Assembly: GCA_013287275.1 (NCBI GenBank)
Contig: JABDED010000014.1
Location: forward strand, 1-53,336
From: Betaproteobacteria bacterium
GTDB lineage: Bacteria > Pseudomonadota > Gammaproteobacteria > Burkholderiales > Burkholderiaceae_D
Reading direction: 5' to 3'
DNA length: 53,336 bases
Each line of letters opens with the position of its first letter. Position 1 is the stretch's first letter. Made by a program: the position numbers and the translations under genes. The notes under the pieces are model-generated. The model saw nothing but the letters and a program-made list of their open reading frames with translations, searched no databases and was not told the DNA's origin. Below are positions 1 through 53,336 of this stretch, one piece after another.

Positions 1-664
1 TCATTCCTCGATTAAGACAGCCGGCATCATTTTTTGCAATTTCTGGCCGCGCGCAATTCCCCCCCAAAAAAAACAGTCAGCGATATTTCCGGTTTCGCAT
101 AAATGGATTTATCTGCGCTCCCTGATTTCGTCACCAATTCCTCCAGTCCATCTGAAAAGTATTCCGGACAACTCACCGGACCAGCTCATGCTTATCTATA
201 GTCTTAACACTGCGCATATAGTTGCAGTTTTTTTTCAACGCAACTAGTAGTGATCCACTAGATCAAACTCCACATATCATTTCTTATTGACTAGCAAGAT
301 TAGTCTATCAATTTTTCTACTAGCTCCATTACGGCTCGAGCATTGCCACTTAATTCAAGACTCTCACAAACACTGCTGTTTGTTCAAATTCCTCCTATGA
401 AAGGCCAAGGTCAGCCAGCGTATGCAAGCAGACCAAATCAGGATTGAGTAATGCAATCACTCAATCACAACCAATGTATCCAAAGTTGGACACATTGTTT
501 TTTTGTGGAGCTGACGACGGGGGCTAGTTTGAAACGTGTTTATTTTTTTTCTGAATCAAATTTTTGGTTCAATTTATTTCCACTTGCGCGGCGCAAAAAG
601 TTTGAAAGAATAACCCTAAATAGCACGCTCTCGCGCGCTAGCGTGGGCGAGGGCGAGGGATGAA
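1..664. other. no recognisable gene; AT-rich leader of a decayed element
   Basis: I see no convincing coding region here. A 70-codon open frame at 451-663 lacks a good ribosome binding site and has a composition unlike a protein (runs of Phe, Ser and Leu), so I left it out. The stretch is AT-rich with several short poly-T and poly-A runs, which fits degraded mobile DNA or the attachment-side flank of the integrase module that follows. Confidence 0.5.
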
Positions 665-943
665 ATGATCCGCTATCAAACGATCGCTAAATTTTCCGCA
701 GAATCTGGTTACTCCGAAGATGCCATCAACTCAAAAATTCGAGATGGCGTATGGCTGGAAGGCCAAGTGTGGAAAAAGGCCCCCGACGGACGTCGATTAA
801 TTAATTTAGAAGGATTTTCTCAATGGGTAGAAATGGGACAGGCGTCACCGCAGTCAGTAAAAAGAGTATCGAAATCACCTTTACCTTTCGTGGCCAGCGC
901 TGCCGCGAACGTATCAAGCTCGCCCCTACCCCTGCGAATCTAA
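665..943 (+). CDS. small excisionase-like DNA-binding protein
   Basis: This 92-residue protein starts with a compact winged-helix-like segment (residues 1-58: aromatic-rich start, 'AINSKIRDGVWLEG', then 'APDGRRLINLEG', then 'WVE'). That pattern is typical of small Xis/AlpA-type proteins encoded directly before phage integrases in Proteobacteria. Its last 40 codons overlap the start of the integrase gene in another frame, a common arrangement for such pairs and a sign of translational coupling. The expected role is to direct the neighbouring recombinase toward excision. The tail after residue 58 is low-complexity Ser/Pro/Ala, probably only a by-product of the overlap. Family assignment is by pattern only. 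Confidence 0.55.
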   Translation: MIRYQTIAKFSAESGYSEDAINSKIRDGVWLEGQVWKKAPDGRRLINLEGFSQWVEMGQASPQSVKRVSKSPLPFVASAAANVSSSPLPLRI

Positions 944-1998
944 AGCGCGCACAGCAACATCGTGCAGCCGTCTTGGATGCAATTCAAAAAGGCACGTTCG
1001 ACTATCGGACGACTTTCCCTAACAGTAAAAACGCAGAGCAGTTCGTTGAAAGGAAGGGCGAGATTCTCACGGTAGAGCGGTATCTGGACGGCTGGCTGGA
1101 ACGCCAGCGTCCGCAACTTAAGGCTTCAACTTATGAAGGTTATCGCAAGATTGTGCTCAACCATCTAACGCCCGCATTCCGAACATATACCCTCGCAGCC
1201 CTCGACAGGCCAGCGATTCGCGACCACTGCAGAAATCTCAAGGTCGGCGCCAAATCAATCAAGAACCGGTTATCGGTGTTGCGGGCGGCACTGACGGATG
1301 CTGTAACTGATAACTTGATTGATACAAATCCACTGTATGGTTGGAGTTTCTCACCGCCTTCGTCTAAACTCATTATTGAAGATCACGATGAGGTGATTGA
1401 CCCCCTCACTGCCGAAGAGCAAGCCTCGATCCTTGCGATTGCGACGGGGCAGGAAAGACATTTGTTCCAGTTTGCGCTCTGGGCTGGCATGCGCACGTCA
1501 GAAATCATCGCACTAGAATGGCGCGACGTAGACTTCAAAAAGGGAGTTATAAAAGTTCGCCGCGTTTTGACGTCCGCCGCGATATCGAGCAACGTGGGCG
1601 CAGAAATTCCAAAAACCTCTGCCAGTCGACGAAATATCAAACTACTCGCTCCTGCCGGTGCCGCTCTAGAACTTCAAAGAGAGTTTACGGGGGCCGCCAA
1701 CAAGTATGTTTTCCATAATCCGCGAACCAATCGACGATGGGCAGGAGATAAAACCATCCGTGAGGCATGGAAAAAAATCACCAAAGCGGCGAGCGTCCGA
1801 TATCGCTACCCTTACCAAACCAGACATACCTACGCTAGCATGATGCTCACTGCAGGCGAGCCACCAATGTGGGTCGCCCAGCAAATGGGGCATGAGGATT
1901 GGACGATGATTTCGAGGACATATGGAAAATGGATCAAGGATGCGTTACCCGAAGCCGGTAACAAAGCAGTGATACTTTTTGGCACCATCAGTCCTTAA
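823..1998 (+). CDS. site-specific tyrosine recombinase (phage/island integrase)
   Basis: This 391-residue integrase looks full length. Residues 1-45 form the Arm-type DNA-binding domain seen in lambdoid-type integrases (start 'MGRNGTGV', then 'ITFTFRGQRCRE'). The core-binding domain follows at about 80-175 and the catalytic domain at about 190-375. Visible catalytic residues are Arg224 (AGMRTSE), Arg334 in 'YQTRHT' (Tyr at the usual first His, as in many relatives), His357 in 'QMGHEDW' and nucleophile Tyr367 in 'RTYGKW'. The start at 823 gives the family's usual N-terminus although it lies inside the upstream gene. No replication or structural phage genes accompany it, so it looks like an orphan of a decayed element, possibly one that used tRNA-Ser at 3596-3686 (inference). 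Confidence 0.9.
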   Translation: MGRNGTGVTAVSKKSIEITFTFRGQRCRERIKLAPTPANLKRAQQHRAAVLDAIQKGTFDYRTTFPNSKNAEQFVERKGEILTVERYLDGWLERQRPQLKASTYEGYRKIVLNHLTPAFRTYTLAALDRPAIRDHCRNLKVGAKSIKNRLSVLRAALTDAVTDNLIDTNPLYGWSFSPPSSKLIIEDHDEVIDPLTAEEQASILAIATGQERHLFQFALWAGMRTSEIIALEWRDVDFKKGVIKVRRVLTSAAISSNVGAEIPKTSASRRNIKLLAPAGAALELQREFTGAANKYVFHNPRTNRRWAGDKTIREAWKKITKAASVRYRYPYQTRHTYASMMLTAGEPPMWVAQQMGHEDWTMISRTYGKWIKDALPEAGNKAVILFGTISP

Positions 1999-2099
1999 AA
2001 TCACATGAGTGATCTTTGACCAATAGCGAAAGCATTTACTTTGCGAACCACTATGCTAAATATGGGCCTTATGACGCAACGCCGTTCAGTTCAACTTCA

Positions 2100-3190
2100 A
2101 TTCCACTCATTTGTCGTCCCCGCGCAGGCGCACGGCTGCCCGGAATAAAGTGATTGACAGCTGCCACGTGAACAACACCCCTGGGTGTTGTTCAATTCCG
2201 CCATTTGACGTCGTCGTTTCCGATGTCGTGACTCCTCAATAGTAATAGCGGGACGCTGAAATAGGATTGCGCGAATCAAGCATAGGCAATCGTATAGACT
2301 TAGCTTCAAGTCATGCACCTGCTTGCAGAGCGCCACCAAGATGTGCTTATCAGCCCAGGCAAGATATGAATGCGCACGGCCTGTTCTGCACAGCCCAGAA
2401 ACTTCTTGATCTTCAAATGTTGCTTGATCCATTTGAAGAACAGTTCAACGGCCCAGCACTCTTTATAACATTACACAATCGCCAGCGCCGCACTGCCAAG
2501 CCGTTGGTCGCCAACACTAGCGGCGTAGGCTTATCCATTCTGGCAATGGTGATGCAGCGCAATGGTTTTTCATAGCAATTGAAGCGCCCGTCGTCCTGAT
2601 GTTTGTTCTTGAAACGTACGCTCCGATGCTGCAGGACGAGGCCTTCAGTCCTCGGCAGAATCGCCAGTGCCGGCACCTCGTATAGCGCTGCGTTGCGCTT
2701 GAAGCGCGTGATAAAATTGCGCGTCTGCCGCGTCAATGCGATGCCACCAGTTATAATCGCTGTATCCCTTGCCAAAGACGTAAACCGCCCCCTGTTGCAG
2801 CGGCAGTTCAACGGCCTTCTCCACATCGTTGACGTTGACTGGGTGAAGCTGCTCCACAGCGGCTCCTAGGATGGCTAACGTATAGCATATGGAGCTTGAT
2901 GCCTTGTGTGCGGCGCGTGCGATTGTCGAGTGTCCCGTCTTCGTAGCCCCGCCCTTCGGGCGTGATCGAGGTCGAGTCCAGCGGATACAGCAGTTCGCTG
3001 ATTGGCCGACGCCATTGACGTGATACTTGGCTCATCAGCAGCGCCCTTCAAGGCAACAGGCAAGCTGCCGCTTTAGCCCATTAGGAACATGAGGATGTTC
3101 GGGAGCGGATGCAAAAGCGGCCAATCAAGCGTATAGCGACGGCCCGCGTACACTGACAAACTATCGAACACCTCTTCGTCACTCTGCCGG
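2100..3190 (-). pseudogene. degenerate IS4-family transposase
   Basis: On the minus strand, consecutive pieces of an IS4-type DDE transposase are spread over several frames: 'YPLDSTSIT' and 'NRTRRTQGIKLHM' near 2880-3030, 'VYVFGKGYSDYNWWHRID' near 2700-2800, 'LYEVPALAIL' near 2650, and a C-terminal 'FFKWIKQH'-like stretch near 2400-2440. Frameshifts separate the pieces and no single open frame covers the protein, so it is inactive. The Asp of the DSTS motif and the YREK-type region are in different frames. Terminal inverted repeats were not identified. It is evidence that the DNA between the orphan integrase and tRNA-Ser has been eroding. Confidence 0.75.
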
Positions 3191-3549
3191 CATAGATGGA
3201 CCGAAAGCACCTTTCAGTCAAATCAATGCCCCGAATTAGCGCAGGAGTGCGCTTGCCGGCTCAATAAAGAACGGATTGGGAGAGTTCGGCGAAATTGTCG
3301 ATTCTAGGGAGAAGTCCATCGACGCGTCGGCTAATAAATTCACTGACCTTGGCCGGCGCACTCAAGCTGCCCGGAGACCTCTTCAGACACACTAGATCTG
3401 CCCGCCGGTGCTCAACCAGAGGCTGTCGGCAAAGCCGTTGTGATGTTTTCATAATGGATGACTGGGCTTTTCACATCAATAAAAGCTGGCAAAAAAGCTG
3501 GCATTCCCATGCCCAAACAGCCCTATTTAACCCCATTGAAGCCAAAAAC
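3191..3549. other. no gene seen
   Basis: Only short open frames with no recognisable domains or ribosome binding sites are present. Some of the minus-strand reading near 3065-3180 ('WPLLHPLPNILMF'-like) could be further transposase debris. I call no gene. Confidence 0.4.
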
Positions 3550-3588
3550 AAAAAAGGCTAAGTCATTTTAAATCAATGACTTAGCCTT
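3550..3588 (-). terminator. rho-independent terminator of tRNA-Ser
   Basis: A perfect 14-bp stem (AAGGCTAAGTCATT pairing with AATGACTTAGCCTT) with a 7-base loop lies immediately beyond the 3' end of tRNA-Ser. On the minus strand it is followed by a run of T residues. Confidence 0.85.
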
Positions 3589-3595
3589 CATGTTC

Positions 3596-3686
3596 TGGCG
3601 GAGAAAGGGGGATTCGAACCCCCGGTAGGCTATGAACCTACACACGCTTTCCAGGCGTGCGACTTAAACCACTCATCCATCTCTCC
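3596..3686 (-). tRNA. tRNA-Ser(GGA)
   Basis: A complete class II tRNA on the minus strand. The 7-bp acceptor stem is GGAGAGA/TTTCTCC with one G-U pair, the discriminator is G, and CCA is encoded at 3596-3598. The anticodon loop reads CTGGAAA (anticodon GGA). The long variable arm GTAGGTTCATAGCCTAC is typical of tRNA-Ser, and the T arm is GGGGGTTCGAATCCCCC. A strong terminator follows. Serine tRNA genes are frequent integration sites; the orphan integrase at 823-1998 lies on its 3' side. Confidence 0.95.
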
Positions 3687-3873
3687 TGATTCGGTTCGCA
3701 AAGTGCTGCATCTGCGAAGCTCGCAATTATAGCAGAACTTTTTTCGGCCATGAAGCTTTTATTGCATGACTGGGTTTCCCTTTGTATTTTTATTGCAATA
3801 TAACCAATAATTGAAGCTGCAGGCTTATAGGTTATGCCGGACAGCATAGTCAGGGAGGCTCCAAGGGTTGGCG

Positions 3874-3925
3874 TCCCCAAGGGGATTCGAACCCCTGCGT
3901 AGGCTATGAACCTACACATGCTTGC
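3874..3925 (-). pseudogene. tRNA-Ser 3'-half relic
   Basis: This stretch repeats the T arm (GGGGATTCGAACCCC on the plus strand), the whole variable arm (GTAGGCTATGAACCTAC) and part of the anticodon stem of the tRNA-Ser gene 190 bp away. It lacks the D arm, an intact anticodon loop and an acceptor stem. It lies on the 5' side of the intact tRNA, so it does not fit a simple integration duplicate, which should lie on the 3' side. A decayed tandem copy is the simpler reading. Confidence 0.7.
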
Positions 3926-3981
3926 AGGTTTTACAAAACGCGACATTCATGGATATATCGCAAACGTTATAATGCCGCTCC

Positions 3982-5535
3982 ATGAACTTACTAAAAACGC
4001 TAGCCACCATCAGCGGCATGACCATGCTGTCGCGTATCACCGGTTTGATCCGGGATGTATTGATCGCCAGCGCCTTTGGCGCTACCGGCCACACCGACGC
4101 CTACAACATTGCCTTCCGCATCCCCAACCTGTTGCGCCGCCTGTTTGCCGAAGGCGCGTTTGCCCAAGCCTTCGTGCCTATCCTGGCTGAATACAAATCC
4201 AAACAAGGCAATGCGGCGACCAAGAGCCTGGTGGACCATGTCGCTACCCTGCTGACCTGGGTACTCGTGTTCACTTGCGTGGTCGGCGTAGTTGCCGCAC
4301 CCGCTGTTGTGTACATGGTGGCCACCGGCTTCCACTCCAAGCCGCAGATATTCGACCTGGCCGTCGTGATGACGCGCATCATGTTCCCCTACATAGGCTT
4401 CATGTCGCTGGTCGCATTAGCGGGCGGCATACTGAATACCTGGCGCGAGTTCAAGATACCGGCGTTTACGCCAGTGCTGCTAAACCTGTCGTCGATTGCC
4501 GGCTCGCTGCTGCTGGCCCCCTTGCTGAAAGAGCCCATCTATGCGCTGGCGATAGCAGTATTCGTCGGCGGCGTACTGCAGCTAGCAATACAGGTTCCGG
4601 CGCTGGTCAAAATCAGCATGATGCCCAGCGTCAGCCTGAATCCGCTACCTGCCCTGCGCGATTCCGGCGTACGCCGCGTGCTAATCAATATGGGGCCGGC
4701 GATCTTTGCGGTATCCGCATCCCAGATCAGCATCCTGATCAACACCAACCTGGCGTCGCGCCTGCCGGAAGGCAGCATTTCCTGGCTGGGTTATGCAGAC
4801 CGCCTGATGGAATTCCCTACTGCGCTGCTCGGCGTAGCGCTCGGCACCATCCTGCTGCCCAGCTTATCCAGGGCCAATGCAGATGGCGACAGCGCTGAAT
4901 ATTCCGCGCTGCTGGATTGGGGCCTGCGGCTGACCTTTTTATTGGCGCTGCCATCCGCTGTAGGCTTGGCCACCTTGTCGGAGCCGCTGACCGCGTCGCT
5001 GTTCCACTACCACCAGTTCAGCGCCGAAGCGGTGCACGAAACGGCGAAGGCATTGATCGCCTACGGCGCCGGCCTGATAGGCCTGATCGTGGTCAAGATC
5101 CTGGCGCCCGGTTTTTACGCAAAACAGGACATCAAGACCCCGGTCAAGATCGCGATAGGCGTGATGCTGGCAACGCAGTTGATGAACTATATGTTTGTGC
5201 CAAGTCTGAAGCACGCGGGCCTGGCCTTGTCGGTAGGCCTGGGCGCCTGCATCAATGCCGGCTTCCTGTATGTCGGCCTGCAAAGGAAAGGCATCTACAA
5301 GCCGCAAAAAGGCTGGCTGCTGTTCCTGGTCAAGCTAGCGGCGGCGCTGTTTGTGATGGCTGGTGTGGCGCTGACCGTGGCCGGCCACTTCGACTGGATC
5401 GCGATGCAGGCGACTCCCGTCAAGCGCTTACTGGCGCTGGCATTGGTGCTGGCAAGCTGCGGTATTGCGTATTTTGGTGCGCTGCTGGTCATGGGCTTCC
5501 GGCCCAGGGATTTCAGGAAAGTCGCCAGGGTCTAG
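3982..5535 (+). CDS. murJ: lipid II flippase MurJ (MviN)
   Basis: MurJ moves lipid-linked peptidoglycan precursors across the inner membrane. The 517-residue length and about 14 hydrophobic segments fit the MOP-superfamily flippase. The N-terminus follows the family closely: 'MNLLKTLA', Arg18, 'GLIRD' with Arg24, Asp39, and 'PNLLRRLFAEGAFAQAF' with Arg52, all positions known to be important in E. coli MurJ. The ATG at 3982 gives the canonical start. It is a single gene bounded downstream by a bidirectional terminator. In related bacteria murJ often lies near rpsT, but neither end here shows it; the upstream side is the tRNA-Ser region. Confidence 0.97.
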   Translation: MNLLKTLATISGMTMLSRITGLIRDVLIASAFGATGHTDAYNIAFRIPNLLRRLFAEGAFAQAFVPILAEYKSKQGNAATKSLVDHVATLLTWVLVFTCVVGVVAAPAVVYMVATGFHSKPQIFDLAVVMTRIMFPYIGFMSLVALAGGILNTWREFKIPAFTPVLLNLSSIAGSLLLAPLLKEPIYALAIAVFVGGVLQLAIQVPALVKISMMPSVSLNPLPALRDSGVRRVLINMGPAIFAVSASQISILINTNLASRLPEGSISWLGYADRLMEFPTALLGVALGTILLPSLSRANADGDSAEYSALLDWGLRLTFLLALPSAVGLATLSEPLTASLFHYHQFSAEAVHETAKALIAYGAGLIGLIVVKILAPGFYAKQDIKTPVKIAIGVMLATQLMNYMFVPSLKHAGLALSVGLGACINAGFLYVGLQRKGIYKPQKGWLLFLVKLAAALFVMAGVALTVAGHFDWIAMQATPVKRLLALALVLASCGIAYFGALLVMGFRPRDFRKVARV

Positions 5536-5554
5536 GCAGCAAAACGGCAGATAT

Positions 5555-5588
5555 AAAAAGGCAAAGACCTCGGTTCTTTGCCTTTTTT
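5555..5588. terminator. bidirectional terminator between murJ and the convergent gene
   Basis: The stem AAAAAGGCAAAGA pairs with TCTTTGCCTTTTT around an 8-base loop, with T runs on both strands. It can end murJ on the plus strand and the 775-codon gene on the minus strand. Confidence 0.9.
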
Positions 5589-5615
5589 CTATCTGTCATT
5601 TTAGCCGGAGCGTCA

Positions 5616-7943
5616 CTAGCCGGGCGGCAGCATGTCGCTGATTTTTCGCACGCCTTTCTTCAGAGCATAGACAACAATCATTTCCAGCATATGCGCATTT
5701 TCTACTTTGAGGTAGGAAATCTTTACATAAGTATACTGATCGCTATTGGAGGAAATGACCAGGTCGCCAAGCTCATGTTCCACACGTATGTCGGCCCAGG
5801 CGCAATAAGCGGGAGATATCCCAAATTGTTCGCGCTTGGGGAGATAGATGCCATTATCAGTTACCCTGGAATTGCCAAAGGCAAGGATTTTTCCTGATTT
5901 GATTTCCTCCATGATTTCTATCATCAGGCGGTTGCACACGGGCTCGCGCAAAGCATTAATCACCGCTGTTGCCTTGCTTTCGCTGAAGCCATGGATATCA
6001 ACTGAACGCTCGCTATTCCCCACGCGAATAACCGCATCCCTCTTAATAATATGACCGCGATTGTCAAAGGTAGGAATGCCGCCCCAGATGATCCAGCTAA
6101 TGTCATCAAGCGCCATGCGCTGATTTTTCCACTCAATTTCCGTTGAATACAAACGGAATTTCTCGCCCCAAAAAAGCCCGGTGCTGATCTCCGTTACCAG
6201 TGCCTGATTGCGAGCATCTACTGCAATTCCGACTGGTTCAGGAATTTTGTTTCTATCTTGCAGCGCCGCTGTTTTGCGTTCTCTCTGCAAATTTTCGTGC
6301 TCGGCACGATTTTTTTGAATGATTTGCTCGACCTCCGCAAGCTTGGCGACATGCTCGGGAACGTCCTCAAAGGACTTCTGCATAGACTCAAGCAGGCGAG
6401 AGCTTTGTTCGTATCTTTTGCTGGAAATAAGCAAAAGAAGGATGCGGAATCCCCCCAGATAAACTTCCCGGCTAAGTTCGTGCGGCAGTCCATATTCAGC
6501 CAAATTTGCGCGCAGCGGCTTGGCTGCCAAATTCCATGCAAGTACCGCCTTGTTCAATTCATCAAGCAGTGGGTCATTCGCTTCCAGAGAATAAGCTTTA
6601 TTCTCGGTCAGTTTTTTTACAAGCTGGGATATCTGCTCTGCGCCAGCCTGCAGCGAAACATTGGTTTTGCGTTCGTATTTTTCCAGGACCGCGTCAATGA
6701 ATGGATATCGATCGCTTCCACACCTCGCAACCATCGATGACATCACTTCATCAATTTGTTCGGTAAAAACTTGTTCAAGTAAATTATCAACTGTCGCCAT
6801 GTAATATCGTTTTTGAATCTCCAGGCCCTTTTCTACTTCGCCAATTGATACAATTGATGGAAAGTCCGCTTTCTGCCGGCTTTTATTGAAATCGGCCATG
6901 ATCCTGTCTGTGTCCAGCGAGCATATCGCAGAAGCGAGATCTACAATGGCATCGCCGGCCTGGTCCGCGTCGCCATCACATACTTCCAATAAGGCAGCAA
7001 GACAATTAGTCTCGCTCAATGCAGGCAAATTATTGCCGAACCTGATCAGACTATATTTCCCTCCCCAACCGCTATCGCCATGGAAATATTTTACTAACCT
7101 GGCAGTTGCTTCCGGCGACAATCCTGATATCCATGCAAGTTCCGCAGCCAGGCGACGGTCCGGTTCGGTCAGAATCCGGCACGCCTCCTGCAGCTCATGC
7201 TGGCCATATGGGCCTGTATGAATGGCTGCCTGTTCATATATTTTCAGGCCGTTATCAAGAACAGAAACGCCTAACTGATAAAAGGGATTTTTCAAGAGCG
7301 CGCTTTTGAATTTTCCACTATCCCCGCTTACATATTCATCGGCATTTTCCGGCACGAATGCCTCCAGGCTTGACACTGGGCCGGGCAACTCTTCCACTAT
7401 TTTTATCAGGCCATCCTTTGAAAAAATTGCTCTCGGCTCGCGCTCATACATGCCTGCACGCCTCCAGTAAATGTGGAGATCGCTCTCCACTCGAACAACG
7501 CGCAGCGTTCCGCCACAGCCGGGATGCCGGAACGAGTCGATTTTACCGCTGGAGAAATAGTCAAACTCGGCTTCGGTTTCAGTGTTCGTAGAACCGCAAC
7601 TGATACATCTGCAATCGCTTTTTTCTCTCTCACTCGCAAAGGCTCTCCATTGCGCTTCGCTGTTGAGCACCTCGTCGGCAAATTCGAGATCATCTTGCAA
7701 CACTCTTCCGCCGACTTTTACAGTCTGCGCATAGTCGGCCAACATCGCGGAAATATCGTCTTGCGATACCAGTTTTTCTACTCGAACAAAATCGGCGCAG
7801 TCGTAACACCAAGAAATACGGTCTATCACGGGTGCCACCGCGCCTGCGCCCAAGTCATACACCCAGCGCTTGAACCGGTACGGGTTAGGACTATATTGGC
7901 CGGCAAAGCTACATTCATTGCATTTGATGGAATGTTCGATCAT
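5616..7943 (-). CDS. large uncharacterised protein with Cys-rich ribbons, helical middle and PH-like C-terminus
   Basis: I do not recognise a named family for this 775-residue protein. The N-terminus has paired cysteines suited to zinc ribbons (CNEC at about 8-11, CYDC near 46-49, then CRCISC and HPGCGG near 108-145). At about 255-290 the segment 'LTEPDRRLAAELAWISGLSPEATARL' resembles a stretch seen in some bacterial J-domain-associated or repeat proteins. The middle is mostly helical with a charged, coiled-coil-like piece near 540-575. The C-terminal third contains strand-rich segments around 'MALDDISWIIWGG' that look like bacterial PH-type domains. No signal peptide or membrane segment is evident, so it is probably cytoplasmic. 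It stands alone between two terminators. A stress or chaperone-adaptor role is only a guess. Confidence 0.75.
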   Translation of the reverse strand: MIEHSIKCNECSFAGQYSPNPYRFKRWVYDLGAGAVAPVIDRISWCYDCADFVRVEKLVSQDDISAMLADYAQTVKVGGRVLQDDLEFADEVLNSEAQWRAFASEREKSDCRCISCGSTNTETEAEFDYFSSGKIDSFRHPGCGGTLRVVRVESDLHIYWRRAGMYEREPRAIFSKDGLIKIVEELPGPVSSLEAFVPENADEYVSGDSGKFKSALLKNPFYQLGVSVLDNGLKIYEQAAIHTGPYGQHELQEACRILTEPDRRLAAELAWISGLSPEATARLVKYFHGDSGWGGKYSLIRFGNNLPALSETNCLAALLEVCDGDADQAGDAIVDLASAICSLDTDRIMADFNKSRQKADFPSIVSIGEVEKGLEIQKRYYMATVDNLLEQVFTEQIDEVMSSMVARCGSDRYPFIDAVLEKYERKTNVSLQAGAEQISQLVKKLTENKAYSLEANDPLLDELNKAVLAWNLAAKPLRANLAEYGLPHELSREVYLGGFRILLLLISSKRYEQSSRLLESMQKSFEDVPEHVAKLAEVEQIIQKNRAEHENLQRERKTAALQDRNKIPEPVGIAVDARNQALVTEISTGLFWGEKFRLYSTEIEWKNQRMALDDISWIIWGGIPTFDNRGHIIKRDAVIRVGNSERSVDIHGFSESKATAVINALREPVCNRLMIEIMEEIKSGKILAFGNSRVTDNGIYLPKREQFGISPAYCAWADIRVEHELGDLVISSNSDQYTYVKISYLKVENAHMLEMIVVYALKKGVRKISDMLPPG

Positions 7944-8044
7944 GGGGCATGCAGGAGGTAGCGTGGGTTAGGAATATTTTCCGTTGACCAATAGTTATCT
8001 CAATAATAACGGCTCAAAGAAGACATTTCAACAACAATTCGCAG

Positions 8045-8084
8045 ATAAAAAAACAGGCAGGAGATTCGCATCCCCTGCCTGTTT
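8045..8084 (-). terminator. rho-independent terminator of uup
   Basis: An 11-bp stem (AAACAGGCAGG/CCTGCCTGTTT) is followed on the minus strand by seven T residues, 29 bp beyond the uup stop codon. Confidence 0.9.
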
Positions 8085-8112
8085 GTAAAGTTGAAGCTGA
8101 ACCGGATCTGAA

Positions 8113-10005
8113 CTAGTTCTTACCCTCGATCTGCTCCCATTTTTCCAGCGCTTCCAGCAACTGCTCATCGATTTGCGCAAAACGCTCATTCAGCTTCTTC
8201 GCTTCGTCGGCGCCGTTCTTGTACAGGTCGGCATCATTCAGGCGCTCGGTAATGGATTTTTGTTCCGATTCCAGTTGCGCGATCAACTTAGGCAATTCAT
8301 CCAGTTCGCGCTGCTCCTTGTAGCTGAGCTTTTTCTTGGCAGCTGCTGCCGGAGCAGCCTTCACTTCAGCCTTGGCTTCCACCTTTGCCACAGGCTTGTT
8401 GGCAGCCACCGTCGGACGATAGCGCTCCCAGTCGGTATAGCCACCGATGAATTCGCGCCACTGGCCCTCGCCTTCGGACACGATCACCTGCGTCACGACG
8501 TTATCCAGGAAAGTGCGGTCATGGCTGACCAGGAACACGGTGCCCTTGTAATCTTCCAGCAGTTCTTCCAGCAGCTCCAGTGTGTCGATATCCAGGTCAT
8601 TGGTCGGCTCATCCAGCACCAGCACATTAGCCGGCTTGGCGAACAGGCGAGCCAGCAACAGGCGGTTGCGTTCGCCGCCGGACAAGGACTTCACCGGCGA
8701 GCGCGCGCGTTCCGGCGCGAACAGGAAGTCGTTCAGGTAAGACATCACATGCTTGCGCTGGCCGTTGATCTCCACCCAGTCGCTACCCGGTGCGATCGTA
8801 TCTGCCAGGCTGGCCTCTTCATTCAGTTGCGCGCGCATCTGGTCGAAGTAGGCGATCTGCAGCTTGGTGCCCTGCTTGATGGTGCCGCTGTCCGGCTGGT
8901 CTTCGCCCAGGATCAGTTTCAGCAGGGTGGTCTTGCCGGCGCCATTGGCGCCGATCAGGCCGACCTTGTCGCCGCGCATCAGGATCGCGCTGAAATCGCG
9001 CACGATGACCTTGTCGCCAAAGCTCTTGTTGACGTTTTCCAGTTCCGCCACGATCTTGCCGGAGCGCTCGCCAGTGGACACGTCCAGCTTGACCTGGCCC
9101 TGCTGTTCGCGGCGCACGCTGCGCTGCACGCGCAGATCTTCCAGGCGCTTCACGCGGCCCTCGTCGCGCACACGGCGCGCCTTGACGCCCTTGCGTATCC
9201 AGATTTCTTCCTGCGCCAGGAATTTGTCGAACTTGGCGTTCTCCACCTCTTCCACTTCCAGCTGCTCTTCCTTGCGGGTCTGGTAAGTGGTGAAATTGCC
9301 GGGGTAGGAAGTCAGCTTGCCGCGGTCCAGCTCTATGATGCGGGTCGATACATTGTCCAGGAAGCTGCGGTCATGCGTGATGAACAGCACGCTACCCTTG
9401 AAGTCGCGCAGCAGGCCTTCCAGCCACATGATGGAACTGAAATCCAGATGGTTGGTCGGCTCATCCAGCAGCAGCACATCCGGCGCGCTGACCAGCGCGC
9501 AGGCCAGCGCCACGCGCTTCTTCATCCCACCGGACAGCGTACCCATGATCGCATCCGCTTTCAGGTTCAGCTTGTCCAGCGTGGTTTCCACCTTGTTGGT
9601 CAGGCTCCACGCATCGGCCGCATCCAGCTTGACCTGGATATCATGCATGCGCTCCATCAGCGCATCATCGTTGTCGCCGCCGAACTGGCCGGTCAGGTCT
9701 TCATATTCCTTCAGCAGCGCCTGCATCTCTCCCATGCCGGATGCCACCGCATCGAACACGCGGAGGTCGGCAGAAAATTGCGGTTCCTGCTCTACATAAG
9801 CGATCTTCAAGCCCTGCTGCATCACCAGCAAGCCGTCATCCAGCCTGGAAGTGCCGGCGATGATTTTCAGGAGGGAGGATTTGCCGGTGCCGTTGCGGCC
9901 GATCAGGCCGACGCGCTCCGTGGTTTCCAGTGAAAATTCTGCATGATCGAGCAAGGCTACGTGCCCAAAGGCCAACTGGGCATCGCTAAGAGAAATGACT
10001 GCCAT
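8113..10005 (-). CDS. uup: ABC-F ATPase Uup
   Basis: This 630-residue soluble ABC-F protein has two nucleotide-binding domains. The first has Walker A 'GRNGTGKSS', signature 'LSGGMKKR' and Walker B 'LLLDEPTNHLD'. The second has 'GANGAGKTT', 'LSGGERNR' and 'LVLDEPTNDLD'. The inter-domain linker holds the basic 'VKARRVRDEGRVKRLEDL' stretch typical of Uup, and the last 90 residues are an Ala/Lys linker plus a coiled coil matching the Uup C-terminal DNA- and ribosome-interacting domain. Length is close to E. coli Uup. It has no membrane segments. ABC-F proteins act on the ribosome; Uup also affects transposon excision. It is monocistronic with its own terminator. Confidence 0.93.
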   Translation of the reverse strand: MAVISLSDAQLAFGHVALLDHAEFSLETTERVGLIGRNGTGKSSLLKIIAGTSRLDDGLLVMQQGLKIAYVEQEPQFSADLRVFDAVASGMGEMQALLKEYEDLTGQFGGDNDDALMERMHDIQVKLDAADAWSLTNKVETTLDKLNLKADAIMGTLSGGMKKRVALACALVSAPDVLLLDEPTNHLDFSSIMWLEGLLRDFKGSVLFITHDRSFLDNVSTRIIELDRGKLTSYPGNFTTYQTRKEEQLEVEEVENAKFDKFLAQEEIWIRKGVKARRVRDEGRVKRLEDLRVQRSVRREQQGQVKLDVSTGERSGKIVAELENVNKSFGDKVIVRDFSAILMRGDKVGLIGANGAGKTTLLKLILGEDQPDSGTIKQGTKLQIAYFDQMRAQLNEEASLADTIAPGSDWVEINGQRKHVMSYLNDFLFAPERARSPVKSLSGGERNRLLLARLFAKPANVLVLDEPTNDLDIDTLELLEELLEDYKGTVFLVSHDRTFLDNVVTQVIVSEGEGQWREFIGGYTDWERYRPTVAANKPVAKVEAKAEVKAAPAAAAKKKLSYKEQRELDELPKLIAQLESEQKSITERLNDADLYKNGADEAKKLNERFAQIDEQLLEALEKWEQIEGKN

Positions 10006-10264
10006 AAATACTTAATTACCGGTTAATACGGTCTACAAAGAGCGTAATTTGGATGGGAAAGGCAGTATTGTACCGATAAGCAGCACATCCCACCTATTTA
10101 TTCCCAAGCATGGAAGGCTGAGGGCTGCCTATAATTTAATCAATGCAGGCAAAAAACATGGAATTTTTTGCTTTTTATGCATTTTCTAGTAAATTTTATT
10201 TGAGTGAAGAATTACAGGTAGGGTAAGATGGCAGACTTTCCAGGGTATGCAAATATCCTAGAGT

Positions 10265-10339
10265 CTCTCCGTAGCACAATGGATAGTGCACATGCCTCCT
10301 AAGCGTGGGATACAAGTTCGATTCTTGTCGGAGGGACCA
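10265..10339 (+). tRNA. tRNA-Arg(CCU), prophage attachment gene
   Basis: Acceptor stem CTCTCCG pairs with CGGAGGG including one T-G wobble; D arm GCAC/GTGC; anticodon stem CATGC/GCGTG around loop CTCCTAA (anticodon CCT); T arm ACAAG/CTTGT with loop TTCGATT; discriminator A and encoded CCA. The 3' part is repeated at 46674-46693 and 48607-48623, and an integrase gene starts 160 bp downstream, so this gene is the attB used by the prophage. The tRNA 3' half may now be phage-derived. Confidence 0.93.
10320..10339 (+). repeat. attL core of the prophage
   Basis: The last 20 bases of the tRNA-Arg gene match 46674-46693 with one mismatch (14 identical bases TGTCGGAGGGACCA at the 3' end). The 17 bases 10317-10333 match 48607-48623 perfectly. 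Between attL and int (10440-10500) two copies of ATTTCCCCA could be arm-type integrase sites, which is inference. Confidence 0.85.
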
Positions 10340-10500
10340 CCACCCTTTTATACCTACCCACACAAAACGACATAAAACCTATTAAATCAAGGGTTTAAAT
10401 CGTTTTCAGACCCGCCTCGCAACCCACCAAATAACACTTAAAAACACTGTTTTGTGTTAGCATTTCCCCAAAATTTCCCCACAATTTACCCAAATGCTAA

Positions 10501-11499
10501 ATGGCCTCATTCACTAAAGGCAAGAACGGTTGGCGCGCACAAATCGCAATCAAAGGTGTTAGAGACTCCGGAACCTTCTCCACAAAAGCAGAGGCAGCGG
10601 CCTGGGCGGGCGAGCGCGAGACTGAAATTCGAAGACAAGGAGCCACAGGGGTCGTCGGCGGCAAAACATGCGGCGATGCGTTTAATCGCTACATCAAGGA
10701 AGTGTCAGTTACCAAGAAAAAACCAAAATGGGAAGAGACGCGGCTGACCACTCTGGGAGAAGAGCAATTCGGCACGCTCAAACTTAGGGATGTCCCGCTG
10801 GGTAATCTGACATCAGATATGCTCGGCCAGTGGCGAGACAAGCGACTCAAAGAAGACGAAGTCACAGGCTCGACGGTGAATCGGGATTTCGGCCTTCTGT
10901 CCCACGTTTTCACTGTAGCCAGGCGTGAATGGAAATGGATTTCTGCCAGCCCCACGACAGATGTACTCCGCCCGAAAAACTCTCCACCGAGGGACCGCCC
11001 AATCGCCCAAGAGGAAATTGACCGAATTGTTTTGGCATCCGGCTTTGATGAATGCCAGGTAAGGCAGATTAAACAGCGTGTGGGCGTTGCGTTTCTTTTC
11101 GCCATTGAAACGGCCATGCGAGCCGGGGAAATCTGCGGCCTGCTACCCGCCGAGGTAAAGGGACCAGTCGCCACTCTCTCTGATACCAAGAATGGGACAA
11201 GGCGTGATGTCCCATTGTCGGCCCGTGCGCTGGAGCTGCTGACGTTCTTACCTGAGCCGGAGAAAGGCGCGCCCCTGTTCGGGCTGTCATCTGCCTCACT
11301 AGACGCCAACTTCAGGAAATTGAAGACAGCCGCCGCCGTAGAGGGGCTGACTTTTCACGACACCAGGCATGAAGCGATCACACGCCTAGCCAGGAAACTG
11401 AACGTTCTGGAGCTGGCCCGCATGGTTGGGCACCGGGATTTGAAGATGCTGCAGATTTATTACAATGAGACCGCCTCGGAAATAGCTAAAAAGTTATAA
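10501..11499 (+). CDS. int: prophage tyrosine integrase
   Basis: This 332-residue recombinase has an N-terminal arm-type domain (residues 1-50: 'GWRAQIAIKGVRDSGTFSTKAEA'), a core-binding domain (about 60-155) and a catalytic domain with Arg207 (AMRAGE), Lys230, His286/Arg289 (FHDTRHE), His311 (VGHRD) and nucleophile Tyr320 or Tyr321. All catalytic positions are present, so it should be functional. It reads away from tRNA-Arg and is the first gene of the prophage, the usual position for an integrase using a tRNA 3' end. The ATG at 10501 gives the expected N-terminus, though no clear Shine-Dalgarno precedes it. Confidence 0.95.
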   Translation: MASFTKGKNGWRAQIAIKGVRDSGTFSTKAEAAAWAGERETEIRRQGATGVVGGKTCGDAFNRYIKEVSVTKKKPKWEETRLTTLGEEQFGTLKLRDVPLGNLTSDMLGQWRDKRLKEDEVTGSTVNRDFGLLSHVFTVARREWKWISASPTTDVLRPKNSPPRDRPIAQEEIDRIVLASGFDECQVRQIKQRVGVAFLFAIETAMRAGEICGLLPAEVKGPVATLSDTKNGTRRDVPLSARALELLTFLPEPEKGAPLFGLSSASLDANFRKLKTAAAVEGLTFHDTRHEAITRLARKLNVLELARMVGHRDLKMLQIYYNETASEIAKKL

Positions 11500-11672
11500 C
11501 CTTCCATGCTAAACCGCATCTAGAAGGTCTCTCGTCTTCCCGCGAGGCGGGGGCGGATCGGCCACCGCTGTTAAGAGGTCCGCCGGGTAGCGCTGGAAAT
11601 CATCGATCGATTGAATCAACGTGCCAGCAATGCAAGTAAATCATATTTAAGCTCTTTCAGAGCTAGCTAGAG

Positions 11673-11701
11673 TTGACGCGAAGTTGACACGTAAATAGTA
11701 A
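11673..11701 (+). promoter_or_regulatory. possible sigma70 promoter for the next gene
   Basis: TTGACG and TAGTAA are 17 bases apart, about 20 bases before the chosen start codon. The match is moderate. A second TTGACA lies at 11683-11688. The interval 11500-11672 shows no gene. Confidence 0.35.
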
Positions 11702-11722
11702 ATTACATTGTTTGGACTCAGC

Positions 11723-12037
11723 ATGAGGATTATCGGAACCGCTAGACTTTCAGCTCAAGAAATTAGAGATAAAGTCAATGAAGGGTGGCGTTTTTTACAA
11801 TTTGAAGAAACTAGATCATTCGTAATTTTTACCCAGCGAAAATATACGGATATTTATTTTGTACCGCCATATGAGTCGCATTTGGTTTACGCCAAAAAAC
11901 ATATTTTAATGACAGCGTTATTTGGGTGGTGGGGCATCCCATGGGGACTCGTCGGCACGCCAATGTCCATACTTAGAAATTTTAGGGGTGGAAGGAACAT
12001 GACCCAGGACGTCGTCTCTCGATTGGATCAGCATTAA
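11723..12037 (+). CDS. small membrane-associated protein of unknown function (prophage cargo)
   Basis: The ATG at 11723 gives 104 residues; a TTG fifteen bases earlier is possible. The first 60 residues are a small alpha/beta-looking domain ('MRIIGTARLSAQEIRDKVNEG', 'FVIFTQRKYTDIYFVPPY'). A hydrophobic segment follows ('ILMTALFGWWGIPWGLVG') with a GWWGIPWG motif, then a short basic tail. The motif recurs in small uncharacterised membrane proteins that I cannot name. The gene sits alone between int and a recombinase relic in the accessory part of the prophage. Function unknown. Confidence 0.6.
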   Translation: MRIIGTARLSAQEIRDKVNEGWRFLQFEETRSFVIFTQRKYTDIYFVPPYESHLVYAKKHILMTALFGWWGIPWGLVGTPMSILRNFRGGRNMTQDVVSRLDQH

Positions 12038-12056
12038 GCTTTCCACACTGAACAGC

Positions 12057-12170
12057 ATGATGCTCGATATGCTTTCTGGCATTGCACAAAAAGACTACAT
12101 CAGTCGCAAGGAAGGAAGCGCACAGGAGATACCTGAGCCTACGCCCTGCTTGATGGAAGCTTACGAATAA
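12057..12170 (+). pseudogene. serine-recombinase (resolvase) fragment
   Basis: Reading from 12057, the frame gives 'MMLDMLSGIAQKDYISRKEG' and stops at 12170. This resembles the segment around 'MLLDMLAAIARKDYEDRR' of resolvase/invertase-type serine recombinases, the end of the catalytic domain and long helix. Neither the nucleophilic serine region nor the C-terminal DNA-binding part is present. It overlaps the 3' end of the UmuD-like gene on the other strand. It is a relic of an older mobile element inside the prophage cargo zone. Confidence 0.5.
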
Positions 12171-12534
12171 CACCTGTAACGACACCCCAGACCTCAAGCG
12201 CCTCGGGATTGAAAACACGCATCAATTTATATGCGCCATCGTCGCGAGCAATAATTAGATCTCCCTGCCCTCCACTTACCGCCGTGTCAACCAACACTTT
12301 ATCGCCAGCAAGAATTCCGTCATCGACAAACGCATTCGTCTTCACGTCAAAAAAATAAGATGTCGCGCCGGCTCTGCCGATAAAAAAACTATTTACGTCA
12401 AGTGTCGAATTGGCCGCTGCTTGTTCAACTCTGTCCGCCAGGCCGGGCATATGCCCCCGATAAATTGGAATTTGAAAAAATTGTCCAGCGAGACTTGGCG
12501 AAATTGGATTTTGAGTAATTGATATCTCTGACAT
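12139..12534 (-). CDS. UmuD/LexA-like (S24 fold) protein lacking the catalytic serine
   Basis: The third in-frame ATG (12534) is preceded by GGAG at good spacing and gives 131 residues. The protein follows the UmuD layout: an N-terminal tail, then 'FFDVKTNAFVDDGILAGDKVLVD' where UmuD has the Gly-Asp-Ser-Met active-site strand, then 'GDLIIARDDGAYKLMRV' and 'EVWGVVTGVIRKL'. In alignment the serine nucleophile falls on Ala and the Lys region is altered, so self-cleavage looks lost. A canonical LexA box lies upstream, so expression should be SOS-induced. No umuC is nearby. It could be a dominant-negative or pol V-binding UmuD mimic (inference). Confidence 0.7.
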   Translation of the reverse strand: MSEISITQNPISPSLAGQFFQIPIYRGHMPGLADRVEQAAANSTLDVNSFFIGRAGATSYFFDVKTNAFVDDGILAGDKVLVDTAVSGGQGDLIIARDDGAYKLMRVFNPEALEVWGVVTGVIRKLPSSRA

Positions 12535-12551
12535 GACCATCTCCATGAATG

Positions 12552-12567
12552 CTGTATATATGTACAG
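12552..12567. promoter_or_regulatory. LexA box (SOS box)
   Basis: CTGTATATATGTACAG has the CTG-N10-CAG form with the alternating TA core of gamma/betaproteobacterial LexA sites. It lies 18 bp upstream of the UmuD-like start codon. Confidence 0.85.
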
Positions 12568-12655
12568 TATATGCCATGTTCCAAGTAAAGGTAAACCCGT
12601 TCAGATGTACGTACTTTTGAAACGCAGAGATTTTTTATACACACAAATACACAAA

Positions 12656-12710
12656 TTGTATTGTGCGATACAATTTCGTGTGTATAATTACACACAGCAC
12701 ACCTTAGGAG
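12656..12710 (+). promoter_or_regulatory. hicA promoter with overlapping palindromic operators
   Basis: A -10 box TATAAT (12683-12688) sits inside the palindrome GTGTGTA-TAAT-TACACAC (12678-12695). A second palindrome TTGTAT-N6-ATACAA (12656-12673) covers the -35 region (TTGTGC). The ribosome binding site TAGGAG follows at 12705-12710. Dyads over the promoter are the usual way HicB autoregulates hicAB. Confidence 0.7.
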
Positions 12711-12715
12711 CGATT

Positions 12716-12898
12716 ATGAATTCTTCAGAGCTAATAAGGATGCTGGAAGCAGATGGTTGGAAGGAGGTAAGAGTAGTTGGCAGTCACCATCACTTCAAAC
12801 ACCCGGTGAAGCGGAACTTAGTAACGGTTCCACACCCTAAAAAAGATCTGCCAACCGGGACGGCAAACAGCATCTTAAAAACGGCCGGATTGAAATAG
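12716..12898 (+). CDS. hicA: HicA family mRNA interferase toxin
   Basis: This 60-residue protein has the dsRBD-like HicA fold: 'SSELIRMLEADGWKEVRVVGSHHHFKHP' with the catalytic His of the 'GSHHHF' motif, then 'VTVPHPKKDLPTGTANSILKTAGL'. HicA cleaves mRNA in translating cells. The start is set by TAGGAG six bases upstream. The HicB partner lies downstream but 191 bp away with a terminator-like hairpin between them, unlike the tight spacing usual in hicAB operons. Confidence 0.93.
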   Translation: MNSSELIRMLEADGWKEVRVVGSHHHFKHPVKRNLVTVPHPKKDLPTGTANSILKTAGLK

Positions 12899-12942
12899 TC
12901 CGGTTTTTTTAAATACGAATAGGCAGGCGCCTATTCGTATTT
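12885..12942. terminator. terminator and long hairpin between hicA and hicB
   Basis: A short stem CCGGA/TCCGG spanning the hicA stop codon is followed by seven T residues. Directly after it, AAATACGAATAGGC pairs with GCCTATTCGTATTT, a 14-bp stem with a 4-base loop. Together they should reduce read-through from hicA into hicB. Confidence 0.7.
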
Positions 12943-13043
12943 AAGTAACAGGTGCTTAATGCAGGCAAGGAAGCGCAAATCAGTTACATAACCCGAGCAT
13001 CCCTACAAGGAAATGCAAATATCAATCAACTTTTTATAGAACT

Positions 13044-13075
13044 AAGAATTGGTTAATTCAACCAAGAATTGGTTA
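13044..13075 (+). promoter_or_regulatory. direct/inverted repeat operator before hicB
   Basis: AAGAATTGGTTA occurs twice (13044-13055 and 13064-13075), and TTGGTT-N5-AACCAA (13049-13065) is a dyad between them. Placed just before the hicB ribosome binding site, it is a likely binding site for the HicB RHH domain or another regulator. Confidence 0.5.
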
Positions 13076-13089
13076 GGAGAAATAAGTCT

Positions 13090-13509
13090 ATGGACATACC
13101 AGTCGCTATCCACAAAGAGGATGGGACAGCTTATGGAGTCATAGTGCCTGACGTACCAGGCTGCCATTCATACGGTGAAACAATTGAAGACGCAATTCGC
13201 AACGCAAAAGAAGCGATTTACAGTCACGTCGGAATCCTTTTAGAAGACGGCGAGGAAGTGAATATTACAGCTTCAGATATACAAAAATTGGCCCAGGAAG
13301 AGGATTATGCTGGCGCAATTTGGGCCTTGGTCGATATTGACATGACCAAGCTGGATAACAAGCCAGAACGTATCAACATTAGTGTTCCACGATTTGTCTT
13401 AAGCAAGATCGATGATCATGTAGAAAAAAGGCACGAATCTCGAAGCGGCTTTTTAGCGCGAGTAGCGCTGCAAGCCATTGCCAAAGAGAAAGAGGCTGAA
13501 GTAGCCTAG
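13090..13509 (+). CDS. hicB: HicB family antitoxin
   Basis: This 139-residue protein (ATG 13090 with AGGAGA upstream) has the HicB partial RNase H-like domain at residues 1-65 ('YGVIVPDVPGCHSYGETIEDAIRNAKEAI') and a C-terminal ribbon-helix-helix domain at about 100-135 ('RINISVPRFVLSKIDDHVE', 'SRSGFLARVAL') that would bind the operator. HicB neutralises HicA by direct binding. It lies downstream of hicA with its own candidate operator and is followed by a terminator. TA modules like this stabilise prophages and can block competing phages. Confidence 0.93.
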   Translation: MDIPVAIHKEDGTAYGVIVPDVPGCHSYGETIEDAIRNAKEAIYSHVGILLEDGEEVNITASDIQKLAQEEDYAGAIWALVDIDMTKLDNKPERINISVPRFVLSKIDDHVEKRHESRSGFLARVALQAIAKEKEAEVA

Positions 13510-13512
13510 ACG

Positions 13513-13542
13513 AAAAAGCCTGCGAAAATGCAGGCTTTTTTT
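13513..13542 (+). terminator. terminator after hicB
   Basis: Stem AAAAAGCCTGC/GCAGGCTTTTT with a 6-base loop and seven T residues, four bases after the hicB stop codon. Confidence 0.9.
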
Positions 13543-13861
13543 CTACCGAGATCTGTCAACAAATAACTTGATAACACGGTTGACTACAGTAACAATTTTT
13601 ATAGAAATTCGTCACTATTTTTAGCGTTATCATCTACACTGGATTTGCAGCAACTTGCATGCAATGAAGCAAGGATCTGTGAAAAGCGGGGATATCCTGG
13701 ACAGTCGTCAAACTGCCCAGGATAAAAGAAGTACCGGACGGTAAATCTTTGGGTTGCAACCGGAGTTTATGTCAATGGCCAGCACATATCAATATATGAG
13801 TTAGCAATCGCGGTACTTTTCCCCATATTTATAAAAGTGTTACATTTAATGGAGAAGTACC
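13543..13861 (+). other. non-coding leader with a strong hairpin
   Basis: No gene is seen. The notable element is a hairpin at 13693-13724 (TATCCTGGACAGT pairing with ACTGCCCAGGATA with one internal mismatch, loop CGTCAA), about 140 bp upstream of the GhoS-like start. It could be a 5' UTR structure, a small RNA or an operator dyad. Confidence 0.45.
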
Positions 13862-14206
13862 ATGCAATATATTGTCAGAATAGAATTACATGATCACCAA
13901 GACGGCGATTATGACGTTTTGCATGCTGCTATGGCAGCACGGGGATTTACAAGAACCATTGTTGCGGACAATGGCTTAACCTACGACCTTCCAACTGCCA
14001 CGTACCGCACTATAAGTCTGGGAACACTGGGAGAAATAGGCGCCACGGCAAATACAGCCGCTGCTACAACAAAGCGCGAGCACATCGTTTTAGTCACGCC
14101 CGCAGATTCTTGGATGTCGTATGGATTAAAACTCAGCAAGCCTGGCCCAATTGACGTAAGCGCACTTGCTCTGGCAAAGCTATACGATACCAAGTTCCCG
14201 AAATAA
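13862..14206 (+). CDS. GhoS-like (DUF2622-type) small protein
   Basis: This 114-residue protein has the pattern of the GhoS/DUF2622 family: 'YIVRIELHD...DYDVLHAAMAARGFTRTIVADNGLTYDLPTATYR' followed by a helix and 'HIVLVTPADS', a ferredoxin-like arrangement. E. coli GhoS is an endoribonuclease antitoxin acting on the mRNA of the membrane toxin GhoT. I find no small hydrophobic GhoT-like frame on either strand nearby, so any toxin partner is missing or different. It has a GGAG ribosome binding site and stands alone between a structured leader and a terminator. Confidence 0.5.
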   Translation: MQYIVRIELHDHQDGDYDVLHAAMAARGFTRTIVADNGLTYDLPTATYRTISLGTLGEIGATANTAAATTKREHIVLVTPADSWMSYGLKLSKPGPIDVSALALAKLYDTKFPK

Positions 14207-14276
14207 CAACCAAGCCACCAGTAGACACAAGCAAGAATTGATTCGGAATACTTTGCACAGATGTCTGCATGGAGAC

Positions 14277-14301
14277 AAGGCCGCCCAAACCGGGCGGCCT
14301 T
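14277..14301. terminator. bidirectional terminator
   Basis: AAGGCCGCCC pairs with GGGCGGCCTT around a 5-base loop. It separates the GhoS-like gene (plus) from the convergent unknown gene (minus). Confidence 0.8.
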
Positions 14302-14306
14302 TCTCA

Positions 14307-14810
14307 TTACCCTACAATTTCAGCTAGATCCGTAACCACAGAGATCCCCATCCCTGCGATCATAATCATATGCTCGCGACCACTTTTCCAGTTAAATGAT
14401 TCATGTGAATCTAAACTTATTGGCACATTCCCCAACGTTAACGTGATCCCTTTTTTTAAGTCCGGCAGGAAAAGTAGGGTTGGAAAAGTATCAAAGGGCC
14501 AAATTCCGGCGCCGTGAATGCGCGGCCGACCGCCAGAAGAATCAGAACCCTTATGAAAGAGATAGCCAGCGGCATCCGCACTAAGGTCAAGGTCTTGCGG
14601 TGCGCTCCATTGAGTCGATAAACTGAAATCAATGTCAAAGGTATCCAGCGCCTCGCCAGACGATAATTTTATCTGTGTACCCCGCTCAGAACGCAACACA
14701 AGGCTTAGTTTCTGATGCGCCACAAACCTGCCGTCAGCTCTACGCATTTGAACTGACGCCGCAGCATGGATAACGTCAAACATTACAGTGCTTTGGAATT
14801 GTTCCACCAA
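14307..14810 (-). CDS. uncharacterised protein, second gene of a two-gene unit
   Basis: This 167-residue protein is not one I recognise. It looks strand-rich with alternating hydrophobic residues ('FDVIHAAASVQMR', 'LSLVLRSERG', 'FDIDFSLSTQWS', 'GYLFHKGS', 'ITLTLGNVPISL'), suggesting a beta-sandwich. There is no signal peptide or membrane segment. The start is non-ATG: TTG (14810) or GTG (14807) after AAGGGG. It follows the 219-codon gene by 39 bp on the same strand, so the two are likely co-transcribed. Position among phage cargo genes suggests a moron function; none can be assigned. Confidence 0.6.
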   Translation of the reverse strand: MVEQFQSTVMFDVIHAAASVQMRRADGRFVAHQKLSLVLRSERGTQIKLSSGEALDTFDIDFSLSTQWSAPQDLDLSADAAGYLFHKGSDSSGGRPRIHGAGIWPFDTFPTLLFLPDLKKGITLTLGNVPISLDSHESFNWKSGREHMIMIAGMGISVVTDLAEIVG

Positions 14811-14849
14811 TTACCCCTTAATTAAATAGTGCCATTATTATATTCTGCC

Positions 14850-15509
14850 TCATATGCGCATCGGACCTCTCAAGAGCACTCCGGGCTCGACATTCTCAGT
14901 CAGCCGCAAATTCCAACACACACACGGTTCAGACTCACTCAGACCTTTAGTATCAAAATACAACGCCCATGCGGTAAGGTCATCGCGTACTCCTAACTCT
15001 CGATTCCGCTTTCGCATTCTTTCCACAGCATCTTTTGCCTTATTAGATTTCAAGAATTCGTCCCCAGTAGGCAAAGTTAATGGTCGTCCGTCCAGGATCA
15101 TCATCAAAATAGTGGCGAACGCTTGCCACATATCGCCGTCCTCTACTAAGAAGTGGTCATAATTTCTTGCTTTGCAGAGCCTCCTAAGATTTTCTCGCAA
15201 AGCTCTTAGGCCAATTGCGTCATATATCGCGTCATAATTTCCGTCCGACTCCACTCCGGCAAGATGCTGAGCCACCGCTTCATGTAAGGCTTCCAAAGTT
15301 TTCCATGAATAGTTTTGGTTGATTTTTGCGTGATGAGTCCAGTTTGCGTACAAAGACAACGCCATGTAGTCATCCTTAATTTCCTTTTGCTCAATGACCA
15401 TGCGACCGTGAAGCAGAAGACGCGTTACATTGTCACTCGTAAGAGTATCGCCATTGGGCAGGGCTGCGAAAATACGACGCAAGATTGCGTCGGCATCAAA
15501 ATGTGTCAT
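14850..15509 (-). CDS. uncharacterised helical protein, first gene of a two-gene unit
   Basis: This 219-residue protein is mostly helical with a basic middle ('LRALRENLRRLCKARNYDH', 'AKDAVERMRKRNRELG') and a C-terminal strand segment ending 'GVLLRGPMRI'. I recognise no domain. It could be a HEPN-like or nucleic-acid-binding protein but lacks a clear motif. It is preceded by a perfect 14-bp inverted repeat (15518-15559), probably an operator or transcript hairpin, and followed by the 167-codon gene on the same strand. The unit sits between TA-type genes and an orphan Dam methylase, a typical location for anti-phage or counter-defence cargo. Confidence 0.6.
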   Translation of the reverse strand: MTHFDADAILRRIFAALPNGDTLTSDNVTRLLLHGRMVIEQKEIKDDYMALSLYANWTHHAKINQNYSWKTLEALHEAVAQHLAGVESDGNYDAIYDAIGLRALRENLRRLCKARNYDHFLVEDGDMWQAFATILMMILDGRPLTLPTGDEFLKSNKAKDAVERMRKRNRELGVRDDLTAWALYFDTKGLSESEPCVCWNLRLTENVEPGVLLRGPMRI

Positions 15510-15517
15510 CTTTGGGC

Positions 15518-15559
15518 GCTCTAATCAATGTGGATTTTGCAATATACATTGATTAGAGC
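15518..15559. repeat. perfect 14-bp inverted repeat
   Basis: GCTCTAATCAATGT (15518-15531) and ACATTGATTAGAGC (15546-15559) are exact inverse complements with a 14-base spacer. It lies between the dam stop codon and the 219-codon gene, 9 bp from that gene's start. There is no T run, so it fits an operator for the two-gene unit better than a terminator. Confidence 0.75.
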
Positions 15560-15580
15560 AGCACGGTCCATCAGTCTTAT

Positions 15581-16369
15581 CTAGAATAATCCCACGGGAT
15601 CAAGGGCGCGGTCCCAGCTATAAATAATCACCTCAGACCGATCGACAGTTTTACTTCCACCCCCAACGCAATATTTGATTGGCACGGTTTCAATCTCAAA
15701 TCCAGCAAAGATCCGACGAATGTCTCGATGATCATTCAGGCTCACAATCGCCTTACCCTTGATCGTTCGCAGCATGTCCGCCATCTTTTCATACTGCTCA
15801 ATGCCAAAATCGACACCATAACCTTCCGTCTCCCAGTAAGGCGGATCAAGGTAAAACAAGGTGTGGGGCCGGTCATATTTTTCAATTAGCTTGCACCAGT
15901 CCAGGTTCTCGATAAACGCGCTGGCCAACCGCAAATGCGCCGCCGACAGATTCTCCTCGATGCGCAGCAGATTGACGGGTGGGGCCGTCGTTGCCGTTCC
16001 CCAGTTCTGACCGTCCACCTTGCCGCCGAACGCATGCTGCTGCAGGTAAAAGAAACGGGCAGCGCGCTGAATGTCGGTCAGGGTATGCGGCGGGGTCTCT
16101 TGCATCCACTTGAATACCTCGCGGCTGGACAGCGCATACTTGAACTGGCGGACGAACTCTTCCAAGTGGTTTTTTACGACCCGGTACAGGTTGACCAGTT
16201 CGCCGTTGATGTCGTTAATTACTTCCACGTCAGCCGGTGGACGCATGAAGTACAAAGCGGCGCCACCAGCGAACACTTCGACGTAGCAGGTATGGGCCGG
16301 GAAATTAGGGATTAGCTTGTCAGCGAGACGGCGTTTTCCGCCGATCCAGGGAATGATTGGCATTGCCAT
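15581..16369 (-). CDS. phage D12-class N6-adenine DNA methyltransferase
   Basis: This 262-residue protein has the class-alpha (Dam/D12) order: AdoMet motif 'PIIPWIGGKRRLADKLIPNFP' and 'YVEVFAGGAALYFMRP' at residues 5-45, 'VINDINGELVNLYRVVK' near 50-65, and catalytic 'YLDPPYWE' near 178-185. It transfers methyl from AdoMet to adenine, probably in a short site such as GATC. No restriction enzyme gene adjoins it, so it is an orphan phage methylase that likely protects phage DNA from host restriction or alters host regulation. Methylases of this type are common in lambdoid accessory regions. Confidence 0.93.
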   Translation of the reverse strand: MAMPIIPWIGGKRRLADKLIPNFPAHTCYVEVFAGGAALYFMRPPADVEVINDINGELVNLYRVVKNHLEEFVRQFKYALSSREVFKWMQETPPHTLTDIQRAARFFYLQQHAFGGKVDGQNWGTATTAPPVNLLRIEENLSAAHLRLASAFIENLDWCKLIEKYDRPHTLFYLDPPYWETEGYGVDFGIEQYEKMADMLRTIKGKAIVSLNDHRDIRRIFAGFEIETVPIKYCVGGGSKTVDRSEVIIYSWDRALDPVGLF

Positions 16370-16389
16370 AGGTAAACCTTAAAATTGTG

Positions 16390-16515
16390 TTTTATGCTAG
16401 ACTTCGCCCGCCTTCCGGAAGGTGGCAGAGCCTTGGCTTGGTTCACTGGCCTCTAAACAGTGGATTGAGTGCCTGCAGGGTTGTTAGCGCAACGCTGCAG
16501 GCGCTCTGTTTTTTG
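16390..16515 (+). ncRNA. candidate C4-type phage antisense RNA
   Basis: This non-coding stretch resembles the C4 antisense RNA of phages P1/P7 and relatives: a 5' hairpin around CCTTCCGGAAGG, a GGCAGAG strand, then the characteristic AAACAGTGGATTGAGTGCC, then a terminal stem GCCTGCAG-GTTG pairing with CAAC-CTGCAGGC (16471-16502) and six T residues (16509-16514). A TATGCT box near 16393 could be its promoter. C4 RNA represses an antirepressor gene in P1 by pairing near its ribosome binding site; here the adjacent downstream gene encodes a HEPN-type protein. The assignment is from remembered consensus features and needs a covariance-model scan. Confidence 0.55.
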
Positions 16516-16556
16516 ATAATTTAGACGTTCGACCTAAACATTATCAGGAGAATTTT

Positions 16557-17339
16557 TTGGAAAATAGATATGTCCTACAAGCACTGCTTTCCAATTACGC
16601 TGACCACTTTCGCGATCAGGCGGACCGGGACTATATCTCCGCGCGACTAAATTACTTTGTAAGAAGTCGACAGCAATTTCTTTGGGCCGGACAACAGGCG
16701 ATTGAAAAATATTTGAAAGCTATACTGCTTTACAACGGAAAAAGCAGCATGCAGCCGATGGCAAAGCTGGGCAATACAAAAAACACTTTCGGGCACGACC
16801 TAACTAGGCTGCACAAGGAAGTAACTACATTGACGCTCCTCGGCTACAAACTGAGTCAAGATCAGTTACATTTTCTGAAGTACCTGGATGATCTAGGAGC
16901 CCCCGATGGGCGGTATCAAACAATAGCGGCACATAGCGACGGCGAATTCATATTTAAACTCGACGAGCTGGTTTGGCATATCAGACGGTACTGTCAATTT
17001 TTCCCAAACCGTTCCCTGCAAGGCGAAGATCCGATACCAGGTTTCCAAGAGCTTCAGATCGAAGCCGTAAAAAATCCGAAATACGACGAAGACCCGATGT
17101 CTTTTTCGATTCAAAATGGCGAACTAGAAGAAATACTAAAGCTCCCTGCAGGCGACGAGTCACACGAAGCTCTAGTACGTATCAACAAATATTTTGGAAC
17201 GGGACCGCGTCCGCCCGAACCATTCCAAGGCTTCTCAAACTTCACCGTTCCAATACATTACCTGGAATGGTGGGACAAGCAATATCACGACATGGTTTCA
17301 AATTACGTGAAATTGCCAGCGTACAAAGAGCCTACTTAA
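16557..17339 (+). CDS. HEPN-domain protein, possible toxin or defence effector
   Basis: This 260-residue protein starts at a TTG (16557) preceded by CAGGAG. Residues 10-130 look like a HEPN domain: 'FVRSRQQFLWAGQQAIEKYLKAILL', then 'NTFGHDLTRL', then 'RYQTIAAH', which has the R-x6-H spacing of active HEPN RNases. The C-terminal half is unassigned. HEPN proteins are often RNA-cleaving toxins or phage-defence effectors. It follows the C4-like RNA candidate by about 40 bp, so the RNA may control it. Its stop overlaps the convergent Rz gene by 8 bp. Confidence 0.65.
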   Translation: MENRYVLQALLSNYADHFRDQADRDYISARLNYFVRSRQQFLWAGQQAIEKYLKAILLYNGKSSMQPMAKLGNTKNTFGHDLTRLHKEVTTLTLLGYKLSQDQLHFLKYLDDLGAPDGRYQTIAAHSDGEFIFKLDELVWHIRRYCQFFPNRSLQGEDPIPGFQELQIEAVKNPKYDEDPMSFSIQNGELEEILKLPAGDESHEALVRINKYFGTGPRPPEPFQGFSNFTVPIHYLEWWDKQYHDMVSNYVKLPAYKEPT

Positions 17340-17826
17340 AGCCGTTCAGGATGACAAATTGTTGCGTGGACCTGCACGAAGCGACAACCTGGTCGGCCTC
17401 TTCCATCAAGTCTTGAAGATCTCGATCAATCGCCGGTGGAAGTGCAATGGTTCCGGTAGCGGTCGCATCGCTTCCGGGAGCGCTTGAGGTTTGGGCGGCG
17501 GCGGCAGATCCACCACAGATACTCGCGGGGACGCGCAGCCCAGTACGGTGAGCATTAGCAGCGCTGATAGCAGCAATTTCATCCTTGTGACCCTTCTTTA
17601 TCTTTTCATTGTCCAGCGCCTGCTGTTCGGCAATGCGCTCATTGTTTTTGATCCTGGAGAGCAGCGCCGCCTTTTCTGCTTCGGCCAACTCCCGCTTCTC
17701 CTGGTTCCATTTGGCCTGCACCTCTGCCCTACCCTGGACAAGGCCGCGATGCTGCAAGTCCCACATTACGCCGATCAACGCCACGACCAGGGCGACCAGA
17801 AGCAGCAGTTTTGCCCAGATGCTCAT
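17332..17826 (-). CDS. Rz: i-spanin (Rz-like)
   Basis: This 164-residue protein starts at the second ATG (17826), four bases inside the endolysin end. It has a single N-terminal membrane anchor (residues 2-22, 'SIWAKLLLLVALVVALIGVMW') followed by a long charged helical region ('RAEVQAKWNQEKRELAEAEKAALLSRIKNNERIAEQQ'), typical of inner-membrane spanins. It works with the outer-membrane lipoprotein Rz1 to fuse the envelope membranes at lysis. Rz1 is encoded inside this gene in another frame. It is the last gene of the leftward late operon. Confidence 0.88.
   Translation of the reverse strand: MSIWAKLLLLVALVVALIGVMWDLQHRGLVQGRAEVQAKWNQEKRELAEAEKAALLSRIKNNERIAEQQALDNEKIKKGHKDEIAAISAANAHRTGLRVPASICGGSAAAAQTSSAPGSDATATGTIALPPAIDRDLQDLMEEADQVVASCRSTQQFVILNGFK
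17406..17582 (-). CDS. Rz1: o-spanin lipoprotein (Rz1-like), fully embedded in Rz
   Basis: In the +1 frame of Rz, ATG at 17582 opens a 58-residue protein: a signal peptide with lipobox LTVLGC (Cys16), then a short proline-rich mature part ('VVDLPPPPKPQALPEAMRP') and a stop at 17406. The size, the lipobox and the high proline content are hallmarks of Rz1. AAGGAT just before the ATG can serve as ribosome binding site. The mature lipoprotein would sit in the outer membrane and contact Rz. The gene is complete within the Rz coding region, as in lambda. Confidence 0.85.
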   Translation of the reverse strand: MKLLLSALLMLTVLGCASPRVSVVDLPPPPKPQALPEAMRPLPEPLHFHRRLIEIFKT

Positions 17827-18287
17827 ACACCACCTCCCAGGCACACATCACGCTCGGCCTGCCGACGCTTGACCAGGCCGGGCAAGACCTTCCCTCCTGC
17901 GTACACCCAGCGCGGCAGCTCGTTGCAAGCGCCGGCATAGTCGCCGGCATTGAGCTTCCTGGCCATCGTCGAGCCGCAGAAATTGCCGCCGCCGGCGTTG
18001 AACGTGAAGGAAGCGAACGCTGCCCGCTGGTTGTCATTCAGCGGGACCCTGATGCAGCTTTTCATCTCGGCGTCGGCCCTCAGCAGATCCTGCAGCAGCA
18101 TTTCGTCGCACTGGTCCAAGGTGGCCGTTTGGCCCAGCTTGACGCCCTTGGTGTGGCCCCGGCATATCGTCGGGATCTGGACCGGGTCCAGGTAGGCCCG
18201 CTGCCTGGTGCCTTCGAAGAAAATCACCACGGGCACGGCCAGCGCCAGGCCCACCGCTGCCAGGCGTTTTTGAATATCGACGTTCAT
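17823..18287 (-). CDS. SAR endolysin (GH24 lysozyme)
   Basis: Starting at ATG 18287, this 154-residue enzyme has the T4-type lysozyme catalytic triad spacing E-x8-D-x5-T: Glu25 (FFEG), Asp34 (YLDP) and Thr40. The N-terminal segment 'LAAVGLALAVPVVIFFEG' is weakly hydrophobic and rich in Ala and Gly, as in signal-anchor-release endolysins such as that of phage 21. The enzyme is thus probably exported by Sec, held inactive in the membrane and released when the membrane depolarises. It overlaps the holin stop by 4 bp and is followed by Rz. Confidence 0.92.
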   Translation of the reverse strand: MNVDIQKRLAAVGLALAVPVVIFFEGTRQRAYLDPVQIPTICRGHTKGVKLGQTATLDQCDEMLLQDLLRADAEMKSCIRVPLNDNQRAAFASFTFNAGGGNFCGSTMARKLNAGDYAGACNELPRWVYAGGKVLPGLVKRRQAERDVCLGGGV

Positions 18288-18472
18288 TTTTTCCGTTGCC
18301 TTTCCTTGGATTTTTTCAGACGATCCTTGAGCAAAAAGAATGTCTGCAGGCCGATATAAAATAGGGTGGCAATCGCCACCCACTCATTGAGCGTGAGTCC
18401 GAATAACATGGTCACCCCCACTACTGCGGGCGGCGTCACTTTCGCGGCCGCCGCCGTCACTTCTTCTTTCAT
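18284..18472 (-). CDS. holin, probably pinholin-type
   Basis: This 62-residue membrane protein has two hydrophobic segments (about 16-27 and 30-47, 'NEWVAIATLFYIGLQTFFLL') and a strongly basic tail ('KDRLKKSKERQRKK'), typical of small class II holins. Its stop overlaps the endolysin start by 4 bp, supporting coordinated translation. Together with a SAR endolysin it would act as a depolarising pinholin rather than forming large holes (inference). Confidence 0.8.
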   Translation of the reverse strand: MKEEVTAAAAKVTPPAVVGVTMLFGLTLNEWVAIATLFYIGLQTFFLLKDRLKKSKERQRKK

Positions 18473-18486
18473 GCCTCGCCCTCAAA

Positions 18487-18511
18487 TAAAAAAACCCGCC
18501 AGCAGGCGGGT
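18487..18511 (-). terminator. terminator between tail-fibre genes and lysis cassette
   Basis: ACCCGCC/GGCGGGT stem with a 4-base loop, followed on the minus strand by seven T residues. It lies between the tail fibre assembly gene and the holin gene. Confidence 0.85.
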
Positions 18512-18535
18512 CAGGTAACGCTGGAAACCAGCAAA

Positions 18536-19006
18536 TTAGTTTGTCAACGTCTGCGGAAAGAACAGCCGCCGCAGCGCTAGATTTTCTTCAGGCTCGACCG
18601 GCATTGCCAGCACTGCCTGCTTCACTTCATCGGTCAGCGCCGGGATGATCGATGAAATGATGTCGAGCGACGCCTGAATATCGGGCCGCGTTAGCGTGAT
18701 CCAGTGGCGCGACTGGGCATCCTTAACGATGGCCTTCACATTCGAATTCTCCGAGGCAAGCACCGCCAGCCGCACCGAGCCGAAGCGATCAAAGAATGAG
18801 CCGACATCAATGAGCGCTGCACACGGATCTGCCGGGGCATCGACGGGCACAGAATGAGGTTCAACATAATCCACCAACACCCATTCCGTACCAGTCCAGT
18901 TCGGTCTGCGATGCTGATCCGCTTCAGGAGGAACCACACCAGTCACACGCCCCTCGATACATACCCCGGGGACATACCAACCAAATAAGTCAAACGAGTA
19001 TTCCAT
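18536..19006 (-). CDS. putative tail fibre assembly/chaperone protein
   Basis: This 156-residue protein follows the tail fibre gene with a one-base overlap. The N-terminal part contains 'VVPPEADQHRRPNWTGTEWVLVDY', the pattern of the 'x-P-x-W-G-x-W' region in Tfa-type proteins. The C-terminal part is helical ('AALIDVGSFFDRFGSVRLAVLASENSNVKAIVKDAQSRHWITL'), as in phage proteins that end in a residue-conversion/assembly segment. Its position directly after a fibre gene supports an assembly role. Confidence is moderate because the sequence is not a clear Tfa match. Confidence 0.6.
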   Translation of the reverse strand: MEYSFDLFGWYVPGVCIEGRVTGVVPPEADQHRRPNWTGTEWVLVDYVEPHSVPVDAPADPCAALIDVGSFFDRFGSVRLAVLASENSNVKAIVKDAQSRHWITLTRPDIQASLDIISSIIPALTDEVKQAVLAMPVEPEENLALRRLFFPQTLTN

Positions 19007-20226
19007 CAGATCACCTTAATCCATTCTTGCCAGCCCACATTGCTGCCACCACCTGTGGGCAACCGCGTTGTTCTTGGAAAAACCATTTTTGTCACGTCTT
19101 CTACGCATGTGATGAATTGCGTTACGCTACTGGCGGCACTGGCGACATCGACATATATGCCGGACTTGTAGGCAAATCCGCCTCCAGACATGACTCCTGC
19201 ACCAATTCCGCCAGAGGTATTCCATGCAACCGCATCCCGGCTATAACGAACATCTGCGCCAATGGATGAGATCAGCTTAAATAGCCCGTTTGCGCAGTTG
19301 ACATTTGTCCACGACGCATTCAAGCCATTTTCAACAAGAGGGACTTCCACGACACCCCAGCTTGCCCCGTTATCCTTGCTGACGATGAGGCCATAACCCA
19401 CCTGCACACCTATCTGTGGTGACGCGGCGGCAATCAAAATGATGGTGCCGTTTCCATCAGATGCAATGCCTGAGGCCGTACCAGTTTGATATAGCGCTGG
19501 AAGCTGCACGTCAACAAAACTCGTTCCGTCGTACCTGGTCACTACCCCTTTTGCATCGGTATTCGTCAGCCAAAAATACTTGCCGTCGAAAGTGGCTTGG
19601 CTGTACGCATGGGAAGGCGCGTTTTTTGCTGTCCAGGCGTTACTACCATCCGGTAAGCTGTAGACCAAAGTCCCGGCTCCTTGGAGCAGCCCAATGACTT
19701 GGCCCAGGCCATACGCAAGGCAACCAGCACCGCCGATCACGTTTGCCGCTACCCCTGTCGTTGTAACCCAATTTGCTTTAGCCGCCGTCATGGCGGCAGA
19801 TTGGTTCGCTGGTGTGACCATCGGTATGATCGCGTCACCCACTGATGAGGCCATCACAAACCGAGCGCCCGTCGAGATAATCGCCCCGGCAAAACCGTAC
19901 GAAATCCAACCTGTCGCACGAGTAACAGTTACGCCGTCAGGAGTAACCTCAAAAGGAACTTGATCACCATTGCATCCGGTGATAATAAAATTAGCGGCAT
20001 CAGCACAGGCGAATGCGGTTTGATTCGCGCCGCCAATACTGTGGCTTCTCACCGTATAGGTAATCGGCCCACTGCCGGTATAGGTTGCCGCGAAAAGTGG
20101 ATAGGCAGATCGTGCAACGACCCGACCATCACATCGCTGCCAACCGGGCAAGGCTGGCGGATATGGCGCCTGGATAATCGCGCCGATAGGTAAACCAGAA
20201 ACGCCGAATTGACTCAAATCACTCAT
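19006..20226 (-). CDS. tail fibre / receptor-binding protein with collar-type N-terminus
   Basis: Start at ATG 20226 (ATGA overlap with the upstream stop, GGAAAG before it) gives 406 residues. Residues 10-50 ('LPIGAIIQAPYPPALPGWQRCDGRVVARSAYPLFAAT') match the phage tail-collar segment that attaches fibres. The rest is Gly/Ser/Thr-rich repetitive beta structure ('YSQATFDGKYFWLTN', 'KDNGASWGVVEVPL', 'VRYSRDAVAW'), reminiscent of beta-propeller blades of the sialidase/BNR type. It is likely the host-range determinant of the virion. Confidence 0.8.
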   Translation of the reverse strand: MSDLSQFGVSGLPIGAIIQAPYPPALPGWQRCDGRVVARSAYPLFAATYTGSGPITYTVRSHSIGGANQTAFACADAANFIITGCNGDQVPFEVTPDGVTVTRATGWISYGFAGAIISTGARFVMASSVGDAIIPMVTPANQSAAMTAAKANWVTTTGVAANVIGGAGCLAYGLGQVIGLLQGAGTLVYSLPDGSNAWTAKNAPSHAYSQATFDGKYFWLTNTDAKGVVTRYDGTSFVDVQLPALYQTGTASGIASDGNGTIILIAAASPQIGVQVGYGLIVSKDNGASWGVVEVPLVENGLNASWTNVNCANGLFKLISSIGADVRYSRDAVAWNTSGGIGAGVMSGGGFAYKSGIYVDVASAASSVTQFITCVEDVTKMVFPRTTRLPTGGGSNVGWQEWIKVI

Positions 20227-20936
20227 ATTGCTTTCCATCCCATAGTTTGATCGATATAGGTCAGTGTGAAAGACCGACCGGATTGCGTCACCGTCATGTC
20301 TTGCGCCAGCCCCTCAATGTTGCTGCCGTTGCGCAATACGATCAGCGTATTGCTGCTGAACGTATTGGCATAGTCTTTGACATCGATCCGCGTCACACCG
20401 GAAACGGGATTCGCTGGCAACTGGATCGACCCTGGAGCAGCCGAGGTATTAAACATCAGCTTGTCACCAGGCGAAGCTACATACGCGCCGCTCGCCAGCT
20501 TCCACGGTGGGACATAGTTGACCACCCGCCAATTGATAAGATCCTGCGCGGGATCAATAATGCTCACCCCAGGATTGATGCAGCGGTAGTTCTGAAAATC
20601 GGTCGGACTCCAAACCACGATGCCCTGCTGCGCATAGTTACTGCCAGCAACCCACCTGGCAACGTTGGCCGCCAGTGCCGCCGCCGCAGCGCTGGCGCTG
20701 GCATTGGTTGCGCTGGTCGCCGCACTGGATGACTTGGCCGTCACGTCTGATTGCGTTGCCGCGATCTCAGATAAAAACGTATTGATCCAGGCAATGAAGC
20801 CCGTCAGCCACAGTGTAAAAACAGAGAGCCACGCGATAAATGCATCCACCGCATTTGAAAACGTGAGGTTATCCGATACCCGACTCGGCGCGTCCGGCGT
20901 CTTGGCCGGTGCGCCTGGTGGAGGTGTAAATGCCAT
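20223..20936 (-). CDS. tail fibre protein with chitin/carbohydrate-type module
   Basis: This 237-residue protein has a proline-rich start, a helical and Trp-rich stretch ('FIAWLSVFTLWLTGFIAWINTF'), an Ala/Ser-rich coiled region ('SSSAATSATNASASAAAAAL') typical of phage side-fibre stalks, then 'WVAGSNYAQQGIVVWSPTDFQNYRC', a carbohydrate-binding-like motif common in tail fibres, and a strand-rich C-terminus. The stop overlaps the next fibre gene as ATGA. It follows the tail tip gene by one base. It probably connects the tail tip to the receptor-binding protein. Confidence 0.75.
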   Translation of the reverse strand: MAFTPPPGAPAKTPDAPSRVSDNLTFSNAVDAFIAWLSVFTLWLTGFIAWINTFLSEIAATQSDVTAKSSSAATSATNASASAAAAALAANVARWVAGSNYAQQGIVVWSPTDFQNYRCINPGVSIIDPAQDLINWRVVNYVPPWKLASGAYVASPGDKLMFNTSAAPGSIQLPANPVSGVTRIDVKDYANTFSSNTLIVLRNGSNIEGLAQDMTVTQSGRSFTLTYIDQTMGWKAI

Positions 20937-20937
20937 A

Positions 20938-21828
20938 TTAAGTGAGCCCTTCTACAGAAATGGTATGCAGTGATTTAGTGGGGTACGCGACCGTCGTTGA
21001 AAAGTCTTTGTAGAACCCATAGATCAAATCAGATTGAAATTTTCCCGACCCGATATAGACGATAGGCGTATCCCGATAGCCAATCAGCAAACGGTGAAGC
21101 TGGTCAACATAGTTGCTATCGACCAGGACCGGGAAGTCGCCGGTCTTGCGATATCCGCGTTTGACGATGGTGTAATTGCCGAATGGGTCTAGCACTTTGG
21201 TGCTGAATGAAGTAATGCCGAGCTTCATGCCGTACTGCGTCTTGCCCAGCGTCTTGCAATTGCCCAGCACCAGCCCGCCAACCGACGCATTGCCCGCTGG
21301 TGACAAAAACGTGACCGTCAGGCTGGCGTTGCCATAGCTGGGCATATCGGTCAAAACGATATCGCTCATCCGGACGATGGGTTCAAAAAACCATGAGTAC
21401 CAGTCATTGATTCCCACGTAGGAGACGAGCGGGATGGTCTTGATATAGACCACTCCGTCCGTGACATCCGTCATCGTGACCGTCATGCTGGCCGCATCGA
21501 TATTCAATGCGGCCAGCGAATTGCAACGGCCAGGAATTTGATAGGTGTTAGTGATATTGCCCGGATTGACCGTCTGCGACTGCAATGACTGGTCATGCAT
21601 TCTCCAGCGATTGGTTGGCCCGCAATCCAGCCACTTTGTCGCATCAGTGACCGGGTTACCGCTGCCACCTGCCAGACATTGGTAGACCCGGTGCACCCCT
21701 GTCGTGACAATGACATACATCCCCAGCATATAACTGTATTTAGGGTCGTATGCCGGATAGTCCGTTTCAGGCACAGTCGAAGAGACCAGAACGCTATCGA
21801 TAATAGATATTGGTGCAATTATTTTCAT
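20938..21828 (-). CDS. phage tail tip / baseplate structural protein
   Basis: This 296-residue protein lies directly after the tape measure gene (overlap of 4 bp) and before the fibres, the place of tail-tip proteins. Near residues 27-65 it has 'YDPKYSYMLGMYVIV..GVHRVYQCLAG' and 'WLDCGPTNRWRMHDQ', a pattern seen in uncharacterised siphophage tip proteins. The remainder is beta-rich ('IDAASMTVTMTDVTDGVVY', 'ASLTVTFLSPAG'). It may be a tip protein unrelated to lambda gpM/gpL, because no gpL/gpK/gpJ equivalents are recognisable in this short tail module. Function is assigned by position. Confidence 0.6.
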   Translation of the reverse strand: MKIIAPISIIDSVLVSSTVPETDYPAYDPKYSYMLGMYVIVTTGVHRVYQCLAGGSGNPVTDATKWLDCGPTNRWRMHDQSLQSQTVNPGNITNTYQIPGRCNSLAALNIDAASMTVTMTDVTDGVVYIKTIPLVSYVGINDWYSWFFEPIVRMSDIVLTDMPSYGNASLTVTFLSPAGNASVGGLVLGNCKTLGKTQYGMKLGITSFSTKVLDPFGNYTIVKRGYRKTGDFPVLVDSNYVDQLHRLLIGYRDTPIVYIGSGKFQSDLIYGFYKDFSTTVAYPTKSLHTISVEGLT

Positions 21829-24800
21829 ACTGGCATCTGTGTTGTAGTAAGAAAGCCGTTTCCGACATCGTTGCGCGCAAGCACCCTTGCGGTTTTATCC
21901 GTGTTCATGGCGATGGCATCGCCCTGCGCACGACTATCGACACGGAACCCATGCAACTCCGCCAGCAGCGCCTGCAACTCCGCGACCACATCGTCACCGC
22001 CGCCACTCAGCATTGACGCTGTCTGACTAGCCTTGTAAATAGGAGTGGAGCCTGTTACATCCAGCCCAGGACCGCTCGTACCGACCAAGCGCGCGCCGCC
22101 ACTAGAATCGCTCCCTGACGCCGAGCTAGGAATAGTCGCGCCAAACTTTTGGAAAGTGAGGGCGGTGTCTTCCAGGCTGTTTGCCGTCATAGCGCGGATG
22201 CGCGCCAGCTCTTGCGCACTACTGGCGTTTTGAGCCGCCAGGGTATCTAGCGTTTGTGATAACTGCGGCAGCAACTTCGCTGCATTCATATCACCGGCTT
22301 GAGCCTGGGCGCTGGCAATGGCAAACTTTGCTTGCGCCGCTGCATAGGCATCGGCGCTATTGACTGCCGATGCACCGCGTAAGCGAGTGACTTCGTTCAA
22401 GATCGAGTCCGTGACAGACTGCCAGGCAGACGCAAGTTGCTTCGCTGCCTGTGCCGCCTGTTGACTTGCTTGCTGCGCCGCCTGCTGTGCCGCCGCTTCT
22501 GCTGCTGCCATTGCTTTGGCCGCCTCAGCTTTGTCCTGCTCAGCAAAAAGTTGCAGATACAGTGCTTTGGTTGAATCATCGGCAGCCGTCGCCAGTTGCT
22601 TTTGACGAAGTTGGTCTTTGGTTAATGCGGCATCTTGCAGCGAAGTGATCTGCTGCTGAATGCTTGCATTGGTACTCGCCAGCGCTTGGGCCGCTGCCGT
22701 TGCTGCATCGAGAGCGACCTTTTGATCAGCTAGGGCATTTCGATTGCGGATCAATGCCGCCGTAGAAGCATCAACGCCGACCAACTCTGCATCACGCTGC
22801 TCCTGGGTAGTCAACATGCTGAGCTTGATCGTATCAATCTGCTGCTGAATCCCTGCATTCATCGACGTGGTGTAATCGGCGACTTGCTTAAATGCGGGAG
22901 CCAGAGCCATCAGCGCAGCAAATTCCTTCGCGCCGGCCTCGGTTGACAGATCCAGTCCTCGCACCAGATTCTTGAATTGTTCAATCGTGGCGACGTTGCT
23001 GACACCTAAGCCCGCCAACGCTTTCGATACGCCATCAGCCAGGGGCTTGATCTGTTCTGCCTGCGTTAAGAAATTCTGTGCAAAGTAACTTGCGGAATTA
23101 CTGAACGCCTGCAAGCCACCGGAGAGCTGAACAAGCTGATCTTTGGCGGACGCTACCTGCACGTTATCGACCGCAGAAGAATTGCCTGAACTTCCATTAG
23201 ACCCGCTGGCGGAGAACTTCAGACCCATGTTATTGACTGCGGCATCGACCGACTTTGCCTCTTCCGCCAACCGGGTCAGCGTGCCTGATGCAGATTCACC
23301 TGCCAACGCCAACTTGCTAAATGGACCCAGTAAGTCACCGGCAATTTTGTTGCTGAGATCCGAAAACAACTTACTGATGTTGTTCTGCATCTCGGTCGCA
23401 TCTTTGCCGATCGCCACAGTGATCGAATCAGTCCGCGTTGCAATCGACGTAGCATCGATGCCTAACGCAGCGGCATAGTCTGCGGAAGACTGCTTGAGAC
23501 TCGCATAGCCTTCGTTGAGCGCCTTGAGCATGGCCTGATCGCTGCCCTTGTTTGCCGTGTCCTGGTAGGCGACGCCGTCGGCAATCGCAGTCGAATTGGA
23601 CAAGCCATACGACCAAGTGCCGGAGCGATCAGAGCGCAGCCAGCCGCCCTGCTGACTCCAGTTGACATTGCGCGACAAATTGTCAGTGCCGATGGTACCG
23701 CTGACGTTGCTACCAGTGATCTCCTTGTCACCCATGCCAAATGCTGCTTTGCCGAGGTAATACGCAGCCACGGCAGCAGCAACATAAGGTATCGCCGCGG
23801 CTACCGTCGAACCGAGGCTAGCCGCAGTGGCGGAGCTGGTCATCCCCATGCTGCCGTAGATTTCCGCCGCCGTCATCGTGGTTCCCGCTGCCGCACCCGG
23901 TGCGACCATGCCAGCACCGAATGCGGTCATGCTACTGGAACCCAGAAAGCCGCCTATATTGGCAATAGCACCGCCTATGCCGCTACTTAAACCGGCAAAT
24001 CCGGTGCTGAAGCCCTCCCACAACGATTTGCCAGCGGAGATCATATTCAGCGCGGACCCGCTACCAATCGCCCCGCCCATCGTCCCTTGCGCACTGGCCG
24101 CCATCGGATTCATCAGCGACGCGCCAAACGCCGCAACCGGTGAAATGATCGGACTCAGCACCAGCCGCGCAAACCACTCTTTGGCGTCTTTCAGGAGTTT
24201 TTTGAGTCCGGCGTCACCGCTTCGACTCAGCGCCTCATACAGGCCGTCACCGATCTTCTTGTTTGATGCGTCGTAGGCGACTTCGTAGGCTTTGGCCTCT
24301 TCCTCTACCTTCTTCTTGGCATCGGCTGCCGCCTGCTTGATATCGACAATACCGAGCGATTCGACCGAACTCCGTTTTGCGTCGATCAGCTTTTCCAATG
24401 CGTCGATTTCATCCAGAGTGAGGCCAATGGCTGCCCGCTGTGACATGCGCTCCTCAAGCCTGGCCAGCTCCAGCTTCGCAATCTCCGATCTGCTCATGCC
24501 AAAGGTTTCAGCCAGCGTCTTGTTCGCCTCCGCTTCTTTCTGCGCAGAGGCGATGCTGCTTTCCTCCTCCTGCCTCGCAGCGTCAAATATGCGCTGCATA
24601 TCCTCTTTCGCCTGCTTGGACTTCTCCAGGGTATCGAGTACGCGCAGCCGTGTCTCATACGCCGCTCGTTCAGCCGCATTCATGCTGATCACTTTGTCGC
24701 GCAGATCCGTCAAATACTTGGCGCGCAGCTTTTCAGCTTCAGTGACCTTGCCCGTCGAGATCACATCTGCGCTGGATGTCGCGATCTTGTCATTGATCGA

Positions 24801-26552
24801 CTGCGTCAATTTTTGGTAGTCCGTCAGGACATCTTTAGTGTTTTTTGCCGCATCCTTGCGAGCGTCCTCCATCTTTTTGTTGATTTTTTCTTGAGCGATC
24901 AGCCCCTCAAGACGCTGCAAATAGTCCGCTTTTTGCGCATCGGTCAGCTTCAACGTGCCATCGGCCAATGCAGAGGTAAATTCGACAAGCTTGCGCTGTC
25001 CCTCTGTCATCTTGTCATTGAGTTGGATTTCATACTGCTGCGCGTTGGTCTTTTCAGTAATGGCATTCGCCATCTTTTGATAAGCATCCGCTTGCGCCTT
25101 GATCTTTTTTTCGATCTCGGGATCGATGTAGGACTGCCCTTTCGCCGCACTTGCACCAGCCGAGGCGCGGTCATCCAGCGCCCAGGCTTTCCGCATCGCG
25201 TTCGCATTGCCTTGCGCCTGGGTGACAATATTCTTGCCGATGTCGTTGAGGCGAATACCGCTCGCCTCCCAACCTTGCACTAACGCATCCTTGGCGCCAG
25301 AGAAATCGCCCGCCAGCGCCTTGGCCGTGGCCGACACCACGCCGCCCAAGATCGAACCGACCGACGACAATGCACCGACAATCGCCTCAGTGACGATAAA
25401 GACGGATGTCTTTAGACCGTAAAACAGCGAGGTAACGGTCGCCATGGTGTAGCGAAACACATTCACCGCAGAGGGGAAGCCGTCTTTAAAGAAGTCCGCC
25501 AGGTCGGTCAACACCGGCATGATGTTGTCCGCGATGGCACGCTTGAAGCCCTGCGAGGTCAGATCCATGTTGTGATTGAACTCACGCATGGTATCTGTGT
25601 AGCGTTGCACTGATTCTTGCGCATCAGTGCCAATGCCGAGATTGTATTCACCGAGTCGCGCATTCGCTTCGGAAATCGCCGACGACGACATTTTTGCCGC
25701 TTGGGCTACTTGCTCCGCCGTTCCCAAGCCCATTGCGGCGGCGGCCTGGTTGCGATCCCAGCCCTCGGTGTACTGATTAAGCTTTTCATTGGCGCTTTGG
25801 ATCAGTTCATCGACGTTGCCATACTTCAAACCAAGCTCATCAAGCGAGTCAGTATTAGAGCGGATTGCTTCGTTTGCCTTGTTAAAGACTGACAGATAGT
25901 CACCCTTATCCACGTCGAGCGCTGCCAGGGCTTCATTGGTTGCCGCAGCCTGTTGCGCGGTTAGCGACAATGACTTTTGAATTTCCTTCACCTGGTCATT
26001 GGCGGTGATCAGCGCGTCGATGTTGGCGCTCTTATAGCTATCGCCGGTAATCAGACCGACGATGAAATCCATCGATCCGCTGATGACTTTGTAGGCGGTA
26101 TAGATCGCGCCAAGCCCAACGGCGGCAAAAGCGACACTGACCGCAGCCGCGATCACGAGGGCTTTTGTCTTGGAATACGCGGCGAAGCCATCCCATGCCT
26201 TGTTTGCGGCGACGATGCCCACACCAATACCCGTGCCGATGGCCTCCGCGATTTTTTCACCCAGAGGGCGGAAATCGGTATTGTCGGCAGTATCGGCAAT
26301 ATTTTGAATTGAATCGGCTGCTGATGTCGCGCTATTCATGATCGCGTCATTGGCAGCAGCCATGCTGTTGCTCATTTTTTGTGCCGCAACGGCGGTATCC
26401 TCAGAAGTCTGGACCATGCCGCGACGGAAGGTATCAACAGACAGTGCGGATGCGGCCATGTTCTCTTGCGCAGCTTTGCCCGCAAGATCGAGATTGGTCT
26501 TGAATTGACCGATATCTGCGCTGACCTTGATTGAGAGATTTCCAAGACCCAT
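21825..26552 (-). CDS. tail tape measure protein
   Basis: This is the longest gene in the prophage (1575 residues from ATG 26552, which has GGGAG at correct spacing; an ATG 12 bases earlier is less likely). The protein has long coiled-coil stretches near 480-760 ('QKMANAITEKTNAQQYEIQLNDKMTEGQRK') and 1240-1480 (Ala/Gln-rich), hydrophobic segments near 135-175 and 835-1000, and a Gly/Ala-rich middle, all typical of tape measures that set tail length and enter the host membrane. Its length would predict a tail of roughly 230 nm at the usual 1.5 angstrom per residue. It is preceded by a terminator-like hairpin. Confidence 0.95.
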   Translation of the reverse strand: MGLGNLSIKVSADIGQFKTNLDLAGKAAQENMAASALSVDTFRRGMVQTSEDTAVAAQKMSNSMAAANDAIMNSATSAADSIQNIADTADNTDFRPLGEKIAEAIGTGIGVGIVAANKAWDGFAAYSKTKALVIAAAVSVAFAAVGLGAIYTAYKVISGSMDFIVGLITGDSYKSANIDALITANDQVKEIQKSLSLTAQQAAATNEALAALDVDKGDYLSVFNKANEAIRSNTDSLDELGLKYGNVDELIQSANEKLNQYTEGWDRNQAAAAMGLGTAEQVAQAAKMSSSAISEANARLGEYNLGIGTDAQESVQRYTDTMREFNHNMDLTSQGFKRAIADNIMPVLTDLADFFKDGFPSAVNVFRYTMATVTSLFYGLKTSVFIVTEAIVGALSSVGSILGGVVSATAKALAGDFSGAKDALVQGWEASGIRLNDIGKNIVTQAQGNANAMRKAWALDDRASAGASAAKGQSYIDPEIEKKIKAQADAYQKMANAITEKTNAQQYEIQLNDKMTEGQRKLVEFTSALADGTLKLTDAQKADYLQRLEGLIAQEKINKKMEDARKDAAKNTKDVLTDYQKLTQSINDKIATSSADVISTGKVTEAEKLRAKYLTDLRDKVISMNAAERAAYETRLRVLDTLEKSKQAKEDMQRIFDAARQEEESSIASAQKEAEANKTLAETFGMSRSEIAKLELARLEERMSQRAAIGLTLDEIDALEKLIDAKRSSVESLGIVDIKQAAADAKKKVEEEAKAYEVAYDASNKKIGDGLYEALSRSGDAGLKKLLKDAKEWFARLVLSPIISPVAAFGASLMNPMAASAQGTMGGAIGSGSALNMISAGKSLWEGFSTGFAGLSSGIGGAIANIGGFLGSSSMTAFGAGMVAPGAAAGTTMTAAEIYGSMGMTSSATAASLGSTVAAAIPYVAAAVAAYYLGKAAFGMGDKEITGSNVSGTIGTDNLSRNVNWSQQGGWLRSDRSGTWSYGLSNSTAIADGVAYQDTANKGSDQAMLKALNEGYASLKQSSADYAAALGIDATSIATRTDSITVAIGKDATEMQNNISKLFSDLSNKIAGDLLGPFSKLALAGESASGTLTRLAEEAKSVDAAVNNMGLKFSASGSNGSSGNSSAVDNVQVASAKDQLVQLSGGLQAFSNSASYFAQNFLTQAEQIKPLADGVSKALAGLGVSNVATIEQFKNLVRGLDLSTEAGAKEFAALMALAPAFKQVADYTTSMNAGIQQQIDTIKLSMLTTQEQRDAELVGVDASTAALIRNRNALADQKVALDAATAAAQALASTNASIQQQITSLQDAALTKDQLRQKQLATAADDSTKALYLQLFAEQDKAEAAKAMAAAEAAAQQAAQQASQQAAQAAKQLASAWQSVTDSILNEVTRLRGASAVNSADAYAAAQAKFAIASAQAQAGDMNAAKLLPQLSQTLDTLAAQNASSAQELARIRAMTANSLEDTALTFQKFGATIPSSASGSDSSGGARLVGTSGPGLDVTGSTPIYKASQTASMLSGGGDDVVAELQALLAELHGFRVDSRAQGDAIAMNTDKTARVLARNDVGNGFLTTTQMPV

Positions 26553-26563
26553 AAATACTCCCA

Positions 26564-26597
26564 TAAAAAAAGCCGCCGAGGTCTCCCAGGGCGGCTT
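26564..26597 (-). terminator. intercistronic terminator before the tape measure gene
   Basis: AAGCCGCC/GGCGGCTT stem with seven T residues on the minus strand, ending just before the tape measure start. One of several such hairpins in the late operon. Confidence 0.8.
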
Positions 26598-26613
26598 GGT
26601 GATGCATTTAAAT

Positions 26614-26982
26614 TCATTCTGGCGGTGACATTACTTCTGTATCTTCTTCGACCTCATGCCCTAGCTGAGTGACGGGCGGTCGATTTCGGACCGCCGCCAA
26701 GGCTTCGAAAGCAAATCGTTGACGCCACTGCTCCGCAGTCAAGCCCTCAACCAGAGGCTCAACTTTTGGTTTTTCTTCCACATGATCAGAGAAGAGCCTA
26801 AAGTCTTCCAGGCGGAATGGCTCAGGCTTCACCTTCTCATTGCGCCGCAGATTGGCATGAACAGCCAGCGCGTTCGCCTGAATGACGTCTTGCACAGCCA
26901 GGCCGAACGGCTCTAGTTGTGCAAACTCTATCCATTCTTGAAACTCTGACTGGGGCATCATGTCGATTTGCCCCACTGTCAT
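26614..26982 (-). CDS. tail assembly chaperone C-terminal extension (gpT-like), reached by -1 frameshift
   Basis: This 122-residue frame resembles phage tail assembly T-type proteins ('MPQSEFQEWIEFAQLEPFGLAVQDVIQANALAVHANLRR'). No good ribosome binding site precedes its ATG. The -1 frame is open without a stop from the slippery heptamer at 27036-27042 through this frame, so it is most likely made as the C-terminal part of a 256-residue fusion with the upstream chaperone, like lambda gpGT. The product would bridge tail tube subunits and the tape measure and is not found in the virion. It lies directly before the tape measure gene. Confidence 0.85.
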   Translation of the reverse strand: MTVGQIDMMPQSEFQEWIEFAQLEPFGLAVQDVIQANALAVHANLRRNEKVKPEPFRLEDFRLFSDHVEEKPKVEPLVEGLTAEQWRQRFAFEALAAVRNRPPVTQLGHEVEEDTEVMSPPE

Positions 26983-26996
26983 GCCGAGCGCCAGTG

Positions 26997-27383
26997 CTAG
27001 ACGGAACTTGAATCTGCGGTCGGGGTTGTTTGCAAGTTTTTTTCGTCTGCGGCCTTCTTGTAGCCGTTGACGATCAACGCTTCATTCACCAGGGCATCGA
27101 TCTGGGCGTTACCAGAGTCTTGCAAGGTATCCACATCGCCCTCATCAAAGACAGGCTGATTATTGCCATCAACGGCGCAGCGAATCAGCAAGTACACCCA
27201 GAATTTAACGGCGGCATCCTTTGCCTTTTGCTGCGTTTCTTCCGCCATCCGAGCGGTGATGCCGACGATGCGCAGCTTGCCGAAGCCTTCAATTTCCACT
27301 TCTTTGGACTTTGGTTTCAGGGCGGCAAACAGGGCGGCTTTGTCGAATGTGGCGATAACGGAGGTGTCAGTCATGGTGTTCAT
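26997..27383 (-). CDS. tail assembly chaperone (gpG-like)
   Basis: This 128-residue protein ('VEIEGFGKLRIVGITARMAEETQQKAKD', 'LIRCAVDGNNQPVFDEGDVDTLQ') matches the common siphophage tail assembly chaperone that follows the tail tube gene. Near its end the codons GAA AAA AAC contain the slippery heptamer A AAA AAC. Ribosomes that slip by -1 at this point continue into the downstream frame to give the long form. The first ATG (27383) is used; another at 27374 is possible. A perfect 20-bp palindrome lies upstream. Confidence 0.88.
   Translation of the reverse strand: MNTMTDTSVIATFDKAALFAALKPKSKEVEIEGFGKLRIVGITARMAEETQQKAKDAAVKFWVYLLIRCAVDGNNQPVFDEGDVDTLQDSGNAQIDALVNEALIVNGYKKAADEKNLQTTPTADSSSV
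27036..27042 (-). other. programmed -1 ribosomal frameshift site (A AAA AAC)
   Basis: On the coding strand the zero-frame codons read GAA AAA AAC, giving the X XXY YYZ heptamer A AAA AAC. The -1 frame is open from here across the end of the first gene (stop at 26997) into the 26982-26614 frame, whose phase is exactly -1. The shifted product is 116 + 140 = 256 residues. The gene order (tail tube, chaperone, extension, tape measure) is the one where this shift is conserved in siphophages. Confidence 0.88.
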
Positions 27384-27420
27384 AGCGAGCTTTCAAAAGA
27401 GACTACTGAAATGAGAAACG

Positions 27421-27440
27421 GTGTGCAGACGTCTGCACAC
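27421..27440. repeat. perfect 20-bp palindrome
   Basis: GTGTGCAGACGTCTGCACAC is its own inverse complement. It lies in the 76-bp gap between the tail tube and tail chaperone genes. Variants of CAGACGT recur at other non-coding places in the late region (36276-36282, 36500-36520, and a CAGGCGTCTG at 31509-31518). Confidence 0.85.
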
Positions 27441-27459
27441 CTGCATAAAGGAGCGCGGG

Positions 27460-28113
27460 TTAGGCGTAGATAATTGCGCCGGTGATTTTGGCGGCGCACT
27501 GCAAATCCATCTTGCCGTCAGTTTTTGCAGTGGGGCCGTCCATTTTTGTCATGAAGCAGCTAAACAAGATGTTGATCGGCGTCGGCGAGGTCGGCGCGAT
27601 CACCATCCGATACGGTGAGGTAACGCCGTTGTTCATATCCTGACGCAGCAATTGTTGCACCGGGCCGTTGGTGAAGTTGCAAGAGAAATCCATCGAGCCG
27701 TTATCCAGCAGACCGGCGATGTACTCTTTTGCTGCGGATTGCAAATGGGTCACGTCGATACTGGAGACCTGGACACCACCAATCTTGATGTCGCTGGCCT
27801 CTTCAACGTCCGTATAGGTGTTGGTTGTGCCCGAATAGGTTGCGACAGCGGTTGCATCACCGCCCGGCGCACTGGACGCCTGATAAGTGAAGCTGGTCGG
27901 TGAAATGACCGTGATCGCTGCAGTGCCGTTATAGGCCGCTGGAACTGCACCGGCGAAAGTCGGTGCGTCGCCAGAGTTGAGACCGTGCGGCAGCGTCGTG
28001 GCCGCCGTTACCAGCGTGCCGACCGACTTCATTGTCGAGATGACTTTTGCGGCGATGGGAGAACCTACGCCACGTTGGATCTTGGTGCCTTGACTACGAA
28101 TTGCATTTGACAT
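27460..28113 (-). CDS. major tail tube protein
   Basis: This 217-residue protein is encoded between the tail completion genes and the tail chaperones, the standard place for the tail tube. The C-terminal half is typical of siphophage tube proteins ('TDVEEASDIKIGGVQVSSIDVTHLQSAAKEYIAGLLDNGSMDFSCNF'). The N-terminal half includes an inserted Gly/Thr/Ala-rich segment at about 30-100 ('LPHGLNSGDAPTFAGAVPAAYNGTAAITVISPTSFTY'), which looks like an immunoglobulin-like surface decoration placed near the start. It forms stacked hexamers around the tape measure. Confidence 0.9.
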   Translation of the reverse strand: MSNAIRSQGTKIQRGVGSPIAAKVISTMKSVGTLVTAATTLPHGLNSGDAPTFAGAVPAAYNGTAAITVISPTSFTYQASSAPGGDATAVATYSGTTNTYTDVEEASDIKIGGVQVSSIDVTHLQSAAKEYIAGLLDNGSMDFSCNFTNGPVQQLLRQDMNNGVTSPYRMVIAPTSPTPINILFSCFMTKMDGPTAKTDGKMDLQCAAKITGAIIYA

Positions 28114-28131
28114 TGCTATGCTCCTTTAATG

Positions 28132-28154
28132 AAAAAAGCCCGCAGGAGCGGGCC
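28132..28154 (-). terminator. intercistronic terminator before the tail tube gene
   Basis: GCCCGC/GCGGGC stem with a 4-base loop, followed by six T residues on the minus strand, ending about 18 bp before the tail tube start. Confidence 0.8.
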
Positions 28155-28177
28155 GGAAAAATATGAGAATCTGGGTT

Positions 28178-28537
28178 TCAGTCATAAACCCAGAGGGAAA
28201 AGTCCTGACGACATCGATATAGCTTTGCCTCTGGCTCGTAACCGTCGCCCTCATCCAGGTGCACCGCACCGAGAACAGGGCTAGCCAGGACGGCATCCCG
28301 AATCGCCTTTTGCAGATCGCCAGCAAGCACGATATCTGCGGCATACACGTCGATTTGTATGTGCGGATTGGCTAAGCCACTATCACCGGCCAGGCTTTTG
28401 ACACGCTGGCCGCTGATCTGGGTATACACAACATAAGGCGGCTTATCGGCGGGCTGGGCGACTAGAGGGCGAATCGGCATCTTGGACAGGGCAGGAATCG
28501 CCTTCAGCACCGCATAGAGCGCTTCTCTAACCTGCAT
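28178..28537 (-). CDS. tail completion protein (DUF3168/gp17-like)
   Basis: This 119-residue protein follows the DUF3168 pattern: 'VREALYAVLKAIPAL', 'PYVVYTQISGQRVKSLAGDSGLANPHIQIDVYAADIVLAGDLQKAIRDAVL', ending in a strand segment 'YRCRQDFSLWVY'. Proteins of this family complete the tail end that joins the head. It overlaps the HK97 gp10-like gene by 11 bp. Confidence 0.9.
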   Translation of the reverse strand: MQVREALYAVLKAIPALSKMPIRPLVAQPADKPPYVVYTQISGQRVKSLAGDSGLANPHIQIDVYAADIVLAGDLQKAIRDAVLASPVLGAVHLDEGDGYEPEAKLYRCRQDFSLWVYD

Positions 28538-28913
28538 GCTCGCCTACCACTTTTAGAACGCCGTTGACCAATTGCTGCGCGACCGCAGCTTTCGCGGCTT
28601 CAACCCCAGGCCGAAAGAATGGACTAGCCGCCATCTTTGACGTACCGTACTCTTCAAAGATGGCGTAGTGCACGTCACCTCCAGCAGCACTGTCATCGAC
28701 TTGCACGATAGCGGATGCCTTGCCTGGCGAGGATGACGACACCACATCAAGACTGTGTTCCATCCTGCCGGTATCTTTGTGCATACGGGCGTGTATTTCA
28801 TGCACTAGCGGCTGCGTCGCATGCTCAACGATGGCAGGCAGGCTTTTTTCCAGATCCGCCTGGACTGCCCGCATCGCGGCATTCATTTGATCAAGACCAA
28901 AAACGTTATCCAT
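28527..28913 (-). CDS. HK97 gp10-like tail completion protein
   Basis: This 128-residue protein has the gp10 family hallmarks: 'HARMHKDTGRMEHSLDVV' (conserved T-G-x-L/M-x-x-S), 'HYAIFEEYGTSKMAASPFFRPGVEAAK' (Y-A-x-x-x-E-x-G-T and P-x-x-R-P). It acts in tail completion at the head-tail joint. It overlaps the genes on either side. Confidence 0.93.
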   Translation of the reverse strand: MDNVFGLDQMNAAMRAVQADLEKSLPAIVEHATQPLVHEIHARMHKDTGRMEHSLDVVSSSSPGKASAIVQVDDSAAGGDVHYAIFEEYGTSKMAASPFFRPGVEAAKAAVAQQLVNGVLKVVGEHAG

Positions 28914-29250
28914 CGTTCATCCCTTCACTTGCGACGAGATCGATTTGAATATTGCGCTCGCTGACATTGAGCGCCCCCAGAATACTGAACACGCGATCCT
29001 TGTAGACAATGCGTAACGCCGTCACCAGCAAGGGATTAGCAAAATCGGGGCGGTATCGCACGGTGATGCGGTGACTGACATCAGGGTGGATCGCTTGCGC
29101 GACGACACGCTGCTGTGCAGTCAGAGGCTCAATGCCTGCCCAGATGCGGGCAAGCTCCGGCCAAGTGATGCCAATCGGTTGACCCGCCGAACCATCACAG
29201 CTTGATTTGCGCTGCAAAGAAACGCGCTTGGTTAGATCGCCTGCTCTCAT
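28906..29250 (-). CDS. head closure / head-tail adaptor (SPP1 gp16-like)
   Basis: This 114-residue protein has the head-closure pattern: 'MRAGDLTKRVSLQRKS', 'WPELARIWAGIEPLTAQQRVVAQAIHPDVSHRITVRYRPDF', 'RIVYKDRVFSILGALNVSERN'. Such proteins bind below the connector and close the DNA exit channel. It overlaps both neighbouring genes by a few bases in a tightly packed module. Confidence 0.92.
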   Translation of the reverse strand: MRAGDLTKRVSLQRKSSCDGSAGQPIGITWPELARIWAGIEPLTAQQRVVAQAIHPDVSHRITVRYRPDFANPLLVTALRIVYKDRVFSILGALNVSERNIQIDLVASEGMNDG

Positions 29251-29885
29251 ATGACCGGCACTTTCAGGTAATCGAGGAGACTATCGACGAAGGGCAAAGG
29301 ATCAACCTTGCCCCGCGTCATGATCGCCACCTCTTCACGATTGGCATACAGGGTATTGATGCGCAGCAGCATCCAATGCCGAAAATTCTCAGGCACATCC
29401 GATGCGGATGGACCATATCCGGCAGTGAAGGTGATCCGCACATTGGCGATCTGTTGCCGCGTTGCGGGCCACGCCTTGCCATAGGCAGGCGAGAGCCGCT
29501 GAACGATGCCCGAAGGATCGAACACGTAGTCCGTCGATGGCATGGTCTGCCAGATGCCGTCCACGTCCAAATAAGAGACCGAGCCAACACTTTTGACTGG
29601 ATTCTTGCGCAGGTAGATTTCAGAGCCGGCATTGCGAATCGCCGAACTCACCGACAGCGCCGCATTAGGGATGGCGTAGCCGGGAAAGTTATCCAGCGTC
29701 GCCTGCCAGGTTTGCGTGACGAGTGCGCGTCCGGTATAGCCTTCCGCATAGCGGCGTGCCGTACCGATCAGCATCGTGATCAGCGCATCGTCGTCAGTCA
29801 TATCAGAATCGACCTTGAGGCTATTCTTCGCCTCTTGCAGCGTTACCGGCTCCAACGCAGCGTCATCGATGAGTAGGAGGTTCAT
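29247..29885 (-). CDS. head-tail connector (HK97 gp6-like)
   Basis: This 212-residue protein shows the family signature 'LEPVTLQEAKNSLKVDSDMTDDDALITMLIGTARRYAEGYTGRALVTQTW' (residues 10-60) and the later 'YGPSASDVPENFRHWMLLRINTLYANRE'. It forms the ring that docks on the portal after packaging. It overlaps the head closure gene by 4 bp. Confidence 0.92.
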   Translation of the reverse strand: MNLLLIDDAALEPVTLQEAKNSLKVDSDMTDDDALITMLIGTARRYAEGYTGRALVTQTWQATLDNFPGYAIPNAALSVSSAIRNAGSEIYLRKNPVKSVGSVSYLDVDGIWQTMPSTDYVFDPSGIVQRLSPAYGKAWPATRQQIANVRITFTAGYGPSASDVPENFRHWMLLRINTLYANREEVAIMTRGKVDPLPFVDSLLDYLKVPVI

Positions 29886-29890
29886 CGCGA

Positions 29891-30139
29891 TTACTGCTCG
29901 GTCGTCGGTGTTTCGGTGCTGGCGACGGCGACTTCGAGCGCTGCATCGGCATTCGGCAGATCAACTGCCTTCTGGCCGTGCGCCTCTGCATACGCGACGG
30001 CGTCGGGATAACCGTCAACAATGCCGCCGTCCGCAAGCGCCTTGATCACTTTATCTTCAGCCTGGATGACTTGGCCGCATTTGATTTGCGCATAGGCGAT
30101 GTCAACCAGGACACGCGCTTTAACTAATTTTGCCATCAT
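29891..30139 (-). CDS. small phage head-module protein of unknown function
   Basis: This 82-residue protein ('KARVLVDIAYAQIKCGQVIQAEDKVIKALADGGIVDGYPDAVAYAEAHG') is of a kind commonly found between the capsid and connector genes. Two adjacent ATGs follow AAGGAAAC and either may be used. The C-terminal 20 residues are acidic and Thr/Glu-rich. It resembles small HI1506-like/head-associated proteins, but I cannot name it with certainty. Confidence 0.7.
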   Translation of the reverse strand: MMAKLVKARVLVDIAYAQIKCGQVIQAEDKVIKALADGGIVDGYPDAVAYAEAHGQKAVDLPNADAALEVAVASTETPTTEQ

Positions 30140-30162
30140 GTTTCCTTTGTTGGAGAGTAAAC

Positions 30163-30193
30163 AGAAAAAGCCGAACTAAACTACTAGCCCGGC
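30163..30193 (-). terminator. weak intercistronic terminator after the capsid gene
   Basis: A short GCCG/CGGC stem with a long AT-rich loop, followed on the minus strand by five T residues. It resembles the stronger hairpins at other late gene junctions but is much weaker. Confidence 0.4.
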
Positions 30194-30210
30194 GATAACC
30201 AACGACTAAA

Positions 30211-31416
30211 TTAAGTCGCTGAGTGTTGGTAGGTTTTTACAGCTCCGGTATCCAGCAAATTGCCACCGGCCCGTGCCCAGGCCAGGAAGCCGACACAACC
30301 TTGTGTCATGTAGGCGCTGTCATCGAAGCGGAACAAGGTCACTTCCATCGCATCGCGGACCATGTACTTTTTATGCTGGCCGAAGGACAGGCTCTTTGCA
30401 TTTGCGCCAGGCGCTGGCATGTCATTGTTGATATTGACGCTGTAGCCCAGAAGCTGATCGGACAAAGCGCCAGTCATACCTGCATCGTAGTTAGGCGTCC
30501 AGATCGGGCGACCTTGGCCGTCTTTGATCTTACGCACGATCTTGCGCAAGCCTTGGCCGAAGTTCCAGGTCAAGTCACCCTCTGCCAGGTACGCGATATC
30601 GATGCCATCAACCATATCCACCAGATCGTCGTATGTGACGGACATGGTCTGACCAGTGGCTCCAATCTTAGCGACCTGCGCCGCAGTCGCTAAACCGAAA
30701 GGCTCACCCGTACCGGAACCTTGGCTGAGCTTCAGGTTTTGGATGCGGCCGATACGATCTCGGATACGCTTCTGCAAGAGTGCGACAACGTCGATGTTTG
30801 AATCTTGCAGTAGTTCCAACGGAATCTTGATCACCCGCGAGCCGAACTTCACAACATTCAAAGGAGCCATGCCAAAACTAACATCGGCATTACTGGCAGT
30901 TTGATTCTGCAAAACAATTTCACCGATCTCTGCCGTACCGTCGGATGTTGGATAGCTCAGATCAGCGCCGTTTGTCGTCGCAATGCGATCAGCGATGCGG
31001 CGCATGCCACCGTAGTCTTTCAGCGCGTCAACCACGCTGGACGCTACTTCTGTCTGCACGGTAAAGCCACCCTGTGAGCCTGTTGACGTGCTCATGGTGT
31101 TGCGCACCTTCTGCATCTCTTCCGGCGCCAGATCTTTGAACGACTTGCGCAAGAACAGTTCATAGCCCTGAGCATGCTCGGTCTTCTTTTTACTTGGGTC
31201 GGTGTTGGTCACATCCTGAAATGCTTTTTCTGCCTGCATGTTCAGGGTCTTCTGATGCGCTTCGATTTGCTTATCCAGACGGGTCATGTCTTCCGCCCAA
31301 CCATCGAATTTAGTTTGATCTTCTTTACTCCACAGTTGCTCGCCTTTTTCTGCCAGCAGGTGGTTTGCCAAACGTGCGAGTTCGTTTTTGCGCTCGCGCA
31401 ATGCTTGAATGCTCAT
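30211..31416 (-). CDS. major capsid protein (HK97 fold)
   Basis: This 401-residue protein has an N-terminal coiled-coil delta domain (residues 1-95, 'ALRERKNELARLANHLLAEKGEQLWSKEDQTKFDGWAEDMTRLDKQIEAH') that acts as an internal scaffold and is removed by the prohead protease. The HK97-like shell domain follows ('STSTGSQGGFTVQTEVASSVVDALKDYGGMRRIADRI', 'GEIVLQNQTASNADVSFG', 'SRVIKIPLELLQDSNIDV', 'FGQHKKYMVRDAMEVTLFRFDDSAYMTQGCVGFLAWARAGG'). It is encoded after the protease, as usual. A terminator-like hairpin lies just before its start. Confidence 0.95.
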   Translation of the reverse strand: MSIQALRERKNELARLANHLLAEKGEQLWSKEDQTKFDGWAEDMTRLDKQIEAHQKTLNMQAEKAFQDVTNTDPSKKKTEHAQGYELFLRKSFKDLAPEEMQKVRNTMSTSTGSQGGFTVQTEVASSVVDALKDYGGMRRIADRIATTNGADLSYPTSDGTAEIGEIVLQNQTASNADVSFGMAPLNVVKFGSRVIKIPLELLQDSNIDVVALLQKRIRDRIGRIQNLKLSQGSGTGEPFGLATAAQVAKIGATGQTMSVTYDDLVDMVDGIDIAYLAEGDLTWNFGQGLRKIVRKIKDGQGRPIWTPNYDAGMTGALSDQLLGYSVNINNDMPAPGANAKSLSFGQHKKYMVRDAMEVTLFRFDDSAYMTQGCVGFLAWARAGGNLLDTGAVKTYQHSAT

Positions 31417-31439
31417 AGTGATCCTTTCGAAAGAGCCAT

Positions 31440-31463
31440 AAAAAAAGCCACCCGGAGGTGGCT
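31440..31463 (-). terminator. intercistronic terminator before the capsid gene
   Basis: AGCCACC/GGTGGCT stem with a 4-base loop and six or seven T residues on the minus strand, 24 bp before the capsid start codon. Confidence 0.8.
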
Positions 31464-31487
31464 AGAAAATCCCTGCGCAAGAGCGCG

Positions 31488-32219
31488 TCAGGTGATGGAG
31501 AGCAAACGCAGGCGTCTGCTGTTGCTTGCGAAGATCGCCGATAGATCGGGATCGTTCGGCGGTTCGGTGAGCGCCTTGGGAGCGCGGTTGTAAGCGGTGA
31601 GATTGAATTGCTTGCCGGTAGCGTTGGAGGGCTTGTCGGCAGTCTGCGCAATGCTGTCCACCAGGCCAGCATCAAGCGCCTCTTGCGCGGTGAACCAAGT
31701 CTCGTCATCCATCAACTGGGCGATTTCTTCCAAGGATTTGCCGGACTTATTGGCATAGTCACCCGCGATAGTGCCATCCATCTTGGTGAGCAAGGCAACC
31801 ATCTCTTGCATGTCGGTCTTATTGCCGATGGCAATGCTCCATGCGTTGTGAATCATGAAGTACGCACCGTCGGACATGATGATTTCGTCGCAGGCCAAGG
31901 CAACGGTAGTAGCGGCGGATGCAGCCAGCGAGTCAACATGTCCGACTGTCTTACCGCCAAACTCTTTAATCAGTGTTGAGATGGCGCGAGCTTCAAACAC
32001 ATCGCCACCAGGTGAGTTGATGCGCACATGCAGCGTCATGCTTTGATCGAGTCCGGCGATCAGGCTGGCAACGTCTTTTGCTGCCACGCCCCAGTAAGAA
32101 TCAATGATGTCGTACACATACAGCGTGGCATCCGTACCTGCTTCGTTTTTGACCAGGTTGAGCGGCTTGCGCTCTTTGCTGGCATTGTTTTGCAATAGCT
32201 GCATCAGCTTATTTTTCAT
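31488..32219 (-). CDS. ClpP-like prohead protease (S14)
   Basis: Start at ATG 32219, which has GGAG six bases upstream and overlaps the portal stop by 11 bp. The 243-residue protein has the ClpP crotonase-like fold: 'LHVRINSPGGDVFEARAI' (oxyanion strand), catalytic Ser101 in 'VDSLAASAATT', His124 in 'YFMIHNAWS' and a later Asp in 'DETWFTAQEALDAGLVD'. It should cleave the delta domain of the capsid protein during prohead maturation. Gene order portal-protease-capsid is conserved in HK97-type phages. Confidence 0.93.
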   Translation of the reverse strand: MKNKLMQLLQNNASKERKPLNLVKNEAGTDATLYVYDIIDSYWGVAAKDVASLIAGLDQSMTLHVRINSPGGDVFEARAISTLIKEFGGKTVGHVDSLAASAATTVALACDEIIMSDGAYFMIHNAWSIAIGNKTDMQEMVALLTKMDGTIAGDYANKSGKSLEEIAQLMDDETWFTAQEALDAGLVDSIAQTADKPSNATGKQFNLTAYNRAPKALTEPPNDPDLSAIFASNSRRLRLLSIT

Positions 32220-33525
32220 TCTTTGCTCCATTTGATTGTGTTGTCGGAATGAATAGATTGTCTCCGCCAGGTTTCGGAGACATGTATTTTTTCGCCCTGA
32301 CATCGTTTTGACTCATCCAGCCGGGACCAGAACCAGGGCCGCCCAGCGCGGCGCGGAAGTATTCGGCCTGGCTCTTCGCGTCACCTTCCAAGAGCGAGGA
32401 GCGATCAAACTCAGCGAAAATGCCGGTCTGCCGAAACAGCTTGCGGTTGAGTTCTTGTTCCAGTCGCACCAAGTGCGGCTGCAAGGTGAAGCTGACGAAG
32501 GCGCGCCCCATGCTCTCGATGCCGCTGCCCCAGCTGGTGCTGGCCGAGGTCTCGCCTATCATGTGCGGCGGCACGCCAAAGGCGCGGGCAATGTCGATCA
32601 CTTGAAATTTGCGTGCCTCAAGAAGTTGCGAGTCTTGGGCCGACAGACTGATTTCTTGCGCATCCATGCCCTCGGTCAATACCAGCGGAAGTTTGTGCGC
32701 GTTGGTAATGCCGCTGTACTTATTCCTAAAGGAGGCTTGCAGCAATGCGATTTGCGCCTCATCCATCTTTTTGGGGGATTTCAGGACGATGCTGGGATGC
32801 GCACCATCGGCGAAGAAGCGACCGCTAAACTCATCCATCGCTATCGCATTGCCTGTCGCCTGCCGTGCGCCCCAGGACAACACGGAATAGCTGCGCAGAC
32901 CATTGAAGCCGTAGCCGGGAAAGTGCAGCACGTCATCCTGATCGTAGCCCTTGGCCGTATAGCCGTCGTTGACAGCATACATGTTGCGGGCATCGATGCC
33001 GAGGCTCTGCCGATCAGGGACACACGACTCCCACGGAATAGGGATGATCTCCTTGATGGCACCCAGCGGGGTACGCTTGATGAGCGCGAATGAGTCGCCG
33101 CGCAACAGGATGAACTGCAATACCCGCTGCCAGTGGCTGGCCGCAGTCCAGGCCGCGCAGGGCTGTTCGTTGAGCAGATCAAAAAGAAAGTCATCTTCGA
33201 CTTCTCCGCGCCCTGCCCCACGGCCCTTATATAGCTTGATTGGCAAGGTGCTGACGGCACCCGCGATGCGATCCACGCAGGCAAATACCGCCGATACCCG
33301 TTGCGCGGAGTCCGGCGTAACATACACGCCAGCCGAGGCGGGCGTGCCGCCAAAGAATTCAACGATGCGAGGATCTGAGCTTTGCACCATCACAGCTCCG
33401 TTACCGGCATTGTTGATTGTCGCAGTGCGGCCAGCTTCTCGCTCTGCCCGCCAGTTCGTCAGAATGGGCGAGCCGGGCGTCGCCGCTCTGTGCTGCGCTG
33501 TATTCCATATTGTTTGAGCTGTCAT
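32209..33525 (-). CDS. portal protein (HK97 family)
   Basis: This 438-residue portal shows the HK97 family pattern: 'VYVTPDSAQRVSAVFACVDRIAGAVSTLPIKLYK', 'LNEQPCAAWTAASHWQRVLQFILLRGDSFALIKR', 'DDVLHFPGYGFNGLRSYSVLSWGARQATGNAIAMDEFSGRFFADGAHPSIVLKSP', 'RAFGVPPHMIGETSASTSWGSGIESMGRAFVSFTLQPHLVRLEQELNRKLF'. It forms the dodecameric DNA entry ring. Its first codons overlap the terminase large subunit stop by 4 bp. Confidence 0.95.
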   Translation of the reverse strand: MTAQTIWNTAQHRAATPGSPILTNWRAEREAGRTATINNAGNGAVMVQSSDPRIVEFFGGTPASAGVYVTPDSAQRVSAVFACVDRIAGAVSTLPIKLYKGRGAGRGEVEDDFLFDLLNEQPCAAWTAASHWQRVLQFILLRGDSFALIKRTPLGAIKEIIPIPWESCVPDRQSLGIDARNMYAVNDGYTAKGYDQDDVLHFPGYGFNGLRSYSVLSWGARQATGNAIAMDEFSGRFFADGAHPSIVLKSPKKMDEAQIALLQASFRNKYSGITNAHKLPLVLTEGMDAQEISLSAQDSQLLEARKFQVIDIARAFGVPPHMIGETSASTSWGSGIESMGRAFVSFTLQPHLVRLEQELNRKLFRQTGIFAEFDRSSLLEGDAKSQAEYFRAALGGPGSGPGWMSQNDVRAKKYMSPKPGGDNLFIPTTQSNGAKNEK

Positions 33526-35354
33526 AGGTCTACAAATCCTTGTGAAATTCGATCATTAACGACATCGGCGGCACGGGACAGCGCCATGACAGTCGCGACA
33601 ACGCCGTCGATACGACCGTTATCGTTCGACTTCTTTTTGTTGGGTCGGAAATTGCCATTGGTATCAAACAGCAAGGCGGTGTTTAACGCGCACCAGCGCA
33701 GGACCGGATTGCCGCCATGCTGCAATTGTTTGCCATACACCAGCTCTTCCAGCTTCTTACTGCCTGGATACATGCCGCCCGTGTTTTGCGGGACTTCCAC
33801 CAATGGCACATTCAATTCGATGAGTTCATTGGCAAGCTGCAATGCGTTCCAGCGATCAAAGCCGATTTCGGCTACGTCGTAGTCCTGCATCACTTGGAGG
33901 ATCTGCCGTTTGACCTGGTCGTAATCAGTGACGTTGCCGGACGTGCCGGTGATCCACTTCTGCGCTTGCCAGCGCTTATACGGCGCGGCGTCGTCATGCT
34001 CTTGCGAATCGATCTTGTCTTGCGGGCACCAGAACCATACCAGGCAGTACCAGTCATCGCCCTCTTCTTCCGGTGGAAAAACCAGCGATAGCGCAGTCAG
34101 ATCCCGCGTGGAACCGAGATCCAGCCCGCCGTAGCACTTGCGCCCCTTGAGTATTTCAGGATCGAACTTCTTGCCACCCTTGTCCCAGACGTTGATATCG
34201 AACCAGCCTTCAACGCTGTTGCACCAGATATTGAGATCCTTGGTCAGAAAATTGACCATTGCACCAGGCAGCGCCGCCGCCTTACGCGCCATGCCGCGCA
34301 TGTATTCCAGCGTCTTGGATTTGCCCAGACCGGGATTAGCCTTGTACCAGTTGCGCTCTTCGAACGGGTCGTCGCCCTCATCCAGCGTGTAGATATATCC
34401 AAAGAAGGAATCGTCAGCTCGCTTGCCTTCCAGCACCGAGATCAGATAGGAGCGCACCTCAGTGCAGATGCCGTCGAGAATGAAGCCCGCCGTGGTGATA
34501 GCGGAGAGCAGCGGCTCAAAACGGGCACCGAGCGCGGATTCCATCACATCCCATACGTCGCGGGTGCGCTGCGCGTGCAGCTCATCAAACAGGATGGCTG
34601 ATGGGTTGAGTCCGTCAAGGTTTTCTGCGTTGGCGGGCAGCGGCGCAAAGACGGAGGTATCGAGTTCGACTTTCTCCTGGTTCAGCCCGCCAAAGACCTT
34701 GAATGATCGGGCCACACCAGGCGAGCGGCGCACCCAGCGCTTGATGTTGTCAAACGCTGGCTTAAATACCGTCATCGCCTGCGCCCTGGTCGTCGCTACA
34801 GCATAGACCTCTGCGCCGATCTCACCGTCCATCGAAAACAGATACGCGCCCTGCGGCCCCTTCCAGGTGCTCTTGCCATTCTTCCGCGCAACTTCTTCAT
34901 AGCCGCGAGAGAAGCGCCGCCCACCGTCGGCACGCCGCCAGCCGTAGAGCACCGCCGTCCAGAACTTCTGCCAGGGATCAAGCAGGATAGGCTTGCCAGC
35001 GAGCGGACCTTTTATGTGGACGAAGTATTGCTCGATGTAGCGGATGACATGCCAGCCATGGTCCGGCACGAAGCTTAAGCCGCGCTTGCCGCCCTGGATC
35101 AAATCGTCGTAGTGCCGCTTGACGGCCAGGTAGACAAAGCGCCCGGTCAGGATCTCGCCGCGTAAGACGGGCAGGCCGTACTCAATATCCCATTGCTGCA
35201 GCTCAGCAGGGATTAATTGGGCAACCCTTTTTTGGGTGAGGACATGGCGTGGCTTACCAGATCGCCGAACAGATCGTCCTGCCCGCTTTTCTCGCCCGTG
35301 TCCTTTCTTACCCGGGCCAGCGACGGTATCGTCAGACATGCTTTCGGTAGCCAT
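33522..35354 (-). CDS. terminase large subunit
   Basis: This protein of up to 610 residues has Walker A-like 'EEVARKNGKSTW', Walker B 'AILFDELHAQ' and the nuclease region ('KCYGGLDLGSTRDLTALSLVFPPEE', 'EIGFDRWNALQLANELIELNVPLVEVPQNTGG') of HK97/phiCD-type large terminases. It powers DNA packaging and makes the terminal cuts. The start is uncertain: ATG 35354 gives a 142-bp overlap with the small subunit gene in another frame, ATG 35339 is equally possible, and a non-ATG start nearer the small-subunit stop cannot be excluded. Confidence 0.93.
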   Translation of the reverse strand: MATESMSDDTVAGPGKKGHGREKRAGRSVRRSGKPRHVLTQKRVAQLIPAELQQWDIEYGLPVLRGEILTGRFVYLAVKRHYDDLIQGGKRGLSFVPDHGWHVIRYIEQYFVHIKGPLAGKPILLDPWQKFWTAVLYGWRRADGGRRFSRGYEEVARKNGKSTWKGPQGAYLFSMDGEIGAEVYAVATTRAQAMTVFKPAFDNIKRWVRRSPGVARSFKVFGGLNQEKVELDTSVFAPLPANAENLDGLNPSAILFDELHAQRTRDVWDVMESALGARFEPLLSAITTAGFILDGICTEVRSYLISVLEGKRADDSFFGYIYTLDEGDDPFEERNWYKANPGLGKSKTLEYMRGMARKAAALPGAMVNFLTKDLNIWCNSVEGWFDINVWDKGGKKFDPEILKGRKCYGGLDLGSTRDLTALSLVFPPEEEGDDWYCLVWFWCPQDKIDSQEHDDAAPYKRWQAQKWITGTSGNVTDYDQVKRQILQVMQDYDVAEIGFDRWNALQLANELIELNVPLVEVPQNTGGMYPGSKKLEELVYGKQLQHGGNPVLRWCALNTALLFDTNGNFRPNKKKSNDNGRIDGVVATVMALSRAADVVNDRISQGFVDL

Positions 35355-35698
35355 TGGCCCAGCTCCATTTTCAATCGTTTCTCATCGTCAGCCCACGGCG
35401 TCGGCGTAGCCCATCCTGTTTTTGAAATTTGCACGCGGCCATTGATCGCGCAGTCTTCAGACGCCTTGATCCAATCGACAAACGTTCTGACGATGACCGC
35501 AATCGGCATCCCGGCAGTGATGTGCTCAATCCCCGCATCGCGCAGGGACTGGCAGATGTAGTCGTACACCTGCCGCTCACGCTCTTTCAGATCGATGATC
35601 GGCGGTGGATCGGGCGAAGTCATTTCCGCGCCAGCTCCACTGACCGAGTTGCCGCCGACAGCGGGCAACTCAGTGGTGAAATGTGGTTTTGTATTCAT
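35213..35698 (-). CDS. terminase small subunit (P27 family)
   Basis: Start at ATG 35698 gives 161 residues. 'LKERERQVYDYICQSLRDAGIEHITAGMPIAVIVRTFVDW' and 'GWATPTPWADDEKRLKMELGQWLPKACLTIPSLARVR' match the P27-type small terminase subunit that recognises the packaging site. It lies directly upstream of the large subunit gene and downstream of the HNH gene, the conserved order of cos-type packaging modules. Confidence 0.88.
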   Translation of the reverse strand: MNTKPHFTTELPAVGGNSVSGAGAEMTSPDPPPIIDLKERERQVYDYICQSLRDAGIEHITAGMPIAVIVRTFVDWIKASEDCAINGRVQISKTGWATPTPWADDEKRLKMELGQWLPKACLTIPSLARVRKDTGEKSGQDDLFGDLVSHAMSSPKKGLPN

Positions 35699-35739
35699 GT
35701 GAATTCGATTTTTGAGTAGAAGTAAGGATGTCGATGTAA

Positions 35740-35752
35740 ACCCCCAGGGGGT
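35740..35752. promoter_or_regulatory. possible cos-region dyad
   Basis: ACCCCC-A-GGGGGT lies in the 133-bp gap between the HNH gene and the small terminase gene, where HNH-dependent cos phages usually carry their cohesive-end site. It is a candidate only; no cohesive-end length or nick positions can be read from sequence. Confidence 0.3.
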
Positions 35753-35831
35753 AGTTTTCGTTCGCCATAAATTCCCGGCTAAACTGACGGTTTCCGAGCG
35801 CGCAGTCACAAACTTTTACCCACCCCCCACC

Positions 35832-36191
35832 TCATTTTGGTGTTGGGTATCTCGCTCGCTTGGCTTCGGCTAAACTTTTTGCTTCGTGACATGGCTCACA
35901 AAGTCCTTGATCGTTGGTGTCATCATCGGCACCACCCTCGAACAGAGGTACGATGTGATCGCGCTGCGTGGCAAGCGTGACGCGCCCTGCACGCCGACAC
36001 TCAGCGCAGAGCGGATCACGCATGAACAGATCGGCCCGCATCTTCTGCAGACGGCGACCGGTGATACGCTTCGTCGCATCCTTGCGCTTAACCCAGGCTG
36101 GACGCGCATGATCGGCGCAACGCCCTGAGCCGTCGCTCACCAGCGTGCGGCATCCAACGTAGGTGCATTTCTTCGGGGCGGAGCGTGGCAT
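35832..36191 (-). CDS. HNH endonuclease of the packaging module
   Basis: Starting at ATG 36191, the 119-residue protein has zinc cysteines (CTYVGCR, C-x2-C in 'CAEC' and 'CEPC') and the HNH core 'ATQRDHIVPLFEGGADDDTNDQGLCEPCHEAKS' (residues 78-110). HNH proteins next to terminase genes are known to be needed with the large subunit for cos cleavage in HK97-like phages. The gene is the first of the head operon after the terminator cluster. Confidence 0.92.
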   Translation of the reverse strand: MPRSAPKKCTYVGCRTLVSDGSGRCADHARPAWVKRKDATKRITGRRLQKMRADLFMRDPLCAECRRAGRVTLATQRDHIVPLFEGGADDDTNDQGLCEPCHEAKSLAEAKRARYPTPK

Positions 36192-36205
36192 GCGGATCAC
36201 CAAAT

Positions 36206-36520
36206 AAAAATGCCCCAGCGGCTGAAAGCAACTGAGGCGAAAGGTACAGACGCACCCCAGAGACCAATGCGCTAGTGCAGACGTGTGTACAAGGAAATAA
36301 ACAAGGGCAAGTCCATGACAGACTTGCCCTTGCCTTGAACGAACTTAGCAAACGCCGAGTTCGGTGTGAGATCGGTACAAAATAAAAAAGCCCCGGCTCT
36401 GTGAAGAGTCAGGGCAGAAACAGGGCGTCAGCATGACACCCTGAGGAGAGTCGAGACACAATGAAAAAAGCCCCGACGTTTTAGGCCAGGGCTTTTGTAC
36501 AGACGTGCGAAGTCCGTCTG
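36206..36520 (-). terminator. cluster of hairpins/terminators at the head of the late operon
   Basis: Within 315 bp five or six hairpins face the leftward transcript: CAGACG/CGTCTG (36500-36520), AAAAGCCC/GGGCTTTT (36466-36496), CAGGGCGTCA/TGACACCCTG (36421-36443), GCCCCGGCTCT/AGAGTCAGGGC followed by Ts (36384-36415), a 12-bp stem CAAGGGCAAGTC/GACTTGCCCTTG (36302-36332), and GCCCCAG/CTGAGGC followed by Ts (36206-36239). No gene is present in 36192-36529. This is the expected block for unmodified polymerase starting at the late promoter. Confidence 0.75.
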
Positions 36521-36526
36521 AGACGA

Positions 36527-36555
36527 ATATTATTTGAAATACTTATGCGTTGCAA
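36527..36555 (-). promoter_or_regulatory. late promoter (PR'-like), sigma70
   Basis: On the minus strand TTGCAA (36550-36555) and TAATAT (36527-36532) are separated by exactly 17 bases. The promoter overlaps the last codons of the Q-like gene, and predicted initiation near 36520 lies about 25 bp before the first terminator, as in lambdoid late promoters. Confidence 0.7.
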
Positions 36556-36913
36556 TGTTTTTTTTCAATTTGGATTCCAGTGCCTTTTCCGCATCCGCCA
36601 GCACATCGGCAAAAATGAGTGATGGGAATTTCCATTGCGTTGCAATGGCGCACCGTTTCTTGATGGCCCAATTGTGTTGGACCTTGAGGTCAGAGATCAT
36701 CACATCCACCGCCTCACCGACCTCGCTATCCATGCGATCATACAACTGCTCAGCATCCGCCTCGGCATCGCTGACCAGGCCAGCAGATCGCCCGCGCCAA
36801 CCGATACCAACATCGCTACGATGCTGCCACCGCACCCACAAATCAAGACATACATCCAACGGCGTTTCTTCTACAAAACGCACTTCAATTTTTCTTGGTA
36901 ATCGCGCATTCAT
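36530..36913 (-). CDS. Q-like late antiterminator (putative)
   Basis: This 127-residue protein has an N-terminal 'LWVRWQHRSDVGIGWRGRSAGL', then a helical part 'EVGEAVDVMISDLKVQHNWAIKKRCAIATQWKFPSLIFADVLADAEKALESKLKKNI'. That pattern ('aID..I..L...ai...y....FP') resembles small phage antiterminator Q/DUF1133-type proteins with a degenerate HTH. It is the last gene of the leftward early operon and is immediately followed by a strong promoter and a terminator cluster, exactly the lambda Q position. The context raises confidence above what the sequence alone would give. Confidence 0.55.
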   Translation of the reverse strand: MNARLPRKIEVRFVEETPLDVCLDLWVRWQHRSDVGIGWRGRSAGLVSDAEADAEQLYDRMDSEVGEAVDVMISDLKVQHNWAIKKRCAIATQWKFPSLIFADVLADAEKALESKLKKNIATHKYFK

Positions 36914-37634
36914 CCCTGAATCCCCAGTGCCTCGTTTGCACTCTTTAGTTGCATGAGGTTGATTGCCTTGTCGCCACTTTCAACCCGTTCCAATATTCGC
37001 CTTGCCCACCGCTTATGATCGAATTGCGCATCTGCTTTTTTCCACGCAGACCTCATCTCGTCCACTACGCCCTCAGTCCCTGATGTAGTCCGCGTACCGG
37101 CTGACACACCAATTTGCAACATGGGTGCCGGAATCGGCTCCCACTGGCCTTTTGCACTTTGCTCCGCCAGCGCACGCTCCCATCGCCCTTTGATCTGCCC
37201 ATGCGTCTGCATCTTCAAATCGTATGCCATGCCCACCGCCGCCCAGTAGACTGCTGGCGATGACCACAAACCGATCTCCCCAGCCTCACGTGCTGCAAGG
37301 CCGCTCAGCGCTTCGTGATACGCAGCCAACGGATCAAGCGCCGGCCTGCATGCCCGCAGGAATTCCGCAATGGATGGCGGCCAGTCGTACAAACGGCGGC
37401 ATGCCTTCCAACCCGTTTGCACTTCAGCCGTCGTTAAATTTTCTTCCTCAAACGTCTCGGCCCAGCTTTCCCGCCAGTTGATGATCGCGTCTTGACTCGC
37501 AAAAGCCGAGCGCCACTTGTGCGGATAAGCCCCGTCCAGACGATTGAACAGATGGTCCATCATCGAAATGCCGAGCGCAGGATGCACGTCCAACCATTTC
37601 GATATCGGGGCAGTTGAAGTCCTCAGAGGAGCGT

Positions 37635-37638
<4 letters not shown>
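36910..37638 (-). CDS. replication protein P-like (helicase loader)
   Basis: This 242-residue protein has the lambda P-type region 'VHPALGISMMDHLFNRLDGAYPHKWRSAFASQDAIINWRESWAETFEEENLTTAEVQTGWKACRRLYDWPPSIAEFLRACRP'. In this family 'NRL', 'W...L' and 'P....EF' positions are conserved and the protein delivers the host DnaB helicase to the phage origin. It overlaps its neighbours by 4 bp on each side, in a tight operon with the DUF1376 (O-like) gene. Confidence 0.82.
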
Positions 37639-38510
<872 letters not shown>

Positions 38511-38562
38511 AAGCCTAAATCGTCAATTTGTGAGCCGCTATGGTTGAAGATACGCCGACGGC

Positions 38563-39051
38563 CTATCCGTGGCGTGCACCAGCGGCTTTTGCCACCGAGG
38601 CCGCTTTGGTATCACGGCAATACACGCGGAAGGTCAGCGCACGCAACTCGTCCATGGTTTGGTGCATACGGTCAACGATGGCATTGATCCTTTCTTTCTC
38701 ACGCGCATTCACCTCGCCATCCTTGGTGGCCTCGCGGAATTCCAGGGACAACTCGCCCAGCTCCTCGTACAATTCATGGAATTTGTCCGAGATAGAATCG
38801 TTGTCGATGTGATCGACAGACGGCAATTTGAGGAATGTGCCACCACTAACAGCGGCAACGGCTTCGGCAAACATGGCAGTGCCACTGAATGCCTGCATCT
38901 GTAGCGCGGTTTGAACGCCCAGGTCTTGCCCCTTGCGCTCATAGATACGGTTTTCTAGAGCATCGCGACTCATGCCGAGCGCCGCAGAGATGGCATCCCA
39001 GCCACCGGAAAAACTCTTGATCATGCCTAAATACGATTGACGAATATTCAC
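38563..39051 (-). CDS. YmfL/CII-type regulatory protein
   Basis: This 162-residue protein has an N-terminal DNA-binding segment 'GGWDAISAALGMSRDALENRIYERKGQDLGVQTALQMQAFSG' matching YmfL-type (e14 prophage) regulators, and a C-terminal helical part ('KFHELYEELGELSLEFREATKDGEVNAREKERINAIVDRMHQTMDELRAL'). It occupies the CII position, after Cro and before the replication genes. It may activate genes for lysogeny or regulate replication. Two in-frame Met codons near the start do not change the domain. Confidence 0.75.
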   Translation of the reverse strand: MNIRQSYLGMIKSFSGGWDAISAALGMSRDALENRIYERKGQDLGVQTALQMQAFSGTAMFAEAVAAVSGGTFLKLPSVDHIDNDSISDKFHELYEELGELSLEFREATKDGEVNAREKERINAIVDRMHQTMDELRALTFRVYCRDTKAASVAKAAGARHG

Positions 39052-39143
39052 AACGATTCCTTTTTACTGTGGTTTTCTTGTTTATTTCTGATTGCTATTC
39101 TTTTTTGCAACGAGCCTCTGAGAGGTGAGGGATTCCAGTCGTG

Positions 39144-39329
39144 TTAAATTGCCGCTTCCAAGCATTCATTTAGCTGCACTGAAAATACTTGAGTCAGTTC
39201 AGGCTCTGAAAAGCGCCGGCACCCCAACAGCACAAGGACCTCGGCACTAACTGCAAACTGACGACTATCGGCCAATGGACTTGATGCCGCACCGTTTATG
39301 CCCGTGGTTGATGTATGTGCTTGGCTCAC
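39144..39329 (-). CDS. small uncharacterised phage protein
   Basis: A GTG at 39329 preceded by AAAGGAAAAG gives about 61 residues ('SQAHTSTTGINGAASSPLADSRQFAVSAEVLVLLGCRRFSEPE...'). An ATG at 39356 would add nine basic residues but lacks a ribosome binding site. It lies between cro and the YmfL-type gene on the leftward transcript. I recognise no domain; the reading frame is plausible but not certain. Confidence 0.45.
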   Translation of the reverse strand: MSQAHTSTTGINGAASSPLADSRQFAVSAEVLVLLGCRRFSEPELTQVFSVQLNECLEAAI

Positions 39330-39475
39330 AACTTTTCCTTTCTTTGGTGGTGTCAACTTTCGTTTTGATTAAGTAAACTTGCTCAAACGGTACAAGGGAG
39401 AAACAAAAACATGTGTGCAGGCGACCGAAATGAGCGTGCGACCAAAGAGCCCACACTCATCACATCGCTGTTCCG

Positions 39476-39706
39476 CTATTCAGGTTTGATTGGGCTCGCC
39501 GGACTAATTTCACCGAACAAATCAGGATCAAGCTCGTGTCGGGTTACACGACCATCCAAAGCAATCTCGATTTGCTTACATCCATTCGGCGAAGGTTTTC
39601 CTTGATCCACCCATTTTTGGACTGCCTGGGGGGAAATCCCTAAGAGGTTGGCCAGCGCAGTCTGCGAGCCAGCGAGGCGAACTGCCTTTTGAATTCCAGT
39701 TTCCAT
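39476..39706 (-). CDS. cro: Cro-like repressor (YdaS family)
   Basis: This 76-residue protein is a single HTH: 'AVRLAGSQTALANLLGISPQAVQKWVDQGKPSPNGCKQIEIALDGRVTRHELDPDLF'. The YdaS/Cro pattern includes 'QxxLAxxLGISxxAVQKWxxxG...P..r...IE.aTxGxVTxxELRPDLF'. It is transcribed away from CI from a promoter built of TTGCAA (39772-39777), a 17-base spacer and TAATCA (39749-39754) on the minus strand, which overlaps the CI/Cro operators. It should turn down cI and favour the lytic path. Confidence 0.9.
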   Translation of the reverse strand: METGIQKAVRLAGSQTALANLLGISPQAVQKWVDQGKPSPNGCKQIEIALDGRVTRHELDPDLFGEISPASPIKPE

Positions 39707-39725
39707 AGTTTCAAACGGTTAATAA

Positions 39726-39803
39726 TTACAACCGTAGGTTACAACCAATGATTACATTTTACAACCAATAATTGCAATGATATTTACAACGACTGGTTGT
39801 AAA
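39726..39803. promoter_or_regulatory. immunity-region operators with divergent cro/cI promoters
   Basis: TTACAACC-type half sites occur four times (39726, 39740, 39759 and 39784). The last is a perfect dyad, TTTACAAC-N5-GTTGTAAA (39783-39803). The leftward promoter (TTGCAA 39772-39777, TAATCA 39749-39754) and the rightward cI promoter (TTTACA 39758-39763, TATTTA 39781-39786, 17-base spacer) are interleaved with these sites, the classic CI/Cro switch. Confidence 0.8.
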
Positions 39804-39811
39804 GTGTCGAA

Positions 39812-40507
39812 ATGGAAAACATGGCTCAACGACTAATAGACGCGCTCACAAGAAAGAACGGCGGGAACCAATCGGAATTGGCCCGTTTCGTGAAAGTGAG
39901 CCCGCAGGCAGTCCAGAAATGGATATCCGGCGAATCGGAGCCGCGTGGCATTAACCTTACTCGCGCCGCTCAATTCCTCGGCGTTTCGCCTTCATATTTG
40001 AAGTTTGGCGAGGCCAGTATTGAAGACATCGCGCATGCTCTTCCCCAGGACCATTCAAAAGTAATCCCTTATGATGGGGACGATCCAGAATTCATAGAAA
40101 TCCGAAAAGTGAAATTAAGTTTGCAAGCAGGTATAGTTGGTTTTTCAGTTGAAGGCGAAGTAAAGGATGGCAGGCCGATCAGCTTCAATCGTCAATGGCT
40201 GGAAGAACAAGGTCTAAACGCAAAAGACCTGATTGCAACAAAGGTCAAGGGCGAAAGCATGGAACCCTCGCTGTACGACGGAGACACCGTAGTAATCAAC
40301 ACGGCTGACCGCACACCAGTGGATGGCATTGCCTTTGCAATCAATTACGAAGGTGAGTCTGTCGTGAAGCGGATGGAACGCGATGTCGGCGAATGGTGGC
40401 TGTCGTCCGATAATCCTGATAAAAGCCGGTACAGTAGAAAAATCTGCCGAGGCAAAGAATGCATCATCATTGGTCGAATCATTCAGAAGCAAAGCCTCAA
40501 AGTTTAG
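39812..40507 (+). CDS. cI: CI-type repressor, self-cleaving S24 family
   Basis: This 231-residue repressor has an N-terminal HTH (residues 15-60: 'GNQSELARFVKVSPQAVQKWISGESEPRG') and a C-terminal S24 peptidase domain. Nucleophile Ser149 is in 'VKGESMEPSL', the general-base Lys186 in 'ESVVKRM', and a plausible Ala-Gly cleavage site (106-107) in 'SLQAGIVG'. RecA-stimulated cleavage would induce the prophage. ATG 39812 is the first start; ATG 39821 has a better-placed GGA. It faces cro across shared operators and has a second operator region downstream. Confidence 0.95.
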   Translation: MENMAQRLIDALTRKNGGNQSELARFVKVSPQAVQKWISGESEPRGINLTRAAQFLGVSPSYLKFGEASIEDIAHALPQDHSKVIPYDGDDPEFIEIRKVKLSLQAGIVGFSVEGEVKDGRPISFNRQWLEEQGLNAKDLIATKVKGESMEPSLYDGDTVVINTADRTPVDGIAFAINYEGESVVKRMERDVGEWWLSSDNPDKSRYSRKICRGKECIIIGRIIQKQSLKV

Positions 40508-40528
40508 ATTGTCGCGTTTGGAAAACAA

Positions 40529-40553
40529 AACCTGCCTTTGGCAGGTTTTTTTT
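40529..40553 (+). terminator. terminator after cI
   Basis: AACCTGCC/GGCAGGTT stem with a 3-base loop and eight T residues. Confidence 0.92.
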
Positions 40554-40590
40554 CGTCCGTTAGAACGACCCTCCCCCATCACCACCTCCA

Positions 40591-40660
40591 ACTTACAACC
40601 TGCAGTTGATTTCTGCAACTTTTTACTGTAACCTTTAGTTGTAATTCACTTACAACTAAA
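40591..40660 (+). promoter_or_regulatory. second operator region, promoter of the rightward operon
   Basis: TTACAAC-type half sites like those between cro and cI recur here: TTACAACCTGCAGTTGA (40593), GTAACCTTTAGTTGTAA (40628) and TTACAAC (40650). They precede the small-gene operon starting at 40675. CI therefore probably represses this operon as lambda CI does at a second operator. I could not fix the exact -35/-10 boxes. Confidence 0.65.
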
Positions 40661-40674
40661 CATTGGAGCTAAAA

Positions 40675-40854
40675 ATGACCTTAGATCACCTGAAGCATCT
40701 CGTCTTACGCATCCACGAAACAACCAAAGAGCACGCGCCGACAAAGCGCAAACACGTCGCAGTCATGCTTGGCCGCATCGTCGTAGGCATTGCCGTCCTC
40801 AAAGACAAGCGCCTGGGCGTTATCTTGCGCGGCATGCTGTCTCGTAGCCACTAG
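40675..40854 (+). CDS. small basic phage early protein
   Basis: ATG 40675 follows TTGGAGCTAAAA and gives 59 residues: 'TLDHLKHLVLRIHETTKEHAPTKRKHVAVMLGRIVVGIAVLKDKRLGVILRGMLSRSH'. It is rich in Lys, Arg and His with a hydrophobic middle helix. I recognise no family. It is the first gene of the rightward, CI-controlled operon; equivalent positions in lambdoid phages hold small host-takeover or recombination-support proteins. Confidence 0.65.
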   Translation: MTLDHLKHLVLRIHETTKEHAPTKRKHVAVMLGRIVVGIAVLKDKRLGVILRGMLSRSH

Positions 40855-40863
40855 GAGCCAGCA

Positions 40864-41040
40864 ATGGATGCCTTGTCCAAAACATCATTGGAGCTGCGCA
40901 AGCAAGTAACCCAAGCGGTCACCCAAATCAATCTGATGCGCAATGCATTACATCGTGTAGACAGCGATTTCGAAAAATCCGGAACTGTCAGCTGCGAAAC
41001 GATGGAATACGTGCGCCGCGTGAAAGGACTCCTAGCATGA
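40864..41040 (+). CDS. small early protein (58 residues)
   Basis: ATG 40864 is preceded by TAGGAG at good spacing. The 58-residue product is helical and amphipathic ('LELRKQVTQAVTQINLMRNALHRV', 'ETMEYVRRVKGLLA'). The stop overlaps the next start as ATGA (41037-41040), and it lies 9 bp after the previous gene, so it is clearly part of the operon. Function unknown. Confidence 0.65.
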   Translation: MDALSKTSLELRKQVTQAVTQINLMRNALHRVDSDFEKSGTVSCETMEYVRRVKGLLA

Positions 41041-41189
41041 GCGCCTTTCTCGTTACGGTTCGCACACCTACCTGGTGCGTTCGCTATCCGGCGATAGCCG
41101 ACTGCTGCTGCGACTGCATTGATGCTGCCATAGATCAATTCGGCGTTGCGACCGTCACTGCCATGCTGATTGGGGACGCGCATGCCTAA
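41037..41189 (+). CDS. small Cys-rich early protein (50 residues)
   Basis: The ATG of the ATGA overlap opens a 50-residue protein 'MSAFLVTVRTPTWCVRYPAIADC' followed by C-C-x-C and a C-terminal helix. A short 'TVRTPxxxxxYxAIAxxxxDA' pattern is common in small proteins of phage early operons of Burkholderiales and Pseudomonas phages. Its end overlaps the next start by 8 bp. Function unknown; the cysteines could bind metal. Confidence 0.65.
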   Translation: MSAFLVTVRTPTWCVRYPAIADCCCDCIDAAIDQFGVATVTAMLIGDAHA

Positions 41190-41391
41190 CTTCAATTTCC
41201 TTTTTCATATTGAAGCCCCGACCGAAATCAAACCGGAAGTCCGGACACGTGCAACTGCACGTGATCCATATGCTTGCTTGCGCGGCAAAGACTACATCGC
41301 CGCTCGCGCACTAAACCAACCCGTCAAGAAAGTGCAGGCGTCTGTGCATCCGGCAGGCACAGACACCCGAAACAATCAAGCGAGGTTCTGA
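41182..41391 (+). CDS. small early protein
   Basis: ATG 41182 gives 69 residues; an ATG 12 bases earlier is also in frame. 'MPNFNFLFHIEAPTEIKPEVRTRATARDPYACLRGKDYIAARALNQPVKKVQASV' has no family that I recognise. It overlaps the gene before by 8 bp and ends one base before the next start, so it is translated as part of the operon. Confidence 0.6.
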   Translation: MPNFNFLFHIEAPTEIKPEVRTRATARDPYACLRGKDYIAARALNQPVKKVQASVHPAGTDTRNNQARF

Positions 41392-41392
41392 C

Positions 41393-41584
41393 ATGCCACG
41401 CATCCAGCCTGACCGCGCCGCTTTAGAGATCGCTTATGGGCGCATTAAAAAGCGCCCGTTCACCCTGGATCAAATGCTCGCCATCCCCGCACAGCGACGA
41501 ATCATAGAAAACGAAGCCCGCAGCCACATACGCCGGCGCGAGAAATTCGACATCAAAAAAATGCAATCTGGCGACAACGACTAA
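41393..41584 (+). CDS. small basic early protein
   Basis: The 63-residue product ('MPRIQPDRAALEIAYGRIKKRPFTLDQMLAIPAQRRIIENEARSHIRRREKFD') is rich in Arg and Lys, mostly helical, and could bind nucleic acid. The ribosome binding site GAGG lies inside the end of the previous gene. Function unknown. Confidence 0.65.
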   Translation: MPRIQPDRAALEIAYGRIKKRPFTLDQMLAIPAQRRIIENEARSHIRRREKFDIKKMQSGDND

Positions 41585-41604
41585 TTAAATTTATGGAGCG
41601 ACAC

Positions 41605-41901
41605 ATGAGATTCTTTGTAATAGGTGAATTCGGCTTCGCCGAGGTAATTGGCGAGCTTGTTGACTTGGGAAAGCCGGAACAATATGCCGTGCATAACAAC
41701 ATTTTTAACGACGCACTAAACGGCCGCGACGCCCTCTTCGTCATTAGTCACGTCGATTCTGGATTTCGCGTCTCTGTAGGCGACACCGTCGATTTTGCAA
41801 TCGAAAACGCCAAGCAGCGCATCGCAATGCTGACCGATCAGCAGTACCGCGAAGGAATCGCCACTGCCTTCAAAATCAAAGCAGAAAGATTTGCGGCATG
41901 A
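41605..41901 (+). CDS. uncharacterised early protein
   Basis: ATG 41605 is six bases after GGAG and gives 98 residues. The protein alternates strands and helices ('MRFFVIGEFGFAEVIGELVDLGK', 'ALFVISHVDSGFRVSVGDTVDFAIENAKQRIAML'). I do not recognise it. Its stop overlaps the next start by 4 bp. Confidence 0.65.
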   Translation: MRFFVIGEFGFAEVIGELVDLGKPEQYAVHNNIFNDALNGRDALFVISHVDSGFRVSVGDTVDFAIENAKQRIAMLTDQQYREGIATAFKIKAERFAA

Positions 41902-42164
41902 ACGAACTAATTAGCATCGGCACGGCTGTCGAATTCGACAGCGAACACGGCCCACAAACTGGCAAGGTCACTAACTTTCTTCCCTGCCTTTCCAATGGTC
42001 GCCGCCACGCCACTATCGAAATCGATCACCACTTGGACGGCATCGTCTTCAACATGCCCGTCGATGAATTGGTCCCGTGCTTAACCTCCAAAGGAGCGAC
42101 GGCGAATGCTACCGTAATCGAGCTCCGCGATAAATCAACGGTATTCAACGAGGAACAAACATGA
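41898..42164 (+). CDS. uncharacterised early protein
   Basis: This 88-residue protein ('ISIGTAVEFDSEHGPQTGKVTNFLPCLSNGRRHATIEIDHHLDGIVFNMPVDELVPCL') looks like a small beta barrel, with a pattern like KOW/SH3-type folds ('G..V.f....g...G.V'). It starts in an ATGA overlap and ends overlapping the next ATG by 4 bp. Function unknown. Confidence 0.65.
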   Translation: MNELISIGTAVEFDSEHGPQTGKVTNFLPCLSNGRRHATIEIDHHLDGIVFNMPVDELVPCLTSKGATANATVIELRDKSTVFNEEQT

Positions 42165-42457
42165 CATCAACAACAATGACCTCAACCGGAAACGATATGA
42201 ACATGCTTGTCGAAAAACTCGCGGCAGCCGTTGCGGAGTCCATCCGCCCGTCAATTCCTCTAGCCATTGATTTATGGGACATTGAAACAATTGCTGCATT
42301 ACTAAAACGCAATCCGCAGGTCGTACGGGAGCGCATGGCCTGCTTGCCAAACTTCCCGAGGGCTATTAGGTTGCCTACCACGAAAGGGCGAGCGCAGCCG
42401 TTGTATAGCGCCAAAGAGGTTGTTGATTGGGCCAAGAGCTATCAGGAAAAGCGTTAG
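42161..42457 (+). CDS. AlpA/Xis-like HTH protein
   Basis: The C-terminal half of this 98-residue protein is a winged-helix of the AlpA/excisionase type: 'IETIAALLKRNPQVVRERMACLPNFPRAIRLPTTKGRAQPLYSAKEVVDWAKSYQ'. The 'FP.a.rl....g...ly...EV..W' pattern is typical. As last gene of the rightward early operon it is the best candidate for the prophage excisionase, even though int lies at the other end of the integrated element: the two are adjacent across attP in the circular phage genome. Confidence 0.7.
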   Translation: MTSTTMTSTGNDMNMLVEKLAAAVAESIRPSIPLAIDLWDIETIAALLKRNPQVVRERMACLPNFPRAIRLPTTKGRAQPLYSAKEVVDWAKSYQEKR

Positions 42458-42548
42458 CACTAAAACGATGGCATTTAGTTCGTTAATTTAACGGCCTTTT
42501 CTTTTGCACATTGATACAATCGAACTACGCAAACAACGAACTAACGCC

Positions 42549-43361
42549 ATGAAATCTTTCAGCGAACGAAATGGGCATGTGCAGGTGCCAGTAGCAATGA
42601 CCCCAGGGATCGTCACAGCTGCACTGCGTAACACACTGTGGAGTGCGATCATCCACAACGTAGAGCCGGATCAATACGAAAATGTCACGTTCAATATGTG
42701 GCTGAAATTCTTCAAGTTACCGATTGACGCGAGACCAACGCTTGGCTACGCGGTCGGGGGACGGAAATACGAGCCCAGTTGGCAGTATGTTAGGGATCAA
42801 TATTTCGCCGCCAAATGGCACCAAGTATTCGACTACGTCGAGTACTTTATACACTCCGAAGTGCTGGACGAAGAGCTCGTGAATGCCATATTAGAGAGGG
42901 AAGCTGCCGCGTATCGGACCATCGACGGAATGATCTGCGAGGTTACTGACGCCGGGGAAATCGCAACAATAAATCAAGCGCTGGCACTTGAGGATAAATT
43001 CAAGCCCGTAGCCGACCACTTTCGTACAGCGGCTGAAAGATTATCCGACCGCATTAATCCCGATTATCGAAATTCAATAAAGGAGTCAATTTCAGGCGTC
43101 GAAGCTATGGCGCAAATTGTTTCTGGTGGCAAAGCCGACACTCTAGGGAGACTCTTGAGCCGCTTGGAAAGGGACCAAAACATGAACGGAGCACTCAAAA
43201 CTGGCTTTAGTTCAATTTACGGATGGACATCTGACGACAAGGGAATTCGACACGCGATGGCATTCCCCGATCAACAACCAGTGAATCAAGCCGACGCAAA
43301 GTTTTTCCTAATAGCTTGCAGTGCATTTGCGAACTATCTCAAGACATTTGACTTAGTCTGA
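42549..43361 (+). CDS. AbiJ-like abortive infection protein (AbiJ NTD4 type, HEPN C-terminus)
   Basis: ATG 42549 gives 270 residues; a possible -10 TACAAT lies at 42512-42517. Residues 1-95 match the AbiJ N-terminal domain 4 pattern ('MKSFSERNG', 'LRNTLWSAI', 'FNMWLKFFKLPIDARP'). The C-terminus has 'SIKESISGVEAMAQIVSGGKADTLG' and 'ALKTGFSSIYGWTSDDKGIRHAM', the HEPN-type domain of AbiJ proteins with its R-H pair. Such proteins are abortive-infection effectors thought to cleave RNA after infection. It sits outside the small-gene operon, with its own promoter, convergent with the NACHT gene. Confidence 0.8.
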   Translation: MKSFSERNGHVQVPVAMTPGIVTAALRNTLWSAIIHNVEPDQYENVTFNMWLKFFKLPIDARPTLGYAVGGRKYEPSWQYVRDQYFAAKWHQVFDYVEYFIHSEVLDEELVNAILEREAAAYRTIDGMICEVTDAGEIATINQALALEDKFKPVADHFRTAAERLSDRINPDYRNSIKESISGVEAMAQIVSGGKADTLGRLLSRLERDQNMNGALKTGFSSIYGWTSDDKGIRHAMAFPDQQPVNQADAKFFLIACSAFANYLKTFDLV

Positions 43362-43376
43362 CTTTTTGCACAAACG

Positions 43377-45215
43377 TCAGATAATTGAGTTGGCACTAAA
43401 AATCTGCATTTTTGCGTCTTCCTGATCAATCAACTTATTAGCCTCTCTAAGTGACCGCTCGACAAGCATTTCTAAAGCCCTAAAGTCTTTTAACACACTT
43501 ACCAATGGATAATCGCGCACAATATTTTTGAGTGAAATGATGTAATTGTTCCCATCCCGAATAAACGCGTTCGGCACGCTCAACATTTCTGCGCGAACAG
43601 GCTCGGCAGGGCATGTACCACTAATTGACATAACAAGCTTATTTGTGAGTATTTCAAACAGATGCGCAATTGGAAAGACCCCTTCTTTGTATGTGCCAAA
43701 CCGCGAAGCACGGAATTGATCCGTCCCGGATTCAAGAACAATATCTTTTTTGATAGGCTCATAGGTAACTCCAAACGTTGGGTAACAATTCTTCAGAAAC
43801 GCCAATATGTCAGAGTCAGAAGCCCCTGTGGGCTTCCCGTTTATTTCCTTGAGGAAAGTTTCCGCGCTAGGCTTCACGAGATACTTTGCATGCCGATATA
43901 CATCAATCCTATTTAAAAATATCACCACCTCGCGCCAGGGTTCGAAGTTTGTTCTTGCCTTCTCATAAAACAATGACGCAACACTGTCTGGAGAGTTTTT
44001 GATGAATGCCGCAGCAAAATACTCCACGATACTCTTGTGAAGAAACGTCGTAAGGCCCAGGCCCTCCTCAAGCATCAGGCAAGAGACCTTGGTTATATCG
44101 TCACGGAATTTTTCCATCTCGCATGAACTTGCTGGCACGTACTTTATTGCAGCGTCAAAAACCTGCGCAAATTGCTCTTGAGTCAAACTCCGTGAGAGAC
44201 GCTTTTGAACCACCAAGAAACAGAAAACTTCGAATAGTTGTTGAAGCTTCCTCTCAGATAACCCGGAATGGTGTTTTCGATAGAACCCGGCTTTTAATCT
44301 ATCGTGCCGTGAGAAAACGGTTTGAAACAAACGTTCAAAAAACTCAGGAAGTTCAGATGGAATCTGCTGTTCCGTCTCATATACCATTACGAGGAGGGTC
44401 AACATCAGCGGAGTATTTATCAGCTCACTAACTTTGCTGGGACTTGCGCCAATTGCACGCACGATTTCGGTAATTCGAGTGCTGCCAAGATTCAATTTCG
44501 AAAGAAATTTACTGAACTCCGCTTTTTCTAACGAAGCTAGTTTTATGACACGAAAATGCCTACTTTTTTGAATCTCATTGCGAGGCCGCGAGGTAATCAC
44601 AATTTGAAGCGCGTCGAATTTTTCAATCAGATATTCCAGCTCTGAAATCGTCGTAGAAACCAACGATTCTTCCAGCTCATCAAAACCGTCCAAGAGCAAA
44701 ACGATGCGGCCCGATTCGGCTAGATACTCAAACAAACTATCGTCATGACATAGATTTAATTTATCTAAAGCATCTTGTATTTGCGGGAATAGCGATTTGC
44801 CTACGGCCAACGAACGCAGTTCAATAAATATTGGTATTCTTGCAGAGCCGTTTCCATTTAGCTCTTGAAGACTTAGGTGCCGAAGGAAGATTGATTTACC
44901 CTGGCCGACGATCCCCTCGACAACAACGTTTCCCTTGCCCAAATCTGAGAGAGATTTTACGTCGGCCCGATCTTGCTCGCCTATTTGAACTTGGGCAGGA
45001 TGATAGAATGAAGTTAGCGAGATCTCCTTGTCTGGCGACCAAATGGTTTTTACTTTATCTGCGGCCGCAAATTTCTTCGCCAGGGTCTGGGCTGAATTAT
45101 TCAAAGTCCATTTTTTGAAGCTTTTTTTCAATCCATCTTTCGCCCCCTTCACTAGCTCTCCCATTAATGGACTAAGGACCTTTGCGACTGCAGTTATTTC
45201 TATTCCCGTTGCCAT
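43377..45215 (-). CDS. NACHT-domain NTPase, putative anti-phage defence protein
   Basis: ATG 45215 gives 612 residues. Residues 1-90 are a helical N-terminal domain with hydrophobic stretch 'VLSPLMGELVKGAKDG'. The NACHT NTPase follows: Walker A 'GIVGQGKS' (101-108), Walker B 'IVLLLDGFDE' (171-180), 'IVITSRPR' sensor and 'LKLNTPLMLTLL'-like winged-helix segment. The C-terminal 220 residues are a unique sensor region without obvious leucine-rich repeats. Bacterial NACHT proteins act as STAND-type immune receptors against phages. It reads toward the AbiJ-like gene and diverges from the 289-codon gene. Confidence 0.88.
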   Translation of the reverse strand: MATGIEITAVAKVLSPLMGELVKGAKDGLKKSFKKWTLNNSAQTLAKKFAAADKVKTIWSPDKEISLTSFYHPAQVQIGEQDRADVKSLSDLGKGNVVVEGIVGQGKSIFLRHLSLQELNGNGSARIPIFIELRSLAVGKSLFPQIQDALDKLNLCHDDSLFEYLAESGRIVLLLDGFDELEESLVSTTISELEYLIEKFDALQIVITSRPRNEIQKSRHFRVIKLASLEKAEFSKFLSKLNLGSTRITEIVRAIGASPSKVSELINTPLMLTLLVMVYETEQQIPSELPEFFERLFQTVFSRHDRLKAGFYRKHHSGLSERKLQQLFEVFCFLVVQKRLSRSLTQEQFAQVFDAAIKYVPASSCEMEKFRDDITKVSCLMLEEGLGLTTFLHKSIVEYFAAAFIKNSPDSVASLFYEKARTNFEPWREVVIFLNRIDVYRHAKYLVKPSAETFLKEINGKPTGASDSDILAFLKNCYPTFGVTYEPIKKDIVLESGTDQFRASRFGTYKEGVFPIAHLFEILTNKLVMSISGTCPAEPVRAEMLSVPNAFIRDGNNYIISLKNIVRDYPLVSVLKDFRALEMLVERSLREANKLIDQEDAKMQIFSANSII

Positions 45216-45611
45216 AATCACTCTCTTTTCCGCATTATTCGACCTGTTCTTGATGCGCTGCCTTCTTCTCTTAGAACCCACAAGGTGGACAGCATAGGTA
45301 ACAAATCCGCACCGACGAACCTCGCAAGCATGCACAACGTAACATTTTTATTACTATACTGCGCAAGAGTATTCCATCACATAGATGCTAAGATTGCAAT
45401 TTATAAATGCAATAGAATGCTCAGCCGAGCGGTTTAACTGGAATCTGCTTTAAGTCACTAGGCGCAATGATCAGTTTCGACCGCCCGACTTTAACCGATA
45501 CGACGGGCGAAAGCGCCTACTCCCAACGCCAAATCCGTATCGCAATGTACCGCTGCCATCAACGTCTGTTATAGTCGAATTACTATTATTCAACAATTCT
45601 GTCAACCGCCG
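45216..45611. other. intergenic region between divergent defence-type genes
   Basis: No gene is recognisable in this 396-bp gap. It must contain the promoters of the NACHT gene (minus) and the 289-codon gene (plus). AT-rich stretches near 45345-45420 are the likely promoter zone. No Shine-Dalgarno precedes the ATG at 45612. Confidence 0.4.
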
Positions 45612-46481
45612 ATGCCGTTACCAAAGCCAACAGAGTTCCTGCTAGGGACCCCTCTATATTCCAAGACCCCCTTCCAGGGTGATGAAGTCTGGGACGTGAT
45701 CGATATACTCTTCTACGCTGGCACATATGATAGCCATTGCACTGAATGTAAACGCGAGTCAACATTTCAAGTTTTAACTCCACAGCGTCCAGAGCAATTC
45801 GTGCGAAATCTAACTACTGAGAGAGCAATGAAGCGGCAGGCACTTGAAGCCCCTTTTCCTACACTGGCAATTGGCATTTACTCAATTAGAGCGTCTTGTA
45901 CAAGAGTAAGCTCCCATAGACAGGATTTCATTTGTTACGTGGACTATAAGCAAGAGGCAAGCGGTACGAGGAGAGTCTCTGGAACAATTCAAAAGATTGG
46001 CCAACAGCCATCGTACGGTGACCTACATACCCTTCAAGTCAAAAAGTATGCTCACGTCCTTTCAGAATCACAGCTCGGCGAATTTACTCGAGCAATTGGT
46101 CTAGCGTCACACGATGTTGGAGTTGGGGCATATGTCTATTTGCGTAGAATTTTCGAGTCGCTGGTTGAGGAAGCGCATCAAAACAGCATCAACGACGCCG
46201 GTTGGGACGAGGCAGAGTATCAACGCTTGCGGATGGCGGAGCGTATATCCCTATTAAAGTCACATCTACCAACGTTCTTGGTGGAACAACCGAGTATGTA
46301 TTCGCTTCTAAGCAAAGGAATTCACGAATTGTCAGAGTCGGAATGCCTTAAGCACTTCGAAACGCTTCGCCTAGGCATTGAGCTTATACTTGACGAGCGT
46401 CATGAAAATCGTGAGCGTTCGCTCAAAATTGCAAATGCGAAAGCTGCGATTCAAAAGGCAGCGAGCTCGGCAGGCCAATAA
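45612..46481 (+). CDS. uncharacterised zinc-binding protein with DUF4145-like C-terminus
   Basis: This 289-residue protein has an N-terminal region with 'HCTECKRESTF', possibly part of a zinc site with another Cys near 98. The C-terminal half contains 'RAIGLASHDVGVGAYVYLRRIFESLVEEAH' and 'LGIELILDERHENRERSLKIANAKAAIQK', resembling the DUF4145/HEPN-like helical segment found in restriction and defence-associated proteins. It stands alone between the NACHT gene and attR1. Proximity to two defence-type genes suggests a similar role, but nothing proves it. Confidence 0.6.
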   Translation: MPLPKPTEFLLGTPLYSKTPFQGDEVWDVIDILFYAGTYDSHCTECKRESTFQVLTPQRPEQFVRNLTTERAMKRQALEAPFPTLAIGIYSIRASCTRVSSHRQDFICYVDYKQEASGTRRVSGTIQKIGQQPSYGDLHTLQVKKYAHVLSESQLGEFTRAIGLASHDVGVGAYVYLRRIFESLVEEAHQNSINDAGWDEAEYQRLRMAERISLLKSHLPTFLVEQPSMYSLLSKGIHELSESECLKHFETLRLGIELILDERHENRERSLKIANAKAAIQKAASSAGQ

Positions 46482-46878
46482 TTTGCTCCAACGGGCTTGG
46501 TTCGTGATTAATTGACCGTTGATTTGGAATAGCGCGGACAGCGGTTTCGGGACCAAGGCCGGAGATGGGTTAGACTCCCTACTTAGAAATATAAAACAGC
46601 ATAGATTTTTTCGTAAAAATTTACGCAAAATTTACGCACTCATATCGCAACTATTTGATTCGAAAAGGAACTGGATTCCTGTCGGAGGGACCAATCCTCA
46701 AAGACGATCCCCTCTTTAAATCAATAAGTTACACGACAAGCAAGCCGTTAGCTGTGGTACAAATTGTGCCCAAACTGCGGCACAAGCGCGAAAGTCACTT
46801 ATGATTTTAAAACTCGGTTACGCAATGCCCATCAAAGCACGATAAATAGAGAGCGGAAACGGGGGGTTTCAGTTCGTT
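46482..46878. other. right prophage border region without genes
   Basis: The interval holds attR1 (46674-46693) and no recognisable gene. The DNA on both sides of the repeat is AT-rich with frequent stops. Confidence 0.5.
46674..46693 (+). repeat. attR1 (tRNA-Arg 3' end repeat)
   Basis: GATTCCTGTCGGAGGGACCA repeats the last 20 bases of tRNA-Arg(CCU) with one mismatch, including CCA. This is the likely right end of the prophage, giving an element of about 36.4 kb. Confidence 0.75.
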
Positions 46879-47106
46879 ATGAGAGTCCTTGGCGACCTCA
46901 TTCAGAAGTACAGCCTATCCCGCATTAGGTTCACACTCAATGCAATTGACAAGATGGAAGCCATCAGGAAGGCCGAAGTTCTCGCACGTAAATATCGCAT
47001 GAAGTTCAAGGCCCTAAATGTAAAGATGTTTTCCAAGGTTATTTTTGATATTTCGACTGGTGCTTCATGCTCCAGGGCATTGAAGGGCTTTTTATTCTTA
47101 ATTTAA
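46879..47106 (+). CDS. doubtful small open frame
   Basis: A 75-codon frame ('MRVLGDLIQKYSLSRIRFTLNAIDKMEAIRKAEVLARKYRMKFKALNVKMF') with balanced composition but no clear ribosome binding site or known domain. It lies 17 bp before the next gene on the same strand and could be the first gene of that unit or a chance frame. Confidence 0.3.
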   Translation: MRVLGDLIQKYSLSRIRFTLNAIDKMEAIRKAEVLARKYRMKFKALNVKMFSKVIFDISTGASCSRALKGFLFLI

Positions 47107-47123
47107 ATCGAGATTGAACAAAT

Positions 47124-47732
47124 ATGCAGATCCGCGCAGGCACGGTAACCGAAGTTCATCCCGAATCAGGAGATTGGGTATTCGTTGATGTTGGGTTTGC
47201 AAATTCAGCGCGGAGTTCCAGTATTTTAGTTGGCGATGCTCCACCTGTGGACTGTACGTTCGCCGAGCTGAAGTTGAGGCTGGCAGAGATTTGCCAAGAG
47301 AGCAATAAACCACTTAATTTAGTATTGGAAGCGCCACTATCTGTCGCATTTGGAGCTAACGGCAATCCCGCAGGGCGTGCTGTCGAGAAGAGAAACGAGC
47401 AAACTAGATATTGGTATGTAGGCCTAGGTTGTAGTGTTTTAGTCGCGGCTACATATTTATTGAGGTCTATCCACGACCAAGAATCTGGCCGCGAGTTACG
47501 GCTCTTTGAAGGTTTCGTTTCCTTTAAACCAGCAGGCAAAGTTTCATCTCACAAGGATGATGTGATTTTACTTCGCGATATCGTCTGGCACAAAATTCCC
47601 AGTGTTGGCAGAATTGTTGATGCTGATGAATTACGTATGAAGCACGATGATAGACTCGAATCCGCTTTTACTGTCTCAGGGATGGATTTTGGTGTTCCAG
47701 CGGTTATTATGGCCAGTGGAGGTAAATGTTAA
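47124..47732 (+). CDS. uncharacterised protein with possible RNase H-like fold
   Basis: This 202-residue protein begins 'GDWVFVDVGFANSARSSSILVGD', followed by a helix and 'LNLVLEAPLSVAFGANGNPAGRAVEKR..TRYWYVGLGCSVLVAATYLL', 'LRLFEGFVSFK' and a C-terminal 'DADELRMKHDDRLESAFTV'. Acidic residues at the ends of the first and fourth strands and near the C-terminus are what an RNase H-like nuclease would show, reminiscent of DUF429. It is followed 64 bp later by the 211-codon gene on the same strand. The pair fills the segment between attR1 and attR2. Function unknown. Confidence 0.6.
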   Translation: MQIRAGTVTEVHPESGDWVFVDVGFANSARSSSILVGDAPPVDCTFAELKLRLAEICQESNKPLNLVLEAPLSVAFGANGNPAGRAVEKRNEQTRYWYVGLGCSVLVAATYLLRSIHDQESGRELRLFEGFVSFKPAGKVSSHKDDVILLRDIVWHKIPSVGRIVDADELRMKHDDRLESAFTVSGMDFGVPAVIMASGGKC

Positions 47733-47796
47733 CTTTTTCAGTTTGAATAGTTGACGATACATTTTTGGGTTTAAAGCATGGACATGGGCAATAAAA

Positions 47797-48432
47797 GTGG
47801 GTTTGGATAGAATTTTTGACGAATCTAAGGATTTGGCCTCGAGGCTACAGAACGTTCTATCTGTGCCTAGGTACGACAATACCGCCCAAAATCGCCTTAG
47901 CCATTTGGCGTGTTCGATTTCGCTTGAGCATGCACACGCGACGCGGGCTTTATTGACCGACGGTTTATTCCCATCAAGTCTGGTTGTTCTTCGGGCGCAG
48001 TTCGAGGCACTTGTTCGGGCAGTCTGGATTTTTTACGCTGCAACGGACGCGCAAATTGAAAAACTTGATGCGACACTGGCGCAGGATACTGAACAAGGTG
48101 CGAAGAACTTGCCGGGCAATGAGGATATGTTCGTAATCCTTGATACCAAAGCGCCGCGAGCACCGGTTGAGGCATTACGTCGGTTCAGGGAAACGTCATG
48201 GAAGGCGCTGAACTCATTTGCTCATGCTGGTATTCACCCACTTCAGAGACACGAACACGGCTATCCGTTTCAAATCATTGAGCAATGCATTAAGAATTCT
48301 AATGGCCTGGCGGTGATTGCTGCAATGCATGCGGCGATACTTACTGGTCGTCAGCAATTAGTTGCAGAGGTTGGCAGGCTTCAGATGATTTATTGCAATT
48401 GTTTACCATCTATCGAATCCGATAAGGGCTAG
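47797..48432 (+). CDS. uncharacterised helical protein (DUF6988/DUF5677-like)
   Basis: Starting at GTG 47797, this 211-residue protein is all helical: 'SLEHAHATRALLTDGLFPSSLVVLRAQFEALVRAVWIFYAATD' then 'ALRRFRETSWKALNSFAHAGIHPLQRH'. The pattern R-x2-FEALVR...W...A and 'S.AHAG.H' resembles phage- and island-borne families of the DUF6988/DUF5677 kind that may be distant HEPN-type proteins. It follows the RNase H-like gene and ends 175 bp before attR2. The pair may be a small defence or TA-type cassette (inference). Confidence 0.6.
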   Translation: MGLDRIFDESKDLASRLQNVLSVPRYDNTAQNRLSHLACSISLEHAHATRALLTDGLFPSSLVVLRAQFEALVRAVWIFYAATDAQIEKLDATLAQDTEQGAKNLPGNEDMFVILDTKAPRAPVEALRRFRETSWKALNSFAHAGIHPLQRHEHGYPFQIIEQCIKNSNGLAVIAAMHAAILTGRQQLVAEVGRLQMIYCNCLPSIESDKG

Positions 48433-48824
48433 ATTAGTTGTGTCGCAGGACTGTTTGCGACTCAATTATTTGCAATTGGAATTTCGTAAAAAAACCTCAG
48501 GTGATTTGGGAACGTTAAAAATTGATCTTGTGCAGCGTCTATAAATTGCAGTAACTATCTCAGTAAATTAACTCCATATCTTCGGACGGTTATACTGGGC
48601 TTCATCTTCGATTCTTGTCGGAGACCATCATCCCACCTTGCAATTAAGACCGTTAACAAATGGTTACCGTCTAGCCCCTGCACTGCCTTCCAGTTGCTTG
48701 CCGTCGTGCTCGAGACGACTACTGCAGGCGACAAATCGCCGCTCGGAATAATTCCACAATACCTTCATCAAAAAGGGACGCGCCAAGGCCGCTCCTGCGA
48801 TATCAAGCACCGTTTTGAACCGCC
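48433..48824. other. second border region, no gene
   Basis: This gap holds attR2. A minus-strand frame at 48664-48830 is compositionally poor and has no domain, so I do not call it. Confidence 0.45.
48607..48623 (+). repeat. attR2 (second tRNA-Arg 3' repeat)
   Basis: TTCGATTCTTGTCGGAG is identical to 10317-10333 in the T arm and acceptor of tRNA-Arg. The next bases (ACCATCATCCC) resemble the sequence after attL (GGACCACCACCC) with GG missing, so the resemblance extends about 30 bases. It lies 1.9 kb beyond attR1. Confidence 0.7.
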
Positions 48825-49544
48825 TTATTTGACTACGTAATCGTAGACCGTCACGCTCTTGTATTTTTCCCGGTAGGTATTCATTACATAAAACTGAAAC
48901 CATGCGGCAAACTTGGCCCTGTCCGGCAACCAGAATTCCCCATAGTTCGGATCCATGAACAGCACGTCGCCCTGGTCGCACCAAACGGAAACCATGTGCC
49001 CGGATCCGGTGCCGTTGGTGTTCGGTTTCAGGCTGAGTAATTTATAACCGCCGATCGCCGTCATGTGGCGGCTGCATTGCATCAAGGTGGTGAAGGACAT
49101 CACCATCGGCATGGCGGTAATCACCGATCCCGACATGCTCTTGGCGCGACGCTCTACCTTGAACTTCTTCATGAAGGCGTCCAGGTAGCCGATCTGGTTG
49201 CCGGAAGAGTTGAAATGCTCCGCCGTAATATTGGTCGCCGCCCCGGTATTGAGGCCGCCGTCCTGGAACAGGTAATCCCAGACGGAGCGGCCGCGGGTAA
49301 AGCTATGCACGCCCTTGGGCGCATCCTGCTGCGCATGAAAGACGACCCAGAACGCGCACAATGTCGCGCAGACGCCGCCCATGGGCTGGCCGTTGCGCAT
49401 CACCATCTTGTACATTTTCCCCTGATCAGGGCCGGTGGACTCGGTCACCTTGAACGCAGATGCCTGAGAAAAATCGTAAGTGCGTCCTCCGCCCAGCATT
49501 TTGGCGTAGCTTTCCAGACGGTCTGATGTCGCGTTCTTTCCCAT
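48825..49544 (-). CDS. YopT/AvrPphB-type cysteine protease (peptidase C58 family)
   Basis: This 239-residue protein has the order of a C58 cysteine protease triad: Cys59 in 'MGGVCATLCAFWV', His183 in 'GSGHMVSVWC' and Asp198 in 'VLFMDPNYGEFWL'. YopT (Yersinia) and AvrPphB (Pseudomonas) are injected proteases cutting host Rho GTPases or kinases. No secretion signal or chaperone gene is visible nearby, and the protein is nearly a bare catalytic domain. GGAG lies 7 bases before its ATG. It lies just outside the prophage attR copies, so it belongs to the chromosome or an older island. Target and secretion are unknown. Confidence 0.75.
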   Translation of the reverse strand: MGKNATSDRLESYAKMLGGGRTYDFSQASAFKVTESTGPDQGKMYKMVMRNGQPMGGVCATLCAFWVVFHAQQDAPKGVHSFTRGRSVWDYLFQDGGLNTGAATNITAEHFNSSGNQIGYLDAFMKKFKVERRAKSMSGSVITAMPMVMSFTTLMQCSRHMTAIGGYKLLSLKPNTNGTGSGHMVSVWCDQGDVLFMDPNYGEFWLPDRAKFAAWFQFYVMNTYREKYKSVTVYDYVVK

Positions 49545-49763
49545 GACTCAACTCCATTGTGACGACGCAAAAATTCGTGATTTACCCAGACACTGCCATT
49601 TCTCGATCAAACCGGCATTACTATGCGGCGTTTGATTTTAAACAAGGAATGAAGCAAAGGCAATAAATGAAATGCCGCCAACAGGGGCAATCAAGCCGGA
49701 GGCGATCGAGGGGGATACCGCAAGATCGATACCCGTTTTGTGTAATTTCGTCCTGCAGGGCCA

Positions 49764-50279
49764 TTACTTCCGCGCATACTTTTTCTTTTTGATGGAGCCA
49801 GCCGATTTTGTCGAAGGGATAATTGCCGGCAACTCCACTTGCGAAATCGCTTTTCCATCCAGTGCGATGAAATTTTCCAGCACCTGGAACAATTCTGCCA
49901 AGATCTTCTTGCCGCAAGCCCGCTCGATATTCTGATACTGCAGATTGATCAGCGGACCGATCTGGTGCATCAGCTGTTCGCCCTGGCGTGTCAGGCTCAC
50001 CATCACCCGGCGCTGGTCATCGGCGACACGTTCGCGATGCACCAGGCCGGTCTCCTCCATCCTGGCCAGCACGCCCGCCATGCTGGGACTAAGTATCTGG
50101 CACAGCTCGCATAGCTCCCTGGGTTCCAGTTGCTCATATTCCCCCAGCACCCGGAGGATGCGGTATTGCTGCTCCGTCACTCCGTAGTGATTCAGGATGG
50201 GCCGGAAATTGGACATCAGGAAATCCCTTGCCTTCAAAAATCGTTGGGGCAGGTTGGGATAGGTAATCTGGTATTTCAA
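49764..50279 (-). CDS. MarR-family regulator, HpaR-like
   Basis: This 171-residue protein matches HpaR-type MarR regulators: 'PQRFLKARDFLMSNFRPILNHYGVTEQQYRILRVLGEYEQLEPRELCELCQILSPSMAGVLARMEETGLVHRERVADDQRRVMVSLTRQGEQL' (winged HTH at about 45-110). The C-terminal tail is basic. HpaR usually controls homoprotocatechuate genes, but no such genes are here. It is divergent from the bestrophin-like gene, with a perfect dyad between them at 50348-50363 that could be its operator. The 219 bp before it (49545-49763) hold no gene. Confidence 0.85.
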   Translation of the reverse strand: MKYQITYPNLPQRFLKARDFLMSNFRPILNHYGVTEQQYRILRVLGEYEQLEPRELCELCQILSPSMAGVLARMEETGLVHRERVADDQRRVMVSLTRQGEQLMHQIGPLINLQYQNIERACGKKILAELFQVLENFIALDGKAISQVELPAIIPSTKSAGSIKKKKYARK

Positions 50280-50347
50280 ACACTACTCCCTTGCATATCG
50301 GGCATTGTCGGTTTTTCGACGATTTTTTCTCATTATACACATTGACT

Positions 50348-50363
50348 CACTAAGATATTAGTG
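50348..50363. promoter_or_regulatory. palindromic MarR-type operator candidate
   Basis: CACTAA-GATA-TTAGTG is a perfect 6-bp dyad located 69 bp upstream of the MarR-family start, in the 155-bp divergent gap. Confidence 0.55.
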
Positions 50364-50434
50364 TTTTAATCGCTCATATATTAGCAAATATTGGCGGCAG
50401 ATCGCCAGACGAAACCATTTAAAATGAGAGCCGC

Positions 50435-51376
50435 ATGATAGTCCGCGACCGCCCTTCCGGCCTTAGGCTGTTCCTGTCCCTGCGCGGTTCAGTGCTGCCA
50501 CGGATATTGCCGGCGCTGCTCCTGAATACGCTGATCGCCACCCTGGTCACGATTACCCATGGCGACCTGTTCCACCTGAAGATCACGCTGACGACGATCC
50601 CCTTCAGCATGATAGGCCTGCCGCTGGCGATCTTCCTGGGCTTTCGCAACAATGCCGCCTACGACCGCTACTGGGAAGCGCGCAAGCTGTGGGGCGAGCT
50701 GGTTCTCAAAAGCCGCAATCTCGCCCGCCAATGCCTGAGCCTGATCAAGGATGCGGCGCCTGCCACCGCCTCCCTGGGCTTGGGCGACGTGCGGGTACGC
50801 ATGGTTTACCGGGCGATTGCGTTTTCATACGCGCTGAAAGATTTACTGCGCGACGCTGCGCCATCACCGGAAATCAAGCGGCTGCTGACCGACGCCGAAT
50901 CGAAACAGACGGGCAACTCCAGCAATGTGCCGCACCTGCTGATGCTGGGCATGGGACAAGACTTGCGCCTGTGCCTGGACCAGGAACACATCGATCCTTG
51001 CCTGGCAGCGGCGATAGACAATACCTTGTCCGCCATGGGCGGCGCCGCAGCCGCCTGCGAGCGCATCAAGGGCACGCCCATCCCCTTCTCCTATACCTTG
51101 TTGCTGCATCGCACTGCCTATCTGTATTGCTTCCTGTTGCCGTTCGGCCTGGTGGACACGATAGGTTTCATGACCCCGTTTGTCGTCGCCATCGTCGCCT
51201 ACACTTTTTTCGGTCTGGATGCGTTGGGCGATGAGATTGAAGAACCTTTCGGCTCTGAAGCCAACGACCTGGCGCTGGATGCTATCTGCAGAAGCCTGGA
51301 AATCAATCTGCGGGAATCGCTGGCAGATGAAGACATACCCGCCCCCTTGCTGCCCATCAACTACTGCCTGAACTAG
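50435..51376 (+). CDS. bestrophin-like anion channel family protein
   Basis: This 313-residue protein begins with 'FLSLRGSVLPRILPALLLNTLIATLV' and has 'FSMIGLPLAIFLGFRNNAAYDRYWEARKLWGELVLKSRNLARQ', the signature of bacterial bestrophin (UPF0187/YneE) channels. Further hydrophobic segments occur near 225-255 ('TAYLYCFLLPFGLVDTIGFMTPFVVAIVAYTFFGLDALGDEIEEPFG'). It should form a pentameric anion channel in the inner membrane. It diverges from the MarR-family gene. Confidence 0.93.
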   Translation: MIVRDRPSGLRLFLSLRGSVLPRILPALLLNTLIATLVTITHGDLFHLKITLTTIPFSMIGLPLAIFLGFRNNAAYDRYWEARKLWGELVLKSRNLARQCLSLIKDAAPATASLGLGDVRVRMVYRAIAFSYALKDLLRDAAPSPEIKRLLTDAESKQTGNSSNVPHLLMLGMGQDLRLCLDQEHIDPCLAAAIDNTLSAMGGAAAACERIKGTPIPFSYTLLLHRTAYLYCFLLPFGLVDTIGFMTPFVVAIVAYTFFGLDALGDEIEEPFGSEANDLALDAICRSLEINLRESLADEDIPAPLLPINYCLN

Positions 51377-51414
51377 CACTGAATTAGCACATCACACGCA
51401 CCCGCATAAGCTAC

Positions 51415-51445
51415 AGCCCGCCTCACTGATCGCGCGGGCTATTTG
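51415..51445 (+). terminator. possible terminator after the bestrophin gene
   Basis: AGCCCGC/GCGGGCT stem with a 12-base loop followed by only a short T-rich stretch. The rest of 51377-51660 contains no gene; it must hold the promoter of the cyclase gene. Confidence 0.45.
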
Positions 51446-51660
51446 CCGTAAACACCCGGTATGCGGAAGGCAGAATATTGCCGGTCAGCCAGTTTCGCAG
51501 CTAATATATTTGGCATAGTTGCAGCGCATAAATTCCTTACACTTTTGGCAAAAATTCTGGCACACTCAGCGTAAATACTTATCCGCTTGGCTCCGCCAAC
51601 ATAATGTACATAGATCATTAATATATCGTACTGGCATACACTGACAGCAGCTCACACCAT

Positions 51661-53085
51661 ATGACAGCCACGGCCATCACCGACATGCCTATTGAGGATA
51701 AAGAGGGTGCTTTGCAGACCCTGCTCGAATATCAGGCCATATTAGACAATGCCTCTTTGGGCATTACCTTCACGCGCGACCGCATCTTCCTGCATTGCAA
51801 TGAACGTTTCAGCGAGATGTTCGGCTGGACCAGCAAGGAACTGATAGGCCAGGCCACTTCCATCGTCTATCCATCGCTGGATGCCTATCAGGATCTGGGC
51901 AAATTTGCCGAGCAAACGCTGGGCGCCGGCAAACGCATGGATATCGAAGTGCAAGTGAAGCGCCGCGACGGCGGCACCTTCTGGTGCCGCATGATGGCCA
52001 ACGCAATAGATCCGCAAGACCACTCCAAGGGCACCATCTTCATCACTGAAGATATCACCGAAAGACGGGCTGCCAGCGAAGCAATACGCCAGCTACTGCT
52101 GGAGCAGCAAGCCATCCTGGCCAATGCCCGCATAGGCATCGCCTTTGTAAAACAAGACTGCATCATCGCCTGCAACCAGCACCTGGAACACATCTACGGC
52201 TATCAGCCGGGTGAACTGGCAAATGCCTCCTTCAGCAAGCTGCTGCGGACCGTTGACTCCTTTGAGCCCGAGCTGGAAATTGCCAGCGACGTCGCAAAAG
52301 AGGCCAGTTTTATCCGCGAGGTGAGGCAGAAGAGGAAAGACGGCGGCCTGTTCTGGTGCAGCATGACGGCCAATCTGGTCGATCAGTCGGCACTGGAAAA
52401 CGGCGCGGTCTGGCTGCTAGACGATATCAGCGAGCGCAAGCAGGCACAGGATTCCCTGATGCAGGCACGCCTGGAGCTGGAGCTCAGGGTGCAGGAACGC
52501 ACCGCGGAACTGGCCAATAGCAACCAGCAGTTGCAGCATGAAATACAAGTGCGCCAACAGGCGGAAGAACATATCCGCCACCTGGCCAACCATGATGCGC
52601 TGACCGGCCTGCCTAACCGCCGCCTGCTGGAAGACCGGCTGGAGCATGCGCTCAGCCAAGCCAAACGCAACCAGAATATGGTGGCGGTCAAGTTCATCGA
52701 CCTGGACAGGTTTAAGGAAGTGAACGACAAGCTGGGCCATCGCGTGGGTGACCTGCTGCTGCAAACCGTCGCCAATCGCCTGCGCAGCCTGCTGCGTGAG
52801 ATCGACACTATTTCACGCGTAGGCGGCGACGAATTCATCCTGGTCTTGTCGGATATGACTTCAGAGCAGCATGTACTGGAAACGGCAGAAAAAATCCTGC
52901 ATGCGCTGTCGCAGCCTTACTTTATCGAGCAGCATACGCTGAGCACGACACCCAGCATAGGCATAGCAATCTATCCGCAAGACGGCGACCTCAGCGAGCA
53001 ACTGATGTCCAAGGCCGACATTGCGATGTACCAGGTCAAGAAGAAGGGCCGCAAGGGCTACCATTTGTATCGCGAAGGGGACTAG
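51661..53085 (+). CDS. PAS-PAS-GGDEF diguanylate cyclase
   Basis: This 474-residue protein has two PAS domains (about 20-140 and 145-262; each with the 'RDGG.FWC.M..N..D' and 'DITERR' ends), a coiled linker ('ELRVQERTAELANSNQQLQHEIQVRQQAEEHIRHLANHDALTGLPNRRLLEDRL') and a GGDEF domain. The active site GGDEF is residues 388-392 and an intact product-inhibition site RxxD (379-382, REID) lies five residues before it. It should make c-di-GMP from GTP in response to a PAS-sensed signal and control surface attachment or motility. No EAL domain is present. Its 3' end is part of a long inverted repeat with 53252-53336. Confidence 0.95.
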   Translation: MTATAITDMPIEDKEGALQTLLEYQAILDNASLGITFTRDRIFLHCNERFSEMFGWTSKELIGQATSIVYPSLDAYQDLGKFAEQTLGAGKRMDIEVQVKRRDGGTFWCRMMANAIDPQDHSKGTIFITEDITERRAASEAIRQLLLEQQAILANARIGIAFVKQDCIIACNQHLEHIYGYQPGELANASFSKLLRTVDSFEPELEIASDVAKEASFIREVRQKRKDGGLFWCSMTANLVDQSALENGAVWLLDDISERKQAQDSLMQARLELELRVQERTAELANSNQQLQHEIQVRQQAEEHIRHLANHDALTGLPNRRLLEDRLEHALSQAKRNQNMVAVKFIDLDRFKEVNDKLGHRVGDLLLQTVANRLRSLLREIDTISRVGGDEFILVLSDMTSEQHVLETAEKILHALSQPYFIEQHTLSTTPSIGIAIYPQDGDLSEQLMSKADIAMYQVKKKGRKGYHLYREGD

Positions 53086-53336
53086 TGAACTGTAACAGTG
53101 AAATCAGAAGTGCCTGTCACGTGCTCGCCGGGCATGACTGTGTTACAAACGGTCGGGGCGGCCATCCGCGAGATAGCTTGCTATCTCGATCTGGTTGCGT
53201 GCGGCCGGCGTAGGCCTTGTCCTGCACGCCGGGCACGCGCCCTTCACTCCCGATTTCACTGTTACAGTTCACTAGTCCCCTTCGCGATACAAATGGTAGC
53301 CCTTGCGGCCCTTCTTCTTGACCTGGTACATCGCAA
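53021..53336. repeat. about 85-bp inverted repeat: end of the GGDEF gene repeated at the window end
   Basis: The last 65 bp of the cyclase gene plus about 20 bp after its stop (53021-53105) reappear as inverse complement at 53252-53336, right up to the last base of the window, with at most a one-base difference in a G/C run. The arms are separated by about 145 bp that includes the hairpin CGAGATAGC-TT-GCTATCTCG (53169-53188). The arm may extend beyond the window. Confidence 0.9.
53273..53336 (-). pseudogene. partial inverted copy of the GGDEF gene 3' end
   Basis: On the minus strand this encodes the same C-terminal residues as the cyclase ('MYQVKKKGRKGYHLYREGD') up to the same stop codon, unless a one-base difference in the C run shifts the frame. 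It is either the end of a convergent paralogue continuing outside the window, an inverted duplication, or an assembly artefact at a contig end. Confidence 0.5.

Follow-up and report, generated by a model that had tools for sequence, protein, structure and literature searches.

A zinc-ribbon protein with a HEPN-like domain among three defence-type genes in the cargo region of a tRNA-Arg prophage

The window analysed here, a 53,336-nt stretch of contig JABDED010000014.1 from a Betaproteobacteria bacterium, contains a prophage bounded by the 3′ terminus of a tRNA-Arg gene and, on its right, by a 20-nt repeat of this terminus (Table 1). No further copy of this att core, GATTCYTGTCGGAGGGACCA, was found within the window with up to 3 mismatches allowed, and 100 shuffles gave a mean of 0.00 matches, indicating that the right attachment site proposed in the initial annotation is real. 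The prophage genes for an endolysin and for CII-like, Cro-like, and packaging proteins are all on the minus strand; because the Cro-like, CII-like, and packaging genes oppose the CI-like repressor gene, the lytic direction is taken to be minus. Two of the four small genes located 3′ of cI (41593–41901 and 42161–42457) presented matches to PHROGs of unknown function. Between this cI-side operon and attR, three ORFs were found present and intact, as initially annotated, encoding an AbiJ-like protein, a NACHT NTPase, and a zinc-ribbon protein of 289 aa. Two of these, the AbiJ-like and zinc-ribbon genes, are located on the cI strand past the run of small genes, with the AbiJ start placed 46 bp (TTG 42504) or 91 bp (ATG 42549) beyond the latter; the independent orientation previously ascribed to the three genes thus applies to the opposed NACHT gene alone and fails for the AbiJ gene, which is co-oriented with the small genes. 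GC content was 0.44–0.46 at 43–47 kb and 0.50 at 42–43 kb, as compared to 0.52–0.59 at 17–39 kb; a promoter scan showed no excess. Judging from the att sites, the three-gene stretch would occupy the cI-to-integrase interval of the circular phage, and the stack is an ordinary, typical phage cargo region.

Table 1. Features of the prophage and of the adjoining islet in the window
Feature	Position	Strand	Evidence or remark
tRNA-Arg(CCT)	10265..10339	+	ARAGORN; left att core = its 3′ end, 10320-10339
Prophage tyrosine integrase	10501..11499	+	phrog_1 1.6e-49
Portal	32209-33525	-	prophage gene
TerL	33522-35354	-	prophage gene
CI-like repressor (HTH_3 + Peptidase_S24)	39812..40507	+	Pfam; phrog_4 2.6e-43
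Four small co-oriented genes 3′ of cI	41393..42457	+	ORFs
AbiJ_NTD4 protein, 270 aa	42549..43361	+	Pfam AbiJ_NTD4 1.4e-19; PADLOC PDC-S32 1.7e-80; alternative TTG start 42504
NACHT NTPase (bNACHT-like), 612 aa from ATG 45215	43377..45215	-	Pfam NACHT 6.6e-12; ORF opens 45335
Zinc-ribbon protein, HEPN-like C-terminal domain, 289 aa	45612..46481	+	family alignment of 87; model pLDDT 94.8; structural matches
attR core of prophage	46674..46693	+	20-nt repeat of tRNA-Arg end
202-aa unknown protein	47124..47732	+	no PADLOC, NCBIfam, or PHROG family at E 1; Pfam only 0.073
DUF6988 protein (PADLOC candidate PDC-S52)	47797..48432	+	Pfam 2.5e-63; PDC-S52 8.2e-76
Second att-like repeat, 17 nt = 10317-10333	48607..48623	+	exact match; next tRNA bases not kept in full

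Curated Pfam and PADLOC models backed the earlier reading of this region as phage-borne defence cargo with AbiJ_NTD4 and NACHT proteins. Residues 3–146 of the AbiJ-like protein matched AbiJ_NTD4 (PF18863) with 71.5 bits, above the Pfam gathering score of 34, in agreement with the NTD4 pattern noted initially, and the PADLOC model of candidate system PDC-S32 covered residues 1–266, a near full-length match with no difference in layout. AbiJ-NTD4 has been described as a fusion partner of AbiJ HEPN domains, in proteins proposed to couple phage sensing to RNA cleavage (PMC3710099). Alignment of AbiJ relatives (5 rows) showed invariant NSIKESIS and GIRH segments; because no canonical Rx4-6H is visible, catalysis by the AbiJ protein is only inferred. 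No paper in the library searched names PDC-S32, so the activity of this candidate system is undocumented in that literature.

The NACHT protein likewise scored above the Pfam gathering threshold (46 bits versus 26.7), and its Walker A and DGxDE residues were invariant among 7 aligned NACHT proteins, confirming the intact Walker motifs previously reported; its relatives begin near the ATG rather than at the ORF opening (Table 1). The modelled fold was nearest to NLRC4/NLRP3. Past residue ~490, the protein aligned poorly and model confidence was low; the suggestion that it carries a unique C-terminal sensor was contradicted by a related protein (L126) that matches residues 1–613 at 41%. In features, as opposed to tree placement, the protein resembles the clade 14 bNACHT type, described with an SNaCT C-terminus in PMC12169576, sharing a length of ~610 aa, Walker A, DGxDE, the absence of a recognised N-terminal effector, and a short C-terminal part, but differing in its poor alignment after residue ~490. 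NACHT proteins from a Klebsiella plasmid and a Vibrio phage showed 29–32% identity to it; the record of the Vibrio phage gene carries the note NLR_like_bNACHT01. Membership in EruA (NCBIfam NF058535) was rejected, with 25.1 bits against a curated cutoff of 1000.

The initial annotation left open whether the three genes are parts of a composite system or independent genes stacked together; a neighbourhood survey favoured stacking over an obligate trio. At E 0.001, zinc-ribbon, NACHT, and AbiJ matches were found in 2, 10, and 7 genomes, respectively, of a class sample (274 genomes including the source genome) and in 2, 3, and 6 genomes of an order sample (190 including the source genome; the samples may overlap). 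None of the 273 class and 189 order genomes besides the source genome contained two of the three genes, which by itself is weak evidence, as match rates were low. Among 209 related loci (92 zinc-ribbon, 80 NACHT, and 37 AbiJ loci, with L047 and one AbiJ locus lacking a family ORF in gene calling), all three genes occurred together in none and a pair in two: one zinc-ribbon locus (1/92; L062) had a NACHT gene 2.9 kb away, and one AbiJ locus (1/37; L224) had a zinc-ribbon gene 3.9 kb away. Neither an AbiJ nor a zinc-ribbon gene was present at any of the 80 NACHT loci. An obligate trio is disfavoured because each match should then bring the other two, and none elsewhere does. A single composite abortive-infection system, with the NACHT protein as sensor and the two HEPN-type proteins as effectors, would fit the adjacency of the genes in the window and the two recurring pairs; with differing gene orientations and no trio in any related locus, we regard it as very improbable. 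The rare pairs are what stacking in cargo hotspots predicts, and the three genes are probably stacked single-gene prophage defence candidates, all of which would act in abortive infection.

The zinc-ribbon protein presented no Pfam, PADLOC, or NCBIfam family at E 1; in the libraries searched, its family is listed only as a PHROG of unknown function (phrog_25239, 5.1e-11). Starting from an alignment of four proteins, we identified 185 related stretches in GTDB contigs, of which the best 80 were kept, and 12 loci in viral contigs; single-sequence scans of the viral contigs with each of the three window proteins had found no relative, while alignment searches did. The titles of the zinc-ribbon relatives include Pseudomonadota, Bacteroidota, Bacillota, Chloroflexota, Patescibacteria-type genomes, Cyanobacteriota, and one Altiarchaeales assembly. 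On the family tree, Pseudomonadota accounted for 8 changes and Bacteroidota for 7, suggesting, without proving, that the gene may have spread by transfer. PADLOC models produced no match below 1e-3 among 87 family members (best 0.0014, DndD), and neither PMC13092281 nor PMC9122126, in the portions available, was seen to describe the family.

These 87 members were aligned (ORFs >300 aa trimmed to an inner Met; L087, L098, L121, L123, and L125 left out, and proteins of L002, L022, and L031 absent), revealing invariant Cys96, Lys128, Gly130, Gln131, Gly170, Gly172, Tyr176, Leu177, Arg178, Arg179, Glu182, Pro220, and Tyr230, as well as His238 (86/87, one gap) and Ser234 (86/87, one Gly). The model places Cys43/Cys46 and Cys96/His102 in two beta-hairpin turns, as in a zinc ribbon. 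Cys43 and Cys46 were kept in 66 rows; the 21 rows lacking them form one clade (support 100/99), mostly of Bacteroidota, and an apparent coupling between the zinc site and His167 was therefore set aside. In a structural search, residues ~138–275 of the model resembled HEPN structures. The Rx4-6H motif was not found, as columns 231–233 contained no Arg in any row. The DUF4145-like tail initially ascribed to this protein had no counterpart in Pfam: DUF4145 (PF13643) was not found for the window protein at E 1, nor among the matches listed (25 of 27 families) for the 87 members at E 0.1, and the likeness is confined to the modelled fold, to HEPN proteins; DUF4145 itself has been placed in the HEPN superfamily (PMC3710099). 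PDB sequence searches returned nothing useful. The best BFVD match was an unnamed entry, A0A482IIS2 (E 0.0075).

Clustering of neighbouring genes at 94 zinc-ribbon loci identified no widely recurring partner, suggesting that the zinc-ribbon protein is self-sufficient. The largest cluster (8 loci) represents TerL in viral contigs, and later clusters include related-phage genes, recombinases, and methylases. Gene-by-gene inspection of the 12 viral-contig loci other than L121, L122, L124, and L125 placed the gene between the TerL and portal genes in three contigs (co-oriented in L114 and L115, opposed in L123) and near an ERCC4-nuclease and primase region in five (L116–L120), with an opposed upstream neighbour in 5/5 and an opposed downstream neighbour in 4/5 (L117 differs). 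Two genome loci (L070 and L092) presented the zinc-ribbon gene directly 5′ of a methylase-cluster gene, followed by a putative helicase-subunit-like gene; in two others (L104 and L111), a helicase-like gene lies upstream with a 16-base overlap, and a methylase-cluster gene follows downstream. Single Pfam runs in this methylase/helicase context covered the L070 and L104 members. A total of 162 nearest neighbours were selected and 150 scanned, genes >1000 aa and those of L117–L120 having been dropped beforehand; the matches listed (25 of 129 families) include 6 Resolvase, 4 Phage_integrase, and 3 N6_N4_Mtase matches, counts that carry no claim of enrichment as they have no control.

Several described proteins resemble the zinc-ribbon protein in part. 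PaREP1/8 (2q00) and DUF4145-like HEPN proteins are resembled by the modelled C-terminal part, but the window protein adds an N-terminal zinc-ribbon domain and has no DUF4145 match. Tha (Staphylococcus phage 80alpha gp03) is likewise a prophage protein of ~300 aa encoded in the cI-to-int interval; it has a C-terminal HEPN domain and has been described as a non-specific RNase switched on by tail proteins (PMC11087260). By analogy, the zinc-ribbon protein might be produced by the lysogen and activated when another phage infects. The Tha motif differs (RNSIMH), and the word “zinc” is absent from the available text of that paper. Homology to Tha-1 was rejected (hhalign probability 0.1 on a percent scale; no detectable sequence similarity). 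Likened by description rather than sequence are BxaP, a HEPN-superfamily protein located inside restriction-type loci (BREX and type I R-M) that protects alone (PMC10799925) but has an N-terminal DUF4145 and a HEAT-like C-terminus, and a system combining a zinc finger with a ribonuclease family, one of 21 in PMC9519451.

We tentatively consider it possible that the zinc-ribbon gene founds a family of one-gene immune RNases, in which a zinc-ribbon sensor would be joined to a HEPN domain and an Arg-Arg-x-x-Glu patch on an earlier helix would replace the Arg of Rx4-6H; the family would extend over many phyla and an archaeal assembly, serve both as lone phage cargo and as a built-in second line in restriction-modification-like operons, and have lost its zinc site in a Bacteroidota-rich branch. 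The missing Arg would also fit a non-catalytic RNA-binding regulator, of the kind proposed for MtlR-type HEPN domains, that tunes genes of the phage or host and does not kill the infected cell; non-catalytic roles have been suggested for HEPN domains lacking the motif (PMC3710099). The near or full invariance of His238, Arg178, Arg179, and Glu182 and the close linkage to genes for methylases or helicases at 4 loci argue against such a regulator, as does the retention of the His without the Arg in PaREP1/8 (and in c2405), where other basic residues could substitute (PMC3710099), and we regard this reading as rather unlikely.

A role in phage fitness or anti-restriction, with no relation to nucleases, would explain the occurrence of the zinc-ribbon gene both in viral contigs and beside restriction-like genes, and would be consistent with the lack of PADLOC matches; the HEPN-like modelled fold speaks against it, and the frames overlapping helicase or methylase genes in genome contigs suit a partner better than an inhibitor, making such a role improbable. 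The zinc-ribbon family with its HEPN-like domain is the part of the locus worth pursuing; it comes with a high-confidence model and a small set of residues suited to mutation. The family would test whether HEPN domains without the Rx4-6H Arg can still be immune RNases, and represents a candidate addition to catalogues of defence genes.

Beyond attR, the second att-like repeat bounds a further 1.9 kb that includes the genes for the 202-aa and the DUF6988/PDC-S52 proteins (Table 1). A plasmid search found no match to the 202-aa protein and relatives of the DUF6988 protein in 30 records; PMC13092281 names DUF6988 as one of five domains without known function that are newly linked to defence. The second repeat and the genes of this islet suggest that the tRNA-Arg site may be occupied by two elements in tandem, with at least four defence-type genes.

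Within the prophage, the ORF of 260 aa on the endolysin side, which contains what we take to be a HEPN-like stretch, may perhaps represent an additional cargo gene; its orientation is opposed to that of the adjoining endolysin-side prophage genes. The two ORFs near the left end presumably resemble a HicA/HicB toxin-antitoxin pair.

Features inside and outside the prophage
Feature	Position	Strand	Remark
Second tyrosine integrase	823-1998	+	phrog_1, 1.9e-58
tRNA-Ser gene	3596-3686		
Two ORFs	12533-13509	+	near left end of prophage
260-aa ORF	16557-17339	+	
Islet	46694-48623		202-aa unknown and DUF6988 (PDC-S52) gene

The islet is located directly past attR, with the second att-like repeat as its far boundary, and no integrase was detected in its ORFs. 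Outside the prophage, the second tyrosine integrase lies to the left of the tRNA-Ser gene.

Among loci carrying relatives of the zinc-ribbon gene, a Pyrinomonadaceae contig (L062:6464-13470) presented this gene surrounded by one pentapeptide-TIR, one SEC-C/MauJ, and one NACHT gene. In five related viral contigs (L116-L120, ~7900-8800), it adjoins the same upstream phage gene, to which its orientation is opposed in every contig (5/5).
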